DNA from: Brachionus manjavacas
Taxonomy: Eukaryota > Rotifera > Eurotatoria > Ploima > Brachionidae
Direction: 5' to 3'
DNA length: 64,000 nucleotides
NCBI GenBank assembly: GCA_019054805.1
Contig: JAHQIY010000006.1
Location: 6,200,001 to 6,264,000 of the forward strand
A program made the translations under genes and the position numbers. Below, piece by piece: positions 1 through 64,000 of this stretch. How positions within the stretch are numbered: position 1 is the first letter of the stretch; each line of letters begins with the position of its first letter. The notes under the pieces are model-generated. The model was not told where the DNA came from, did not search any database, and saw only the letters and a list, made by a program, of their open reading frames with translations.

Positions 1-1
1 A

Positions 2-265
2 GAAATTCAATTGTATTGTGATTCTGGACTGCGATGGCTCGGGCATGTACTTAGAATGAAAGAAACACGGATACCAAAAAGAGCCCTTCAGTGGACACCT
101 CAAGGGCGACGTAAGGTAGGACGACCATCAGTAACATGGAGGTCAACAATCACGAAAGAGCTCATCGATATAGGAATGACATGAGTAGAAGCAAGGGTAA
201 AGACAAAAGATCGACTTTAGTGGGAATCAAAAGTAATGACCCTATGCTCCACAAGGAAAGAATAA
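2..265 (+). pseudogene. LINE reverse transcriptase, C-terminal tail relic
   Basis: One reading frame from base 2 to the TAA at 263-265 encodes the tail typical of RTE-like/endonuclease-RT retrotransposons: RWLGHVLRM, then RIPKRALQW, GRRKVGRP and TWR. Two in-frame stops interrupt it: TGA at 182-184, where the family usually has Trp, and TAG further on. The left part lies outside the window. It is a dead fragment; the family assignment rests on the motif string alone. Confidence 0.7.
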
Positions 266-422
266 GGAAGAAAAAAAACTTTACTCTAAATAATTTAGGC
301 TACTTTTTTCAAATAATAGAATGAAATGTTTTTTATTTAAAAAAAATTGACGCTTTAAAATTTCTATCAAAATATTATGAAATTGAAATAAATTTTAACT
401 CAAACAAAAGAAGATAAATTAA

Positions 423-704
423 TTGGAAATGATCCGCAGATCTTTCTTATTTCTAACAGCAAAAAAAGTAAGACTACTGTACTGTTCACTTGTCAGACCT
501 CATTTGGAATATGCCATCAGCTCATGGTGTCTTTACTTAGAAAAATATATAGATGAGATAGAAAAAGTGCAACGTAGCGCGACGCGGTTAGTACCTGATC
601 TCGCAAATTTGGATTATCCACAGCAAATTTGTATTAATATAAGTAATGCAATTAAATATTTCATCAATTCAAAAGATAGTTTGAAATTTTCAAATGTTCT
701 TTAA
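423..704 (+). pseudogene. LINE RT thumb/C-terminal fragment (CR1-group-like)
   Basis: The frame encodes LLYCSLVRPHLEYAISSW followed by EKVQRSATRLVP, the conserved block after the catalytic domain in CR1/Jockey-group reverse transcriptases. Nothing upstream supplies the palm domain with its FADD motif, and the frame drifts into AT-rich sequence after about 620. It is a short decayed fragment with no terminal repeat visible. Confidence 0.65.
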
Positions 705-714
705 CTTTTTCTTT

Positions 715-1076
715 TTAATGACCTGAAAAATAAGTTTTTAATATTTGACCATAGTCAGTACCATTTTTGTAGCCTTTTACTGATCTCCAAAATCTTTTGA
801 GTATTTTTTTATAAATCTGCTTTTCTTCAAAATGGGCCATTAATTCTTTAAAAAGAATTTTCATTTTCTTAAAAGTTTGATCATTTCTTGTTTTAATGAA
901 CTGTTTTTTAATGAACCATAATCCTTCAATGGGATTGAGTTCGCAATGAAATTTCGGCACAAAAATCACCTTGACACCAAATATTTGGCATAACATACAA
1001 CCTACTTCAGAATCAGAATCATGACTGTCACAATGGGTTGATTGTGTATTCGTTTCAACTTCTGAGGCTTCAGGTT
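715..1076 (-). pseudogene. DDE transposase C-terminal fragment (LNPIE type)
   Basis: Minus-strand frame. FVPKFHCELNPIEGLW is the conserved C-terminal catalytic-Glu block of IS630/Tc1-related DDE endonucleases, followed by the basic stretch IKTRNDQTF and FWRSVKGYKNG. The frame stays open upstream of the first Met (QSTHCDSHDSDSEV) to a stop near 1076. The two catalytic Asp blocks are missing, so it cannot be active. Family (DDE_3-like) is inferred from the motif. Confidence 0.6.
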
Positions 1077-1290
1077 CTGGCTAAGGAGCTTTAAGTTATC
1101 CGTTAGAACAAAAATTTTGGATTCGATTAATCTGTTTTATGTGCTTTTTTGGCAAAATTAAGAATTTGAGTAAGCAAAAATGAAGGATAAAAAGAATTTT
1201 AAAAAACTTCATAAAAGTTGATTTTTTTCATTTTTTAAAATGCCTCATTTTGAACACTTTTTTTAAGCCAAATAAAAGAGAAAATCAAAA
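1077..1290. other. AT-rich spacer, no gene seen
   Basis: No coding frame or repeat is recognisable. The right edge ends in a plausible acceptor (ATAG at 1291-1294) leading into the glycosyltransferase-like frame. Confidence 0.5.
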
Positions 1291-1292
1291 AT

Positions 1293-2179
1293 AGCAAAAA
1301 TGATGAAAATAAATTAAATTTTAATAAATTGGAATATTTTGGAGATTTTTCAAAAAGAACCGACAGTCTGCCATTTGTAACTGGTGATACATTCAGAATT
1401 TTTGCCGATTATGTATTAGATCAAGTAACTACCTCATTGCCAAAAAATGCTTCTACAAAACAAAAGCCGATCATATTTGTTAAAACAGATTACATATCAA
1501 AATTTTTCCTGGATTATTTTCACAAATTTTCCCATAAAATTATTCTCATTACCCACAACAGTGACTATGCAATCACAAAAAATTATATTAAATATTTGGA
1601 CAATGACAAATTGGATGTTTGGTTTGCCCAAAATCCTGAATTTATGCATCCAAAATTGATTTCAATACCTATTGGTTTTATTAATACCCATTTCAACATT
1701 CAATATTTAAAGTTACTCAAAGAATACAAAGACAAAACAAAGCCTTGGAATAAACGTAAATACTAGTGTATGTCAATTTTAACGAAAATACCAACAAGAA
1801 ATCAAGATCTAAATATTTGAATTATTTTCGAGATCTCAAAGGTGTAAAAATAAATAAAAAAAGGCTTGGTTTTAGAGCTTACTTTGAAGATTTGAATAAT
1901 TCAAAGTTTGTTCTTTGCCCTAGAGGCAACGGTCTTGATACTCATAGATTTTATGAATCAATTCTAATGGGAGCTATTCCAATTGTAGCTAGTAGCACCC
2001 TAGACTCAATTTACAATAAGAGTACAACTTTGATTTTATCCAGTCTCGAAACTTTGAATGAAACGATGCTTAAAAATCCACAAAATTTCATAAAAGACAT
2101 GAACTTTAGCAAAGATATTGTTTTTATGGAGTATTGGCTTAAAAAAATTTATTCCTTTCGTCAAAATATCAATTACTGA
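1293..2179 (+). pseudogene. Exostosin-like glycosyltransferase, frameshifted and 5'-incomplete
   Basis: Two overlapping frames form one protein of about 280 residues. The first (to the TAG at 1764-1766) runs from SLPFVTGDTFR to KLDVWFAQNP and SIPIGFINTHF. The second starts at the junction and contains FVLCPRGNGLDTHRFYES followed by GAIPIV, the nucleotide-sugar-binding segment of exostosin/GT47-like enzymes. One missing base near 1764-1768 would explain the break. There is no ATG in frame at the left edge; the frame is open up to about 1260, so a 5' exon is missing or the start is non-canonical. It could be a real gene with a sequencing error, since neither half has other stops. Confidence 0.6.
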
Positions 2180-2462
2180 TCATTCATAAATCAGATTTAA
2201 GAGTATTTTTACCTAAAATCAATAAAAAAATTCAAGTGACCGATTAAAATTCATTTATTAAAATTCATTTTAAAATAGTTATAAAATAAAAATAAAATAT
2301 TAGACTTGGGTGCACAGCCTCTGTATTTTGAATCTTTAGAAACAACCATCTAATTGCAGAACAGCAACATGGCTTTGCTGATGTGATCAATTATGAAATT
2401 TTTGAACATGAGGCTGGGCATGAGGTGAGGCTGAGTTTGAGGTTGAGCGTGATCATGAGGTT
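2180..2462. other. AT-rich spacer, no gene seen
   Basis: No feature recognised; a short G-rich imperfect tandem (GAGGTTGAG-like) sits at about 2408-2460. Confidence 0.4.
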
Positions 2463-2870
2463 AAAATTAGTGTCACCAGCCTTCTCGGTAAAGTCCTTGA
2501 AAGAATCATCACAAGTAGGCTTTACTGTTTCCTTTACAAGTTGGCACAGTCAGGTTTTAGGCAACATATCACAGACTACTTGGTCTACTTGACCCAAAAG
2601 ATCTCTGAGACATCAGAAAAATCTTGAAAGCTGAGTAAAAAGACACTCTCAAGACTTTGTTTTCTATTTTAGACTATAGTTTTTTACTCTATCTCGTGTT
2701 TCCAGAAAAAAACATGCAAAAACTACAGGTGCTTAAGAATACTTCTTTTAGGACAATTCATCACTTACCATTTGACTATAAAGTCTTCTCGAAGATCAGA
2801 AAATCGTCATAATCGAAACTAGGCTTAGGAATCTACTGAAAAGGTACATAAAAAGTACAGGTAAGCTATC
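2463..2870 (+). pseudogene. LINE relic with internal deletion
   Basis: 2463-2627 encodes the start of a reverse transcriptase domain: ISVTSLLGKVLERII (the usual S-L-x-K-V-x-E motif), then QSGFRQHITDYLVYLTQKIS. From about 2660 another frame gives LDYSFLLYLVF and MQKLQVLKNTSFRTIHHL, which belongs far downstream in the same protein and resembles the LINEs at 25.5 and 40.7 kb. The catalytic core between them is absent, so the copy is internally deleted and inactive. Confidence 0.65.
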
Positions 2871-2894
2871 TAAATATAGTGAATAAACATTTTT

Positions 2895-2912
2895 TTAGTA
2901 TCTAATTATTTT
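2895..2912 (+). repeat. Left arm of an 18-nt inverted repeat bounding the SWIM element
   Basis: TTAGTATCTAATTATTTT here is the exact reverse complement of 4348-4365. The pair encloses the SWIM-type transposase pieces, so it may mark that element's termini; no clear target-site duplication is visible outside it. Confidence 0.5.
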
Positions 2913-3361
2913 ATCTAAGTATCAAAAAAAAATTTGTTGTATCTATTGCATAAAGGAAGAAAAATTAAGAAAAAGAAAAAAATTAATCTTTTTTTGTTTT
3001 TTGTTTTGAGGTTGATCTTGAATTTATTTCGGCTTGTTTTTTGATCCAGTGGGTCTTCCTCTTTTCATTTTTGGATTCTCAGACTGAGCTGAATTTTCAT
3101 TAAAATTGTTTACAACTTTCCTAACTTCATTTTGAATTTCCATTTCTGCTTCTTGAGCCTCAATTTCTTCCATCACACCAACTTGACTCAAAATTGAATT
3201 TACAAGAGCCTCTGGTAATTTCTTTTGATTTCGCACGTAATCTCTTACCTGTAACTCGGTTGGTTGAATCATTAAAGCTTTTTTTGTTGTTACTGGTTTA
3301 CCGGGGGCAGTGTGACAAAATATAGAAAACAAAATGTAGAAAACGATTTTTTATTGGATAA

Positions 3362-3535
3362 TATAGAATTTACCTGTAAAAAAAAATGTCGAAAAAAAAA
3401 AATGTAGAATTTACCTGTAAAAAAAATGTCGAAAAAAAAAATGTAGAATTTACCTGTAAAAAAAAATGTCGAAAAAAAAAATGTAGAATTTACCTGTAAA
3501 AAAAAATGTCGAAAAAAAAATTGTAGAAAAAAAAA
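3362..3535. repeat. Tandem array, about 40-bp unit, four copies
   Basis: The unit contains TAGAATTTACCTG followed by A-runs and ATGTCG. Copies begin near 3363, 3404, 3442 and 3482, with small differences in A-run length. It lies just inside the left end of the MITE-like element. Confidence 0.75.
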
Positions 3536-3959
3536 TGTAGAAAAAAAAACAGTCAAATTAATTTTATTTTAATTTTTTTCTTTGTCAATTAGTAAATTAT
3601 TTCCTAAACCTTCGAAAAACCTTTCATAAAACTTAATTCTCCATCATCACTTTCACTATCTGTGACTATATTTCTATGAGTTATAGGATTAACAATTTCA
3701 TCAACACTTGCTGGTTCAACAATGGTTCCTTTTTTAACCTTTCTTGAGCGTAAAGAAAGTGAATTTGGAGATGAATAATTACTATTTTGTTCCATAAAAT
3801 TTTTGATCATTTTTAAGCTTACTTTAAAATTTAGCTTTTTAATTTGAAGTTTAAGTCAAAGTCTCTAAGAGTTTTAGTCAAAGTAAAAGTCTAAAATATA
3901 TTATTATAATAATATAATTAAAATTTTCTATATTTTTTTACATATAGTACTATTCTATA

Positions 3960-4107
3960 TTTTGTCTTTCTATATTTTGTCATGTCTATATTTTGTCTTT
4001 CTATATTTTGTCATGTCTATATTTTGTCTTTCTATATTATGTCATGTCTACATTTTGTCTTTCTATATTATGTCATGTCTACATTTTGTCTTTCTATATT
4101 TTGTCTT
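3960..4107. repeat. Tandem array, about 31-bp unit, about five copies
   Basis: Repeats of TTTCTATATTTTGTCATG, with later copies showing ATTATGTC and CTACAT variants. The unit shares the TATATTTTGTC core with the terminal repeat of the surrounding element, so the array probably grew out of the terminus. Confidence 0.75.
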
Positions 4108-4347
4108 CCTCCCTTACCGGGTTTCCTATTTTTACCCAAAGGAACATCTTTATGCCATTCCAATCCTAAAAAACGACAAGCAAGAACCAAAATGTGTTTG
4201 CAAATATTATTTTTTCTCCAATAAGGGTATGTGCATTCACTTTGAGACCATTTTAAATGAATAGTAGTCATCCAGATTTTGCGAGCTTGATTATATTTGT
4301 CAATTTGATATTCAATTGAATTATTTTTTGATTCAAAAACAAATTAC

Positions 4348-4365
4348 AAAATAATTAGATACTAA
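4348..4365 (-). repeat. Right arm of the 18-nt inverted repeat
   Basis: Exact reverse complement of 2895-2912. It lies directly beside the 3' end of the Tc1/mariner relic. Confidence 0.5.
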
Positions 4366-5350
4366 TTAATATTTTATTAGATAAAATAAAAAATAATTAG
4401 ATAGCTTTGAAAATATAAGCCATTTTTCAATAGTAAAAAAAACTCCATCGTGGCCGATTTTTCTGAGCTTTGCTTTGACCCCCGCCATAAGGGATTTCAC
4501 AAAATTTAAATCGAATTCCTTCAACTTCAATTTAATACAGTAAATAAGCTTTTTCATTTGAGCCTTGCTTACCTCCCTCGTATACTTTATCACTTAAACA
4601 ACCCCAAAAATTTTCGATTGGACGCGCTTTTGGGACATTTAGCGGTTTGACATCTTTTGTTACATAATTTAAATTTTCGTTCATCCAAGTTGTGCTTTCC
4701 ATAGAATATTGAGCAGTTGCTATGTCAGGCCAGAAAATGTAGCCAAGATCTTAATGATAGTCAAGTTTAAATGGGAGAAGGTGTTTATTCAAGAATTCAT
4801 GAATATAGATGCTCGAACTGATGGCAACGGACTTTGATAGTCGAAAAAGAGACTAAGACATACTTCGATCTATCCAAACAATCACCTTCTTTGGAAACTT
4901 CTCTTTTTTAGCAAAAAGGAAATTGTCATTTGTGTAATATCCAGCATTTTCAGACATATTGTCGTTCACCAAATTAAAATACTTTTAATCAGCGAATATG
5001 GTGAACGATATAGCATTTTTGAAAGTTTTTTACTCAAATTCTTGGCTCTCGATATAAAATATCCATTTTTGTTAATTGCCGACCAACTGTTGTCTGGTGG
5101 GCAGCAAATTTCCTAGCTAGACTTTCTCCAGTTCGGTTATTGGTCAATCTCTTCAGTTTTGTCTTCCTTGCAGCTGCCCAGGTGGTTGGACGACATGTTC
5201 TCTTACTGTCCTTTATCGGATCTCCAATTTACGGTTGATCATATTGTATATTGTGCTTCGAGCGATTCCTTGCTTATTTTTGACTGCTTTCGAAAAGCCT
5301 CTCGTTAAGACACAGAAATTCTCATTTAAAAATTTTATTTTTGTAATTTT
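4366..5350 (-). pseudogene. Tc1/mariner transposase relic
   Basis: Reading the minus strand from about 5350 down to 4366 and joining frames, typical Tc1/mariner blocks appear in order: an N-terminal HTH-like stretch, FPKKVIVWIDRS (region of the first/second catalytic Asp), YIFWPDIATAQYS (second Asp block), RPIENFWGCL (third acidic block) and the tail KEFDLNFVKSLMAGVKAKLR. Several frameshifts and stops break the frame. The element is dead; its 5' side abuts the palindrome at 5351-5485. Confidence 0.75.
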
Positions 5351-5485
5351 ACGTAATCATCCGAATTGAGTGACATGTCTTTAAAATAGAGTACTCTATT
5401 TTAGTGACACTCTGTAATAACATGTAAATGATTCTATAGTGACTAAAAAATTTAATGACATGTCACTAAATTCGGATGATTACGT
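5351..5485. repeat. 135-bp palindromic element
   Basis: 5351-5379 and 5457-5485 are inverted repeats of 29 nt with one mismatch (ACGTAATCATCCGAATT then AGTGACATGTC). Inside, 5383-5402 is a perfect 20-nt palindrome centred on AGTACT. It could be the terminal inverted repeat of the neighbouring Tc1/mariner element folded onto a deleted copy, or an independent foldback MITE. Confidence 0.7.
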
Positions 5486-6319
5486 TAATAGCTAATGTTT
5501 AGTAGTTTCTAAAAATATATATAGAGAGGATAACCCGATCAGTTGCAAGATCGGGCAAGTTAACTCAAACTTTTGTCAATTAACATTAACAATTTACATA
5601 TACCGCAAAATTTATAATTTTTGGGGTATTCTATTCAAAATTTTTTTTATTTAATTTTGGCATTGATTTTAGTCAGCCATTTTTTGTTAAAGATTTATTT
5701 TAAAATGATTAAATTTTTGAACATTAATTTTTTTACCTTTCTTGGAAAATTGTAAAATATTTTGATTTCAAAATATAAAAAAAATAATTTAATTATTTTT
5801 TTTAAAAAAAATAAATTAAAAAAAATAATTAAATTATTTATTTTTTTTTTTTTATTTTTTTTTCAAAATGTATTTAAAAATAAAATTTTTAATACATTTT
5901 TTAAATCTTTTTTTTTGAAATTCTTTAACTCGTGTTTTATCTTGTCTTTTTTTTAATTAAATTAGATGGATTTTCATAATTCTATTTCTTTTTTTTCTAA
6001 AAATGTTTTCTGACTGTAGATAAAAATATTGTTTTTAAGTTTTAAAAAAAATTTATTAACAATCGTATTCAAATTAATACTATGTAATATTCTGTTTAAC
6101 GATAGTCTGCTTATCTTTCAATTAAATTAAAAAAAAATAAATTCGAAAAATTAAAAAACCAAAATTCAATAATTTGATGACAAAAATTTAACATTTGCAA
6201 AATTATCAATTTCGCACTTAACTAAAGAGAGCAAATTGAGCCAAGTGCTGATTTGATCTACAAAATTGATTTTAACTTCATAAATCCAGGAAAAATAACG
6301 GCCGCAAACTAATCTTCAA
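5486..6319. other. AT-rich spacer, no gene seen
   Basis: Homopolymer-rich sequence downstream of the cytidylyltransferase stop. The open frame at 5762-5956 is Lys/Phe/Ile from A/T runs and is not credible as a gene. Confidence 0.5.
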
Positions 6320-7719
6320 CTAAATAAGAGGAATCTGATTGTCTACTTCATCGTCAACATCCTCGCTATTCGCATATTTCTTAATTGTCGACTTAATATT
6401 TGTCTTAAACTTGGAGCTTTTTTTCTCATCAACTTCCGTAGCCTCATTGTCCGCACTTGTTTCTTCAGATGAATAATAGTTTTCGTTGCTGGACAGATAG
6501 TTATCATTGTCCGAGTCATTGGAACCCTGACCTGTTTTTGACTTCTTGGTCTCTTTGCTTTTCGTCTCAAAACTTTCCCCAGATTGAATTTTGGTGCTTC
6601 GGCGCTTGGCCCGACTCAACCTTACTCCATTTAAATCATCCAAATCGTGTTCGCCCGGTCGCGGTGATATAGCCCGGTGAACCCGATCCCTCAGCATATT
6701 AGTGCCATTTCCAAATTTGTCTATAAAATTATAAATAAACTCTCTGGACTTTTCCTCCCAATGTCTTAGAAAAACTTTTGTCTCCTCTTGGTATTTGTTG
6801 ACCCTTTCTTTGAAAATGTCCAAATTGTTCTGCAGCTTGATGCTTTTTTCCTTGAAAAATCCCACGTTTAACTCGTGAGCCGAGTAGCCACGGCCCAGAT
6901 TGCGTCTCACATAGACGTCATAGTCTCTAACCATCCGGCAAATGATGTCCGATGTGGATATACCATCGGTCCGCTGTGTGGCAAGGAATTTTCCCCTTTT
7001 TTTCAATGGTGCATAGATGTCGTCATCGTTGCCGGCCGAATACGGCAAGTCGTCATGAGCCACAAGGTCAATTTTGTGCTTGATCATGAAATCATCCGTG
7101 ATGGCCCACGGAGCATCCGTGATCACTTCGTCCACATAGCGGCAGTGACGCAGCGACTCATAGCGCTCCATTTCGTTCATGACTGTGCGTCCTTTTTTGC
7201 TATGGGTCAGCTTGTCATTGCAAACGCCCACTATCAGATAGGTATTTGGACACAGGTTTTTGGCTTGCATCAACTGGCGCGCATGTCCTCCGTGGAACAA
7301 GTCGTAGATGCCGTCAGCATAGACCCGCACTTTGCGTGGAGCCAGGCCAGCTTTGGCCTCGTCTACTGTGATGTTTATGCTGTAGTCACACGCTTCTCTC
7401 TCATCTATGGCTTTTTGCTCGAAGTGAAATGGCACCGGAGCAACTGTGTACTAAAATAAAAAAATAAAATTTTTAATACATTTTTTAAATCTTTTTATTA
7501 GAAATTTAGTAAAATTACATTTAAATTTAATTGATTAAAGCAACTCGAGTATTCTGTGCACCTGGTTCTGGATAGTTCTTCGTCTTCTTCGCTTTGGTCG
7601 GTGTTCACACTTTGGTTCAAGCTTTCGTCAGTCTTATCGTTTTCTCGTGCAGCCTCGATTTCATCAGTGGCCTTTTTCAAAAGCCTCGGAGACTGTCTTG
7701 TACCTACAGCACTACTCAT
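6320..7719 (-). CDS. PCYT1: Choline-phosphate cytidylyltransferase (CCT)
   Basis: Converts CTP and phosphocholine to CDP-choline, the regulated step of phosphatidylcholine synthesis. Two exons: 7519-7719 (67 codons, start ATG 7717-7719) and 6320-7450, joined over a 68-nt GT..AG intron with phase kept; product about 443 aa. Catalytic signatures are intact: HGGH at about residues 120-123 (HxGH nucleotidyltransferase motif), [19 protein letters not shown] and RTDGISTSD at about 227-233. After the catalytic domain comes an amphipathic membrane-binding region ([15 protein letters not shown]), then AISPRPGE and a Ser/Asp/Glu-rich tail like the phosphorylated tail of animal CCT. The acidic N-terminus is not conserved and its exact splice is the least certain part; an earlier donor (GTGCAC) would break the frame. 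Whether it matches vertebrate A or B type cannot be said. Confidence 0.92.
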
Positions 7720-10700
7720 ATTAATTTCTAAATGGCAAAAGTTTAAACAAAATATTATATTTAAATAGTTAAAATTATGTTTTCTACGAAATGAATACGT
7801 CAAAATGACACGTTTCAATAATGACAAAGTTAAAAGAAAAATGGTATGATTTGAAAATTTCAACAGTCTGAGGCAAAAACCTGATAAGACAATCACAAGA
7901 ATGAGCAAGATTTTTGAAAAAGTGGCATGCAGAAATTTTTGAAATTTTTGGCCACTAATCACTAAATTAATTTTTAATTTTTATGAAAAAAAAATTTGCT
8001 AAAATTTTGCAGCTTTCGATTCGAGTGCATTATGAAGCCAAATTAAAGTGTCTTTTATGAAAAAAATAATACTCATCTCGAAATCTATTGAGATTAGATT
8101 AAAAATTTTACTAATACAAACTAACTAAATTTTATCTCGAAATTGCCTAAGTGTATGCTCAACAAAAGCTTAAAATTTTGATAATAATAAAAATTATTTT
8201 TTTCTGATCAGATAATTAGAAAAAATATAATTAAGCGACTACTTATATTGCAGTACAATTTTGAAATATTTAAGCTTATTCATCATTTATTGCGGTAGAT
8301 TTCCCACTTTAAAAAAATTAATATTTTTAAATGATATTTTTTTCCCAATTTTATATTTTAAAATTTTTTTCAAAAAAGTTCTAGAACAGAAACACATAAC
8401 CTAAATAGTTTGACCCTTTGAAAAGCTCTACTGAACACTGTAAAATTATCTGCATTTTTTCTCAATCGAAAAAAAAACATTTTTTATTCATTAAGCAAAC
8501 TATAAATGCTTTTTTTATTATTTCTTTGTTCTGACTCACACCGCATTCAACCATAAATTAAAATTCATAATCTACGAATAAACCATTCGCTACAGCTTTC
8601 CTAGAAATAATTAAATTTCACCAGAGAAAATATTAAATTACAAAGCTTGTGAGTAATATCTAATTTTAGCTTAGAGACAAAATCAAAAAAGTATCATTTG
8701 TTTTCTAATTTTGGTTAAGGATTCAAGCATTCGAAAATAAAATTACTTTAAAATTAGCTTTTCGAAGCAAGCCTAGAATTTAAAATGGCGACCTAGAATT
8801 TAGTCTATCAAGGTACAAAGATTTATTTTTATCTTTTTTTATAATTTATTAAAAAATAAGTGAATTTATATCTGAGACAAAAATTAGCTAAAGTAGCTTG
8901 ATTTTATGAAATTAAAAAAACAAAAGCATTGACATTTTTTAAATAATTTCTTTAAAAAATTTGAAAGAATTTAATATAAAATTTAGTTTTAACTAATTTT
9001 TTAAATAAAATTGGATATTTAATAAAAAATTTTAAAAATTCCTTAAATTAATTAGATTAATACTTTAATTTAAAAAAATTCTCTTATTATGGAAAATTTT
9101 CGTATTATTTTCGAGTCTTTTAATTTTGAAAATTGATTTTTCTACTAAATAATTTAAAGAATAAAATTATAATTAAATATTAACCATAAATTTAAAATAA
9201 TAAAACAAACAATAATTATAATTTAAACTACGCTCTAAAATCAAGTGATGTTTACCTACCAAATCATTTTAAAATTGCTTGTTAATTTTAACTAAAATTA
9301 AACTTTTTAGACAATTTTGATTTTAATTTATCAAAAGTTGAACTCGTTGCTCCGCATTCGGAGATTAAATATATTTTCCTATTTTATTTGATTCCAAAAA
9401 AATTAAATAAAATTTATTTTAGAAAATTTTTTTGTCCATTTTACAATCAATTAGAATTAAAAAAAAACTTTTACAAATAATTTCGATAAAACTTTATTTT
9501 TTTTGTTAATTAATCAATAATATCATCTAAACTGCATGAATTAACTTATCGTAAATATTTTTTTATTATTAAAAAATTAATTTTTTTTAATAAACTATTC
9601 GAAATTTGATGATTTTGAAAGTTAGTTCATGCATAGAAAGCTGATGAAAATGAAATGATAAATTATATGACATAAAAAATTGATTCTGGATCGTCAATAA
9701 TTGATTCAATTTTAGTATTTAACATAATTTTTTATACATTCTTTAATTTTTTTTTATTGAAATTGAAAAATTTAGTTGTTATCTCGTTCATTTAATTGAC
9801 ATTAGCACATAATCTAGCATGATTAGTTAAAAATAAAATATCACGAGCATTTTTTTAAAAATAAAAACCAGATTATTAATGGAGCTCATTTTGTCTATTA
9901 AATGAAATATTTTTTTAAGATTTATTTGTTTAAAATTCTGGTTCAATTCAAATCAATTTTAAAGTTTTGTAAAAAATTATTTTGATTAATTTTTTTAATG
10001 GTATTCGAAAATTTATCTTTTATTTTTATCTAAATAAAAATATTTTTTCTCTAAATAATAATTTATAAAAGAATTGTTATATTATCATTTATACTTTCCA
10101 TCGAAGATGGTTGACATTAGAAAAATTTATGCACCATTTGGAAGAGAGCCAGAAAAATGTTAAGACAGGAACAATAAATAAAGAAAACAGCATATTATTT
10201 TAAATCTTGAATTAAATGGTTAGTTCCGACCAGATCGAATTTGAATATAAATTAGAAACAAAATAGCCTCTTAAACATCTTTTTTTTTGAGTTTTTTCCC
10301 GATTAAATATTTTAAAGAAAATGGAAAAAAAATATTTAATTCGACTAAAAAATATTTTTTTTTTATTTTTTATATTTAATTTGGAATAATCGGAATTTTG
10401 GTCGATTGACCTTATTAAGGATCTAGATATATAATTAATAAAGCAAGAAAGAATATTTTATAGTTTTTTCCTATTTATCACCTTCATTAGTCTCTATTGA
10501 ACTAAAAATATAGTTTATCAATGAAATCATCAAAATTTGCACCTATTTTATTATCAATAATAGCATTATTTGGTTGCGTAAAAGTTTGGAATATCTTTCG
10601 AAAAATATGACTTAAAAAATCAGAAATAAAAGCTACTTTTTTCGCTTTATTTTTTTTAATATTTATGGTTCAAATTTAACCTAATGACTTACTAGACTTC

Positions 10701-11397
10701 TATCAAGTATTAAATTATTTTGCTTAATATGAAAAAGTAATAACAAAAAACTAGTATTAATTAAAAAAATATTTTCTTTCTAAAAAAACCGAAATAAACT
10801 GATTGCTACATGACTTGTTTCGAGCAAATTGGTTTCTTATGGAATATGAGTGAAAGAAAGAAAAAATTGTTCACCAAAAAGAATATAATAAATTAATTTA
10901 TAAATAAACATTTTTAGAAATTAGAAATCCTTTTTTTAAATAGCTAAAGAAAACTAAAAGTTTTAAATGCAAAATTGAAATAATTTTTTTATTTGAGGTT
11001 TTTAATTTTTAATTAAATAAAAATTTGAAAGTTGAAATTTCAAAATTTATTTTTTTTTTATTTTTTAATAATTGTTTTAACAATCTTTATTTTTTGCTAT
11101 TTGTTAAAGATTTTCATAATGGAGATCTAAACTCTGCATAAAAAATACACTGCAAAAAATAAGACAAAAGTTTATCTTACAGGTAAATGTATGTCCGTTT
11201 TTTATGAAAAGAAAATGTTAATTATAAACTAAATAGGATAAAAATTAATTTTAAAATTTATATTCATACATTGACCATTTTATTACCTTTATTGTTCTAT
11301 ATTCTAAAATTATTTCTACCTGTAAATATTGATAGTAAATCAAAAATAATTTTAATTTCAAAACTTTCATTCTCAAATTGTCCGTCTAACTATAACC
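7720..11397. other. Gene-poor AT-rich interval
   Basis: Read on both strands. I see no conserved coding block, terminal repeat or tandem array, only A/T homopolymers. Upstream of the CCT start the sequence has an acceptor-like TTAG eight bases before the ATG. Confidence 0.5.
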
Positions 11398-11946
11398 ATG
11401 TTCAATTATGTGCCAGAAATCGTCCAAAGACGGCAATTGACCCTTTCTTTTCTTTTAGTATTCATCTCATTGTTCTGTTTCACTGAAGGTAATTTACTAC
11501 CGCAAAAATCTAAAAATATTCAAATATAGCTTTATTTTCAAGTTTTTTCAATTAAATGTTATCAATGCAAAGAACCGGATCCGAGATGCCGTGATCCCTT
11601 TCAAAATGACACGGCTTTTTTTAAACCATGTCCGGCAAACGCCACCAAGTGCCGAAAATACAAATGGGAGAGTAAGTTTAAACAGAAAAAATTTTATTTT
11701 TTTAACTATTTATTTGAAGTTGGTGATGGAAAAACTTATTTCGAAAGGGGATGCGCAGTTCATGGTGAAGTGAGTAGAAGAGAAGGCCGAAATTGCATTG
11801 AACGGGTCGGAACTTATAAAACTAGAATGTGGTATTGTATATGCGACAATAAAGATGGGTGCAATTCAGCAATTAGATCAATATCATCTCTATCAATTGT
11901 TAGTATACTTTTACTCACGGCTTTTCTAATCTACTTGAAAATATGA
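11398..11946 (+). CDS. Ly6/uPAR-type GPI-anchored secreted protein
   Basis: Three exons assembled by eye: 11398-11488, 11543-11671 and 11720-11946, with introns of 54 and 48 nt, both GT..AG and phase 1; product 148 aa. The N-terminus has a signal-peptide core (LTLSFLLVFISLFCF). The mature part starts at SIKCYQCKE and carries ten cysteines ending in WYCICDNKDGCN, the three-finger Ly6 pattern with the terminal Cys-Asn. A hydrophobic C-terminus (ISSLSIVSILLLTAFLIYL) looks like a GPI-attachment signal. Members of this family modulate channels, receptors or adhesion at the cell surface (quiver/sleepless is one branch); which one this is cannot be told. No individual exon would be found by simple ORF calling. 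Confidence 0.82.
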
Positions 11947-13469
11947 GAAAAAAAGTCGCTCTTTGCATTTAATTTTTTAGATTTATTTGAGATTAATTTT
12001 TTTATCAAATTTATTTTAAATTTTGTAAATTAAATAAATTTTCTTACACTTTTCAAAATTGACTTTTATTTGAACAAAATACTTGGAGAAATCGATTTTT
12101 GATAGAACTATTTGATATTTAGTGAAATTCTGATACTTGATTAGAAATTTCGGACTGAAAACCTTTTGTTTTTTTTGCTTTTAGCAATCTTTAAATATTT
12201 ATTCAGAAATAAGAAATAAGAAATTTTCTAGTTTGTTTTTTAATAATAAACGAAATTTGTATATCATTGCGACTAATTAATCATTCGACTAATTGGAATG
12301 AAAAGTAGCCACTGGCAAATTTTGTAGAGTTATATGAAAAAAAGTTATTTTCTTAAAAGCCCAATTTTGAGAGCAGGAAATTTTAAGAAATTAATTATAC
12401 CAGAATATCAAATTTGTTTTATTTAAATCTTATGTGAAGTAATTTTTATTTAAATACCATCATAATTTTATATTTAGGAAGTATATCGTTTTAAGACTAA
12501 ATTTGAAAAGTAATTAACCATTTGTTATTATTGTACTTAAATAATCAAATTAACATGACGTGTTTTTTTTGATAAAATAATTCAATAAAAGTAAATATAA
12601 TCTCCGTTTTAAGTTCTTGAATATCGTCATTTTTTTAAATCTATTTAAAGTATTGATTTGGAAAGGATGCTTTTAGCTAGATTGATTTTTTTTTCTTATA
12701 ATTATTAAAAGTAAACAAATTTTTATTAAAATTTAAATATTTTTCATTTTTTTTAACATTCAGATTTTTAAATAAAAAATCTTTTTTCTAATAATATAAA
12801 GAATCAATGTAAAGCTGTATTTTCAGATTAAAAAACTCATGAAAAAGGGTCTCATATTTCAGATTAAGAAAATTAGAAAAAATAATTATTTATGTAAGAA
12901 ATACTTTATTAGAAGATAAATATTTTAGAGATAAGCTTTTTTTTAGATGTTATTAAATTATTTTTTGGAATTTTTTTTAGAGATATTAGCTCTAAGTAAA
13001 ATTTTGACATTTTTGACAAATTAATTCTAAATTTTCCAAAAAATTATTTTTTTATTTATATTACAATTCATTGATAATTAATTGAATTTTTTAAGACAAA
13101 TTACGATTTAATTTTACACTGCACTGGTATCAAATGCAAATTATTTGATTGTGTATTTAGGTTTGGCTATCATTTCCTATCTTCACTAATACATTTCCAA
13201 TTCGTCATCTAATTAATATCTATTCTTCATCTAATAAATTTCCTTTGAGTATAATTATATCTACACTTATATATTAAATGGAACCTAATATATTTAGAAG
13301 TTTACTCTAATTAATTAAACCTCATCTAAATAAACTCGTCATCATTAAACCAATTCTGAGAGTTACGAGGAAAAAAACTTCGGTCTTTTAGTTGCTTTTA
13401 ATGGCATTGGGAAATGGTCTGATCGGAAATTGAAAAAGCTTTTATTTTTTTTACTTAATTAACCCTGCA
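11947..13469. other. Gene-poor AT-rich interval
   Basis: No coding block or repeat recognised downstream of the Ly6 gene. Confidence 0.45.
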
Positions 13470-13690
13470 AGAAACCGCCGATACCAGTACCAGCACCGTC
13501 ATGACAGTCCACAAGGCTTTCGATCCAAATGCTATTAGCGACAGCGAAGATGACACTAGTGTCAGTGAAGAACCAGCAGCCAAGAAGAAGAAGACTAGGC
13601 GTGGACATGGACTACCAAGGCTCTTGTTAGGATGTAAAAGTTTGTTGGTCGCTAATTTTTCTTATTATTTCTTATAATTTCTCATTATTT
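13470..13690 (+). pseudogene. GC-richer coding-like fragment, probable retroelement end
   Basis: One frame reads STVMTVHKAFDPNAISDSED, then SVSEEPAAKKKKTRRGHG before drifting into T-rich sequence. Base composition stands out from the surroundings. It is followed by a T-rich stretch and an ATTATTATT-like tail at about 13735-13755, which resembles the 3' end of a non-LTR element. I do not recognise the protein. Confidence 0.3.
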
Positions 13691-14660
13691 GTTTCTTATT
13701 TTTTGTTTGTTTGTCGTTTTCTTAAAAAAATAAATAATTGATTATTATTATAAACTATCGATTTATATTTAAAATTGATTAGATGGTCCCCAAATTATAT
13801 AGTGGAGCTATATATTATTAGTGGAGCTATATTTTATTAGTGACGATGGAAATAAATTAGTGAAGGTAAGGAAATTGTCCCTTTAAGTTTTTAATCTCTT
13901 TTATATTGAAAAAAATAACTATTAAAAATTTAGAAATAGTTACTCAATTTTTCGATTTTAAAAGCAATTAAAAAAAAAAGTTCTTGTTTCTAAAAGAATT
14001 TTTTTTAATTTATCACTTTATTATTATTTCATGATTTTTCATTTAATATTTAAGGTTATAGTTTAGGTAGCTGACATTTTTTTCTAAATCTATATAGATA
14101 TTGGATGAATTTTTTAAGTCTAGTAGATCTTAAAATCAATGAGTTTATCATTTAATGCTGGTTTATGCTTATTTTTTTTATAATTATTTAATATTTCAGT
14201 AGTTATTTTCATTAAATTTAATCTCATTTGATTTATAATTTAATTTTTTTCTCTCAAAAAATATATTAGGAGTTGAATCAAATAGAAGTAAATCAATGAA
14301 TGCGAATTTTTTTTATTTTTAAAAGTTATTCATTACATTTTTGAATTAAATTTCTAAATTTTTTTGAAGTGTTTTCTGACGTTGTGTCAGAATTTGATAT
14401 TTTTCAAATCCAAATTTTGAAATCTCTTGTCAAAAAAATTATCTAAATGATCTAGTATTTTGATGAATTGATTGAAAATTTTTAATTAAAAAATTATGAA
14501 AGAGCTAAACTAAATTGAATAGCGAAAGATTGACTAGTGTGGTCCACGTTTCTTAAAGTTTATTCTTAAAAAGGTACTTCGATAAGCTGAAATTACCTCT
14601 GATGAAAAATTATGCTTAGTTTTATACATCTGATAAAATATGAGATGACTGTAATGCTTT
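13691..14660. other. AT-rich spacer, no gene seen
   Basis: Includes two near-identical short direct repeats (TAGTGGAGCTATATWTTATTAGTG) at about 13800-13843; otherwise nothing recognised. Confidence 0.4.
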
Positions 14661-15172
14661 GGAAAATTCAGAGTTGTTTAAAAGTCACAACTCTCAAGTC
14701 AATTCCAAGTACGGACTTTTTTTTTCTCAAAAGTCTGAGGAAAGACTTTAATTTTATTTTTTTTCCCGATGAATATAATAACTAGCAAAAATTCTTTAAG
14801 TAAAAAGTAAAAATTTAAAAATAAAAAATTGTCTAAATCTTGAAGACTCGACGTTCGGAGATTCAAAAGTCAAATTTTTCTCCGGTTTTAAAAATTATTC
14901 AAATAAATCTTCCTATTTTTCCATGAAGAGTAATTATTCAGGAATTTTTCACGTTCAATGAGTGTGAAGGGACAAATGAAATTTCTTCCGTTCCAGATGA
15001 TAATTTGGCGGTCCCAAGTGGTTATCACTGAAACCAAGCGAGTGTTGGACTTTAAAAAAAAAAGAAAATACAAGTCTTTGACTTTTAAAAATAAAAAAAA
15101 AGTCCGGACTTGGAAAATTTTTTTAATGACTTGGACTTTAATTTGGGACTTTTAAACAACTCAGGGAAAATT
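14661..15172. mobile_element. hAT-like MITE with 8-bp target-site duplication
   Basis: GGAAAATT at 14661-14668 and 15165-15172 flanks a 496-bp element (14669-15164). The left end reads CAGAGTTGTTTAAAAGTC and the right end, reverse complemented, CTGAGTTGTTTAAAAGTC. The similarity continues inward imperfectly for about 70 bp, including CCAAGT.CGGACTTTTTTTTT. hAT elements make 8-bp duplications and often start CAGNG. Many AAGTC or GACTT pentamers sit in the subterminal regions, as expected for transposase-binding repeats. No transposase frame is present, so it is non-autonomous. Confidence 0.85.
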
Positions 15173-17317
15173 TTTAATAGTTTAAAAACTTAAAATTTAA
15201 TAAAAAAGCATATTTTCTAAATAATTCATTTGAAATTTATTTAGATTGTCTAAGATTTTTATTTTATGATTCAATTTTAGATTGTTTTAGATTGTTATTT
15301 TGGCCGCATCATTATTAATGGTTTAGGGATAGTCAAGTTGAGACTAGGAATTATTTCTAAAAATTTAGTATTGAATTTAAAAGGGAAAAAAATTTCCTAT
15401 CATAACTAATAAAATTATTTTTAAATTTTTTCTATTTTAGGTTCAATATTTAAAATTATTAAAGAATTTATTTTTATTAAATTATTTTATTTTATTTTGA
15501 TTTTTGAAAAATTAAAATATGAAATAATTTGTTATCTACTGGCTTCATAGGGAGAAATAGCCTTTTGATCGAATTTTTTTTTCCTTTATATTTTTTATAT
15601 TAAACAATTGAGAAAAGTTCAATTCTCATATAGAAAATAGAAAAAAATAATATTTTTACTTGATATTTCTGTTATTCAAAATTGAACGCGTTCGACAAAC
15701 CTGTTCCAAAAACGAACCGATTTTCTCGAATCGGTTTCCCACCCTTAGTTAAAACCTACGGATAGCCTTAGCAGTATGTAATGGTTAAAATTAAGATGAC
15801 TGTTGAATTTGGCTACAATTTTATTTATTAAATTTTTTTAAGACTTGTCTGATTTGGCCAAACTTGGATTTTTTGAAATTTATTTTGCTATTTATATCAA
15901 ATTTGCTACTATAAATCCTACCAAATTTGCTTACTTCTAGAAAATATGTATCTTTGAATATTTTGAGTAATTTTTTATAAAATTAAATTCAAGATTGGTT
16001 TTAAAAAATGAAGGCTTGTTTTATTTTTTCTATTTTATTGAGCATTCAGGGTAAAATTTTATCATTTAGTTAATTGATTCTATAAGAAAACATTCAAAGA
16101 TAATACTCATTAAAAAGGGTATTTAAAATTTATTCTAAAAAGTCATATTGGAACAAATCTTGCCATAATTTAAAAAAATTTGACTAATAAAAAATAATGT
16201 TGGAAATCAATTTAAAAAAAAACAAAAATTTTTTATGATTAAAGTTTTTTATTTTTCAGTGATTTGAGCATCAAATATTTTATTAGAAGTTATGTAAAGA
16301 ATAAAGCGACTTCTGTAAGTTTCATTTAATTTATTAATTTAAAGCGTGCTAATTGAGCTCTTTATTTACCCAATTTTAGTTATTTTTGATCAATTTTATC
16401 TAAGGGTAGCTGAAATAATAAAGCCCAAAGAAATATAATTAAGCAAAATTCTAAGAATTTTTTCAAAAGAATTTTGACAAGCTCCTAGTTAAGTTAAAAT
16501 ATAAATTTGCTTCTAAGATTTTATAATTTAGAACCGGAGCATGCAAAATATCTATAAATTGATCTAATAACAAAATAAGCTTTTGCATTCGTGCGTCAAA
16601 TTATCAAGAGCTATGTATCGATTTTTATTCGATATTTAGATTAAATGGCAGCGTTTTTTCAGCAAAGACCTGCCTAGATTGTGTATGCATAATTTTTAAT
16701 AGAAAAAAGCCAACTGCTGGTAATTTGTGGTAGCCTAAATTTTTGTTATTCAGATAAGTTTCTACACAAGCTTTTTAAGTTAAAATTTGATTTAATCAAC
16801 AACATTGGCTTGAGTCAATTTATTTTATTGAATGGATTACGGTGTAAATCAAATTAACTAAACATATAAATAATTTAAAATCAGACTTTTTTGTTATTCA
16901 AAATTTGCATATATACTCTTTGAAGATTTGAAAATTTTATATCAAAAATCGATTTTTAGTTTTTGACTAATTTATTTTTAGTTGCCTAATTTTTTGTAAG
17001 GCATCTGATAAATGCACCATGAGTGATTAGCTGTAATTTAAAAAACAGGAAATTTTTCTAAATTATTTATCATGCAAATAAACAAAATTTAATCAATCAA
17101 GTTATTTTTACATACTTCATCAATGACAAACCAAATAAAAACTAGCTTATCAAATTTTCCAATTATGTAATAGTTTTCCGAAAGCCGATTAGACTTATCT
17201 GAAAAATTTTTGATATTTTGTCACGAAATTAAAAATTTGAAAAATAATTGCTTTTGAATCCTTCTAATAAATCCCGAAAATTTCCAGAATATAAGCGCTC
17301 TAAACTAGATTGGCAAG
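15173..17317. other. Gene-poor interval with minor candidates
   Basis: Holds a GC-richer hairpin-containing segment near 15690-15750 (AACCGATT..AATCGGTT beside CCCACCCTTAG, possibly one end of a hAT-like repeat) and a possible signal-peptide exon at 16008-16050. Otherwise nothing is recognised. Confidence 0.4.
16008..16050 (+). other. Possible signal-peptide first exon
   Basis: ATG followed by KACFIFSILLSIQ, then a donor (G|GTAAAA) at phase 1, the same phase as the first exon of the Ly6 gene. No convincing second exon was found downstream, so this may be chance. Confidence 0.2.
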
Positions 17318-17446
17318 CTTTTGAATAAAATATTCAGTCCCAAATCATTATCGGATTATAATTTGGTTAAAAAGAGAAAGAATGAAAGACCACGTACTTT
17401 TTTGGCTGAGAAAATTTCTGCTGTGTTTAGCAATTTTTCGAGGGAG
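17318..17446 (+). other. Coding-like exon candidate, unidentified
   Basis: A 43-codon open stretch lies between an acceptor (GGCAAG) and a donor (GAG|GTAAAAG). It encodes LSDYNLVKKRKNERPRTF and then LAEKISAVFSNFSRE, basic and better balanced in composition than the surrounding DNA. The RPRTF segment is loosely reminiscent of a homeodomain N-terminal arm, but the spacing of the helix 1 residues does not fit. No partner exons were found. Confidence 0.3.
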
Positions 17447-17674
17447 GTAAAAGTAAATCTCCGAAGGTTACCTATCTTCATATAACAAAAGTTATATCAT
17501 TTATTTTTTTATTTTTTTGTTCAAAATTGGATAAAAATTTTTAATTAATTTAAAGTTCTATCAAAGAAATATAAAATTTTTCACATCTTCTCTTCTTATT
17601 TCACATGATTTAATATTAAATAAAATAAACCAAAAATGGCTAAAAATGGGTAATATTTTTCTAATATAAAACTT

Positions 17675-17714
17675 AATTAGAAAAAGTAATTTTGACTGAG
17701 CATTGGTACCAAGA
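17675..17714 (+). repeat. 40-nt direct repeat, copy 1
   Basis: Identical to 19397-19436, including GACTGAGCATTGGTACC. Copy 1 borders the decayed coding segment at 17800-18110. Confidence 0.85.
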
Positions 17715-17799
17715 TAACTTAAGTTCTATTAGTTCTATGATAACTTATAGAATTTGCGGTCTGCTACAATTTGACTGAGATGTTCCTTTACTTTGTTGC

Positions 17800-18150
17800 A
17801 AAGTCTCCATTTGCTATTGACTGGCAGGTCAAAAATGTTCTTCTCTGGTAGGATCTTGTGTTAGATGCCTTATTTTGTACCTATTGAAAATCAGTTTTGA
17901 CCTACTCGCGATAAGAATCGTTTAGTTTTTCGGACGCTGCAAAGTGATCCAAAAACTCAGCACTGCAAAGTACTGCAGCACCCTTTTTCAATAATCCAAC
18001 TAGAGCCTTATAATTGCCACTTATTACACTAATAAACTTTCCATATTTTCTGTTAGCCCAGGTCTACATAGCTACTGTATTTAATCTTCCTAGCTTTACC
18101 ATAATCGTGATCTCTCATTATTATTATTATAATTATTATTAAAGCTGCTA
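17800..18150 (-). pseudogene. Decayed coding segment of an interspersed repeat
   Basis: On the minus strand a frame with a few stops reads MVKLGRLNTVAM, then WANRKYGKFISVISGNYKAL and GLLKKGAAVLCSAEFLDHFA before degenerating. On the plus side a trinucleotide-like run (ATTATTATTATT) follows at 18117-18140. The composition is that of former coding sequence; it may be part of a non-LTR retroelement, but no RT motif is visible. Confidence 0.35.
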
Positions 18151-18953
18151 GTTTGATTTTATTTAAATATAAAGGTAAAGTTTTACAAATAGACGGAAAT
18201 AAATTAATTATGAATTATCGATTTTTTAAATTTTGTTTTCTTAACAAACCTCGATTCCAAGCTTATCAAATCTCGAACAATGAGTGCTAATTTTTAAATT
18301 TAATTTAAAAAAAATTATTTTTATAAATCTAAACTGATTACTTTGTTTTAATTGATTGCCACGCACAGATCAAATTTTATTAATTCCCAAAATGAGATTA
18401 TCTGATGATGCATGGTTAGACAGAGCAAAAATTTAAATTAAATTTTTTTTAGAATCTAGTGCATCAGATTAATTAGATAAACAAATGCTGAGTTTTAGAT
18501 AACACTCAATGCTCATTTAACTAATTGGAAAGAAAATTTATTTTACTAGCACAGTCGATTCTCGTTTTAAAGAATTCTTCAAAAAAGGTATTTGTTACAT
18601 AGAGACTTGCATTCCAGATGAAGATAAAAAAATATAATTCGATTTCAATAACGAAAATATTTAATTTCTTTAATGTGAATTGTAAGGTAATTTAAATTAT
18701 ATTTTAATTAAACCACGAATTTAGAGAACTTTTATAAACAACTATTTTTTTTTTATTTAATAAATACTACTGAAGCTTAAAAGGCTATGTTTAATTTCAT
18801 CTGATATTATCAATTCACTGATTCGATTTTTATTCAATTTATGTGAAGTTTTCTCTGGGCCTTTAGTTTTTTTGAGATTGTTTTTTTTTTTGATCTTAAT
18901 TCAGCTAGGGTCGAATAGAACCAAAATAAAAAAATCAGAAAGAGTCCAAAAAA

Positions 18954-19064
18954 ATGAAATATCTCATTATCTTTTATTTGTTCCATGTTTTTTATTTGTT
19001 AATTGCCGAAACACTTGAATTTCAAAGGCCGAATTCTAGCATGATTAATGATGCTGAATTTTAA
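18954..19064 (+). CDS. Putative 36-aa secreted peptide
   Basis: Small complete frame: ATG, then KYLIIFYLFHVFYLLIAET, a textbook signal-peptide core with a possible cleavage near the Ala-Glu, then a 16-residue tail ending in SSMINDAEF and TAA. The base before ATG is A. Nothing identifies a family. In AT-rich DNA hydrophobic frames arise easily, so this needs expression or conservation to be believed. Confidence 0.3.
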   Translation: MKYLIIFYLFHVFYLLIAETLEFQRPNSSMINDAEF

Positions 19065-20087
19065 TTCTTGTTAATAATTAAAATTTAGTAATGATATCAA
19101 TATTTATTTATTCATTAACAATTTGTTTTAAGGGTGGCTCTCAGACTGGATAGAAAGAATCTATAGAAAGCGGTTGTTGTAAAAAAATTATTTAAAAAAA
19201 AATTATACTTTAACCATAATTAATTAATTTTTGAATGGTAGCCGTATAATTTTATCTGAAAAAAAAATAATTTTCTTGCTTTTCATAAATTTTCTGGTTT
19301 CATCTTTTTGACCAAATTTTTTTCCAACAAATAACTGTCCAGGTCATTAATTTTTCCTTAAAAAAATTTAACACATTTTAATCTTTACAATCTCGAAATT
19401 AGAAAAAGTAATTTTGACTGAGCATTGGTACCAAGAGTGATTTATTATCAATTATAAATTCATTTTTTATAATAAAAGCTTCCAACGAAATTTAGCTATT
19501 TTCTTCAGGTCAAACTTAAGAGAAATCTTTTGTGTTTTAAAGCAGGTCGACGACTTTTTTTTGTTTCTTTTAACCTTTTTCTGTATACCATGCGTTGACT
19601 AAATAAAAGGTTGACTGTACCAGATAGCTATGAATTGCCTGAAAACTTGTTTTTTTTTCCTCCAAGCTATTCAAATTTTTTTCATGGTGTATGATATTTT
19701 AGATAAAAAATTTTAAAAGTGCACTTTATTCTAATAGCGTTTTAAAATTTGTGTCTTTAATTTAAAGCTAGGATCAGCATGATTTTACATTTAAAAAACT
19801 CATGTAATTTTTTATTCTTCAGTCGTCTATTAAGTCTAATGAAAAAAATTTAATAATTTTATAAACGTGAATTTAAATAAAGGTACAAAAATGTAGAAGT
19901 AAAATTAAATAAATAAAATTGACAGTACATCAAGTTTAATAATAAAACTAGGACAAATTTTACTTTATTCATAAATATTCATTTTTTAAATAAAATTGGA
20001 ATTTTTCTTTTCTAAAATAATAATAACAAATAATAAATTTGCTTAAAAATTTTTAATTCCTTTTATTATAAGATATGATTTGACTAA
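19065..20087. other. AT-rich spacer
   Basis: Holds the second copy of the 40-nt direct repeat at 19397-19436; nothing else recognised. Confidence 0.4.
19397..19436 (+). repeat. 40-nt direct repeat, copy 2
   Basis: Exact match to 17675-17714; the flanks diverge on both sides. Confidence 0.85.
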
Positions 20088-23000
20088 ATGAAAAAATTAA
20101 TTAAAAAGTCAATTTTGAATAAATTTTTGCGTACGTTCGCCTTGTTCATAAATATATTGAGCAGGCTTAAGCGAGCGGACAGCAAAAAACCTTTGGTTCG
20201 ATACAAAACAAATGGAACCCGAGGACCAAGACGACACAAAACGACTGATAATCAAATCAAATGGCAAAACATGGAAGAATACGGGACACAAATAGAGCCA
20301 GAGCTGCCAAAAGTATACTTTCAATACATTTGTGAAGATGGAAAAATATACGCACTTTCACCACATCGCACCAAAGTTTACCAAACTGACAAGCAATCAA
20401 CTTTTTTCGCACCCATACGCTTCAAAGCCATTTTTATGCTCTTTATCTTTATTCTTGCCTATGTGGGCCTGAATAACTACCTGATAATGTTCGTCTATTA
20501 CGGCTCACAAAATTTTAAATCAAATCATCTGAGTGAAAAAAACAAGATTTTTTTTCCTTTTGTATCTCTTTTGAGTGATGAAACAAACAAAATTGTCAAA
20601 GTTAACAAAACAAAGACTTTAGGCGAAACCTTGTTTGAAAATTTCACAATACTAATTGATCCATTAGATTTAGACTTTAGAGGGTTCGAGAAAAATACAT
20701 TTTCCTCAAGGCATGTCTTTTTACCAGAGTCCTTCTTTGACCAGAATAAATTAAACAATCAATCAAACAGACATTGTGTGCTTCCCAAACTGGACCCGTA
20801 TGAAAAAGAACTTATGCAATTTGTGAAAAAAGAGCCGGCAATTATTTGTAATCCAAAACAAAATTGGATCTATGTACAAAATGGAACAATTGGAGTATCC
20901 AAATCAGCTATACAAAAACACGGGGTTATAGTCTGCGCGTATATACCCTTGTACCGAGGCAACAGCGACTTTTCAGTTTACGAAGGTAGCAGGATTTTTC
21001 CAGTCATGGACAAGATGCCGCTTATTTCGGACTTTTTCAAAATAGACTGTCGCTCAAAAGACGGTGCTATTTACAGCAATATACACTCGGGCATAGCCTA
21101 CGATTCGAGTCTTCATATAAGACACATGTGGAACCCGTTGCCCAAGAGAGCACTTGGCTACAATGTCTTAATGTTTGGCTTTGATTCGGTGTCACGCATG
21201 AGCTGGATCCGTATGCTGCCAAAGTCCTATGCATACATGATCCAAGAGGGCTTTGTAGTTATGAAGGGCTACAACATCGTGGGAGATGGAACACCTCAGG
21301 CGTTGCTGCCAATTTTGACTGGTAAAAAAGAGACCGAGCTGCACGAGGCACGCCGCGGTTTCATCAACGCCACTCACGTGGACGATTTTCCATGGATTTG
21401 GAAAGAGTTTAAAAATGCTGGCTATGTGACCCAGTGGGCTGAGGACATGCAATCAATAGGAACTTTTCAACTGCGCATGCTAGGCTTCAAGCAACAACCA
21501 GTTGATCATTACATGCGCTTGTTCTATTTAGAAGCGGAAAAGTATTATGGTAGATTCAGGAAACTGTGCCTCGGATCACTGTCCAGACACGAGAACATGA
21601 TGAATTGGGTCAAAGAGTTTTTTTCTGTTTATGACTCAAAGCCAAAATTTAGTTTTGTATTTCATTCAGAGGCAAGTCATAATCACAATAACCCGCTTAG
21701 TTTGCTGGACGATGATTTGAAAAAGTTCCTGCAGTATTTGAAGTTTAGTGGCATAATGCAAAACACAGTCTTGTTTTTCATGTCCGATCATGGTGTGCGG
21801 GTCAGTGATATAAGAAAGTACTCTCAAGGAAAATTGGAGGAAGTATGTTTGTAAAATTTTTATTCTAATCATTAATTAAAAAGGTTTAAATGGTAATATG
21901 ATACCAACTATCTGCTATTTTTTGTTTAGATTAAGATAAATTACTCCTGTCATGTTTTTTTAAGGATTCTGTTTTTAGAGTTCAATCCAATCTATTAGGA
22001 TTTTTTATTTTCTTGAAAGGCTTAAATCTCGTTAGATTTGTTTGATATACAAAGTTAATACTTTTTCTATGTATTGAAAAAATGAAAAATTAGAAATCGA
22101 TTAAGAATGAATTTGAATTTTTTTTTAAATCTTTAGCACTTAAATCAAGTTTACCCGACTTTTCATCTAGCTAAATAATACGGTTTGGAAGATTAACTCT
22201 TAAGGGAAACAAAATTATATGAATAATTTTGAAAAAATTAAATAATAAAAAAAAATCGCATTAAATATTCATTTCTTTTAGTCATTTTTATGGACCAAAT
22301 AAATATCTATAAAAAATAAATCAAATTAATTTTTCTTCAAACCTTCTAAATTAAAATTACATCTTTTATTGCTAATTTTTAAATTTTATCTGAGAAAATT
22401 TACAATTTTTTACTAAAAAAATATTAGAAAATATCAATTTTTTGAGAAAAGTTTTTACAAGTGTATTAAAAAAAAAATTATTTGAGATAATACCCTGAAC
22501 ATTTAAAAAGGTAAACTATTCAAGTTGAAAAAATGCTCATATACCGTCTGATACATGTACCGTTTAGACTAAAGGCTCCAGCGTCATTTTGGTACCTTTT
22601 TAAATTCATTTATCCTTCAAAATCTTTAGATTAATGCCAATTTTAAAAAGAAAATAATTAGTTATATCCAAAAAATATTATAAATCAAGATAATATAAAT
22701 AGAATATATCATGTTAGCATTAGTTTGTAGTCTTAATGAAAAAATGTTAGACTAATAAAATTTTAGCAATTAAATTTTGTCTAATATTTTTTTTTTAATT
22801 AAAAAAATGAAATTCATGATAATTATAATCAATAAGGCCAAAGGAATTTTTAATATCTAATAACTAGACTTTGATGAGAAGGATAGAAAAAACATGAAAA
22901 AGAGAGGCTAAAGAAATATAAAATTATTAATTTTAAGTTTTTTTTATCAAAAAGAAAACTTTGACATGAGACTATACACTTTTATAAAAAAAAAGAAAAG

Positions 23001-24397
23001 AAGACATACATTTTTTTGATGTCAAAATTTAAGAAAAAAAATCAAGAACCAAGAGGAATAAATCAGTTAAAAAAGGCGATGGTTTAATATAATAAATTAT
23101 TCTGGTCTGTTTGTTAAAAAATTGATTAAAAATTCAGTCTGCATAGGATTCTATTAATTGATTATTTTTTTTTGAATATCAAAAAGATTATATCATATTA
23201 TCTTTGTTATTATTATTATTTTAACTCAACACGTTTTTTTTCTATCCTTCGACTTTAATTAGCCACTCAAATTTATTTTGAAATAAAGTAAAAAAATATT
23301 AATTAATTAAACAAAAATTCAACCAAATTATCTTTATTGTTAAAAGCCAAAAAATACAAAATAAAAATTATTTTTTAATCTATTTTATTAAAATAAATGA
23401 AAAAAAAATTCCACACGACATCCCTTAAATAAAATTTATTTTTATTTTTAAGAGATTACCATTTTTTAGTGTTTTGATGCCACGGTCATTTCAAGAACAG
23501 TATCCAGATCAAATGAAAAATCTCCGATTAAATTCACGAAAACTTACAACTCCATTTGACATATATGAAACTTTTAAAGATTTATTAAACTTTGAGAATT
23601 TTGAAAGACCACAAAAAAAGCCTCCTCGCGGCATGAGTCTTTTTAGGCATATCCCCTCTAATCGATCATGCGAGGACGCTCACATAGAAGCTCATTGGTG
23701 TTCCTGTCTAAACTGGAAAAACATTGACATACTTTTGAACACCAGTGATCAGAAAAGTATACAGAACTTCACCTCAGATTCAAATAAAATTGCTGGATAT
23801 TTCCAATCTAACATCAAAAGCTTTACTGAGTCAGCTTCAGAGACTGGAAACTGGAATTTTTCCACCTATGGCCATCTAGAGTCAAAATTCGAGCATTATT
23901 CGCGTCTAGCCCTTTTTATTGCATTCGAATCAGTGAAATTTATCAATTCTTTGATAGATAAAGAACTAAGAATTTATTGCGATAAATTGCGTCTTTACTC
24001 AATACATAAATTGTCTAGGTTGATCATAAACAGACAGGTGCTTGCTTTTAAGCAAAGTAAAGACATTCACGGCCGAGAGGCTTTGTTTGAAGAGAACTCC
24101 AACATTGAAAAATACTTTGAACATGATATTGGAAAGTCAGTTGAATTGAACAATTCAGAAGCCTCAAGCGTGGTCGGCGATCATTTGAATTTTGAGCATG
24201 TTTTCCAAATTGTGCTGACAACTTGGCCCGGAAATGCCACATTTGAATTGTCATGTAAATACAATAGATACACAGGCAAGATTAAGTTCAACAAAAATGA
24301 AATAAGTCGAATAAATAGCTACAAGTCTTCGGCAAATTGTATAATGGATAAAAGGCCTGATTTAAGGGCCTATTGTTTTTGTAAATATTTAAAATAA
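20088..24397 (+). CDS. DUF229 (sulfatase-fold) single-pass membrane protein
   Basis: Two exons: 20088-21842 (585 codons) and 23453-24397 (314 codons plus stop), joined phase 0 at GEE-type sequence (GKLEE/RLPFFSVLMP) over a 1610-nt intron; about 899 aa. The N-terminus is basic and cytosolic; a transmembrane segment lies at about residues 113-139, so it is a type II protein with a lumenal or extracellular domain. DUF229 hallmarks follow: CVLPKLDPY, YNVLMFGFDSVSRMSWIRM, ILTGKKETEL, YVTQWAEDM and, near the end of exon 1, FFMSDHGVR, the metal-binding SDHG of the alkaline phosphatase/sulfatase fold. Exon 2 supplies the Cys-containing C-terminal region (CSCLNWKNIDI). Biochemical role of the family is not established; animals have many copies. 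Two Met codons precede the membrane segment; the first is chosen because the frame is open and an acceptor-like AG lies 15 nt upstream. Confidence 0.85.
21843..23452 (+). other. Long intron of the DUF229 gene
   Basis: GTATGT donor and TTTTTAAG acceptor. The interior is AT-rich without coding signal. At 22502-22604 a short 103-bp segment is bounded by a 12-nt inverted repeat (TTTAAAAAGGTA). Confidence 0.7.
22502..22604. repeat. 103-bp segment with 12-nt terminal inverted repeats
   Basis: TTTAAAAAGGTA at 22502-22513 and its reverse complement at 22593-22604. The interior is less AT-rich than its flanks. Possibly a miniature foldback element; no target duplication identified. Confidence 0.35.
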
Positions 24398-24569
24398 ATG
24401 ATCATTTGAAAAATTTAGATTTAATAAAATTTTATTTAAAATTTTTCAAATACTGAAATGTAAAAAAATATTTTATTATCATTAGTTTTAATTATATTAA
24501 TAAGACATCGATGCCCTTTTTCTTTGATGAATGGGGTCTAAATATGTATCCCGTAGTGCAGAAAAAAAT

Positions 24570-24874
24570 TAGTGTTGGGGGCGGACAACTTTGGCCGGCC
24601 GGTCTACGGCCGGACTTGAACGGCGATTTGGCCGGCCACTAAAAACGGCCTATTTTGGCCGTGAATTTAACGGCCGCATTTTTGACCGTCCGTGAATTGG
24701 CCGGTCATCTGTGGATCGTTCTTAAAAAGGCCGACCTTTTCAGGGCCGGCCACCAGACAGACCGACCGTGAAATGGCCGGCCAAATTTTAAAAGACCGTG
24801 TGGTGGCCGGCCACGGTCTCTGTCTTTTTTTTTTCTGACCGGCCACATGGCCTCTCGACCGGCCCCCAACACTA
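24570..24874. mobile_element. GC-rich hAT-like MITE built from GGCCGG motifs
   Basis: The left end TAGTGTTGGGGGC pairs with the right end GCCCCCAACACTA as a perfect 13-bp inverted repeat. Flanking 8-mers AAAAAAAT (24562-24569) and AAACAAAT (24875-24882) match in 7 of 8 positions, consistent with an aged 8-bp duplication. The 305-bp interior is packed with GGCCGG, CGGCC and CGGTC motifs and can fold extensively, in sharp contrast to the AT-rich surroundings. No coding capacity. Confidence 0.75.
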
Positions 24875-24898
24875 AAACAAATGAAAGATTTTCTCCCT

Positions 24899-24984
24899 CA
24901 GCGGGGATCGAATTTTTGATCATCTGCTTATATGACTAAAAAAGTATCGACAAAGAGATGTGCCCTTCCACTATTATACTGCTG
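24899..24984 (-). ncRNA. tRNA-like sequence, probably a SINE head or tRNA pseudogene
   Basis: On the minus strand, A-box-like ATAGTGGAAGGGCAC is followed after about 45 nt by B-box-like AAATTCGATCCCCG, with CAGC/GCTG able to pair at the ends. Arms are imperfect and no sound anticodon stem is evident, so a functional tRNA is unlikely. The GC-rich MITE lies directly downstream of it in this orientation. Confidence 0.25.
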
Positions 24985-25199
24985 GAAATTATATTTCTAA
25001 GACCCAAGAACAAAAAAGAAATTTAATTTGTATTGTTTGTAATTCGATGTTCGAGTTAAAATTTTATTTTTTAAATAAAATTTATCAAAATAGAAAGCAA
25101 ATTGACAATTTTTTCAATTTTTAAATTTTCCATAATTTACAATAAATAAAGTAAAATATTAAAAAATTGTCAATTTGCTTTCTATTTTATTTATTTTTT

Positions 25200-26390
25200 T
25201 TTTTTTTCTGTACCGAACTAGGCCTTCAGAATAAATATTATCAAAAAATCAAAAATTAAATTAAAGTTAATTAAATGAGATTAAAAAAATCAAAATAAAG
25301 AAAATAAGCAAAAAAAAAATGAAAGTTTAGAAGACATAGATTGTTACATGTTTTTGGGTATTCAATATATCTCGATTCGAAACATTCTTTGTATTCCTCC
25401 ACCATTCTTACAACCAATGGAATAGAATAACTCAGTTCTGTCCTAACATATCTCTCACTCAACTCAAAAAGTTAGTAATTTAAGACTGTTAGAAATTTAA
25501 GTTTATTAAAAGCCTTCTGATGCATGATGCTGGAGGGAGTATCATATTTTAATCTGACGATAGATCTGACTGCTGTATTCTGAATTGCTTGTAACTTTTT
25601 GATATTATTTTCTGAAAATGAATTCAAGCAAGGAAACGAATAGTCTAGAATTGAACCAACTAAAGATTTATAAAGATTTCGCAACGTTTTTTGATTAAGA
25701 CCCCATTTTTTGTTTGACAGAATCTTAATTAGATTTAGCCTTGTATTGCAACGTTCTTTTATTTCGTCAACCAGTGTATTAAAATTTAATTTAGAATCAA
25801 ATTTAATACCTGGAAACTTTATTTCTTTTTGGCTTTTTATTCTATTTCCATAAATTTTTAAGTTAAGATTATCACTTTCTTTCTTGTACTTAGAGAATAC
25901 TACTGAACACGACTTTTCAACTGACATCTTCATTTTCCACTTAATTAGCCATTGTTCTATCTCGTTGGTGTATTTATTTATCTTATTTTCAAGATGCCCC
26001 TTTTTGTTGTAAATAAATAAGTAACTAGATCATCTGCAAAAAGAAGAGAGTATTCATTATTTGTTTTGTTTCTTTTAGGGATATCATTAATATAAATGCT
26101 AAATAAAAGAGGACTAATAACTGAGCCTTGAGGAACACCTGCAGTTATTTGATATTCGTCGCTCAAGTTGTCATTCACATTCACCCTAAATGTCCTTGAG
26201 TCTAAGAAGGATCTAATCCAATTAATTAAGTATTGTGGTGGATTTATTTTTATTAATTTATAAATTAAACCTTCGTGCCGAACCCTATCAAAGGCTTTAG
26301 AAATATCAAAGAAAAGGGAACAAACTCTTTTCTTTCTATTAAATGACTCAACAATTTTTTGAATCAAAAAGTCTATCTTAATATCTTATT
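25200..26390 (-). mobile_element. 5'-truncated Jockey/I-group LINE
   Basis: The minus strand encodes an RT palm from SLFFDISKAFDRVRHEGL through TAGVPQGSVISPLLFSIYIN to LLFADDLV (catalytic FADD intact). After a frameshift near 26005 it continues into KMSVEKSCSVVFSKYKKE, KWGLNQKTLRNLYKSLVGS and NTAVRSIVRLKYDTPSS. An in-frame TAA at 25472-25474 precedes FELSERYVRTEL. The 3' UTR starts near 25300 and ends around TTCTGTACCGAACTAGG at about 25208-25230. N-terminal endonuclease and ORF1 are missing. The protein resembles the relics at 2.5, 40.7 and 52 kb. Confidence 0.85.
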
Positions 26391-26397
26391 TATTTAT

Positions 26398-26600
26398 TTG
26401 TTTTCTGTACCGAGCTAGAGCTCCTTCAGAATAAATTAAAAAAAAAAAAAAATAAAATTAAAGTTAATAAAATGAGATAAAAAAAATAAAATAATAATAA
26501 AGTAAAATAAGATAAATAAATTAAAGTTAAGAAGACATGAATTGGAATCTTAATAATATTTAGCCTTTTATTGCAGCTTTTCAATATATTGAAAAAGAAA
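26398..26600 (-). mobile_element. 3' end of a second LINE copy
   Basis: TTCTGTACCGAGCTAGAG plus CTTCAGAATAAATTA and the following A-rich stretch with AAATTAAAGTTAA repeat the 3' UTR of the LINE at 25200-25330 in the same orientation. Only the UTR and a scrap of upstream sequence remain. The two copies sit head to tail. Confidence 0.75.
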
Positions 26601-27123
26601 AAACTCAAGTCGAATTAAAATTAATTTTAATTGAAAAATTGTTCTTTTTTTTAAACACCAATGTTAGAATCACCTTTTTTTTGAGACCATAAATTGATTT
26701 TTTTAAATCATGTCAAAACTTCACCCCAGCAAAAAAATGACAGAAAATTTTTTTTTCCCCTAATTTTTAATTGATTAATTGATTTATTTTGGAAACTAAC
26801 ATATTTTTTGTAAAATCATTAATCAATTAATTAAAGCTGAAATTTTAAACTGAATTAGACTTTACTTTATCTAGATATGAGAAAAAAAAAGATACTTAAC
26901 TTTTTTAAGTAATTCAAAAAAGTTAAATTTTATACAAAAAGACATTTTTAAAATGATTAAAGGATCATTTTAATTTTTGTTTGCATATTAAAATAAAATA
27001 TCAATCATTCAAATTACCTTGGTAAAAAAAAGAGTATATGTGTAATTTAGAGGTTCTAGGTAGTCTTTTTACCATGGAATAACTAGATTTTTAATTTTTC
27101 TAATTGATTAAGTCTAATAAAAA
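26601..27123. other. AT-rich spacer, nothing recognised
   Basis: No coding or repeat signal apart from homopolymers. Confidence 0.4.
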
Positions 27124-28445
27124 CAGTGCTGCTACGATACCTTGAATTCACCATATTTTACGTAAATTATGGTAAATTCACGATATTTTACCATATTTAC
27201 CGTAAAATATAGTAATCTAAAAAAGGGTATTTTTCGTAAAATAACGATGATTATCGTAAAATACCGATAATTACTGTAAAATTCAGTGAAAAAAAAAATT
27301 TCCAAAATTTCTCGAAAAAAACCGATTTTCATGAAAAAAATTTTTTTTTTGAATTTTTGAAAAATGAAAACAAAAAAAATTAAATTGAATTTTGTGACAA
27401 AAATTGACGTAAATTTCGGTAAATTTTTGTTAAAAAATGTAAAAAATGGTAAAAATTCAACAGAAAAAGAAAAATGGATTTTTATTATTTCATTGAATTT
27501 TTTTTCTAAACAAATTAAAACATATATTAATTTTTTATTGAAAATTAATATTTAAACATTATTTACAAAATAAATTTTATTTTCTAGCTTTTTTTGCTTT
27601 TAAGCTGTTAGCTGTCTTGTCCCAAGCTTCTTTGAATGTTGATCCTTTTGGAATAAATTTTACAAGCCCAGCTTTTTAAAGAAATTTATGTCTAACTTTT
27701 GATTTCATTTTAAGCATATTATTTTACTTTTGATATTAAGCATTTCAAAAAACTTTGACAGTTGAAAAATGTAAGAGATAAATAAAATCATCTTAAATAT
27801 GTAAAAAATATTAAAAAATTTTATTATTTTAATTTTTTAATAAAACATTTCTAGGTTGTTGAGATTGTAAGTGAAAGAAATGGTGACTGGTCAGATCATT
27901 AAATTCTGATTGTATTTTTTTTCTATAGAGCTCTAAATAGATGATTTTTGATAATTTCTCTGTATAAAAAAAAAATTTAACATTTTTGTACTTAATATTT
28001 TCAAATACTGATTTGGGAAAACAAATAATTGACAAATAAATATTAATTTTCATAATTTGTTTAGAAAAAAAATTCAATGAAATAATAAAAAATCCATTTT
28101 TCCTTTTCTGTTGAATTTTTACCATTTTTACATTTTTTAACAAAAATTTACCGAAATTTACGTCAATTTTTGTCACAAAATTCAATTAAATTTTTTTTGT
28201 TTTCATTTTTCAAAAATTCAAAAAAAAAATTTTTTCATGAAAATCGGTTTTTTTCGAGAAATTTAGGAAATTTTTTTTTTCACTGAATTTTACAGTAATT
28301 ATCAGTATTTTACGATAATCATCGTTATTTTGCGAAAAAAACCCTTTTTTAGATTACTATATTTTACGGTAAATATGGTAAAATATCGTGAATTTACCAT
28401 AATTTACGTAAAATATGGTGAATTCAAGGTATTGTAGCAGCACTG
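27124..28445. mobile_element. Long-TIR Tc1/mariner-like element, copy 1
   Basis: Begins CAGTGCTGCTACGATACC and ends with its inverted counterpart GTAGCAGCACTG. The inverted arms are roughly 400 bp each, dense in TTTACC/GGTAAA/ACGTAAAAT motifs. CAGT termini next to TA fit Tc1/mariner insertion (TA on the right; AA on the left, probably mutated). The internal segment is shared with copy 2 at 57826-59115 but in reversed orientation. It holds a frame with IICFPKSVFENIKY and SEFNDLTSHHFFH, and on the minus strand KFIPKGSTFKEAWDKTANSL. No DDE transposase is present, so it is non-autonomous or carries an unknown protein. Confidence 0.8.
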
Positions 28446-29362
28446 TATTTATGCAAAATTTAGTTAAATTCGGTCAATAGGAGCATTGTTTTTTTTCTTG
28501 TCAATATTTTGAGCATTCTCATTTAGCACCTTTGATAAAAATTTATAAGTGTGAATTTTAGGTTTTAAAGCTTTTCTGAAAATAAAAAATAATTTATCAT
28601 TTTTGTTGAAAAATTTTCTTGAATTATTTAACTGAATTATTTCTTCAGAAAAATCAGGAATTAAGAATCAATCTCTATAAGTAATTTCCCAGGCACATTT
28701 TTCAAGATTCAAATCAAATTTCTATCTAAAAAAGTCGACATGATCGTTATAAAGCTTGTCATAATCAATCATTTTAAATTTAATCAAAAGAAAAATCTTT
28801 TAATATCGAATAAAATGCTGAAGACAAAAGCTGTCAATTTTAGTCCGATTCAAGGACTTATGACAAGAAGATTAGCAATAAAAGCATTAAAAGTGCGTTT
28901 AGATTTTAAAATAAATTACAAGAAAAATGTTGTGTCAATGAACAAAAAGAATCTTGTTTTGAGAAAAAATGCGCTATGTTTCGACTACGTGTAACTTAAT
29001 GAAATTAGTCATTCGACTTGAGAAAGAATAAATCATGCCATTATTATTTCTAATTAAAGTTACTACAGCAATCGACAAAATCATCCAGCTTTTAATAAAA
29101 AATCTTTCGATAATTTTAATAAATTTTTTTTTGCAACACATTTACATTTTTGTTTTGTTCAATTAGATCTAGCAATTAAAAATTTCAATCAAAAATACAA
29201 AATTAAGCTTCTTATGTAAGCTAGTTTTTAAAGTGGCAAACAAAAATTTTTTTCTTCTATTTTCAAAATTTACTAAATCATACAAAAAGTGTCTTTTGGG
29301 GAGCATTTTTTGACACGTGTCTTTTAATTAATTTAAAAAGTTTGAGAATTTAGGTACAAAAA
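28446..29362. other. Spacer upstream of fatty acid synthase
   Basis: No credible gene; the frame at 28740-28994 (Lys-rich, 84 codons) has no recognised motif. The last bases before the synthase ATG include an acceptor-like TTTAG at 29349-29353. Confidence 0.45.
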
Positions 29363-32300
29363 ATGACTGAGACAAATCGAGAGGCCGATTCGGATCAAAT
29401 TGTAATCTCAGGTATTTCGGGCCGCTACCCACAGTCCAGCAACATTGACGAGTTTGCCAAAAATTTGTTCGATGGAGTGGACATGGTGACCGAGACGGAC
29501 CGGAGATGGCCGCCAGGTCTCTACGGCCTGCCGCGGCGAAACGGCACCCTCAATGACATATCTAAATTTGACGCGCAATTTTTCGGCGTCAACCCCAAGC
29601 AAGCAGACCAAATGGACCCTCAGCTAAGAATGCTGCTCGAAGTGGCCTACGAGGCCATATTCGACTCGGGCATCAGCCCCACAGAGCTCACAGGGACCAG
29701 GACCGGAGTTTACATCGGGGTTAGCTCGTCCGAAGCACTCTACGCCTATTCACACAATCCATCTGAGCTTTCTGGCTACTCAATGACCGGGTGCGCGTCC
29801 AGCATGCTCGCCAACCGCCTTTCTTTCTTTTTTGACTTCAAAGGCCCCAGCTACACAGTCGACACTGCTTGCTCGTCAAGTCTTGTCGCTCTGGATGCCG
29901 CTGTTCAGTCCATTAAGTCAGGCTACTGTGACTACGCGATTGTTGGCGGCGCCAATTTGCTCACAAGACCTCAAACTTCGCTGCAGTTTCAGCGCCTAGG
30001 CATGCTCTCACCGGACGGCATGTGCAAGTCGTTTGACTCAACTGGCAAGGGATATGTTCGCAGTGAGACTGTGTCAGTGGCTTTCATCCAAAAAAAGTCC
30101 ACTTGCCGCAAATACTACGCCAAGATAATCAACTCAAGAGTGAATACAGATGGAGCCAAAGAGCAGGGCATCACTTTTCCCAATGGCCAAGTCCAAGCTC
30201 GTCTACTAGAAGAACTATACACTCAGTGTAGAATAGATCCAAGAATGGTTAGTTATGTGGAAGCGCACGGAACTGGCACCAAAGCTGGCGACCCCCAAGA
30301 GCTGAACGCAATAGCTGATGTATTTGGCAAAAATAGGACTAGTCCATTGCTGATCGGCTCCACAAAGTCAAACATGGGACATCCTGAGCCTGCCTCTGGC
30401 CTAGCAGCCTTGTCGAAAATTTTAATTTCTGTCCAGAGTGGAATCGTCCCGGCAAATCTTCATTTCAAAGAGCCCAATGCGCAAATTGCCGCCTTGCTAG
30501 ACGGAAGACTCAAAGTTGTCGACAAAAACATGAAGCTAAATGAAGGGCTGATAGGCCTGAATTCTTTTGGCTTTGGCGGTGCCAATGCTCATTTGTTGAT
30601 TGAGCCAAATTGGGAGCAGGAACAAAATTTGTGGTCAGAGAAGAGCTATGTGAATGAAGTGAGCCGAAAAGTGAGACTGTTTCAGTTTAGCTCGCGCACC
30701 GAACAAGGCTTGAACGAAATTTTAGATTTGGTCGAGCAGTCAGGCGATTTGGCGCTCAGCTGTATCCTGGAGCCTTTGTCACTTCAATCGCCACATTCCT
30801 TCCGGGCATTCACCATTCTGAATGGAAAAAATCAAATTAGAGAGTTCAATAATGGCCACAAAGAGAAAAGGCCGGTTTGGTATGTTTTCTCAGGCATGGG
30901 CACCCAATGGACTGGCATGGGCCGAGAACTAATGGAGATCGAAACGTTCCGCCAGTCCATTCAACGATCAGCTCTCATCCTAGAGCCATTTGGTTTGGAC
31001 CTAGCACAAATCATAAATTGTGCTGATTCGGACACATTCAAGCGAACATTGAACTCGTTTGTGGGCATCGCTTCGATTCAGATCGCGTTGGTTGATTGTC
31101 TAAACCAGTTGGAAATAAGGCCAGATGGTATTTTAGGCCATTCGGTGGGAGAACTTGGCTGCGCCTATGCAGACGGATGCCTCACTCACGAAGAGACTTT
31201 GCTGGCCGCGTTCTACAGAGGCAAGTGTATTGAAGAGGCCACTTTGCCGCCGGGCGCAATGGCTGCTGTTGGACTCACTTGGGCTGAGTGCAAACAAAGG
31301 TGCCCTCAAGGTGTAGTTGCCGCTTGCCACAATTCCCGAGACACGGTCACTGTTTCCGGGCCAAAAGAGCTTGTTCAGCAATTTGTGCAGCAGTTGAAAT
31401 CAGAAGGAGTCTTTGCCAGAGATGTGGACTCTTCCAATGTGGCCTTTCATTCCCACTACATGTGTCAAATAGCTCCCAAGTTGAAAGAGTATCTAAATAA
31501 AGTGATCAAAGAGCCGCGTCTCAGGTCGAACAAATGGATTTCTTCGTCAATAGAGGAGAAAAATTGGCACTCGCAATTGTGCAAGTATTCGTCAGCCGAC
31601 TACCATGTTAACAACTTGTGCAGTGCTGTTTTGTTCCAAGAGGCGCTCAGTCATGTGCCTGAAAATGCTATCGCCATCGAAATAGCTCCGCACGCACTCC
31701 TGCAGGCCGTTCTCAAGCGGTCTCTTAGCAAAGACAACATTTTCATAGGCCTATTGAACAAAAATGCTGCAAATCAGATGGAGAATTTCTATGCCCAACT
31801 GGGCCGTCTCTATCTGCACGGAGTAGATTTTAGGCCCACAAGACTTTTGATTGCCAAAAAATGGCAAAATGCACTGTACCCCATTCCCGTGAAGACAAAA
31901 TTTTTGTCACCACTCATGAAATGGGACCATGGTCACTCGTGGAACGTACCTAAATACACAGACTTTACTTCTCAGGGAAACAGCTGTGCGTCTTCTACGG
32001 AGGCTAGTAATTTCAACTATGTGATAGATCTAGAAGGTGATAATGCATATTTGAGTGGACACCAAATTGACGGAAGAGTGCTCTATCCAGCCACTGGCTA
32101 TCTTTGTTTAGTGTGGCAAAGTATGGCCAAAATGGCTCAGAGCAAACGTCTTGGCATGATCGATGACACCAATCTAGTCTTGCCCGGCATTCTATTCCAA
32201 AATGTGGAAATACACCGAGCTTCTATTTTGAAAGTGGGAGAAAAAATAACTTTTCAGGTGAATTTGATGACCACTAGTGGTTCGTTCGAGTTGACAGAAG

Positions 32301-35300
32301 GTGGTAATTTGGTGGTGAGTGGTCAAGTGAGACTTTTGGATGAAAAAATTGACACTGACCAAGCCAGTCAAATGAACGCTCTCGACGCATTGTCAACAAT
32401 AAAGAGAACAGACAGCATGGTTAGAGAGGAGGTTTATAAAGAGCTGAGACTTCGGGGCTACGAGTACAAGGACCAGTTTCAGCCTATCGAAAAGTGTGAC
32501 CTGAATGGAACTATGGGCTTGTTGAAATGGGACGGCAATTGGGTACCATTTTTGGATGCCATGCTTCAAATGAACGTGCTCGGACACCAAAGAGGACTTT
32601 TGCTGCCGACCAGAATCCGCACCATCCAAATAGATCCAGAACAACATGTGAATCTAGTCGAAAATTGCAGCGTACCAGTCGTGTTCGATCCGCACACCAA
32701 GACTACAACTAGTGGCGCTGCTCAAATAGTTGGTCTCCACGCAACCGTAGCTCCCAAGCGACAAGTCTTCCAGCCCACCATAATAGAACATGTCAATTTT
32801 GTGCCCTATTTGGACGATGTGAACAACAACATGGTTCAACTAGGCCAAGAAGAAGAAACCAAGCAAGATCAAGTGAGAAAGTACATTAAAAAATGCTGTT
32901 CGCCAGCAAGCGAACATGAGGGTCATGAGTCAGCATCGTTGATTCAATTTTTGGCCTCTCAAAGCAACAATGGACTGGAATTTTTGAAAGCATTCACCCA
33001 AGACAAAACACTGAACATAACTAGTCGCAGAATGGACCATTTCAAAGTTTTAGTTGACATTTTCTTTGAAAATTTGCAGCCCAGACCAAAAAACCAAAAA
33101 ATTCGACTTTTGGAAATATGCAGCTCAATGTGCTACTCGATGTGTCCCAGTCTGGCCAATTTGCTGCGCTCTCATCCGAGCACATGCGATCAAATCGAAA
33201 TTGGCTATGCTCAAATTGAAAATGTGTGCCATGTGGAGGCGCAGTTTTTCGACCAAATCAGCTCGGACTCGTTGTTCAAGATGGAAAGAATAGAGTGGAA
33301 AATGAGCCGAGACAATAGCTTGATCACCGATGTACCTTCCACAATTGGACACTTTGACCTGGTCATTCTTAACAATTCAGATTTGGGCAAGTACAAAAAT
33401 GTGCGCTCATGGGCGCAGAATACTTTGACCAAGTTGACGCACAATTTTGTTCTGCTAATAGAGGACTTTGTTGACGAGAGCGCATTCAAGCAATTAATTG
33501 CCAATTTGGAGCATACTGCTCTGAAAAAAGAGCCCAGCACGCCATGTCCACTTGACTTGGAGCTGATGCAGACGCTTGGTGTGACAAAATTGAGCGAGCG
33601 GTGCGCGTTTGCCGAGCAGAGTCTATGGCGATTTGGCAACAAATACCAGAATAGCTGCTTTGTGGACACGGACAATTTGGTCGAGTTGAATTGGCTGGAC
33701 GAGATCAAATCAAGCCTGAGCGATCCAACTATTGACCGGGTATTTTTGCTCAGTCAACGGGAAACAAGCGGCTTGGTCGGCTTGGTCAATTGTCTGAGAA
33801 AAGAAACCAATGGTCACAAAATAAGATGTGTGCTTGGCAAAAGTCTAGACCAAGTACCACAAAGCATATTGGACAGTGATCTAGTGATGAACGTGTACAG
33901 AGACAATGAATGGGGCTCGCTTAGACACGTGGTCACCGATGCACAAAATTTGCTCATCAACTCCGAAAAAGACTTGTTCAATGGTCAATTTAGCGCGGAC
34001 GAACACAATTTGTGCGTCAACTCGATGCAACGCGGTGACCTGGCCTCGCTGCGATGGATCCAGTCGGCCCAACCGGTCGCCTCACACGCTCAGCATGTCA
34101 TTTGCCAAGTGGCCTATGCAGCGCTTAATTTTCGCGACATTATGCTCGCTACTGGCAAGCTGAGTCCCGAGGCCATTCCAAACTACCACAAGATGCAGGA
34201 CAATCTGCTCGGCATGGAGTTTAGTGGTCACGTTGACGGACAAAAGTGCATGGGCATCGTGTCAGCTCGCGGCCTCTCCACTCAAGTTGTGCTCGACAAA
34301 AATTATCTGTGGCAAGTGCCACAAGACTGGAGTTTGTCCGATGCGGCCACAGTACCGGTCGCCTATTCAACCGCCTACTACGCGCTGTGTGTGCGCGCCA
34401 AGCTGAAGCGAGGCGAGTCCGTGCTGGTACACGCCGGGTCGGGTGCTGTTGGACAGGCGGCCATTAGCATTGCGCTCAGCTTTGACTGTCAGGTATTTGC
34501 CACTGTTTCTTCGGACCAGAAGCGAGAATATCTCAGGTCTCGCTTCGACAATCGGCTTTCGTTTGCCAACTCGCGTGACCTAACATTCGAAAAGCATGTA
34601 ATGAAGGAAACGCGAGGCCGCGGCGTCGACATCATTCTGAACTCTTTGTCCGAGCAGAAATTGCAGGCATCTTTGCGCGTTCTTGCCGAGCATGGACGCT
34701 TTCTAGAGATCGGAAAGTTCGATCTGAACAAAAACTCGTCTCTTGGCATGTCCGTGTTTCTCAAAAACATCAGCTTTCATGGCATACTCCTAGACTCGTT
34801 GTTCGACAAGTCAAGTGACCACGAATGGAAGACAGTGCACAGCTTGGTACAGAATGGAATCAAAAGCGGAGTGGTCAAGCCCTTGAACTCGACAATATTT
34901 GCCAAGGATCAAATCGAACAGGCCTTCAGATACATGGCGCAGGGAAAACACATCGGAAAAGTTCTAGTCAGCTGTGCAGCAAAGCAAGCTGGCGTCGAAG
35001 CCTTGGCCAAAGTGTGGTTCACACCGGACCAAAGCTACATAATCACAGGAGGCCTGGGCGGCTTCGGTCTCGAGCTAGCCGAGTGGCTGGTCGAGCGCGG
35101 AGCCCGCAATTTGGTCCTGACATCTCGGTCGGGCATCCGCACCGGATACCAGACCCGCAAACTGAACATGCTCAAACAAGAGTACACTGCCAATGTTCAA
35201 GTGCTCGGCTATGATGTCAAGATTTTGTCCGAATGTGAGCTATTGATCCAGAGCGCTGCACAGATGAGCAAAAGTGGAAAAATTGGCGGAATTTTTCACC

Positions 35301-36910
35301 TGGCCGCACTGCTCCAGGATGCCCTGCTCGAGAATCAAAGCGCCGAAAAATTCAAAAAAGTCATTGGCATAAAATATGAAGGCGCGCTCAATTTGGACAC
35401 ATTGAGCCGCAGCTGCGAGGTGATGGACGACAAGGCTTACTTTGTGGTCTTTTCGTCAGTGACTAGTGGTCGTGGCAACATTGGTCAGTCGAACTATGGC
35501 TATGCCAATTCGGCTATGGAAAGAATTTGCGAGAGAAGAAAAATGGGGGGAAAAAATGCGCTCGCCATTCAATGGGGAGCTATTGGTGACGTTGGCCTGG
35601 TTGTTGAATCCCACATGAACGGCTCAAACGAGACTGTAGTCGGTGGCACTCTTCCGCAGCGCATCTACGGCTGTCTCAAAACACTAGAGCATCTTTTGCT
35701 CAAGAGCAATACGGAACAGTGCGCCACTTGGTCTAGCTTTGTGCCCGCGTTTGCTGGCGCTGACAAACAGAGCAAAAAGTCAAACACAGAAAAAAGCCTG
35801 GTGGAAACAGTGGCCAACATTATGGGAATCAAGGACCTGAGGCAAATTCGCAACGAAAAGCAAAGTTTGGCCGAAATGGGCCTAGATTCGCTGATGAGCG
35901 TGGAAATTAAGCAAATATTGGAGCAAGGCTACAACATCAATTTGAATATGAAAGAAATTCAGGCGTTGAGTATAGAAAAGTTGAAGAATATGCAGCATGC
36001 GGCACCGGCTGAGGAGCCAAAATTGGCCACAGTGCAGAATGTTTTAGTCAAAGAAACAAAAATGTTGATGCCATCCGAAATGTTTGTCAAACTAAACGAG
36101 CTAGATGATGATGAAAAATGTGTTTTTGTAATTCATCCGATTGAGGGCCATGTGCAAATGTTGAGAGAGTTCGGACAAAAAATGAAGTCCCATGTGTATG
36201 GTATTCAATTTACCAAAGAGGCCATTGAGCTCACCAGCTTGCCACAACTGGCCCAACTCTACTGGACGGAGATAGAAAAAGTCAAAGGCGCTCACACAAG
36301 AATAAACTTGTGTGGCTATTCGTTTGGGGCATCGGTGGCCTTTGAGATGGCCCTACAGAAAACGGAGCGCATCCGCACATTGACTTTACTTGACGGCTCG
36401 CATTCCTATGTGAATGTGCAGGTGAATGCGTACAAGACCAAGCTGCAACTTGGCAACTCGGCTGAGACCGAGTCCGAGGCTTTGTTCACGTTCTACCAGC
36501 AATTTGGACAAGTCGAGTCCAGAACTGAGTTTATCAAAAATTTGTCATCTATGAAAACTTTTGAGAGTAGAGTTAAATTTGTGGTCGAAAGCTTGATGCA
36601 GAATTCCAACTACAAATTTGATCCTGTTGATGCGGAAATGGCTGCCAGGGCATTTGTTCTCAAACTTATGATGTCCTTTGGGTATGAGCCGAAAGAAAAG
36701 TTGAGGATGGAGCGACTATTGCTGATCAAGTCTGAATCTCAGACTAATTTGATTTCAAATATTCAAGCACTTCTTGGCACTGACTATGGGCTGAGCAAAG
36801 TGTTTGAAGGAACAGTGGATGTAAAAACAGTGAGTGGCGATCACAAGACATTTTTGCAAGGCAATAATGTTTCGGAAGTGGTCGAGCTTGTTGAGTCGAG
36901 TTTTTGTTAG
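29363..36910 (+). CDS. FASN: Type I fatty acid synthase, animal type
   Basis: Cytosolic multienzyme that builds long-chain saturated fatty acid from acetyl- and malonyl-CoA with NADPH. One uninterrupted frame of 2515 codons, the usual length for animal FAS. Domains in order: ketoacyl synthase (VDTACSSS, active Cys about residue 170; VEAHGTGT and KSNMGHPEP His motifs); malonyl/acetyl transferase (LGHSVGELG, Ser about 594); dehydratase (HQIDGRVLYP, His about 900, with FLDAMLQ later); degenerate methyltransferase region; enoyl reductase (VHAGSGAVGQAA near 1690); ketoreductase (GGLGGFGLELAEW near 1895; SNYGYANSAMER); acyl carrier protein (MGLDSLMS, phosphopantetheine Ser about 2176); thioesterase (CGYSFGASVAF, Ser about 2319; SGDHKTF His about 2492). 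All catalytic residues I could check are present. It has no introns although neighbours do, and its GC content is clearly higher than the surrounding DNA. Confidence 0.97.
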   Translation: MTETNREADSDQIVISGISGRYPQSSNIDEFAKNLFDGVDMVTETDRRWPPGLYGLPRRNGTLNDISKFDAQFFGVNPKQADQMDPQLRMLLEVAYEAIFDSGISPTELTGTRTGVYIGVSSSEALYAYSHNPSELSGYSMTGCASSMLANRLSFFFDFKGPSYTVDTACSSSLVALDAAVQSIKSGYCDYAIVGGANLLTRPQTSLQFQRLGMLSPDGMCKSFDSTGKGYVRSETVSVAFIQKKSTCRKYYAKIINSRVNTDGAKEQGITFPNGQVQARLLEELYTQCRIDPRMVSYVEAHGTGTKAGDPQELNAIADVFGKNRTSPLLIGSTKSNMGHPEPASGLAALSKILISVQSGIVPANLHFKEPNAQIAALLDGRLKVVDKNMKLNEGLIGLNSFGFGGANAHLLIEPNWEQEQNLWSEKSYVNEVSRKVRLFQFSSRTEQGLNEILDLVEQSGDLALSCILEPLSLQSPHSFRAFTILNGKNQIREFNNGHKEKRPVWYVFSGMGTQWTGMGRELMEIETFRQSIQRSALILEPFGLDLAQIINCADSDTFKRTLNSFVGIASIQIALVDCLNQLEIRPDGILGHSVGELGCAYADGCLTHEETLLAAFYRGKCIEEATLPPGAMAAVGLTWAECKQRCPQGVVAACHNSRDTVTVSGPKELVQQFVQQLKSEGVFARDVDSSNVAFHSHYMCQIAPKLKEYLNKVIKEPRLRSNKWISSSIEEKNWHSQLCKYSSADYHVNNLCSAVLFQEALSHVPENAIAIEIAPHALLQAVLKRSLSKDNIFIGLLNKNAANQMENFYAQLGRLYLHGVDFRPTRLLIAKKWQNALYPIPVKTKFLSPLMKWDHGHSWNVPKYTDFTSQGNSCASSTEASNFNYVIDLEGDNAYLSGHQIDGRVLYPATGYLCLVWQSMAKMAQSKRLGMIDDTNLVLPGILFQNVEIHRASILKVGEKITFQVNLMTTSGSFELTEGGNLVVSGQVRLLDEKIDTDQASQMNALDALSTIKRTDSMVREEVYKELRLRGYEYKDQFQPIEKCDLNGTMGLLKWDGNWVPFLDAMLQMNVLGHQRGLLLPTRIRTIQIDPEQHVNLVENCSVPVVFDPHTKTTTSGAAQIVGLHATVAPKRQVFQPTIIEHVNFVPYLDDVNNNMVQLGQEEETKQDQVRKYIKKCCSPASEHEGHESASLIQFLASQSNNGLEFLKAFTQDKTLNITSRRMDHFKVLVDIFFENLQPRPKNQKIRLLEICSSMCYSMCPSLANLLRSHPSTCDQIEIGYAQIENVCHVEAQFFDQISSDSLFKMERIEWKMSRDNSLITDVPSTIGHFDLVILNNSDLGKYKNVRSWAQNTLTKLTHNFVLLIEDFVDESAFKQLIANLEHTALKKEPSTPCPLDLELMQTLGVTKLSERCAFAEQSLWRFGNKYQNSCFVDTDNLVELNWLDEIKSSLSDPTIDRVFLLSQRETSGLVGLVNCLRKETNGHKIRCVLGKSLDQVPQSILDSDLVMNVYRDNEWGSLRHVVTDAQNLLINSEKDLFNGQFSADEHNLCVNSMQRGDLASLRWIQSAQPVASHAQHVICQVAYAALNFRDIMLATGKLSPEAIPNYHKMQDNLLGMEFSGHVDGQKCMGIVSARGLSTQVVLDKNYLWQVPQDWSLSDAATVPVAYSTAYYALCVRAKLKRGESVLVHAGSGAVGQAAISIALSFDCQVFATVSSDQKREYLRSRFDNRLSFANSRDLTFEKHVMKETRGRGVDIILNSLSEQKLQASLRVLAEHGRFLEIGKFDLNKNSSLGMSVFLKNISFHGILLDSLFDKSSDHEWKTVHSLVQNGIKSGVVKPLNSTIFAKDQIEQAFRYMAQGKHIGKVLVSCAAKQAGVEALAKVWFTPDQSYIITGGLGGFGLELAEWLVERGARNLVLTSRSGIRTGYQTRKLNMLKQEYTANVQVLGYDVKILSECELLIQSAAQMSKSGKIGGIFHLAALLQDALLENQSAEKFKKVIGIKYEGALNLDTLSRSCEVMDDKAYFVVFSSVTSGRGNIGQSNYGYANSAMERICERRKMGGKNALAIQWGAIGDVGLVVESHMNGSNETVVGGTLPQRIYGCLKTLEHLLLKSNTEQCATWSSFVPAFAGADKQSKKSNTEKSLVETVANIMGIKDLRQIRNEKQSLAEMGLDSLMSVEIKQILEQGYNINLNMKEIQALSIEKLKNMQHAAPAEEPKLATVQNVLVKETKMLMPSEMFVKLNELDDDEKCVFVIHPIEGHVQMLREFGQKMKSHVYGIQFTKEAIELTSLPQLAQLYWTEIEKVKGAHTRINLCGYSFGASVAFEMALQKTERIRTLTLLDGSHSYVNVQVNAYKTKLQLGNSAETESEALFTFYQQFGQVESRTEFIKNLSSMKTFESRVKFVVESLMQNSNYKFDPVDAEMAARAFVLKLMMSFGYEPKEKLRMERLLLIKSESQTNLISNIQALLGTDYGLSKVFEGTVDVKTVSGDHKTFLQGNNVSEVVELVESSFC

Positions 36911-37483
36911 CACACTTTTGATTTTAGGTCTTGAGGATATTTTAGTTTTATTTATTTAACATGAAAACATTTTAGTTGAAAAAAAATGTTTGATTTATCT
37001 AAACAAAATGAAAAAAATAAATAAATTTTTAACAAAAATTATGATTATTTTTATTTTAATTCTTTTAAATAGCTAAAATTATTACTTAAATAAATTAGAT
37101 AGTAAAGTTTGTAATTCAAAGAATAAGAAATATGTGAGTGAACAAATTTTTGTTGTTGTCAAAATATGAATCAATTTAGAGCCAGATTCACCAAAATTAA
37201 GTTAATATTTTTTTAAACGAACAAAAAATGAGAAAGTCCATAGTTTTGATATGCTGATTTATTTTTAATCAAATTTTAAAAAATTTATAAAAATTTGATT
37301 TTCCATAATTATTTATTTAGTTTTTAAAGACTGATTATTCATTTTAACCAAATTTACTGAAACTATCACCAAAAATTAAGAAAAAAAAAAACATAATTTC
37401 TAAATTATCCCAACAAAATATTATTTTTTTCATAATTACTTAACTGATTTAAAAACACTATTTTCATTCAAATTTAGTAGTAG
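36911..37483. other. Spacer after fatty acid synthase
   Basis: An AATAAATAAA-like poly(A) signal lies at about 37015-37025. Nothing else recognised. Confidence 0.45.
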
Positions 37484-37700
37484 TAGTATGTTGAACTGAA
37501 ACTCGGGAAAATACCCGAGCAGAGCTCTAATGAGTTATAGCATTCGCTTCTTTTTTCAAAAGCCAAGCATCTAATTTCGACTTAAAAATATTCAACGTTT
37601 TTGCGCTAACTATTTCTTCCGGTAATTGGTTCCATATGTTTACAACTCTATTTGTGAAACAATTTACTGAATTTAAAATAAATAAAAATGTTACAAATTG
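37484..37700 (-). mobile_element. 3' end of a CR1/Jockey-group LINE
   Basis: The minus strand encodes NCFTNRVVNIWNQLPEEI, then VSAKTLNIFKSKLDAWL, the very C-terminal motif of these reverse transcriptases, followed by stop, a short GC-richer UTR and a TAC-type microsatellite tail (TAGTAGTAGTA on the plus strand at 37485-37498). Everything upstream of the C-terminus is missing. Confidence 0.7.
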
Positions 37701-37740
37701 ACGTATCGAATATTCTTTCCCGTATAAAAGCTATTGAACT

Positions 37741-37880
37741 AGTGTTGGATACGGTCAAAATCAAACTTGTTTCTAAGTCACAGTTTTAAAAACACAGTCA
37801 CAGTCACAAAAATTTAAGTCAAAGTCATGACTTAATTTTTTTTTATTAAGTTAAAGCCAATGTCTTAAAAATTTTTTTCA
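37741..37880. repeat. Possible single end of a hAT-like element
   Basis: TAGTGTTGGATACGGTC at 37741 resembles the TAGTGTTGG terminus of the MITE at 24570. It is followed by repeated CACAGTCACAG and AAGTCA motifs like hAT subterminal repeats. No partner end was found downstream. Confidence 0.35.
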
Positions 37881-38314
37881 TTTTTTTTGTGAAGTTTAGT
37901 CGAGTCAGCATATTTTCTCATTTTAAAACTAAACTTTTTTTGGATTAAAATAAAAAATCATATTTATTTTTAAGTTTAAAAATCAGATAATTATGTTAGC
38001 GGCTTATCACAGTAATGAGAAGCTGGAATGCTACACAGTCTCTCTGGAGAAAATAATAATTAAAAGTCCTTAGTTTAAGTGTTAGTAACTTAATTGTTGC
38101 TAGTAGTTGTTACTTCATTAATAAAATAAAATAGAATAAATACAAAATGTTGCTAAGCCTAATTTATAACTGATAAGAAATACTCTTCGTATAAATGGAC
38201 CAAGACTTTTGGATAAATGTGTGTGTGTTCTTAAACTTGAATTTTGATAAAACATTTTACTAAATTCTTAAAAAAGCACTTTTCACTCTTTTATTATGAG
38301 CACTAACAAGTCGT
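37881..38314. other. Spacer left of the palindrome
   Basis: No coding block or repeat recognised. The minus-strand vezatin-like frame of the left arm runs into it as a short unrelated tail (KRLVSAHNKRVKSAFLRI) before a stop. Confidence 0.4.
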
Positions 38315-38879
38315 TTCAAAGATAATTCGATCAAATCGCTGTGTTTTATAAAAACAAAAATTTTTTTAGCTTCCTGAAGATACTTGAGCGATAAATTAAG
38401 CCAAATTAGAAGAAATTTAGTAATTATTTGATATCTAAAAAGTTAGTATAAAAAAAGGAAAATAATGGAAATAAAAATTGGAATACTCAGGGCACTAATG
38501 GACAATAAAAGAAAAAAGAGATGAAAAAAATGTTTATGATAGCAGATTGACCGTATAAAGCTAAAGTCTTCTAAGCTTTGTATAAATTTGAGATTTTCTT
38601 TGATAATGACTTGATTGTCCCAGTCGGAAATTGATTCATTAAAAATTTCTCGATTATTATGAACTAATTCGATTAAAAATTCCGAGTTAAATAGGTAAGC
38701 TACAGGGTGAAATTTTGAAAAGTTTAAATTTTGAACAGGTCGGGATGTTAAAGCTTCATTTTTTCATTTTTTTTATCAAATTCTTTAAGCTCATTAAAGT
38801 CGTCATCATAACCAAGGCTATGTAAGTAATCACTCACAACTTTATTTGATATCTCATAGTCTTCTTCAGCGTATTCCAT
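38315..38879 (-). pseudogene. Partial vezatin copy in the left arm
   Basis: Starts at the ATG 38877-38879 with the same residues as the intact gene (MEYAEEDYEISNKVV). One A is missing in an A-run near 38760, so the frame ends at KKNEKMKL. The rest, including the membrane hairpin, matches until 38315, where similarity stops. A truncated, frameshifted duplicate of the gene at 42894-44684. Confidence 0.85.
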
Positions 38880-39618
38880 TTTTAAAATTAAAATTATAAA
38901 ACCAAAAACTACTATTATATCAAATATTTTAGCAGAAAATAAAATTTCTCTTAACAAAAACTCAAATTTGTAAATAACATAAAAGAGGTTGTGCATATTT
39001 AATGGGAAAATTCGCTCCCTAGACCATCCCATGTTTATGCCCATATTATATATCATTTTGAAGGTCATCATTTTAGGATCATAAAAAAATATGTTTTACG
39101 TAAATAAAAGTTTGGGGCCATGAGATATAAGAGCTTAAAGACTACCAACTCTAAATATTAAAAATATAAAAAAACGTATTAAAATAAGGACTATGACGAT
39201 ATGAGTGCTGAAAAAATATTCGTCTTGTATAAAATTTTATGCTCTGTAAGATAAAGCCATTAAGGAAAAACTAAATAAAAAAATGAGGTTTTTTTGAAAG
39301 ATTTTGATATTAAATAGTATATTTATATTTTTTATATTTTCAATATGGCCCCAAATTTAAATTATTATTTATTAAAATTAATATAATATTTTCTTTAAAT
39401 TTTTAAAATTACATGTTTTTTAGTGATTTATCTTCAATTATAAGTGATTTTCTTGCTTAAACACCGAAAATTTCTCGAGATCATAGTTAACAAATTTTGG
39501 GTTATAAAAAAGACGATTTTTTCTATTTATAATTAAAAAAAAAGAGAGATAGTTTAATAATATTTTTATTTAATTCCAAAATATAAAAGCAAAGATCAAC
39601 AGAATTTATTGATTGATT

Positions 39619-40319
39619 TTAAATTACTCGATTAGTATTTCTATCATCAATTTCAATAAACTTGTTACATATGTAATATATACCTTTAAAATGATTACGA
39701 CTAGCTTTAAAATTACAACAAAGAAATCGATATGTTTGAGATTCTATTTCTAATGTCATTTTAGGTCCTTTTTCTAAACTAACTGTAAAATTATGGCTCG
39801 TTTCAATCAACAAAAAAGGGGGTAAAGTTTGAAATCTACTTAAATTATTGTAATAATAGCCACAAAAGTTACATTTAGACTCATTTTTTAGTATATTTAC
39901 CATTAATGAATTATTATCGTTTTCAAAAAGTAACATAACACCATTACTTTGATGATTTCCGCGACAAGACACTTTACCACAACCGTTTGAAATATATCTT
40001 TGAAAATTTTCCAAATGTTTCCCAAAAAATTGATATGCTGATCCGAAACAATCGATTTCATATCGATTGTTTGTTAAATTCAGAACTGGAATAGCTTTTC
40101 ATACATCAATAAGCCAAATTTTTTTTGCTTCGTCCCATTTTTCATTCTCTATTTCTGCTATAACTTCTTTGATTTTGTTTGCGACTGTTTGAAAAGAACT
40201 TGTGTCTAAAGCTCTTACAAAATTAGGAGACACATTTGATGCAATCCATAAGCCTAAAAGAAAGTAATCAAAAGAACAAGTATTAATAAATTCTATTTGT
40301 TGTCCTTTAACATTTATTT
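39619..40319 (-). pseudogene. Ubiquitin-hydrolase-like domain, left-arm copy
   Basis: Mirror image of 41455-42153 with the same in-frame TGA (40099-40101). On this side the frame continues a little past the arm boundary with stops. See the right-arm copy for the domain reading. Confidence 0.55.
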
Positions 40320-40349
40320 ATGCACTTAAACTATCGGAGGTTCAATATA

Positions 40350-40590
40350 AAGTTGAGATCCGTACAAGCAGACACTTAACCGGCCAAAATTTTCAGAAAC
40401 CTTGACCGTGTCCGCATTAACCGGCCAACTTTTTGGCAGGCGGTCATTTGACCGGTCAGCTAGGCGGTCTTATTTTTGGACCGCCAAAATAAACGGCCTA
40501 AGATATACGGACGGTCTGAAAAACGGCCTAAAAAATACGGACGGTAAAAAATAAAAGCGGTCAAAAATACTGTCAAAGAGAATGTTTTTT
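40350..40590. mobile_element. GC-richer repeat built from CGGCC/CGGTC motifs
   Basis: Contains AACCGGCCAA twice, GGCGGTC, ACGGCCTAA and GGACGGT repeats. The motif vocabulary is that of the MITE at 24570-24874, but termini are not clear. It occupies the spacer of the palindrome and is absent from the right arm. Confidence 0.5.
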
Positions 40591-40599
40591 TTTTTAATT

Positions 40600-41403
40600 G
40601 TTTATTTATTATTTAAATAGACTTTGAGTAATGAAACTCCTTTAGCTATTTTTCATATATTAAAATGAAAGTGAAACAAATATAAGGTATTACAAAATTG
40701 GGTATACAATATTTAAAAACCATATAGAAAAATGGGAATATAAAGAAAGGGAAGCTTCTATGCAATTGAAAGATTTGGCTGTTGTAAGACACTCCCATGG
40801 AAATTCATGCACAAAAATTGCTAAGGGAGACTTTTTTTCAGGTTCTCTTGAGCTCTCAACAAAAACATCCTCATAGTCCTTTATGAGTGATAAAATTAGC
40901 TCATTTTTGAAGAGAAAACAGTTTTTAACATATCTTATAAAGAGTTTTTTAAATCTGATTTTGATTGTGTCAATTTTTTGATTTTCAAGAAAAAAAAAGA
41001 AGATTTCTGAGGGTGCTTCATATGAGAGGTGATGAATCGCCTTATATGATATATTTTGGAGTACTTGTAATTTATGAAAATTAGTATTTGAAGCTAAACT
41101 AAATATGAAGAAGCTGTAATCAATTAAAGACCCTATTAGAGGATTATAAATACCCGATAGAGTTTTTTTATTTAAATTCCAAGATTTGTGTGAAAGAATT
41201 TTAATTATATTTATCCTGTCTTGACATCTTGATCGAATAAGTTTAATATGTGGTTTAAAGCATAAGTTTTCGTCAAATTTTATTCCAAGAAAGATTGGAC
41301 AGTTAGTATATGGAATTTGCTTACCGAAAAGACTTAAATTTAGCTTTTGATTTTTGGAGGGATTTCCAGAAAAGATTGTATAATTGCATTTTTCAGGAGA
41401 CAT
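40600..41403 (-). mobile_element. 5'-truncated Jockey/I-group LINE in the palindrome spacer
   Basis: Frame 41403-40690 (237 codons) begins after the palm: MSPEKCNYTIFSGNPSKN, then FLGIKFDENLCFKPH, SWNLNKKTLSGIYNPL and IDYSFFIFSLAS, HKLQVLQNISYKAIHHLS. The last part matches the relic at 2.66 kb closely. The catalytic domain is missing. A run of ten G at 41441-41450 separates its 5' side from the right palindrome arm. Confidence 0.8.
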
Positions 41404-41452
41404 CTTAAGCCTCCTTTTTTTTAAAACAAATTACAAAATTGGGGGGGGGGTC

Positions 41453-43465
41453 AAATAAATGTTAAAGAACAACAAATAGAATTTATTAATACTTGTTCTT
41501 TTGATTACTTTCTTTTAGGCTTATGGATTGCATCAAATGTGTCTCCTAATTTTGTAAGAGCTTTAGACACAAGTTCTTTTCAAACAGTCGCAAACAAAAT
41601 CAAAGAAGTTATAGCAGAAATAGAGAATGAAAAATGGGACGAAGCAAAAAAAATTTGGCTTATTGATGTATGAAAAGCTATTCCAGTTCTGAATTTAACA
41701 AACAATCGATATGAAATCGATTGTTTCGGATCAGCATATCAATTTTTTGGGAAACATTTGGAAAATTTTCAAAGATATATTTCAAACGGTTGTGGTAAAG
41801 TGTCTTGTCGCGGAAATCATCAAAGTAATGGTGTTATGTTACTTTTTGAAAACGATAATAATTCATTAATGGTAAATATACTAAAAAATGAGTCTAAATG
41901 TAACTTTTGTGGCTATTATTACAATAATTTAAGTAGATTTCAAACTTTACCCCCTTTTTTGTTGATTGAAACGAGCCATAATTTTACAGTTAGTTTAGAA
42001 AAAGGACCTAAAATGACATTAGAAATAGAATCTCAAACATATCGATTTCTTTGTTGTAATTTTAAAGCTAGTCGTAATCATTTTAAAGGTATATATTACA
42101 TATGTAACAAGTTTATTGAAATTGATGATAGAAATACTAATCGAGTAATTTAAAATCAATCAATAAATTCTGTTGATCTTTGCTTTTATATTTTGGAATT
42201 AAATAAAAATATTATTAAACTATCTCTCTTTTTTTTAATTATAAATAGAAAAAATCGTCTTTTTTATAACCCAAAATTTGTTAACTATGATCTCGAGAAA
42301 TTTTCGGTGTTTAAGCAAGAAAATCACTTATAATTGAAGATAAATCACTAAAAAACATGTAATTTTAAAAATTTAAAGAAAATATTATATTAATTTTAAT
42401 AAATAATAATTTAAATTTGGGGCCATATTGAAAATATAAAAAATATAAATATACTATTTAATATCAAAATCTTTCAAAAAAACCTCATTTTTTTATTTAG
42501 TTTTTCCTTAATGGCTTTATCTTACAGAGCATAAAATTTTATACAAGAAGAATATTTTTTTCAGCACTCATATCGTCATAGTCCTTATTTTAATACGTTT
42601 TTTTTATATTTTTAATATTTAGAGTTGGTAGTCTTTAAGCTCTTATATCTCATGGCCCCAAACTTTTATTTACGTAAAACATATTTTTTTATGATCCTAA
42701 AATGATGACCTTCAAAATGATATATAATATGGGCATAAACATGGGATGGTCTAGGGAGCGAATTTTCCCATTAAATATGCACAACCTCTTTTATGTTATT
42801 TACAAATTTGAGTTTTTGTTAAGAGAAATTTTATTTTCTGCTAAAATATTTGATATAATAGTAGTTTTTGGTTTTATAATTTTAATTTTAAAAATGGAAT
42901 ACGCTGAAGAAGACTATGAGATATCAAATAAAGTTGTGAGTGATTACTTACATAGCCTTGGTTATGATGACGACTTTAATGAGCTTAAAGAATTTGATAA
43001 AAAAAATGAAAAAAATGAAGCTTTAACATCCCGACCTGTTCAAAATTTAAACTTTTCAAAATTTCACCCTGTAGCTTACCTATTTAACTCGGAATTTTTA
43101 ATCGAATTAGTTCATAATAATCGAGAAATTTTTAATGAATCAATTTCCGACTGGGACAATCAAGTCATTATCAATGAAAATCTCAAATTTATACAAAGCT
43201 TAGAAGACTTTAGCTTTATACGGTCAATCTGCTATCATAAACATTTTTTTTTCATCTCTTTTTTTCTTTTATTGTCCATTAGTGCCCTGAGTATTCCAAT
43301 TTTTATTTCCATTATTTTCCTTTTTTTTATACTAACTTTTTTTAGATATCAAATAATTACTAAATTTCTTCTAATTTGGCTTAATTTATCGCTCAAGTAT
43401 CTTCAGGAAGCTAAAAAAATTTTTGTTTTTATAAAACACAGCGATTTGATCGAATTATCTTTGAA
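41453..43465 (+). repeat. Right arm of the 2-kb inverted repeat
   Basis: Inverted match to 38315-40319. The spacer between the arms is about 1.13 kb. The right edge lies inside the vezatin coding sequence, so this arm includes the gene's first 190 or so codons and about 1.4 kb upstream. Confidence 0.9.
41455..42153 (+). pseudogene. Transposon-associated ubiquitin-hydrolase-like domain
   Basis: Open except for a TGA at 41671-41673. Reads QQIEFINTCSFDYFLLGLWI (candidate catalytic Cys), WDEAKKIWLIDV, then after the stop IDCFGSAYQFFGK, KCNFCG, LPPFLLIETS and FKASRNHFKGIYYICNKFIE (candidate His) ending in IDD. This order resembles the USP/UCH-like domains found beside animal DNA transposons. The start is lost at the arm boundary. 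A 131-codon frame (41758-42153) stays open, but with the Cys half cut off it is unlikely to be an enzyme. Confidence 0.5.
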
Positions 43466-44684
43466 TAGAAGGCATTTTACTTCTAAATCAGACATTAATT
43501 TTGTTTTTCGAAAGAACATTTTTCTAATTCTAAGAAAAAATTTCTATCAACTAAAAAAAATTAATCTTGGGCTATTAAACAACATTGAGCAAGATTGGCA
43601 GCATTTTATTTGCTCAATAAATGATTCAGATTTGAGCCCAGTGATGAGAATTAATGGTCCAGAGCTTGACGAGTTAACTGATAATTATAGTCATGGCTGT
43701 GTAAATTCAATAATTAAACTAAACTCTCTTTTGATATCAGAAAATTTTAAGTTAATTATTTTGAAGTTTTTCTTTTTATTTAAAAATAGTTCTGATTTTT
43801 TCAAATTTTGTATTTTGGCAGTAAATTCAGTATTTGGGATACATAAATTTGTCAAACAATTAAAAAAGTCTGACAAATTAAGTAAATTGATTGATTTAGA
43901 GGAGACCTCGAGGAAAGTCCGGGTTGATCCATTAAAGAATGAAGATAACCTAATAATGTATTTAAGATCATGTCTTCTCAATTCCTTTGACTTAAAAAAT
44001 CAGAGAGAAAATCAAGCTATAGCAGAGAAAACAAAGCTTATCAGAATGGGACTAGAATGCTGTAATTTGTATCTAGAGCAAATTGAGACCACTCTAGGCT
44101 TGGAAGTTCCAAAAACCAAAGTTTCTCAACCATCACCGAATAAGCCTGAATCCGAAAATTTTGCCACACTTCAAGAAATTATCCCTGAAAATCAAGAGCT
44201 GATTTTTGAGGATGAAATATTCGAAGCAGAGAATGATCCGAACAGTGTGGCAAAAGAAAAGCTCAAAATTGTTGAACCGGAAGAACTGAGTCTAAAAGAA
44301 AAACAGGAATTACTAAATGCTAAAAATTTATTTTATGAGTTGAAATATGCTCTAAAATGGAAGACTAATGAGTGGAAGGAGAGAGAAAAACGGGCCAAGC
44401 ATGTTAATGATAGAATACCGGGTGAAATAAGCGAATTCGGAATGAGGGAAGAAAATCATCTTTTGGATAACGATATTTTAATTTATAAATCAAGATTAAA
44501 AAAGAGGACAGATTTAAAGTCGGAATTGAAGCAATTTCAAGAAAAAAAAAGCAAATATTCTAATGATAAAAATTGGGAAAATTATCGCAGTGAGTCACAT
44601 AGCTCCATTTTATCTGATATTATGGCAAAAAGAAATAAATTAATGTGTCGATGTGATGATAGTGAGGAAATTTTTGGTGATTAA
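42894..44684 (+). CDS. VEZT: Vezatin-like membrane protein
   Basis: Vezatin is an adherens-junction membrane protein that links cadherin-catenin complexes to myosin VIIA. The chosen start ATG 42894 gives 596 aa; the frame is open upstream to an ATG at 42702, but only from 42894 does the N-terminus look like vezatin (acidic, then YLHSLGYDDDF, comparable to YLQDLGHTDFE in the vertebrate protein). A two-pass hydrophobic hairpin (FFISFFLLLSISALSIPIFI onward) lies at about residues 112-147, followed by a long helical region. The C-terminal block ENQELIFEDEIFEAEND, then LFYELKYALKWKTNEWKERE, matches the conserved vezatin motif EEQELEAYVDD..LQELKSVLGFK. Single exon here. Its first third is duplicated in inverted orientation at 38315-38879. 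Confidence 0.75.
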   Translation: MEYAEEDYEISNKVVSDYLHSLGYDDDFNELKEFDKKNEKNEALTSRPVQNLNFSKFHPVAYLFNSEFLIELVHNNREIFNESISDWDNQVIINENLKFIQSLEDFSFIRSICYHKHFFFISFFLLLSISALSIPIFISIIFLFFILTFFRYQIITKFLLIWLNLSLKYLQEAKKIFVFIKHSDLIELSLNRRHFTSKSDINFVFRKNIFLILRKNFYQLKKINLGLLNNIEQDWQHFICSINDSDLSPVMRINGPELDELTDNYSHGCVNSIIKLNSLLISENFKLIILKFFFLFKNSSDFFKFCILAVNSVFGIHKFVKQLKKSDKLSKLIDLEETSRKVRVDPLKNEDNLIMYLRSCLLNSFDLKNQRENQAIAEKTKLIRMGLECCNLYLEQIETTLGLEVPKTKVSQPSPNKPESENFATLQEIIPENQELIFEDEIFEAENDPNSVAKEKLKIVEPEELSLKEKQELLNAKNLFYELKYALKWKTNEWKEREKRAKHVNDRIPGEISEFGMREENHLLDNDILIYKSRLKKRTDLKSELKQFQEKKSKYSNDKNWENYRSESHSSILSDIMAKRNKLMCRCDDSEEIFGD

Positions 44685-45704
44685 TTTTTTTAATAAAAAT
44701 TTACGAAAAAAATGATTTCTATAATTTTTTTTGATATTTTTTCAGTCTTGAATATTTTAGGATAGAAAATTTTTGGTTTGAAAATCAAAATTTTGATAAA
44801 ATTATCAAAGCAAAACAAAAATTTTAACAAGTTTTGTTGGTCCTCTTTTTTACTTTACCAAACCTATATGTTTTTACAAAGATTAATAAAAGAAATCTAA
44901 AAATAAAAAAGGGTTAATGATGACAAAAAAAGCAACTCGAAGTTCATGACCTTGTTCACATTATCAAAACTAAATTGATTAAAATCTTAAAATAAATTAC
45001 GAAATTAGCTATTTTTTTAATAAAACATCAAATGTTTATTATAAAATATCATTTTTTTAAATTGATCTTTAAATGATTCTTCTTGAAAACTTAAAAGACA
45101 AAATTTAAAAAGCCCATAATTTTCCTCAAACCTAATTTTAACAAAAATAAACCCCTAAATTAAATTAAGACTAATTTATTAAAAAAGACCCTAACCTTTT
45201 ATTAATCCGAATCTCTAAACCAGGACTCTATCCCGGATCCGAACTGGTCCGAACGGATCCGAATTAAGCACCCGCTTCAAATCTAAATGAGTTTTCTTTA
45301 AAAATAGTGGTACCAAAACATTATTTGCCATTTTAAATCCAAATTAATTTATCCAAATTATGGCTTAAACAAAATACAAAATCTAAAAAAAATTAAATTT
45401 TGCAAAATTTTAAAATATTAATTAAAATTTTATTTTTACTTTAGAGTTAAAGATTTAACAAATCATTTTAAATATAGTTTAATATTATATAATTCATTTA
45501 ATTCGTTTCATATAATTTTTTAAATCTAAAACTAAAAATTTTAATTCGAAATTTACAATTGATCATAAACTTCAATTTGACACAAAAAAGCTTTTTTTAA
45601 ATAGGTCTAATTCATTCAATATCTCAAAAGTTTTAATTCTTTCTCTATAAATTAAAATCTTACAAATTTATTAAAAAAAAATCAAAAAGATAATTAAAAA
45701 TTAT
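44685..45704. other. Spacer between vezatin and the PTGES2 pair
   Basis: AT-rich; a short GC-richer patch at about 45215-45265 repeats GGATCCGAA and GGTCCGAA. No gene recognised. Confidence 0.45.
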
Positions 45705-48569
45705 TTAGAAAATGATAAATCTTTTGCTTTTTTTATTTAAATTTTCTTCTTTTTGCTGGATTTCTTTGACTTGTGTATCAGATAATTTGTCTGGGTTGTT
45801 TAAAACAAATCCTCCTTTGCTGTTCTCAACCTGTTCTTTGCACGAATCGTACCAATGTTTGATTTTACTATGCGTCATCATATCTTCAAACGCTGGACAG
45901 CCTTCATATGAAGAAATAGCTCCATATAGTGCCTTTTAAAATGATAGTTTTTAATTCAATAAAAAAAATTATGTGTCCTAAAAATTAACTCATTTTTTCG
46001 ACAATACAACTAATATAAACTAAAATTAGAATAATCAAAATATTGGTACCCTTTTGGTTAATTAAAATTGTAAAAAATTAAATTCAAGATTGATTTTTTG
46101 AATTGTTCAAAATAAACTCTTTGAAAATAAATTTTAAACCTCCTTTTTGGGAATTATCAGTTTTATCTATTTAACGATTTTCGACTTTATTGTAAATTGA
46201 TTACGAGAGGCATATCTTCAATTATTTTATTTTATTTTTTTATTGAAGTCGTTTCAAATCTCCTGAATATTTTTTTTCTTGATCCCATGATGAACCAAAA
46301 ATTTACTATATTGGCAATAATTCTGAAATGAATCTCAATTGTTTAGTATCTCATCAACAATGTATCGGCTTTGTGAATTTTTATATAAAAATTCGAATAA
46401 AAATTTAAATTCTTAATAAAAATATGATTTTGTATTTCAGATTTTTCTGTAAGCTTTAAGATGCGAAATAAACAATGTTTTATTTAACTGTCCAGTTTAA
46501 AGGAAAGATAAAAAAATTCTTGTCAGTAAATTAAAATTGAAAATTAGAATTAAAAAAAAAATTTTTTCAATTAAAACCACCTAATTCAAAATTATTTAAT
46601 TAAAGATGACAGAATTTTAAAATTTAAATAAAATAAATTTACAAATTGCAAAAAAAAATCGAATTAGAAAAGATCATAGAGACAAAAAAATGAAATCTCA
46701 AAATATCTCAGAATTATATTTGGTCATTAATATTTTGCTGTTAATTTAAATTAATTTTTAATTGTTGAATTTAGTGAAGCATATTTTGCTTCATGTTATT
46801 ACATCATTTAAGCTCAACTTTGTCAACTCAATTAATGAAAAAGAATTTTATTTTTCTAATGGAAGGTTTATATAAAAATTCACACTGGTCAGTATATTAA
46901 AATAAAAAAGAAGTATTTATTTAATGTTTAATAATTATTAGTCAACTAAAATTTATCAAAGACTGTTCAGTATAGTGACATAATACTTGCATTTGTTATA
47001 CATGAAAAATTATTTTTTTTAAACAAAGTAAGAAAATTTCCCAAGCTATTTGAAAAAAATCTTAGTTCTTCTTTTTAGTCGATTTACTGATTTTAAAATT
47101 AATTTTTTACTCTTAATAAAGTAAAGAGAAAAATAAATCTCAAAATGTAATTTACATTTTCATTAAAAATTTTTTCAATATTAATTTTTTTTCATTTATA
47201 TAACTTATAAATCTTTAACCAGGAGGAAACAATTAATTCGCAATATTTAAAACATTTACCAAGTCAGATAGGTTCGGTCTGGATCCTCCCATGAAAGTGC
47301 CTCTCAAAGAATTAACCCATTCATCGCACATTTCGTACATGGAAACTCTTACATCTTCTTTTAAATTGTACCTTAGATAAAATTTAACAACAATAAATTA
47401 AATTTGTAAATCCACTACTTTCTTTTGAGACTTTTTCCCAAAATAAACATGACAGCTGATCCTATGTACTTAATGCATGATCGTTGAAAATCTGAAAAAT
47501 TATTTTTCCAATCTCCGACTTGGTCATACCAATTGAATGCGGCCAAAGTTTCGTTCATGGTTCGATAAACATTTGGAGATATTACATGAATGAATTTTGA
47601 ATCGACCCATTTTCGCCAATCTCTCTCATCTCTTTTGAAAAAAAAAATTTTCCTTCCATTTTCTTTAAATTCTTCAATGATTACTTTCTTTCGCTGACAT
47701 CTTTTCCATCAGTCATTTTTTCCGAGTGAAGCATCACGAAATACTTGTTCACAAATTCCGTCGATTTATTTTTCTCACCAGAATCAACTTCTATCGGTTC
47801 ATAATATTTAACTATTTGAGCCAAAGGAGTACTTGGGTCTAATCGCAGGGTCTCCAAAGCACTTACAATGACCGATGATTCATTCAGTTGCTAAACAAAC
47901 ACTTAAGATAAATAATTTTAATTTTTAAATTTACTAGAATTTCAGGATCAAGCTCGTCCGGATTTGTTTTAGAGGGACATTGAATGGCCAAAGTTGGAAC
48001 TTTTTTATAACCAGACCAGTCCAATTGTGACTTGTTAATTGAATTTACTTCGACTATGTCATAGCTGTATCCATAATAGTCCAAATAAGCTCTTACTTTG
48101 CAGCAAAATGGACAAGTCACGTACTGATACAAAGTTATTTTTATATTTCCAGGATTTTTTCCTCGATTTAACTTAAATTAAAATGGAAATAAAATTTCAA
48201 AGATTGAATTATTTAAATTACTGATCTAGAAGGATTTATTTTTCCAGGTAGATTGCTGCTTTGATAATTAATTTCAAAGCTAGGAGAATTAGACTTTCTA
48301 TTTTCCAAATAATAAGATATTGAAAAGTATGCCAGAGCACCACTTGCAAACACCACCAGTAATTTTTTTAATGAATTGTCTTTTTCTGCCGGTAATTGTG
48401 TGTTTTTATTCAAAGGAGCCTTAGTGTTTGCATTTTGAGGAGTCTCAGATGAGTTGAGACGTTTCGGTGTGAAAATAAGCCGGGAGTCTGTTTTTAAGCT
48501 GAAATAAGTTGTTTGAAATGGTTTGAAAGATCGATAAGTTCGGCGGGTTTGATTTAAAAACTTGAACAT
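45705..48569 (-). CDS. PTGES2: Prostaglandin E synthase 2-like protein, paralog B
   Basis: Glutathione-dependent membrane enzyme family that converts PGH2 to PGE2 in mammals. Six exons: 48222-48569, 47935-48171, 47685-47890, 47419-47631, 47260-47371, 45705-45932. All junctions are GT..AG with phases 0,0,2,2,0; total 447 aa. Introns are 44-54 nt except the last, 1327 nt. N-terminal Arg/Ser-rich leader and membrane segment (LLVVFASGALAYFSISYYL), then the glutaredoxin-like site VTCPFCCKVRAYLDYYGY (CPFC about 136-139), LNESSVIVSALETL, the family signature HVISPNVYRTMNETLAAFNW, and the GST-like C-terminus ending LYGAISSYEGCPAFEDMM and HWY. The two Cys of CxxC are present. The ATG is preceded by TTTTTTTAG two bases upstream. 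Confidence 0.9.
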
Positions 48570-49784
48570 GACTAAAAAAAGAATAAAAAATTTAAAAATT
48601 TTGATTCAAAAAAATTTTAATTTATTAATAAAAAATTCTAAAATTTTAAAATAAATTTCTCAGATTGAATTTAGTATCGATTCTGAGCTATCAATTTAAG
48701 AATACTCGGATCGATAAGGCAAAGATTGAGAGTAAATTTTCTTAACACTTTAAAAATATATCTAAGGTGTTTTTTTTTAAATTTTTTTAATTTTAATTTA
48801 TTAATTATTTTTTCAAAAATTCAGTGTTTTGTATTTATGAATGGACTCGCCAAAAGAATCAACATCTTTGACTTTATAACTATTAAGTCTTATTTTGGAT
48901 CTTTTTAGAAAAATTAATAATTTCTTTTAATAATTTTTTTGTCTTTTTTTTTTTGTTATTTTAATAAAATAAAATAGATATAAATTAGATGATTGAATTT
49001 TGTTGACACTGCGACTATTCTAAGTCACCAAATGAAATTCTTTTAATTAAGTAAAAAAAAATCTTTGAAAATTTTGGAGTAAAAGTTTAAAACAAAAGGG
49101 AATTTTAAAATTGCTTGAAAAGATTCCAGAAAAATTTTTAGAAACTAGAATCATTTAGAAATAAAAGCTTCACTTTTTTTCTTATAAAAATTTAAATTTA
49201 AATTTCTGATCTTCGACTAAAAATTTATTATTCTTTAATAAAAAATTATTCACAGAGATTTTCTAAAGTGCATTTTCATAATAATTATAATATTTTCAAA
49301 TTTCTTTCGTTTCTATTACGTCTACTGTGATCAGATAATTCACAAAATCAAGGAAACTTAGGTCGCAAGCTGACTGATGAACAATTTGCAGAAAACAAAA
49401 AAAGGTAATCGCTTTTTTTTTACAAATGAAAATCCAATATTTATTCCAGCACCAGTAATTTAAATTTAAAAAAAAAAAAATTCATTCCTTAGTAATTTTA
49501 TAATTATTAATAAATAAACTTTTACTTTAATTTACTTTACTAGTTTATAAATAGTTAAGATAATATTTATTACAAGATTTATAATTTTTTTTCTTAAACT
49601 TAATTGAAATTTTGTTGTTAACTGATAAATCAATTAATGCATAATTAAAAAAAACTGTATCAGTAATTGCATTATGACCTGCAAATACTAGATAATAAAT
49701 GAATTGAAAATAAAAGAAAAATTATTTTTATTCTAAAATTTTAATAAATTAAATTTCTAAAAATAATAACAATGCTTAACAAAA
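48570..49784. other. Interval between the PTGES2 paralogs
   Basis: AT-rich. One exon-like plus-strand stretch is listed separately at 49335-49404. The open frame at 48726-48908 has no support. Confidence 0.4.
49335..49404 (+). other. Exon-like stretch, unidentified
   Basis: Bounded by GATCAG (acceptor) and AAAAAG|GTAATC (donor). It encodes NSQNQGNLGRKLTDEQFAEN, unusually balanced for this DNA. No neighbouring exons could be joined. Confidence 0.25.
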
Positions 49785-51412
49785 CTATTTATTCATATAT
49801 GTAGCGTAGGCAAATGCACAAACATGAATTAAATATGTGGCCGACAAGATTCTGAAGATAATTTTTTCATTATCTGCAGTATTAGAAGAAATTTCATCCA
49901 TTTTCGGTATGTCTTCTTCTATTTTCTTATCTTTTTTTTCATCAACTAAAATTTTTTTTTCAAAATCATCATCAAAGTTTTCTATTAAAATTGGCATCGA
50001 ATTTTTGCTGGATCTTTTGTAGCCTTTCAGAATCTCTTGGTTCATTCTTTCATACCATTGTCGAAATCTAGGGTATCTGGCTATTGACTCCCGAAATACA
50101 GTACAACCTTCGTATGCTCGAACATTTCCATACATGCTCTAAATTGATTATATATACATATATATACAAAATATAATTTTCAATAAAATTTTACAATATC
50201 AGCCAAATTAGGACTATCTTTTCCACTGATAAATTTTTTTTCATTAAGACCCTCTTCCCATTGTGTCAACATCCGGTCTAAAAGATCCTTTGGTGTTTTG
50301 CCTTGGTCTTCAACATCCCTGAAAGATGAGTTTTTCTTTTAACCTAAACATTTCAATTTAATAGAAATACATACAGTCTATTGATTAACGATGGCTGTTT
50401 CTTATAAGCTTTATATACATTGAAGTAGTATACAATGTAGTATTTAATCGAGTTGTAGCGGCTTTTCCAGCAGCTTTTTTCCGAAATCAGATCAAATTTT
50501 TCAAACAAATTTTTAAAACTATCAACAGAGTTTAAATTAAAGACTGGAATGGCAAAATTGTTTATCCACTTTCTCCATTCAATAGAGCTTTTGAAAAATA
50601 ATAATTTTATAAACAATTTTAATTTTAGTTTTACTTTAAATCAGAGTTGGTAGTCGAATATTTATTTGGACTAGATGTTCCAGTCTCTCTGAGAATAGGC
50701 AAATATTTGTCCAAAATGTCATTAAAATTAATATGTTTTTCATCGCGTACACTTTCTAGTGCACTTAGAATAGCAGTGGCGTTTGCCAGATGCCATTTTT
50801 TTTTGCTAATTTTGTCTTCTAAGACCAAAATTGGAAGTTTTCTCGCTTTTGTAAATTTAGTCAATTCCTCTTTGGAATATGAGTCAACTTCAGTGAGTCT
50901 ATAAGTAAATCCGAAATAATCCAAATAGGCTCTTATCTGAGAGCAGTATGGGCAATTTTCGAATTGATAAAGATGAAGGGTTAATGGAAAATTGTTATAT
51001 GGTGATTTGTGGTATTCGACCTTTACCAAAAATTAAATATTCTACTCATTTCAAAATTTTAATTTACAATTTTTGTGGGAACAAATTCAGTGACTAACGC
51101 CAGAGATCTAATCTCTTCATTGGGATCATCAGGTTTTTTGACAAAGGTTTTTACTAAAAGAGAACCCGAAACCAAGCCGGCTGAAAGACTGATTCCGACT
51201 ATGAGTGAATAATTAACTCCTTTGCCTATTTTTTGAACTAGTGTTGATTTAAGGCGATTTTGCGGATCGAATTTTTTCGGTATTTGGAAAATTTTGACGC
51301 GGTTCTTTGCATTGGCCAAAGTCACCAGGTTTTTGTTGGACTTATGCATACAAGGTGTTTGTAGAGCCAATTTGAAAATGCTGTGAGCGGCTTTGGAGTG
51401 AAGTGGTGACAT
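49785..51412 (-). CDS. PTGES2: Prostaglandin E synthase 2-like protein, paralog A
   Basis: Tandem paralog of the gene at 45705-48569. Five exons: 51068-51412, 50635-51020, 50375-50587, 50195-50318, 49785-50138; introns 47, 47, 56 and 56 nt; phases 0,2,2,0; 473 aa. Start is ATG 51410-51412, five bases after an acceptor-like TTTTAG. Leader plus membrane segment (SLIVGISLSAGLVSGSLLV), glutaredoxin-like site FENCPYCSQIRAYLDYFGF (CPYC about 138-141), LANATAILSALESV, then the more diverged WRKWINNFAIPVFNL where paralog B keeps ISPNVYRT, and the C-terminal MYGNVRAYEGCTVF with FRQWYERM. It adds an acidic linker and a second hydrophobic tail (ILSATYLIHVCAFAYATYM) absent from paralog B. Intron positions match B except that B has one extra intron inside the thioredoxin-like domain. 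Confidence 0.87.
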
Positions 51413-51960
51413 GTTGACTAAAATAATCACATAAAATTAATGAGATTTGATTCGATTGATGTTGAGAGATTGGAAAAGGTTTATTTTTACATCATGACGC
51501 TTGATGCGAGTTATGGCAAAATTTGAAAATTTTAAATTATGCTAAAAATGCTATGTAATTTACAAAGAAATTTTTCTAGTGCAATCTTAACTTCAAAAAG
51601 TATTAATTTTTTTTATTAAAATTAAGGCGACTATTTTAGATCAATTATATTAAACTGAAAAAAGTTGTCTTATTCAGCTAGAATTCTTTTTAAAAAATCG
51701 AATTTTTTAATAAAACATTATTCTCGTAATTATGCTTGAAAAATTTTATAAAAAAGATTTTTAATTTTAAATGAAATCAAAAGAGAAATTGATTTGGTTT
51801 AAGTTCTTAAAAATAATCTCTAGTAAAAACAATGTTCCATTTTTATCTAAAACGATTTAAATAATTTTTTTAAAATTACTATTAAAAATTAATAACATTA
51901 AATTTTTTTCTTTAAAGAAATTGATTGAGATCAACACTTTAATTTTAACACATTAAATTA
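51413..51960. other. Upstream region of PTGES2 paralog A
   Basis: AT-rich, no gene seen; presumably includes its promoter. Confidence 0.4.
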
Positions 51961-52700
51961 TCAAGGCCCAGTAATTGGTCCTCTTTATTTTAGTATATAT
52001 ATTAATGACATCCCCAAAAGAAACAAAATAAAAAATGAATACTCACTGCTTTTCGCATATGATCTAGATACATTCTTCATTTACAACAAAAAAGGGAACC
52101 TAGAGAATAAGATAAATAAATACACCAACGAACCAGAACAAGGGCTAATTAAATGGAAAATGAAGATATCAGTTGGAAAGTCGAATTTAGTAGTCTTTAA
52201 ATACAAAAAAGAGAGGGATAATCTTAAAAATTTTTGGAAATAGAATACTGAGCCAAAAAGAAATCAAGTTTCTTAGTATTACATTTTATTCAAAAGTAAA
52301 TTTTATTATACTGGTAGACTTATTAAGATATTCTCAAACAAAAAATGGGGTCTTAATCAAAATACACAAGGAAATTAATATAAATCTTTAGTCGGATCAA
52401 TTTAGACTAATCCTTTCCTTGCTTGAATTCATTTTCAGAAAATAATATCAAAACACTACAAGCAATTCAGAATACAGCAGTCAGATCTATCCTTAAGTTA
52501 AAATATGATACTCCCTCCAACATCATGTATCATGAAGCTTTTAATAAACTTAAATTACTAACTTTTTGAGTTGAGAGAGAGATATGTTGGGACAGAACTG
52601 AGTTATTCTATTCCATTGGTTGTAAGACTGGTGGAGGAATACAAAGAAGGTTTCAAATCGAGATATATTGAATACCTAATTCCATTGTAATTTAAATGGA
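51961..52700 (+). pseudogene. Degenerate Jockey/I-group LINE
   Basis: Collinear with the LINE at 25200-26390: GPVIGPLYFSIYINDIPKRN, LLFAYDLD (the first catalytic Asp of FADD replaced by Tyr), IKWKMKISV, KIFSNKKWGLNQ, then RYVGTELSYSIPLVV and YKEGFKSRYIEY. Many frameshifts and stops. Truncated 5' just before the palm motif. Confidence 0.75.
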
Positions 52701-53001
52701 CTTATGTCAGGTCTCTAGACTATTATTTGACCTGAACATATCTTTAAGCACTCTTAGTTGGAAAAACTAGAGTTTAATCGTAATAAGTGGAATTTCAATT
52801 CAATTTATTTCAATTCATTTCAATTCATTGAATTGATAATACGATAAAATCAATTTTGTATGTTTTGACACATTTTTTACTTTAAATTCAAAGACTCTTG
52901 TATAATTTATTTGCTGTTTGTCTGGCAAAACGCCTAAATGAATGCTAAATTTTTGTTAATAATTCTGTTGATAGTGAGAGTTTGCTCACATCGAATGTAC
53001 A
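52701..53001. other. Spacer between two LINEs
   Basis: Includes a short TTCAAT/TTCATT repeat at about 52790-52835; otherwise nothing. Confidence 0.4.
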
Positions 53002-54665
53002 TTTAAATCCGGGAAGCTCCCCACCCACTGGAAGGAAGCGAATGTTACCCCCATCTTCAAGAAAGGTACAAGAACCGACCCAGTCAACTACAGACCTATA
53101 TCCCTCACTGCGGTGCCATGCAAGATAATGGAACGCATCATCAGAGACATCATGATGGATCACCTCATCATTAACCAGCTCATCACTCCTCAACAACACG
53201 GCTTCGTATACAAAAAGTCATGTGAGTCGAACCTACTGGAAACCCTCGATATCATAACCGAAGCTTCCAGCCGCGGATTCACCTCGATCATAGTCTTCCT
53301 CGATTTTGCCAAAGCCTTCGATAAAGTGTCCCACTCAGCACTGCTGTCCAAGCTAAAGTCTTACGGTTTCGACGGCCTCCTCCTCGACTGGCTCTCCGAT
53401 TTCCTTTCCGACCGAAAACAACGAGTAGTTATCGGCTCCAGCTCTTCAGACTGGTGCCAGGTCACGAGCGGTGTACCTCAGGGATCGGTTCTTGGTCCTC
53501 TACTATTCACCCTGTTCATCAACGACATGCCAAACGGAGTACACCACCACTGCAAGCTCTTTGCCGATGACACAAAGATCATCGCCACCATCAAGAACGG
53601 CCTCGATATTGCCCAACTACAGTCCGATATAAATCTGCTCGCGACGTGGGCTAACACCTGGCACATGAGTTTCAACGTCGAGAAATGCAAATTCATGGTT
53701 TTCAAAAATAAAACTAATCACTTTTGCACTTCTTTCAAGTTCACCATGACATCAGCTGAAACCGGTTCCAGACTGACACTTGAAGAGATCAAAACGGAAC
53801 CGAAAAGGAAAAGAAACGGAAAAGGACCTCGGCGTATATTTCTCTAGTGACCTGAAATGGAGAACCCACTGCCAACACTCGGCGGCCAAAGCCAACTCCA
53901 TTCTTGGACAACTCCGCCAGGCCTTCCATGTCTGGAATTCTCAATCCTTCAAGTCCCTGTACACTGCTTTTGTCCGACCCCACCTCGAATATGCCACCTC
54001 AGTATGGAATCCCCATAGACGAGCAGATGTAAGGATCATCGAAAACATCCAAAGGAGAGCAACCAAACTAGTAGGCCGCATCAGAGACCGTAGCTACCAA
54101 GACAGGCTCGCCATCCTGAACCTTACCACCCTCGAATCACGCAGATCAAGGGGTGATCTCATCTCCCACTACAAGATCGCAAATGGACTACTTGACGTCA
54201 AATGGCTAGCCTCAACCAATTTTATGTCGTCCATCGCCTGCCACGGCCCAGCCAACGCAATCAGGGGTCACAAAAAACGCCTTTTTGTCCAACTATCCAA
54301 CTGCCCGGCGCGAACAAACTTTCTAAATAACAGAGTTGCATCTATCTGGATCAACCTCGCGTCCTCGACAGTCAACGCTCCAACCCTTAACAGCTTCAAG
54401 GCCCGCCTCGACATACATCTTGCCCGCACGAACACCACTACCACCTAAACCTCAACGACCAACCATGGCCCAGTCAGTGAGACGGTGAGTCGAAGGCCTG
54501 GGCACACCCCAGAAGCGTTTACGCTAGGACTGGAGTGGCCTTAGCTATAAAAATCATCGTCCCACATTCCTTCTTGCCAAACGCACAACCAGTCATCATA
54601 GCGATTCAAGTTGTTTTGGATTGCTTGCAGGGTGATTCCCTGCTATGACTCAATTTATTATTATT
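53002..54665 (+). mobile_element. 5'-truncated CR1-group LINE, nearly intact RT
   Basis: GC content jumps at the left edge. Frame 1 (to 53847) has WKEANVTPIFKKG, VNYRPISLTAVPCKIMERII, VFLDFAKAFDKVSHSALL, TSGVPQGSVLGPLLFTLFI and LFADDTKII (catalytic FADD present). A frameshift in the purine run near 53795-53825 leads to frame 2 (to 54448) with KDLGVYFSSDLKW, FVRPHLEYATSVWNPH, NIQRRATKLV, TLESRRSRGDLISHYKI and NNRVASIWINLAS. A 3' UTR of about 200 bp ends in a TTATTATTATTAT tail. Apart from the single shift it is well preserved, which suggests a recent insertion. Confidence 0.9.
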
Positions 54666-54675
54666 ATCATTACAT

Positions 54676-55195
54676 TTCACGTACCAAAATCACGATTTAA
54701 AGAATCGAAATTTTTCTTGTGTACCAAGAATTATTATGCGATCCTTTTTTTCGCCGCTATCAAATAGGAGAAAATTTTTACCAGACACTTTTTGTTTATA
54801 CTTGTCATAAATTACAATTTGTTCTCTTTGCTTCGGATCACTACCAAATCACTGCCAAATCCATTCAATTGACGTCGAAGTCTTTTAAACATTTGAATCA
54901 TGTTTTTAGAACTTTTTAAATAATGAGCTGAAGAAACAATTAAACAAACTCAGTTAAATACTCATTGATTATTCTTCTGGGTTTTTCGATAGTTCTAACA
55001 GCACTTTCTTGGATATTATTTCTCACCATTCGGCCTTTAATACTAACTGGATCTGGCTGTTGACAATATAATAAATTTTTATATACACTCTTAGTTTTTT
55101 CTGGATTTGTATGAATCCGAGCTCGACTCTGAGCCGGTTTCGACATTAGGCACCACCAGTAAATTTTTTCACCAAACTCTTTTTTGAAAAATGGT
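54676..55195 (-). pseudogene. MULE-type transposase N-terminal relic with FLYWCH-like finger
   Basis: The minus strand reads GEKIYWWCLMSKPAQSRARI, a degraded FLYWCH zinc finger (YWxC..RARxHT), then KPRRIINEYLTE and, in shifted frames, QREQIVIYDKYKQK and KDRIIILGTQEKFRFF, the block that precedes the WxDGTF catalytic motif in MULE transposases. The catalytic part is cut off at the LINE's 3' end. Dead copy. Confidence 0.55.
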
Positions 55196-55526
55196 ATTCA
55201 TTGAAATCGTAGATTATTTTAGGTTAATTATGTCCAAGGTGAATCATTATAGAAACTCAAATGAATCCTTCCATTATTTTACATCAAATAAATTTCAATG
55301 TTTGGTAATTTTTTGCTATTTGTCATAAAATTGTTTTTTGCTTTCAAAAAATACGTTCATTCATTTATTTTTAAAAGAAAGTTCTTAAAAAAAATCTTTA
55401 TTATTTGGAACGGATTTAATCACAAAAATTTATAAATGTTATAAACCTTAAATCCTGAACTATAGTTCTTTCCGGATCTGTTAGGATCTAGTGGTTCGCG
55501 GTTATAACGCTAATAATAAATAAAGA
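55196..55526. other. AT-rich spacer, nothing recognised
   Basis: No coding or repeat signal. Confidence 0.35.
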
Positions 55527-56346
55527 AATTAGTAGTAGTAGTAGTAGTAGTAGTAGTAAGACCGCGTGGCGAGATAACTCGCAGGGATGCCCCTCAAAGC
55601 GGTCGTCTTAATTGATAATGGTCGTATTTGATTTTAAAGGAGTCCACGGTCTCAGTTGCGACTATGTCGTCTGGCAGTTCGTTCCATTCATTAGCTATTC
55701 GATTGATGAAGAAGTTGTGTCTTTGCTGACAAGATGCCACGATCTCACGCCGTAGTTGACTTCTCTTCGTGTCTCTCGGAGCCGACCAATTTGGCTCGTT
55801 GTGCCACGTTATGTCATCTTTGCCTCTGCTGACTTTGTATAGTTGAATTAAGTCACCACGTTGTCGTCTTGTCTCCAAAGATGTAAGACCCATCCTCTCA
55901 AGTCTGTTCTCGTACTCCATGCCTTTCAAGGCAGTGGGGACTCTCGTTACTCTCCTCTGAACTTTTTCAAGGGTATTTATATCCTTCCTGAGGTACGGGT
56001 TCCAAGCCGACACTGAAAACTCCAGATGCGGACGAATGTAGGTGCGATAGAGTGAGGCCCATAGTTCTACATCCCTAGAAACGAATGTGTTTTTTAACAT
56101 TCCTAGAATTTGGTTAGCTTTTGATGCGGCATGAGCGGACTGTGAGCTGAACTTAAAATTAGGCGTGAGAATGATGCCCAGGTCGCGTTCTTCCGATGTG
56201 TTTTGAAGCAAAATGCGAGAGCCATCCTTCTTTTTTAGCGTATAAGACCTGGTTTCTGCTACATGCTTGTTGCTACCGATATTCATAACCTTAATTTTAG
56301 ACTCGTTTGCTTCCATCAACCAAGTCCAACACCATTCAGCCACTGT
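55527..56346 (-). mobile_element. 5'-truncated CR1-group LINE with microsatellite tail
   Basis: A 249-codon frame (55594-56343) starts inside the RT after FADD: NESKIKVMNIGSNKH, RDLGIILTPNFKF, YIRPHLEFSVSAWNPYLRK, LEKVQRRVTRV, SLETRRQRGDLIQLYKVSR and INRIANEWNELPDDI. The 3' end is a short UTR plus a TAC-type repeat (TAGTAGTAG on the plus strand, 55528-55558). The frame is undamaged, so the insertion is young. Confidence 0.85.
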
Positions 56347-56450
56347 GTCCTAATAATAATAATAACTTTATTAATAAATGGCCACTTCTAGCCTGAACAA
56401 ATAATAAAGAAAAAAATGGAGAAAAGAAAACAACAATAATTTCAGATCTC
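56347..56450 (-). mobile_element. 3' UTR of another LINE
   Basis: On the minus strand a GC-richer stretch (GTTCAGGCTAGAAGTGGCC) is followed by ATTATTATTATTA at 56350-56364 on the opposite strand, the tail form seen for CR1-group LINEs. The LINE at 55527-56346 abuts this tail directly in the same orientation. Confidence 0.45.
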
Positions 56451-57239
56451 TTCTAATCGCGCATGTCTAATATTTTACACAGTGTTAAATACTATCACTT
56501 GCTAAGCGCATGAGATAATAGTATTGCACTGTGAAACTATAGACATGTAAGTTGAATAGAGTCGGTGTTGTAGTTATTGAGAGAACTACAACATAAATAT
56601 CAATTTAAAAATAGAAATTTTAAATTTTGATAAAGATTTGTTGCGTAAATTAAATTTAAGAAAAAAAAATTTTAAAAAAGATAAACCTTAAACTAAAACC
56701 AAAATATGCAACTAAAGATACAATTATTATATTGAAGATTTTAAGGATTTTACGCGAAACTAATTCATTTAAGAAAAAGATCAATTAATATCCAAGAAAT
56801 AATAAAATCAAAGGATATTTTAAATCTGATTCTTAAACTTAGTCGTTAATATTACTTAGATAAATTTTATTTCGACCAGTGTGCGAATGGTATATTTTTT
56901 AAGTGTAAAAGACGAATGTTATCACGCACTTATATTACATTGTTCAAGATTCAAAAATGGAAAATTAAGCCTCATAGGCAGGTTTAAAAAAAAACTATCT
57001 GAGGGATATTGAATTAAATACTTACGTAAAAATTACATATGAAATAGAATTATCTATAAAATCGACTTTTAGTAAGTTATTTAAAATGGCATGTAATTAT
57101 TAATTTTGAAATAAAAAACAAAATTACTGAACTAAGGAACAAATTTATTTTTTTATTTCTATTTTGATAAAAAAGGTACATAAATAAAAAAAAGTAATAC
57201 AATTTATATCAAATTAGAACAAAAATAATTAAACATGGA
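56451..57239. other. AT-rich spacer
   Basis: No gene recognised. A TAATATTTTACACAGTG-like stretch near 56470 and its near-inverse CACTGTGAAACTATAGAC near 56528 form a loose inverted repeat. Confidence 0.35.
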
Positions 57240-57725
57240 CAAAAATAATATACATTTTGCTTTTTTTTTGTTTGTTAGATCCAACTGATCTACCGCGTTT
57301 TTTTTAACTTGGGGCTGTGGAGTAACGATTAGGATCTCTTCAAGACGAATTTTTTTTGATATTGACTCTTGAACAGGCGGATCGTCCGAATCTAATGCTT
57401 CATATACGCTGATACCTAAATCATTTACATTTTGAGTTTCATTATAATAACATCGCCAGGCATATTCTCTGTGGCCCGTTTACAGGTCCAATCGTTATCG
57501 GCAAAACTCATAGCTAGATGTCCTTGAGCTGATTCTAAGTTACGAAAACTACAGAAAGGGAGGTAAACTTTTTCCTTTCCCCTAGTTTTTTTCACTTGTT
57601 CTGGTTCAATAGACTCATCTTGGCTTAAGTTGTTTGGGATTTCACCGATAAAAGACTTTTTTTGAATTTTGTCTAGCTCAATAATTTCCTTTATGTATAA
57701 AACCAATAAACTCATCTTGTCGGAA
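57240..57725 (-). pseudogene. SWIM-transposase relic (N- and C-terminal ends only)
   Basis: Frame 57715-57425 has KVYLPFCSFRNLESAQGHL and FADNDWTCKRATEN, the N-terminal pattern of SWIM/FLYWCH transposases. It is followed by an acidic stretch and, after a frameshift in an A-run, RGRSVGSNKQKK, an AT-hook-like end comparable to KRGRPTGSKNK at 3030. The middle of the protein is missing. Confidence 0.4.
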
Positions 57726-57825
57726 TTAGATTTAGATGGTCTAAAATTAATTATTGATATAAAAAGTTTTTTTAGCTAAATATTTGTTTCAATTAGCTAT
57801 CAAAGAAATAAAATAGTTACTCATA

Positions 57826-59115
57826 CAGTGCTGCTACGATACCTTGAATTCACCATATTTTACGTAAATTATGGTAAATTCACGATATTTTACCATATTT
57901 ACCGTAAAATATGGTAATCTAAAAAAGAGTATTTTTCGGAAAATAACGATAATTACTGTAAAATTCAGTGAAAAAAAAAATTTCCAAAATTTCTCGAAAA
58001 AAACCGATTTTCATGAAAAAATTTTTTTTTTGAATTTTTGAAAAAGGAAAACAAAAAAAATTTAATTGAATTATGTGACAAAAATTGACGTAAATTTCGG
58101 TAAATTTTTGTAAAAAAAGGTAAAAAATGGTAAAAATTCAACAGAAAAGGAAAAATGGATTTTTTATTATTTCATTGAATTTTTTTTCTAAAAAAATTAT
58201 GAAAATTAATATTTATTTGTCAATTATTTGTTTTCCCAAATCAGTATTTGAAAATATTAAGTACGAAAATGTTAAATTATTTTTTTATACAGAGAAATTA
58301 TCAAAAATCATCTATATAGAGCTCTATAGAAAAAAAAAATTACAATCAGAATTTAATGATCTGACCAGTCACCATTTCTTTCACTTTCAATCTCAACAAC
58401 CTAGAAATGTTTTATTAAAAAATTAAAATAATAAAATTTTTTAATATTTTTACATATTTAAGATGATTTTATTTATTTCTTACATTTTTCAACTGTCAAA
58501 GTTTTTTGAAATACTTAATATCAAAAGTAAAATAATATGCTTTAAATGAAATCAAAAGTTAGACATAAATTTTTTTAAAAAGCTGGGCTTGTAAAATTTA
58601 TTCCAAAAGGATCAACATTCAAAGAAGCTTGGGACAAGACAGCTAACAGCTTAAAAGCAAAAAAAGCTAGAAAATAAAATTTATTTTGTAAATAATGTTT
58701 AAATATTAATTTTCAATAAAAAATTAATATATATTTTAATTTGTTTAGAAAAAAATTGAATGAAATAATAAAAAATCCATTTTTCCTTTTCTGTTGAATT
58801 TTTACCATTTTTTACCTTTTTTTACAAAAATTTACCGAAATTTACGTCAATTTTTGTCAAAAAAATTTTTTTGTTTTCCTTTTTCAAAAATTCAAAAAAA
58901 AATTTTTTCATGAAAATCAGTTTTTTTCGAGAAATTTCGGAAATTTTTTTTTCACTGAATTTTACAGTAATTATCGATATTTTACGATAATTATCGTTAT
59001 TTTACGAAAAATACTCTTTTTAGATTACCATATTTTACGGTAAATATGGTAAAATATCGTGAATTTACCATAATTACGTAAAATATGGTGAATTCAAGGT
59101 ATCATAGCAGCACTG
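57826..59115. mobile_element. Long-TIR Tc1/mariner-like element, copy 2
   Basis: Same termini as copy 1 (CAGTGCTGCTACGATACC and inverse), here flanked by TA on both sides, the Tc1/mariner duplication. Terminal arms are about 380 bp. The internal frame at 58127-58426 ends FNDLTSHHFFHFQSQQPRN, nearly identical to copy 1 but on the opposite strand relative to the window, and KFIPKGSTFKEAWDKTANSL follows downstream. An in-frame TAA precedes the latter in both copies. Confidence 0.85.
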
Positions 59116-59763
59116 TATTTGACAAAAATAAAAAAAAACGTAAGAAAAAAAGAGGAAGACCAAAAAAAATTAAATAAAATATAAATTTTTTTTGTGTGTA
59201 ATCACTAATTTTTGTAGATTGTATTAATAAAATTTACATTTAGAAAAAGTTTAGATGGTCCGATCAGGATATTTTCGTAGGTAATGAATGCTAAATTTTA
59301 GGCTGTGGGAAGTTTTTTCTCAAATAAAATTATTTAATTTTAGTAAAAATAAATTAGCCGTACGAAAAAATATTTAGAATATAAATAAATTGATTTTCCG
59401 ATTATGAACTTTTTTCTGGTAAAAAAAATTAGATAGTGAAAGAAATGTGGAGTACAATATGTGTGCATGAATCATACAAAATTACTTAAATTCTTTTCAG
59501 TGATAAATAAGTAATTAAATAATCAAAAAATAATAACTCTCTGAACCAATTTTTTAAAAACTTAATACATTTCTTCTATTAACTCAAAAATCACTTATTT
59601 TAATTTTTAGGGTAATTTTTTAATTTTAATTTAAGTTATATTAAATTTTAATTCTAATTCTTATAATTTAAAATAGTTATAAAATATCAAAATATTGTTT
59701 GTCTTTGGTAACGTCTTAATTAAAAGAAAATTAAAGAAAAAAATCAATGAATTTAGAATTCAG
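59116..59763. other. Spacer upstream of the small membrane protein
   Basis: The first 60 bases read KKKRGRPKKIK then stop on the plus strand, possibly the AT-hook end of another transposase. The rest is AT-rich with nothing recognised. Confidence 0.35.
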
Positions 59764-60261
59764 ATGAATAAATTGAGTGAAAAATTTTTGATAATCTATT
59801 TGTCATCTTTACTGAGCAATTTAGCTTTAAAGCATTCATTCAGAACATTTAGTTTTTTTATATTTGACGATGATGTGTATTATACGAAACAAAGCAACTG
59901 GATTTTAATAATACAAATTTTATTCACGATCAATTTTGTTTTACTTTTTATTGGAATAATTTGTATTTATCTGTTTGATATTATATTGCTCAAGTTAGTG
60001 ATTCAATCAATTTTGTTTATATTTTATTTTGTTTTCATTTCTCTCTCAATTTACCTGCGCAAAAACATTATCCTATTAGATTGGCAACCTGATAATGTTC
60101 TTTTTGTTCAAGAAATTGACGAAATATTTATTGGAATTATTGGTCTTGTGTGCTTGATTTTATTAATATTTTCTTTATTGGACTATTATGGATTGATAAA
60201 GAAAAATAAAGCTTATATATTAGTTAATAATTTTATTAAAAGATTTAATTTTTATCTATAA
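59764..60261 (+). CDS. Small four-pass membrane protein, possibly TMEM107-like
   Basis: 165 codons from ATG 59764; the frame is open further left, but this ATG follows an acceptor-like TTCAG. Four hydrophobic segments: FLIIYLSSLLSNLAL, WILIIQILFTINFVLLFIGI, VIQSILFIFYFVFISLSIYL and IFIGIIGLVCLILLIFSLL, with a loop between the first two and a basic end (GLIKKNKAY). Length, four passes, the loop and KK-rich C-terminus are compatible with TMEM107, a ciliary transition-zone protein, but identity is low and I would not transfer the name. It converges with DNAAF1, 38 bp between stop codons. Confidence 0.5.
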   Translation: MNKLSEKFLIIYLSSLLSNLALKHSFRTFSFFIFDDDVYYTKQSNWILIIQILFTINFVLLFIGIICIYLFDIILLKLVIQSILFIFYFVFISLSIYLRKNIILLDWQPDNVLFVQEIDEIFIGIIGLVCLILLIFSLLDYYGLIKKNKAYILVNNFIKRFNFYL

Positions 60262-60299
60262 AGCATAATCATTAATAAAATAAATGACTAAAATTATCT

Positions 60300-63200
60300 T
60301 TAATTTTGAACATTAGACAGATCATTCGACTCATTTTTGCCATCCTCGTTTGGCTCAGAAACAATTTCTTCAATTAAAACTTTTTTTGGAGCATCATTAT
60401 AAACAGGCTCTTCTTTTGCATCCATTTCAGTAATTAAGAGTTTAATTGGAGCTTGAATTTAAATTAGAAAACCAAAAATATTTTAAAATTAAAAATACTT
60501 GAATCCAATTCATTTTTTTGAGAGAAAATTGAGGACTTTTCCTCTTGTTGATTATTTATTTTAACCTCAATCAATTCATTTTCTTCAACCTGCTCCAATT
60601 CTGGAATTTCTTCATCTTCCTCCTTTGGTTTCTCTTCCAATTCATCCTTTGGCATTTCTTCTAAACTTTGGTCAGTTTTTGGAGCAATTATATTTTCCAA
60701 ATTTTCCAAATCAACTTCATTGTTTTGATTTGTTTCATTTTGATCTTGTCTAGATTGATTTCGTTCGGCAATGAACTTATCACGGCGTGCCAGTAAATCT
60801 TAGAAAGAAATAGAAAAAGAATAGGAAAAAAATACTAAAAAAAATTACCATTGACACTGTCCATGATTCTTTTATGGTCGGCATTGTCCCATTTTTTTCG
60901 CTCTTCACGTTCAGCATCTTTGCCACCAGCGGCCCAAGCTTCTGCACAAGCTCTGTCGCGGGGAAAAACTGGTCTATCATCCAAATAAGTAAGACCTTTC
61001 TGAAAAAAAATTAATTATAATTTTTTTAAATTTTCTTGAAGAAAAGATATTTCCTAAAACAAGATATGAATTTTATTAGAATAATTTTATCTCAATTGAC
61101 TTTGGAACTTTATGATTTGGAAAAAAAAAAAATTTTCAAACAAAATTTGAGAATTGAAATCGCTCATTGTATTAATCTTTAAGAAAAAACTCCAAAAATA
61201 ACCTGGAAAATAAAACTTTAAATAATTTCTTTAAAATATCTTAGACAATTGAATATAATTCTAAACTCGTCAAATTAATTTAATAACTTTGGTGCTACTA
61301 AGGCGGCGAAGCAAAAACCAGTTGGTCTAGAGACCATTTGAACGTAGCAGTCTAAATTTTGAACTGTTTAGCTGGATCTGAATTAAGACCAGTATTTTTT
61401 CCCAAATAAATATTATCAGCTAATTTAGATTTGAAAAATTAAATAAAAAAAAGTAAATATTTTTTAAATATGTTATTTACCTAAAATTTTAATAAAAATA
61501 AAAACCTTTTTTCATATAATTTTTTTTCTTCAATTAAAACAAAAAATTTTTATATTTTGAAAAGCAAATTTTTATTTGAAAAAAGGTTATTAATTTTATT
61601 ATAAAATAAAAAAATGAGAAAATTTAAACTTTAATTATGCTAACTAGTTTTAGATTTGAATCGGTTCAAAATTGCCACTAACTTGTCGAACAACCATGCA
61701 TTACGTCACAAAAAAATTTAATATTCTCAAATATATAAATAAATTATACGAATTATTCAATTTTTTTAAAATCTTTAGTCTACTTAAATATTGAAAAAAC
61801 ATGAAATTTTCTCTAATTGTTTATTTAATCAAATTTAATTCAATCAAACAAAGCATCATAATCATTTTAAAGCTATTAATGCTTATTTTAAATAATTAAG
61901 AAATAGTAAAATAAAATTAAAAGTTAGAAAATAGCTATATTTTCCATTTTTTTATCTATTTTTTAATTTTTTTTTCATAAAACGCCTACTGGCGATGCTT
62001 AATAAAAAAAATTAGTTAATTCATTTAACTACAATTGCATTAGATTCAGCGATTAAGAATAGAAATATTAAAATAAAGAAAAATACATTTGTAGATTTAA
62101 ATTATAAAAAAATAATAAATAAATAAAAGAATTATGACCAGCGTCATAAAGGAATTAATATTTTTTAATTATAAACTTATACTTTCGTTATTGTAAAACT
62201 TAAATTTAAATTGAACAAAAATTCATCCTTTTTTAAATAAATTGAAATTAAATATAATAAATTAAAATTTAAAAAATATTGAAACATATTTGGTTGCACC
62301 TATTTTATCTAAAATAATTTTTCTAATGTTAAAATTAGGCAAAAAATAAAACATCAATTAGATTTAAAATGATTAAAGATTTGATTAACAAAAAATTTAT
62401 TTTAGGTTTAAAAAAGATGCAACAAGCTATGTATTTTTTTAGATATATTATTTCATCTTAAATTTTAATTTATCAAAAAAGGAAGAATTTTTGCTCAATT
62501 TTCATTTGGATTTAATAATATCCAAACATTCTGCATCTAAAGTTTATATGGATTATAGATTGGAAAAATTATTAAGAACGAATTTATAAATGAATTGATT
62601 TTTTATCAAAAATATTTACACCATTTGAGTTCTAAACTTTATTTAATTTCTTAAAAATTTCGATAATTCTAAATTTTTAAAAATTTTCAAAATTCTGTTT
62701 TTTTTGTCTAAATCAATAAATTGTAAGGATTCATTTTTTTCAAAAAAATTTTTCAATTTATTTCGGTTTAAAATTCACCTAAACTTGATTTTTTTAGGTA
62801 TTGAAAATTAATTTTAAAGAGACAAAAATTCTAAGAAATAAATAAAAGTAATTTGAAAATTTCAATTCTTTATCATTAAATCAAATAATAACATGAAAAA
62901 TGATTGAAAGAGCTTGAATCAAAACTTACGATTCGAACAGTTAATGTTTTCCGGTAATCTTTGATCATTTTGATAGCAGGATTCCCCATTAAATTTAGAA
63001 CATGCTAGAGAAAAAGAAAAACTTTACTTTAAAAATTTTTTTGTTAGAATAATTAAATCAAAAATTACTAAATTTTTCATTTTATCGAATATTTCGATAA
63101 CTTGAGGATCTTCTATACAATTGTGAGATAAATCAAGACATGAAATGGAGTCACATTCGATCAAATGCTCCAAATCTTGGTATGTTTCTATTTTGTTATG

Positions 63201-63719
63201 AGATATGCAAAGAGAAGTGAGTTTTTTACAACAACTTAAATTTTCTATTTTTGTAATGTAATTATTGCTCAAATTGATGGTGTCCAGTAATTCAAGTGGT
63301 TCCAAATTTTCTATTTTTCTGATCAAATTCTGCTGCAAATACAGACACTTAAGCTCTTTTTGATTATCTAAATTTTCAATTCGGTTGATGCCATTGGATT
63401 CAAGCCATAGACACTTAAGTCCAGTGTACTCTTCAAGATTTTCAATAGTGCTAAATCCTTTAAAATGAAGGTACATCACGTCATTTAGGTACGGTGTTAA
63501 ATACAGTTTTTGCTCTTTGCAGTGTTTGCGTAAAAACTCTTTGGTCATTCTTGGACCAAACCGAGATTTATCTGAATCGGAATTTTTTTCCTGATTTTTC
63601 ACATTGCTATTTTCGGAAATTTTGGATGAATTTTCGATTCGAATGTTATTTTCTCGTGGTGTAGCTGCAACCTTCTCAACATTGGGACACTCTGGTATCT
63701 CTTCAATTAGGGTCGGCAT
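60300..63719 (-). CDS. DNAAF1: Dynein axonemal assembly factor 1
   Basis: Cytoplasmic leucine-rich-repeat protein needed to preassemble outer and inner dynein arms of motile cilia. Five exons: 63069-63719, 62930-63004, 60849-60999, 60499-60798, 60300-60451; phases 0,0,1,1; 442 aa. Introns are 64, 1930, 50 and 47 nt. After a variable acidic N-terminus, [20 protein letters not shown] begins the conserved core, then [20 protein letters not shown], leucine-rich repeats ([64 protein letters not shown]) and the LRR cap: [20 protein letters not shown], then [20 protein letters not shown]. The C-terminal third is acidic and low complexity, shorter than in vertebrates. Presence of this gene implies motile cilia and excludes nematodes. 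Confidence 0.93.
61000..62929 (-). other. Long intron of DNAAF1
   Basis: 1930 nt, GTAAGT donor and TTTTCAG acceptor. Contains a GC-richer patch at about 61290-61390 with the palindrome TGGTCTAGAGACCA. No nested gene recognised. Confidence 0.8.
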
Positions 63720-64000
63720 TTTTCGGGCGTATTAAAATATCAATTATAATTTAGTATTAGAATATCAATTAAACTCAAAATGTTCACTAAATTTGTTGAT
63801 TTTTCTGTTTCCATGGCAACCTTTTTTAACTATGCTCATTTTTGGGACATTAATTTAGTATCCAAAGAATTAGTCTTTGTGAATTTAAAATATATTAATT
63901 TTTTTTTTAATTTTTTTAGGAGTAATTTTTTAATTGTGTTTTAGTTTTAATATAATAAAATTTTTGATAAAAAACACAAACTTTTACTTAATTAACACAA
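63720..64000. other. Upstream of DNAAF1
   Basis: AT-rich; presumably 5' UTR and promoter. No motif can be assigned with confidence. Confidence 0.4.

Follow-up and report, generated by a model that had tools for sequence, protein, structure and literature searches.

A palindrome with near-identical 2-kb arms at a vezatin-like gene of Brachionus manjavacas, probably formed by recent inverted duplication

The closest described systems to the locus reported here are the hairpin RNA (hpRNA) loci of Drosophila and the inverted duplications ascribed to fold-back or template switching. In the passages of the source cited here, hpRNAs generally seem to be derived from duplications of their own targets (PMC10292708), and the same passages report that the Nmy and Tmy loci were misassembled in earlier genomes. 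RNA-dependent RNA polymerases (RdRPs) have been reported from chelicerates (PMC5805368) and, in the section cited, from all Acari studied (PMC7659050). In the rotifer B. manjavacas we describe a palindrome that has, as hpRNA loci do, a long inverted repeat with near-perfect arms, each arm being complementary over 572 nt to the gene that would be its target.

The window, meaning the whole stretch of 64,000 nucleotides that was analysed, lies in contig C6 of a genome that was searched over 114,169,980 bases in 61 contigs. Aligned locally, the left arm (38315-40319) and the reverse-complemented right arm (41453-43465) agree in 2001 columns and differ by 3 substitutions and by 8 gap runs totalling 10 columns (10 nt), all eight runs lying in A or T homopolymers. 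The 5-kb palindrome with near-identical 2-kb arms that the sequence-only reading had proposed is therefore recovered with exact coordinates, as is its 1.13-kb spacer, which measures 1,133 bp (40320-41452) and holds the announced LINE, here the 3' part of a minus-strand element, and G+C-rich repeat. Among the window's listed inverted pairs of 120 bp or longer, those other than the palindrome are at most 94% alike, in contrast with the near-identical arms of the palindrome, whose likeness over 2 kb is not due to chance. The features of the locus are as follows.

37760..37993, plus strand: fragment of an older repeat, R2, interrupted by insertion of an LTR at GATAATTA
37994..38315, plus strand: LTR directed towards the palindrome, the final 15 bp missing, with TATAAA at 38190
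38315..40319, minus strand: left arm, 41453-43465 copied in inverted orientation, with coding part, flank of 105 bp and transposon part
40320..40348, no strand: about 29 nt between the left arm and the MITE-like repeat
40349..40571, plus strand: G+C-rich MITE-like repeat, its right end cut short (edge approximate)
40585..41440, minus strand: LINE fragment, the 3' part including the poly-A tail, whose cut 5' edge meets the transposon (edge approximate)
41430..42788, plus strand: truncated DNA transposon with its outer end ...CACAACCTC at 42788 (inner edge approximate)
41453..43465, plus strand: right arm, the putative parental copy, from the arm alignment
42894..44684, plus strand: intact vezatin-like frame of 596 codons, the first ~190 of them in the right arm

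Read from the inside outwards, each arm consists of ~1.33 kb of a DNA transposon, a flank of 105 bp and the start of a gene (~190 codons, the 572 nt with which the intact frame begins). The right arm runs on into this frame, uninterrupted over 596 codons from the ATG at 42894 to 44684. In the left-arm copy, translation from the corresponding ATG (38879) ends after 43 codons, and the edge of the arm at 38315 is the position of codon ~190. When the protein of the gene was used as a genome query, it matched only itself and the left-arm copy (3 match rows from 5 scored candidates), and a parental second copy elsewhere was rejected on this ground. These results agree with the sequence-only reading in that the 5' part of the gene is duplicated, one arm feeding an intact frame and the other ending within the coding copy.

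The same reading had called the gene vezatin. The human vezatin (VEZT) sequence with which we compared it is an approximate query. A 616-residue part of this sequence aligns weakly with the protein in several collinear pieces (best E 0.043). The global score against the full approximate sequence, -9, lies above all 400 local-composition shuffles (mean -76, sd 21) and all 400 full shuffles. Speaking against the name, the local score is equalled by 35 of 400 local-composition shuffles and by 5 of 400 full ones. By eye, the protein also resembles vezatin in having a hydrophobic segment and, after it, a long region rich in charged residues. It differs in that the vezatin family of Pfam (PF12632) has no match in the 668-residue frame at E values up to 1, and the approximate human sequence, as a genome query, missed the gene and gave a sole match elsewhere (E 1.59). 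A six-frame search of the genome with PF12632 also returned no match, and the controls of this search were equally silent. The name is plausible, not proven, with the collinear similarity speaking for it and the Pfam and genome queries against it, and we write "vezatin-like" throughout. Other Pfam matches in the six frames of the palindrome, to FANCL_d3 (E 0.23 and 0.042) and to a RelB-like antitoxin family (E 0.13), were below the curated cut-offs and were taken as chance. No paper on vezatin in arthropods was found in one open-access literature collection, and none of the papers listed there for hairpin RNA and endo-siRNA names vezatin.

The transposon makes up about two thirds of each arm. 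Outside the locus, the genome search with this part gave 13 match rows, namely four of ~1.2-1.3 kb, three of ~1.03-1.08 kb and six shorter ones. Seven copies were fetched and aligned; the fuller ones measure ~1.6-2.0 kb, and six of the seven begin with GAGGTTGTGCATATTTA, the reverse complement of the opposite end. The closest copies elsewhere are up to 95% identical. The terminal inverted repeats of the element were considered as the cause of the palindrome and rejected, because the arms pass the element end at 42788 into gene sequence on the outer side and stop within the element on the inner side. One copy (L007, on contig C2 at ~826 kb) has a direct repeat of ~18-20 bp (TTTATTAGTCAATTCACT) on its two sides, which is long for a target-site duplication; a flanking repeat of this kind is not clearly present at the other aligned copies.

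Regarding the spacer, the G+C-rich repeat has at least 72 match rows in the genome, from 40 scored candidates and itself included, and alignment of seven copies identifies it as an inverted-repeat element. Identity of the LINE to its other copies (three aligned) reaches 98%, and by eye there is a short overlap where its cut 5' end joins the transposon. Short BLAST among the fetched loci, seven loci overlapping the window being excluded, gave no match for the ~30 nt at 40320-40351 apart from one locus that holds the same place (L038) and one 12-nt match over the arm end (L034). Beside the junction of LINE and transposon there is a run of ten G (41443-41452) where other copies have GGGGTGGG or similar, and ~33 nt adjoining this junction are more altered than the remainder of the element.

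On the left, the palindrome abuts the LTR, which shares 317-319 identities (up to 99%) with each of five fetched copies. All five run 15 nt further; at this locus the junction with the left arm therefore cuts the LTR short, and a breakpoint exactly at the LTR end, as expected of LTR-LTR recombination, was dropped for this reason. R2 continues beyond the cut in all three fetched copies, and this continuation is absent after the LTR here. Two LTR copies on contig C9 have a primer-binding-site-like stretch after one and a purine-rich stretch before the other, and a comparable pair lies on C8. In our own reading these stretches would be the primer-binding site and purine-rich tract signals that mark the direction of the LTR, which would therefore be plus, into the palindrome.

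Further to the left, an animal-type fatty acid synthase occupies one stop-free frame of 2,518 codons (29354-36910, plus strand), with domains from ketoacyl synthase to thioesterase and a G+C content of ~43-52% per kb (29-36 kb), far above that of its surroundings. To the right of the palindrome, two adjacent genes on the minus strand (47233-48605 and 50631-51436) have a glutaredoxin/GST-N-like start, according to a Pfam match for 50631-51032 in one and by eye in the other; they resemble a tandem prostaglandin-E-synthase-2-like pair. Related repeats at 27117-28452 and 57823-58952 form inverted copies, both within and between them, that are 72-94% alike.

The arms differ by 3 substitutions in 2004 aligned bases (~99.85% identity). 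Ordered by identity, the transposon (at most 95%), the LINE (at most 98%), the LTR (at most 99%) and the arms follow the order expected from which element truncates which. Two of the three substitutions lie inside the transposon, and the third, in coding sequence, was not polarised. At 42549 the left arm has the base found in all seven transposon copies, and at 41468 that of all three copies with a base at this site, the four others being gapped; at both sites the right arm is the one that changed. Five of the eight indel events affect coding sequence; there the change seems to lie on the left, given the intact frame on the right. For the three events in the transposon part, the other copies suggest that two are derived on the left and one on the right. 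As the left arm keeps the family base at both transposon sites and indels occur on both sides, the arms mutate independently.

In seven of the eight indel events the homopolymer is shorter on the left, a bias that might reflect assembly errors in such runs. The palindrome as a whole might even be an assembly artefact, since hpRNA-type loci with highly complementary repeats had been misassembled in previous genome versions of D. simulans, according to the passages cited (PMC10292708). Such an origin is very unlikely in view of the family bases retained by the left arm, which copying noise would not have produced, and of the junctions: a plain fold-back has one breakpoint, and here the arms end at two different foreign sequences, with a spacer of 1.13 kb between them.

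The near-identity of the arms could alternatively reflect gene conversion, an older palindrome having been homogenised while transposon copies across the genome came to differ by ~5% or more. This we regard as very unlikely: each arm carries changes of its own, the five coding indel events of the left arm were not transferred to the right, and the LTR cut off by the left arm is ~99% like its other copies, so that the left junction is young.

We consider a recent local inverted duplication the probable origin of the palindrome, most likely through template switching or fold-back in replication or break repair, with the left arm as a decaying pseudogene. An older DNA transposon would have been present 105 bp upstream of the vezatin-like gene, and a stretch of 2.0 kb, running from within the transposon through the 5' flank to codon ~190, would then have been copied, reversed, to the left. 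The reversed copy would have joined the interior of the LTR, with the remainder of the LTR and of R2 lost; the right arm would have remained the gene, and the left arm would have lost its frame by homopolymer indels. The structure, the near-identity of the arms, the truncation relations, the independent mutation of the arms and the loss of the left frame are directly seen. The LTR short by 15 bp and the missing rest of R2 at the left junction support a recent duplication, and the inverted copy with spacer and the two unlike outer contexts are those of a template-switch inverted duplication. A point against this mechanism is the scant microhomology, 1 bp at the LTR junction, the sole outer junction judged, and we therefore offer template switching as an inference. 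The left arm is held to be a pseudogene copy whose frame was lost through short homopolymer indels while the right arm stayed the gene; it would be without function, except as a possible source of double-stranded RNA.

Silencing of the vezatin-like gene by long double-stranded RNA, as proposed in the sequence-only reading, is anatomically possible. As the two gene copies diverge, pointing outwards from each other, promoters just upstream of either ATG would yield no hairpin, and a hairpin requires a transcript begun to the left of the left arm. From the sequence, its source could be the LTR with its TATAAA at 38190 or read-through from the fatty acid synthase frame ending at 36910. A newborn hpRNA locus would produce a plus-strand transcript spanning antisense arm, spacer and sense arm, which would fold back, be diced and lower the expression of both the gene and the transposon family. 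In keeping with this, the LTR faces the palindrome and the synthase frame ends upstream on the plus strand; the genome encodes Piwi (20 match rows), RNase III (6) and RdRP (3) domains; and precedents in D. simulans adjoin their targets, in the passages cited (PMC10317233). The matches to the cellular RdRP family are at C4:5310420, C1:7228487 and C1:7238744, two of them ~10 kb apart. We nevertheless judge such a locus unlikely, as the path of the transcript has seven AATAAA motifs in the left arm and two in the spacer, the putative LTR promoter sits in a truncated LTR, and the frame of the right-hand gene is still intact. The motifs have little meaning in an A+T-rich genome, yet they may end the transcript early.

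Unlikely, too, is a newborn self-silencing locus, in which the LTR transcript would comprise antisense arm, spacer, sense arm and gene, RdRPs could spread siRNAs past the arms, and the transposon family would be hit as well; the gene itself would then be one arm of its own silencing hairpin. A regulatory reading is the minority view against that of an ordinary young rearrangement in an interesting position. If the palindrome is transcribed, it would represent an early step in which an hpRNA locus arises from its own target, promoter and spacer being provided by mobile elements, in an RdRP-encoding animal. If it is not, it is an ordinary recent rearrangement and a clean case of the start of an inverted duplication and of the loss of frame in the spare copy.

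Compared with the hpRNA loci of Drosophila, as described in the parts of the sources cited here, the locus resembles newborn cases such as hp58 of D. simulans, beside CG17385, in being young and in consisting of a near-perfect inverted repeat that derives from an adjacent protein-coding gene and has transposon sequence nearby. It differs in that the target gene forms one of the arms, the genome encodes RdRPs, and the palindrome is known from its DNA sequence. From the fold-back and template-switch inverted duplications (MMBIR and ODIRA; PMC2621351, PMC3907307, PMC10766183), again as far as the cited parts describe them, the locus differs in its small size (2 kb) and in sharing at most 1 bp at the one outer junction judged, and it resembles them in having an inverted copy with a spacer, and foreign sequence and loss at the junctions.
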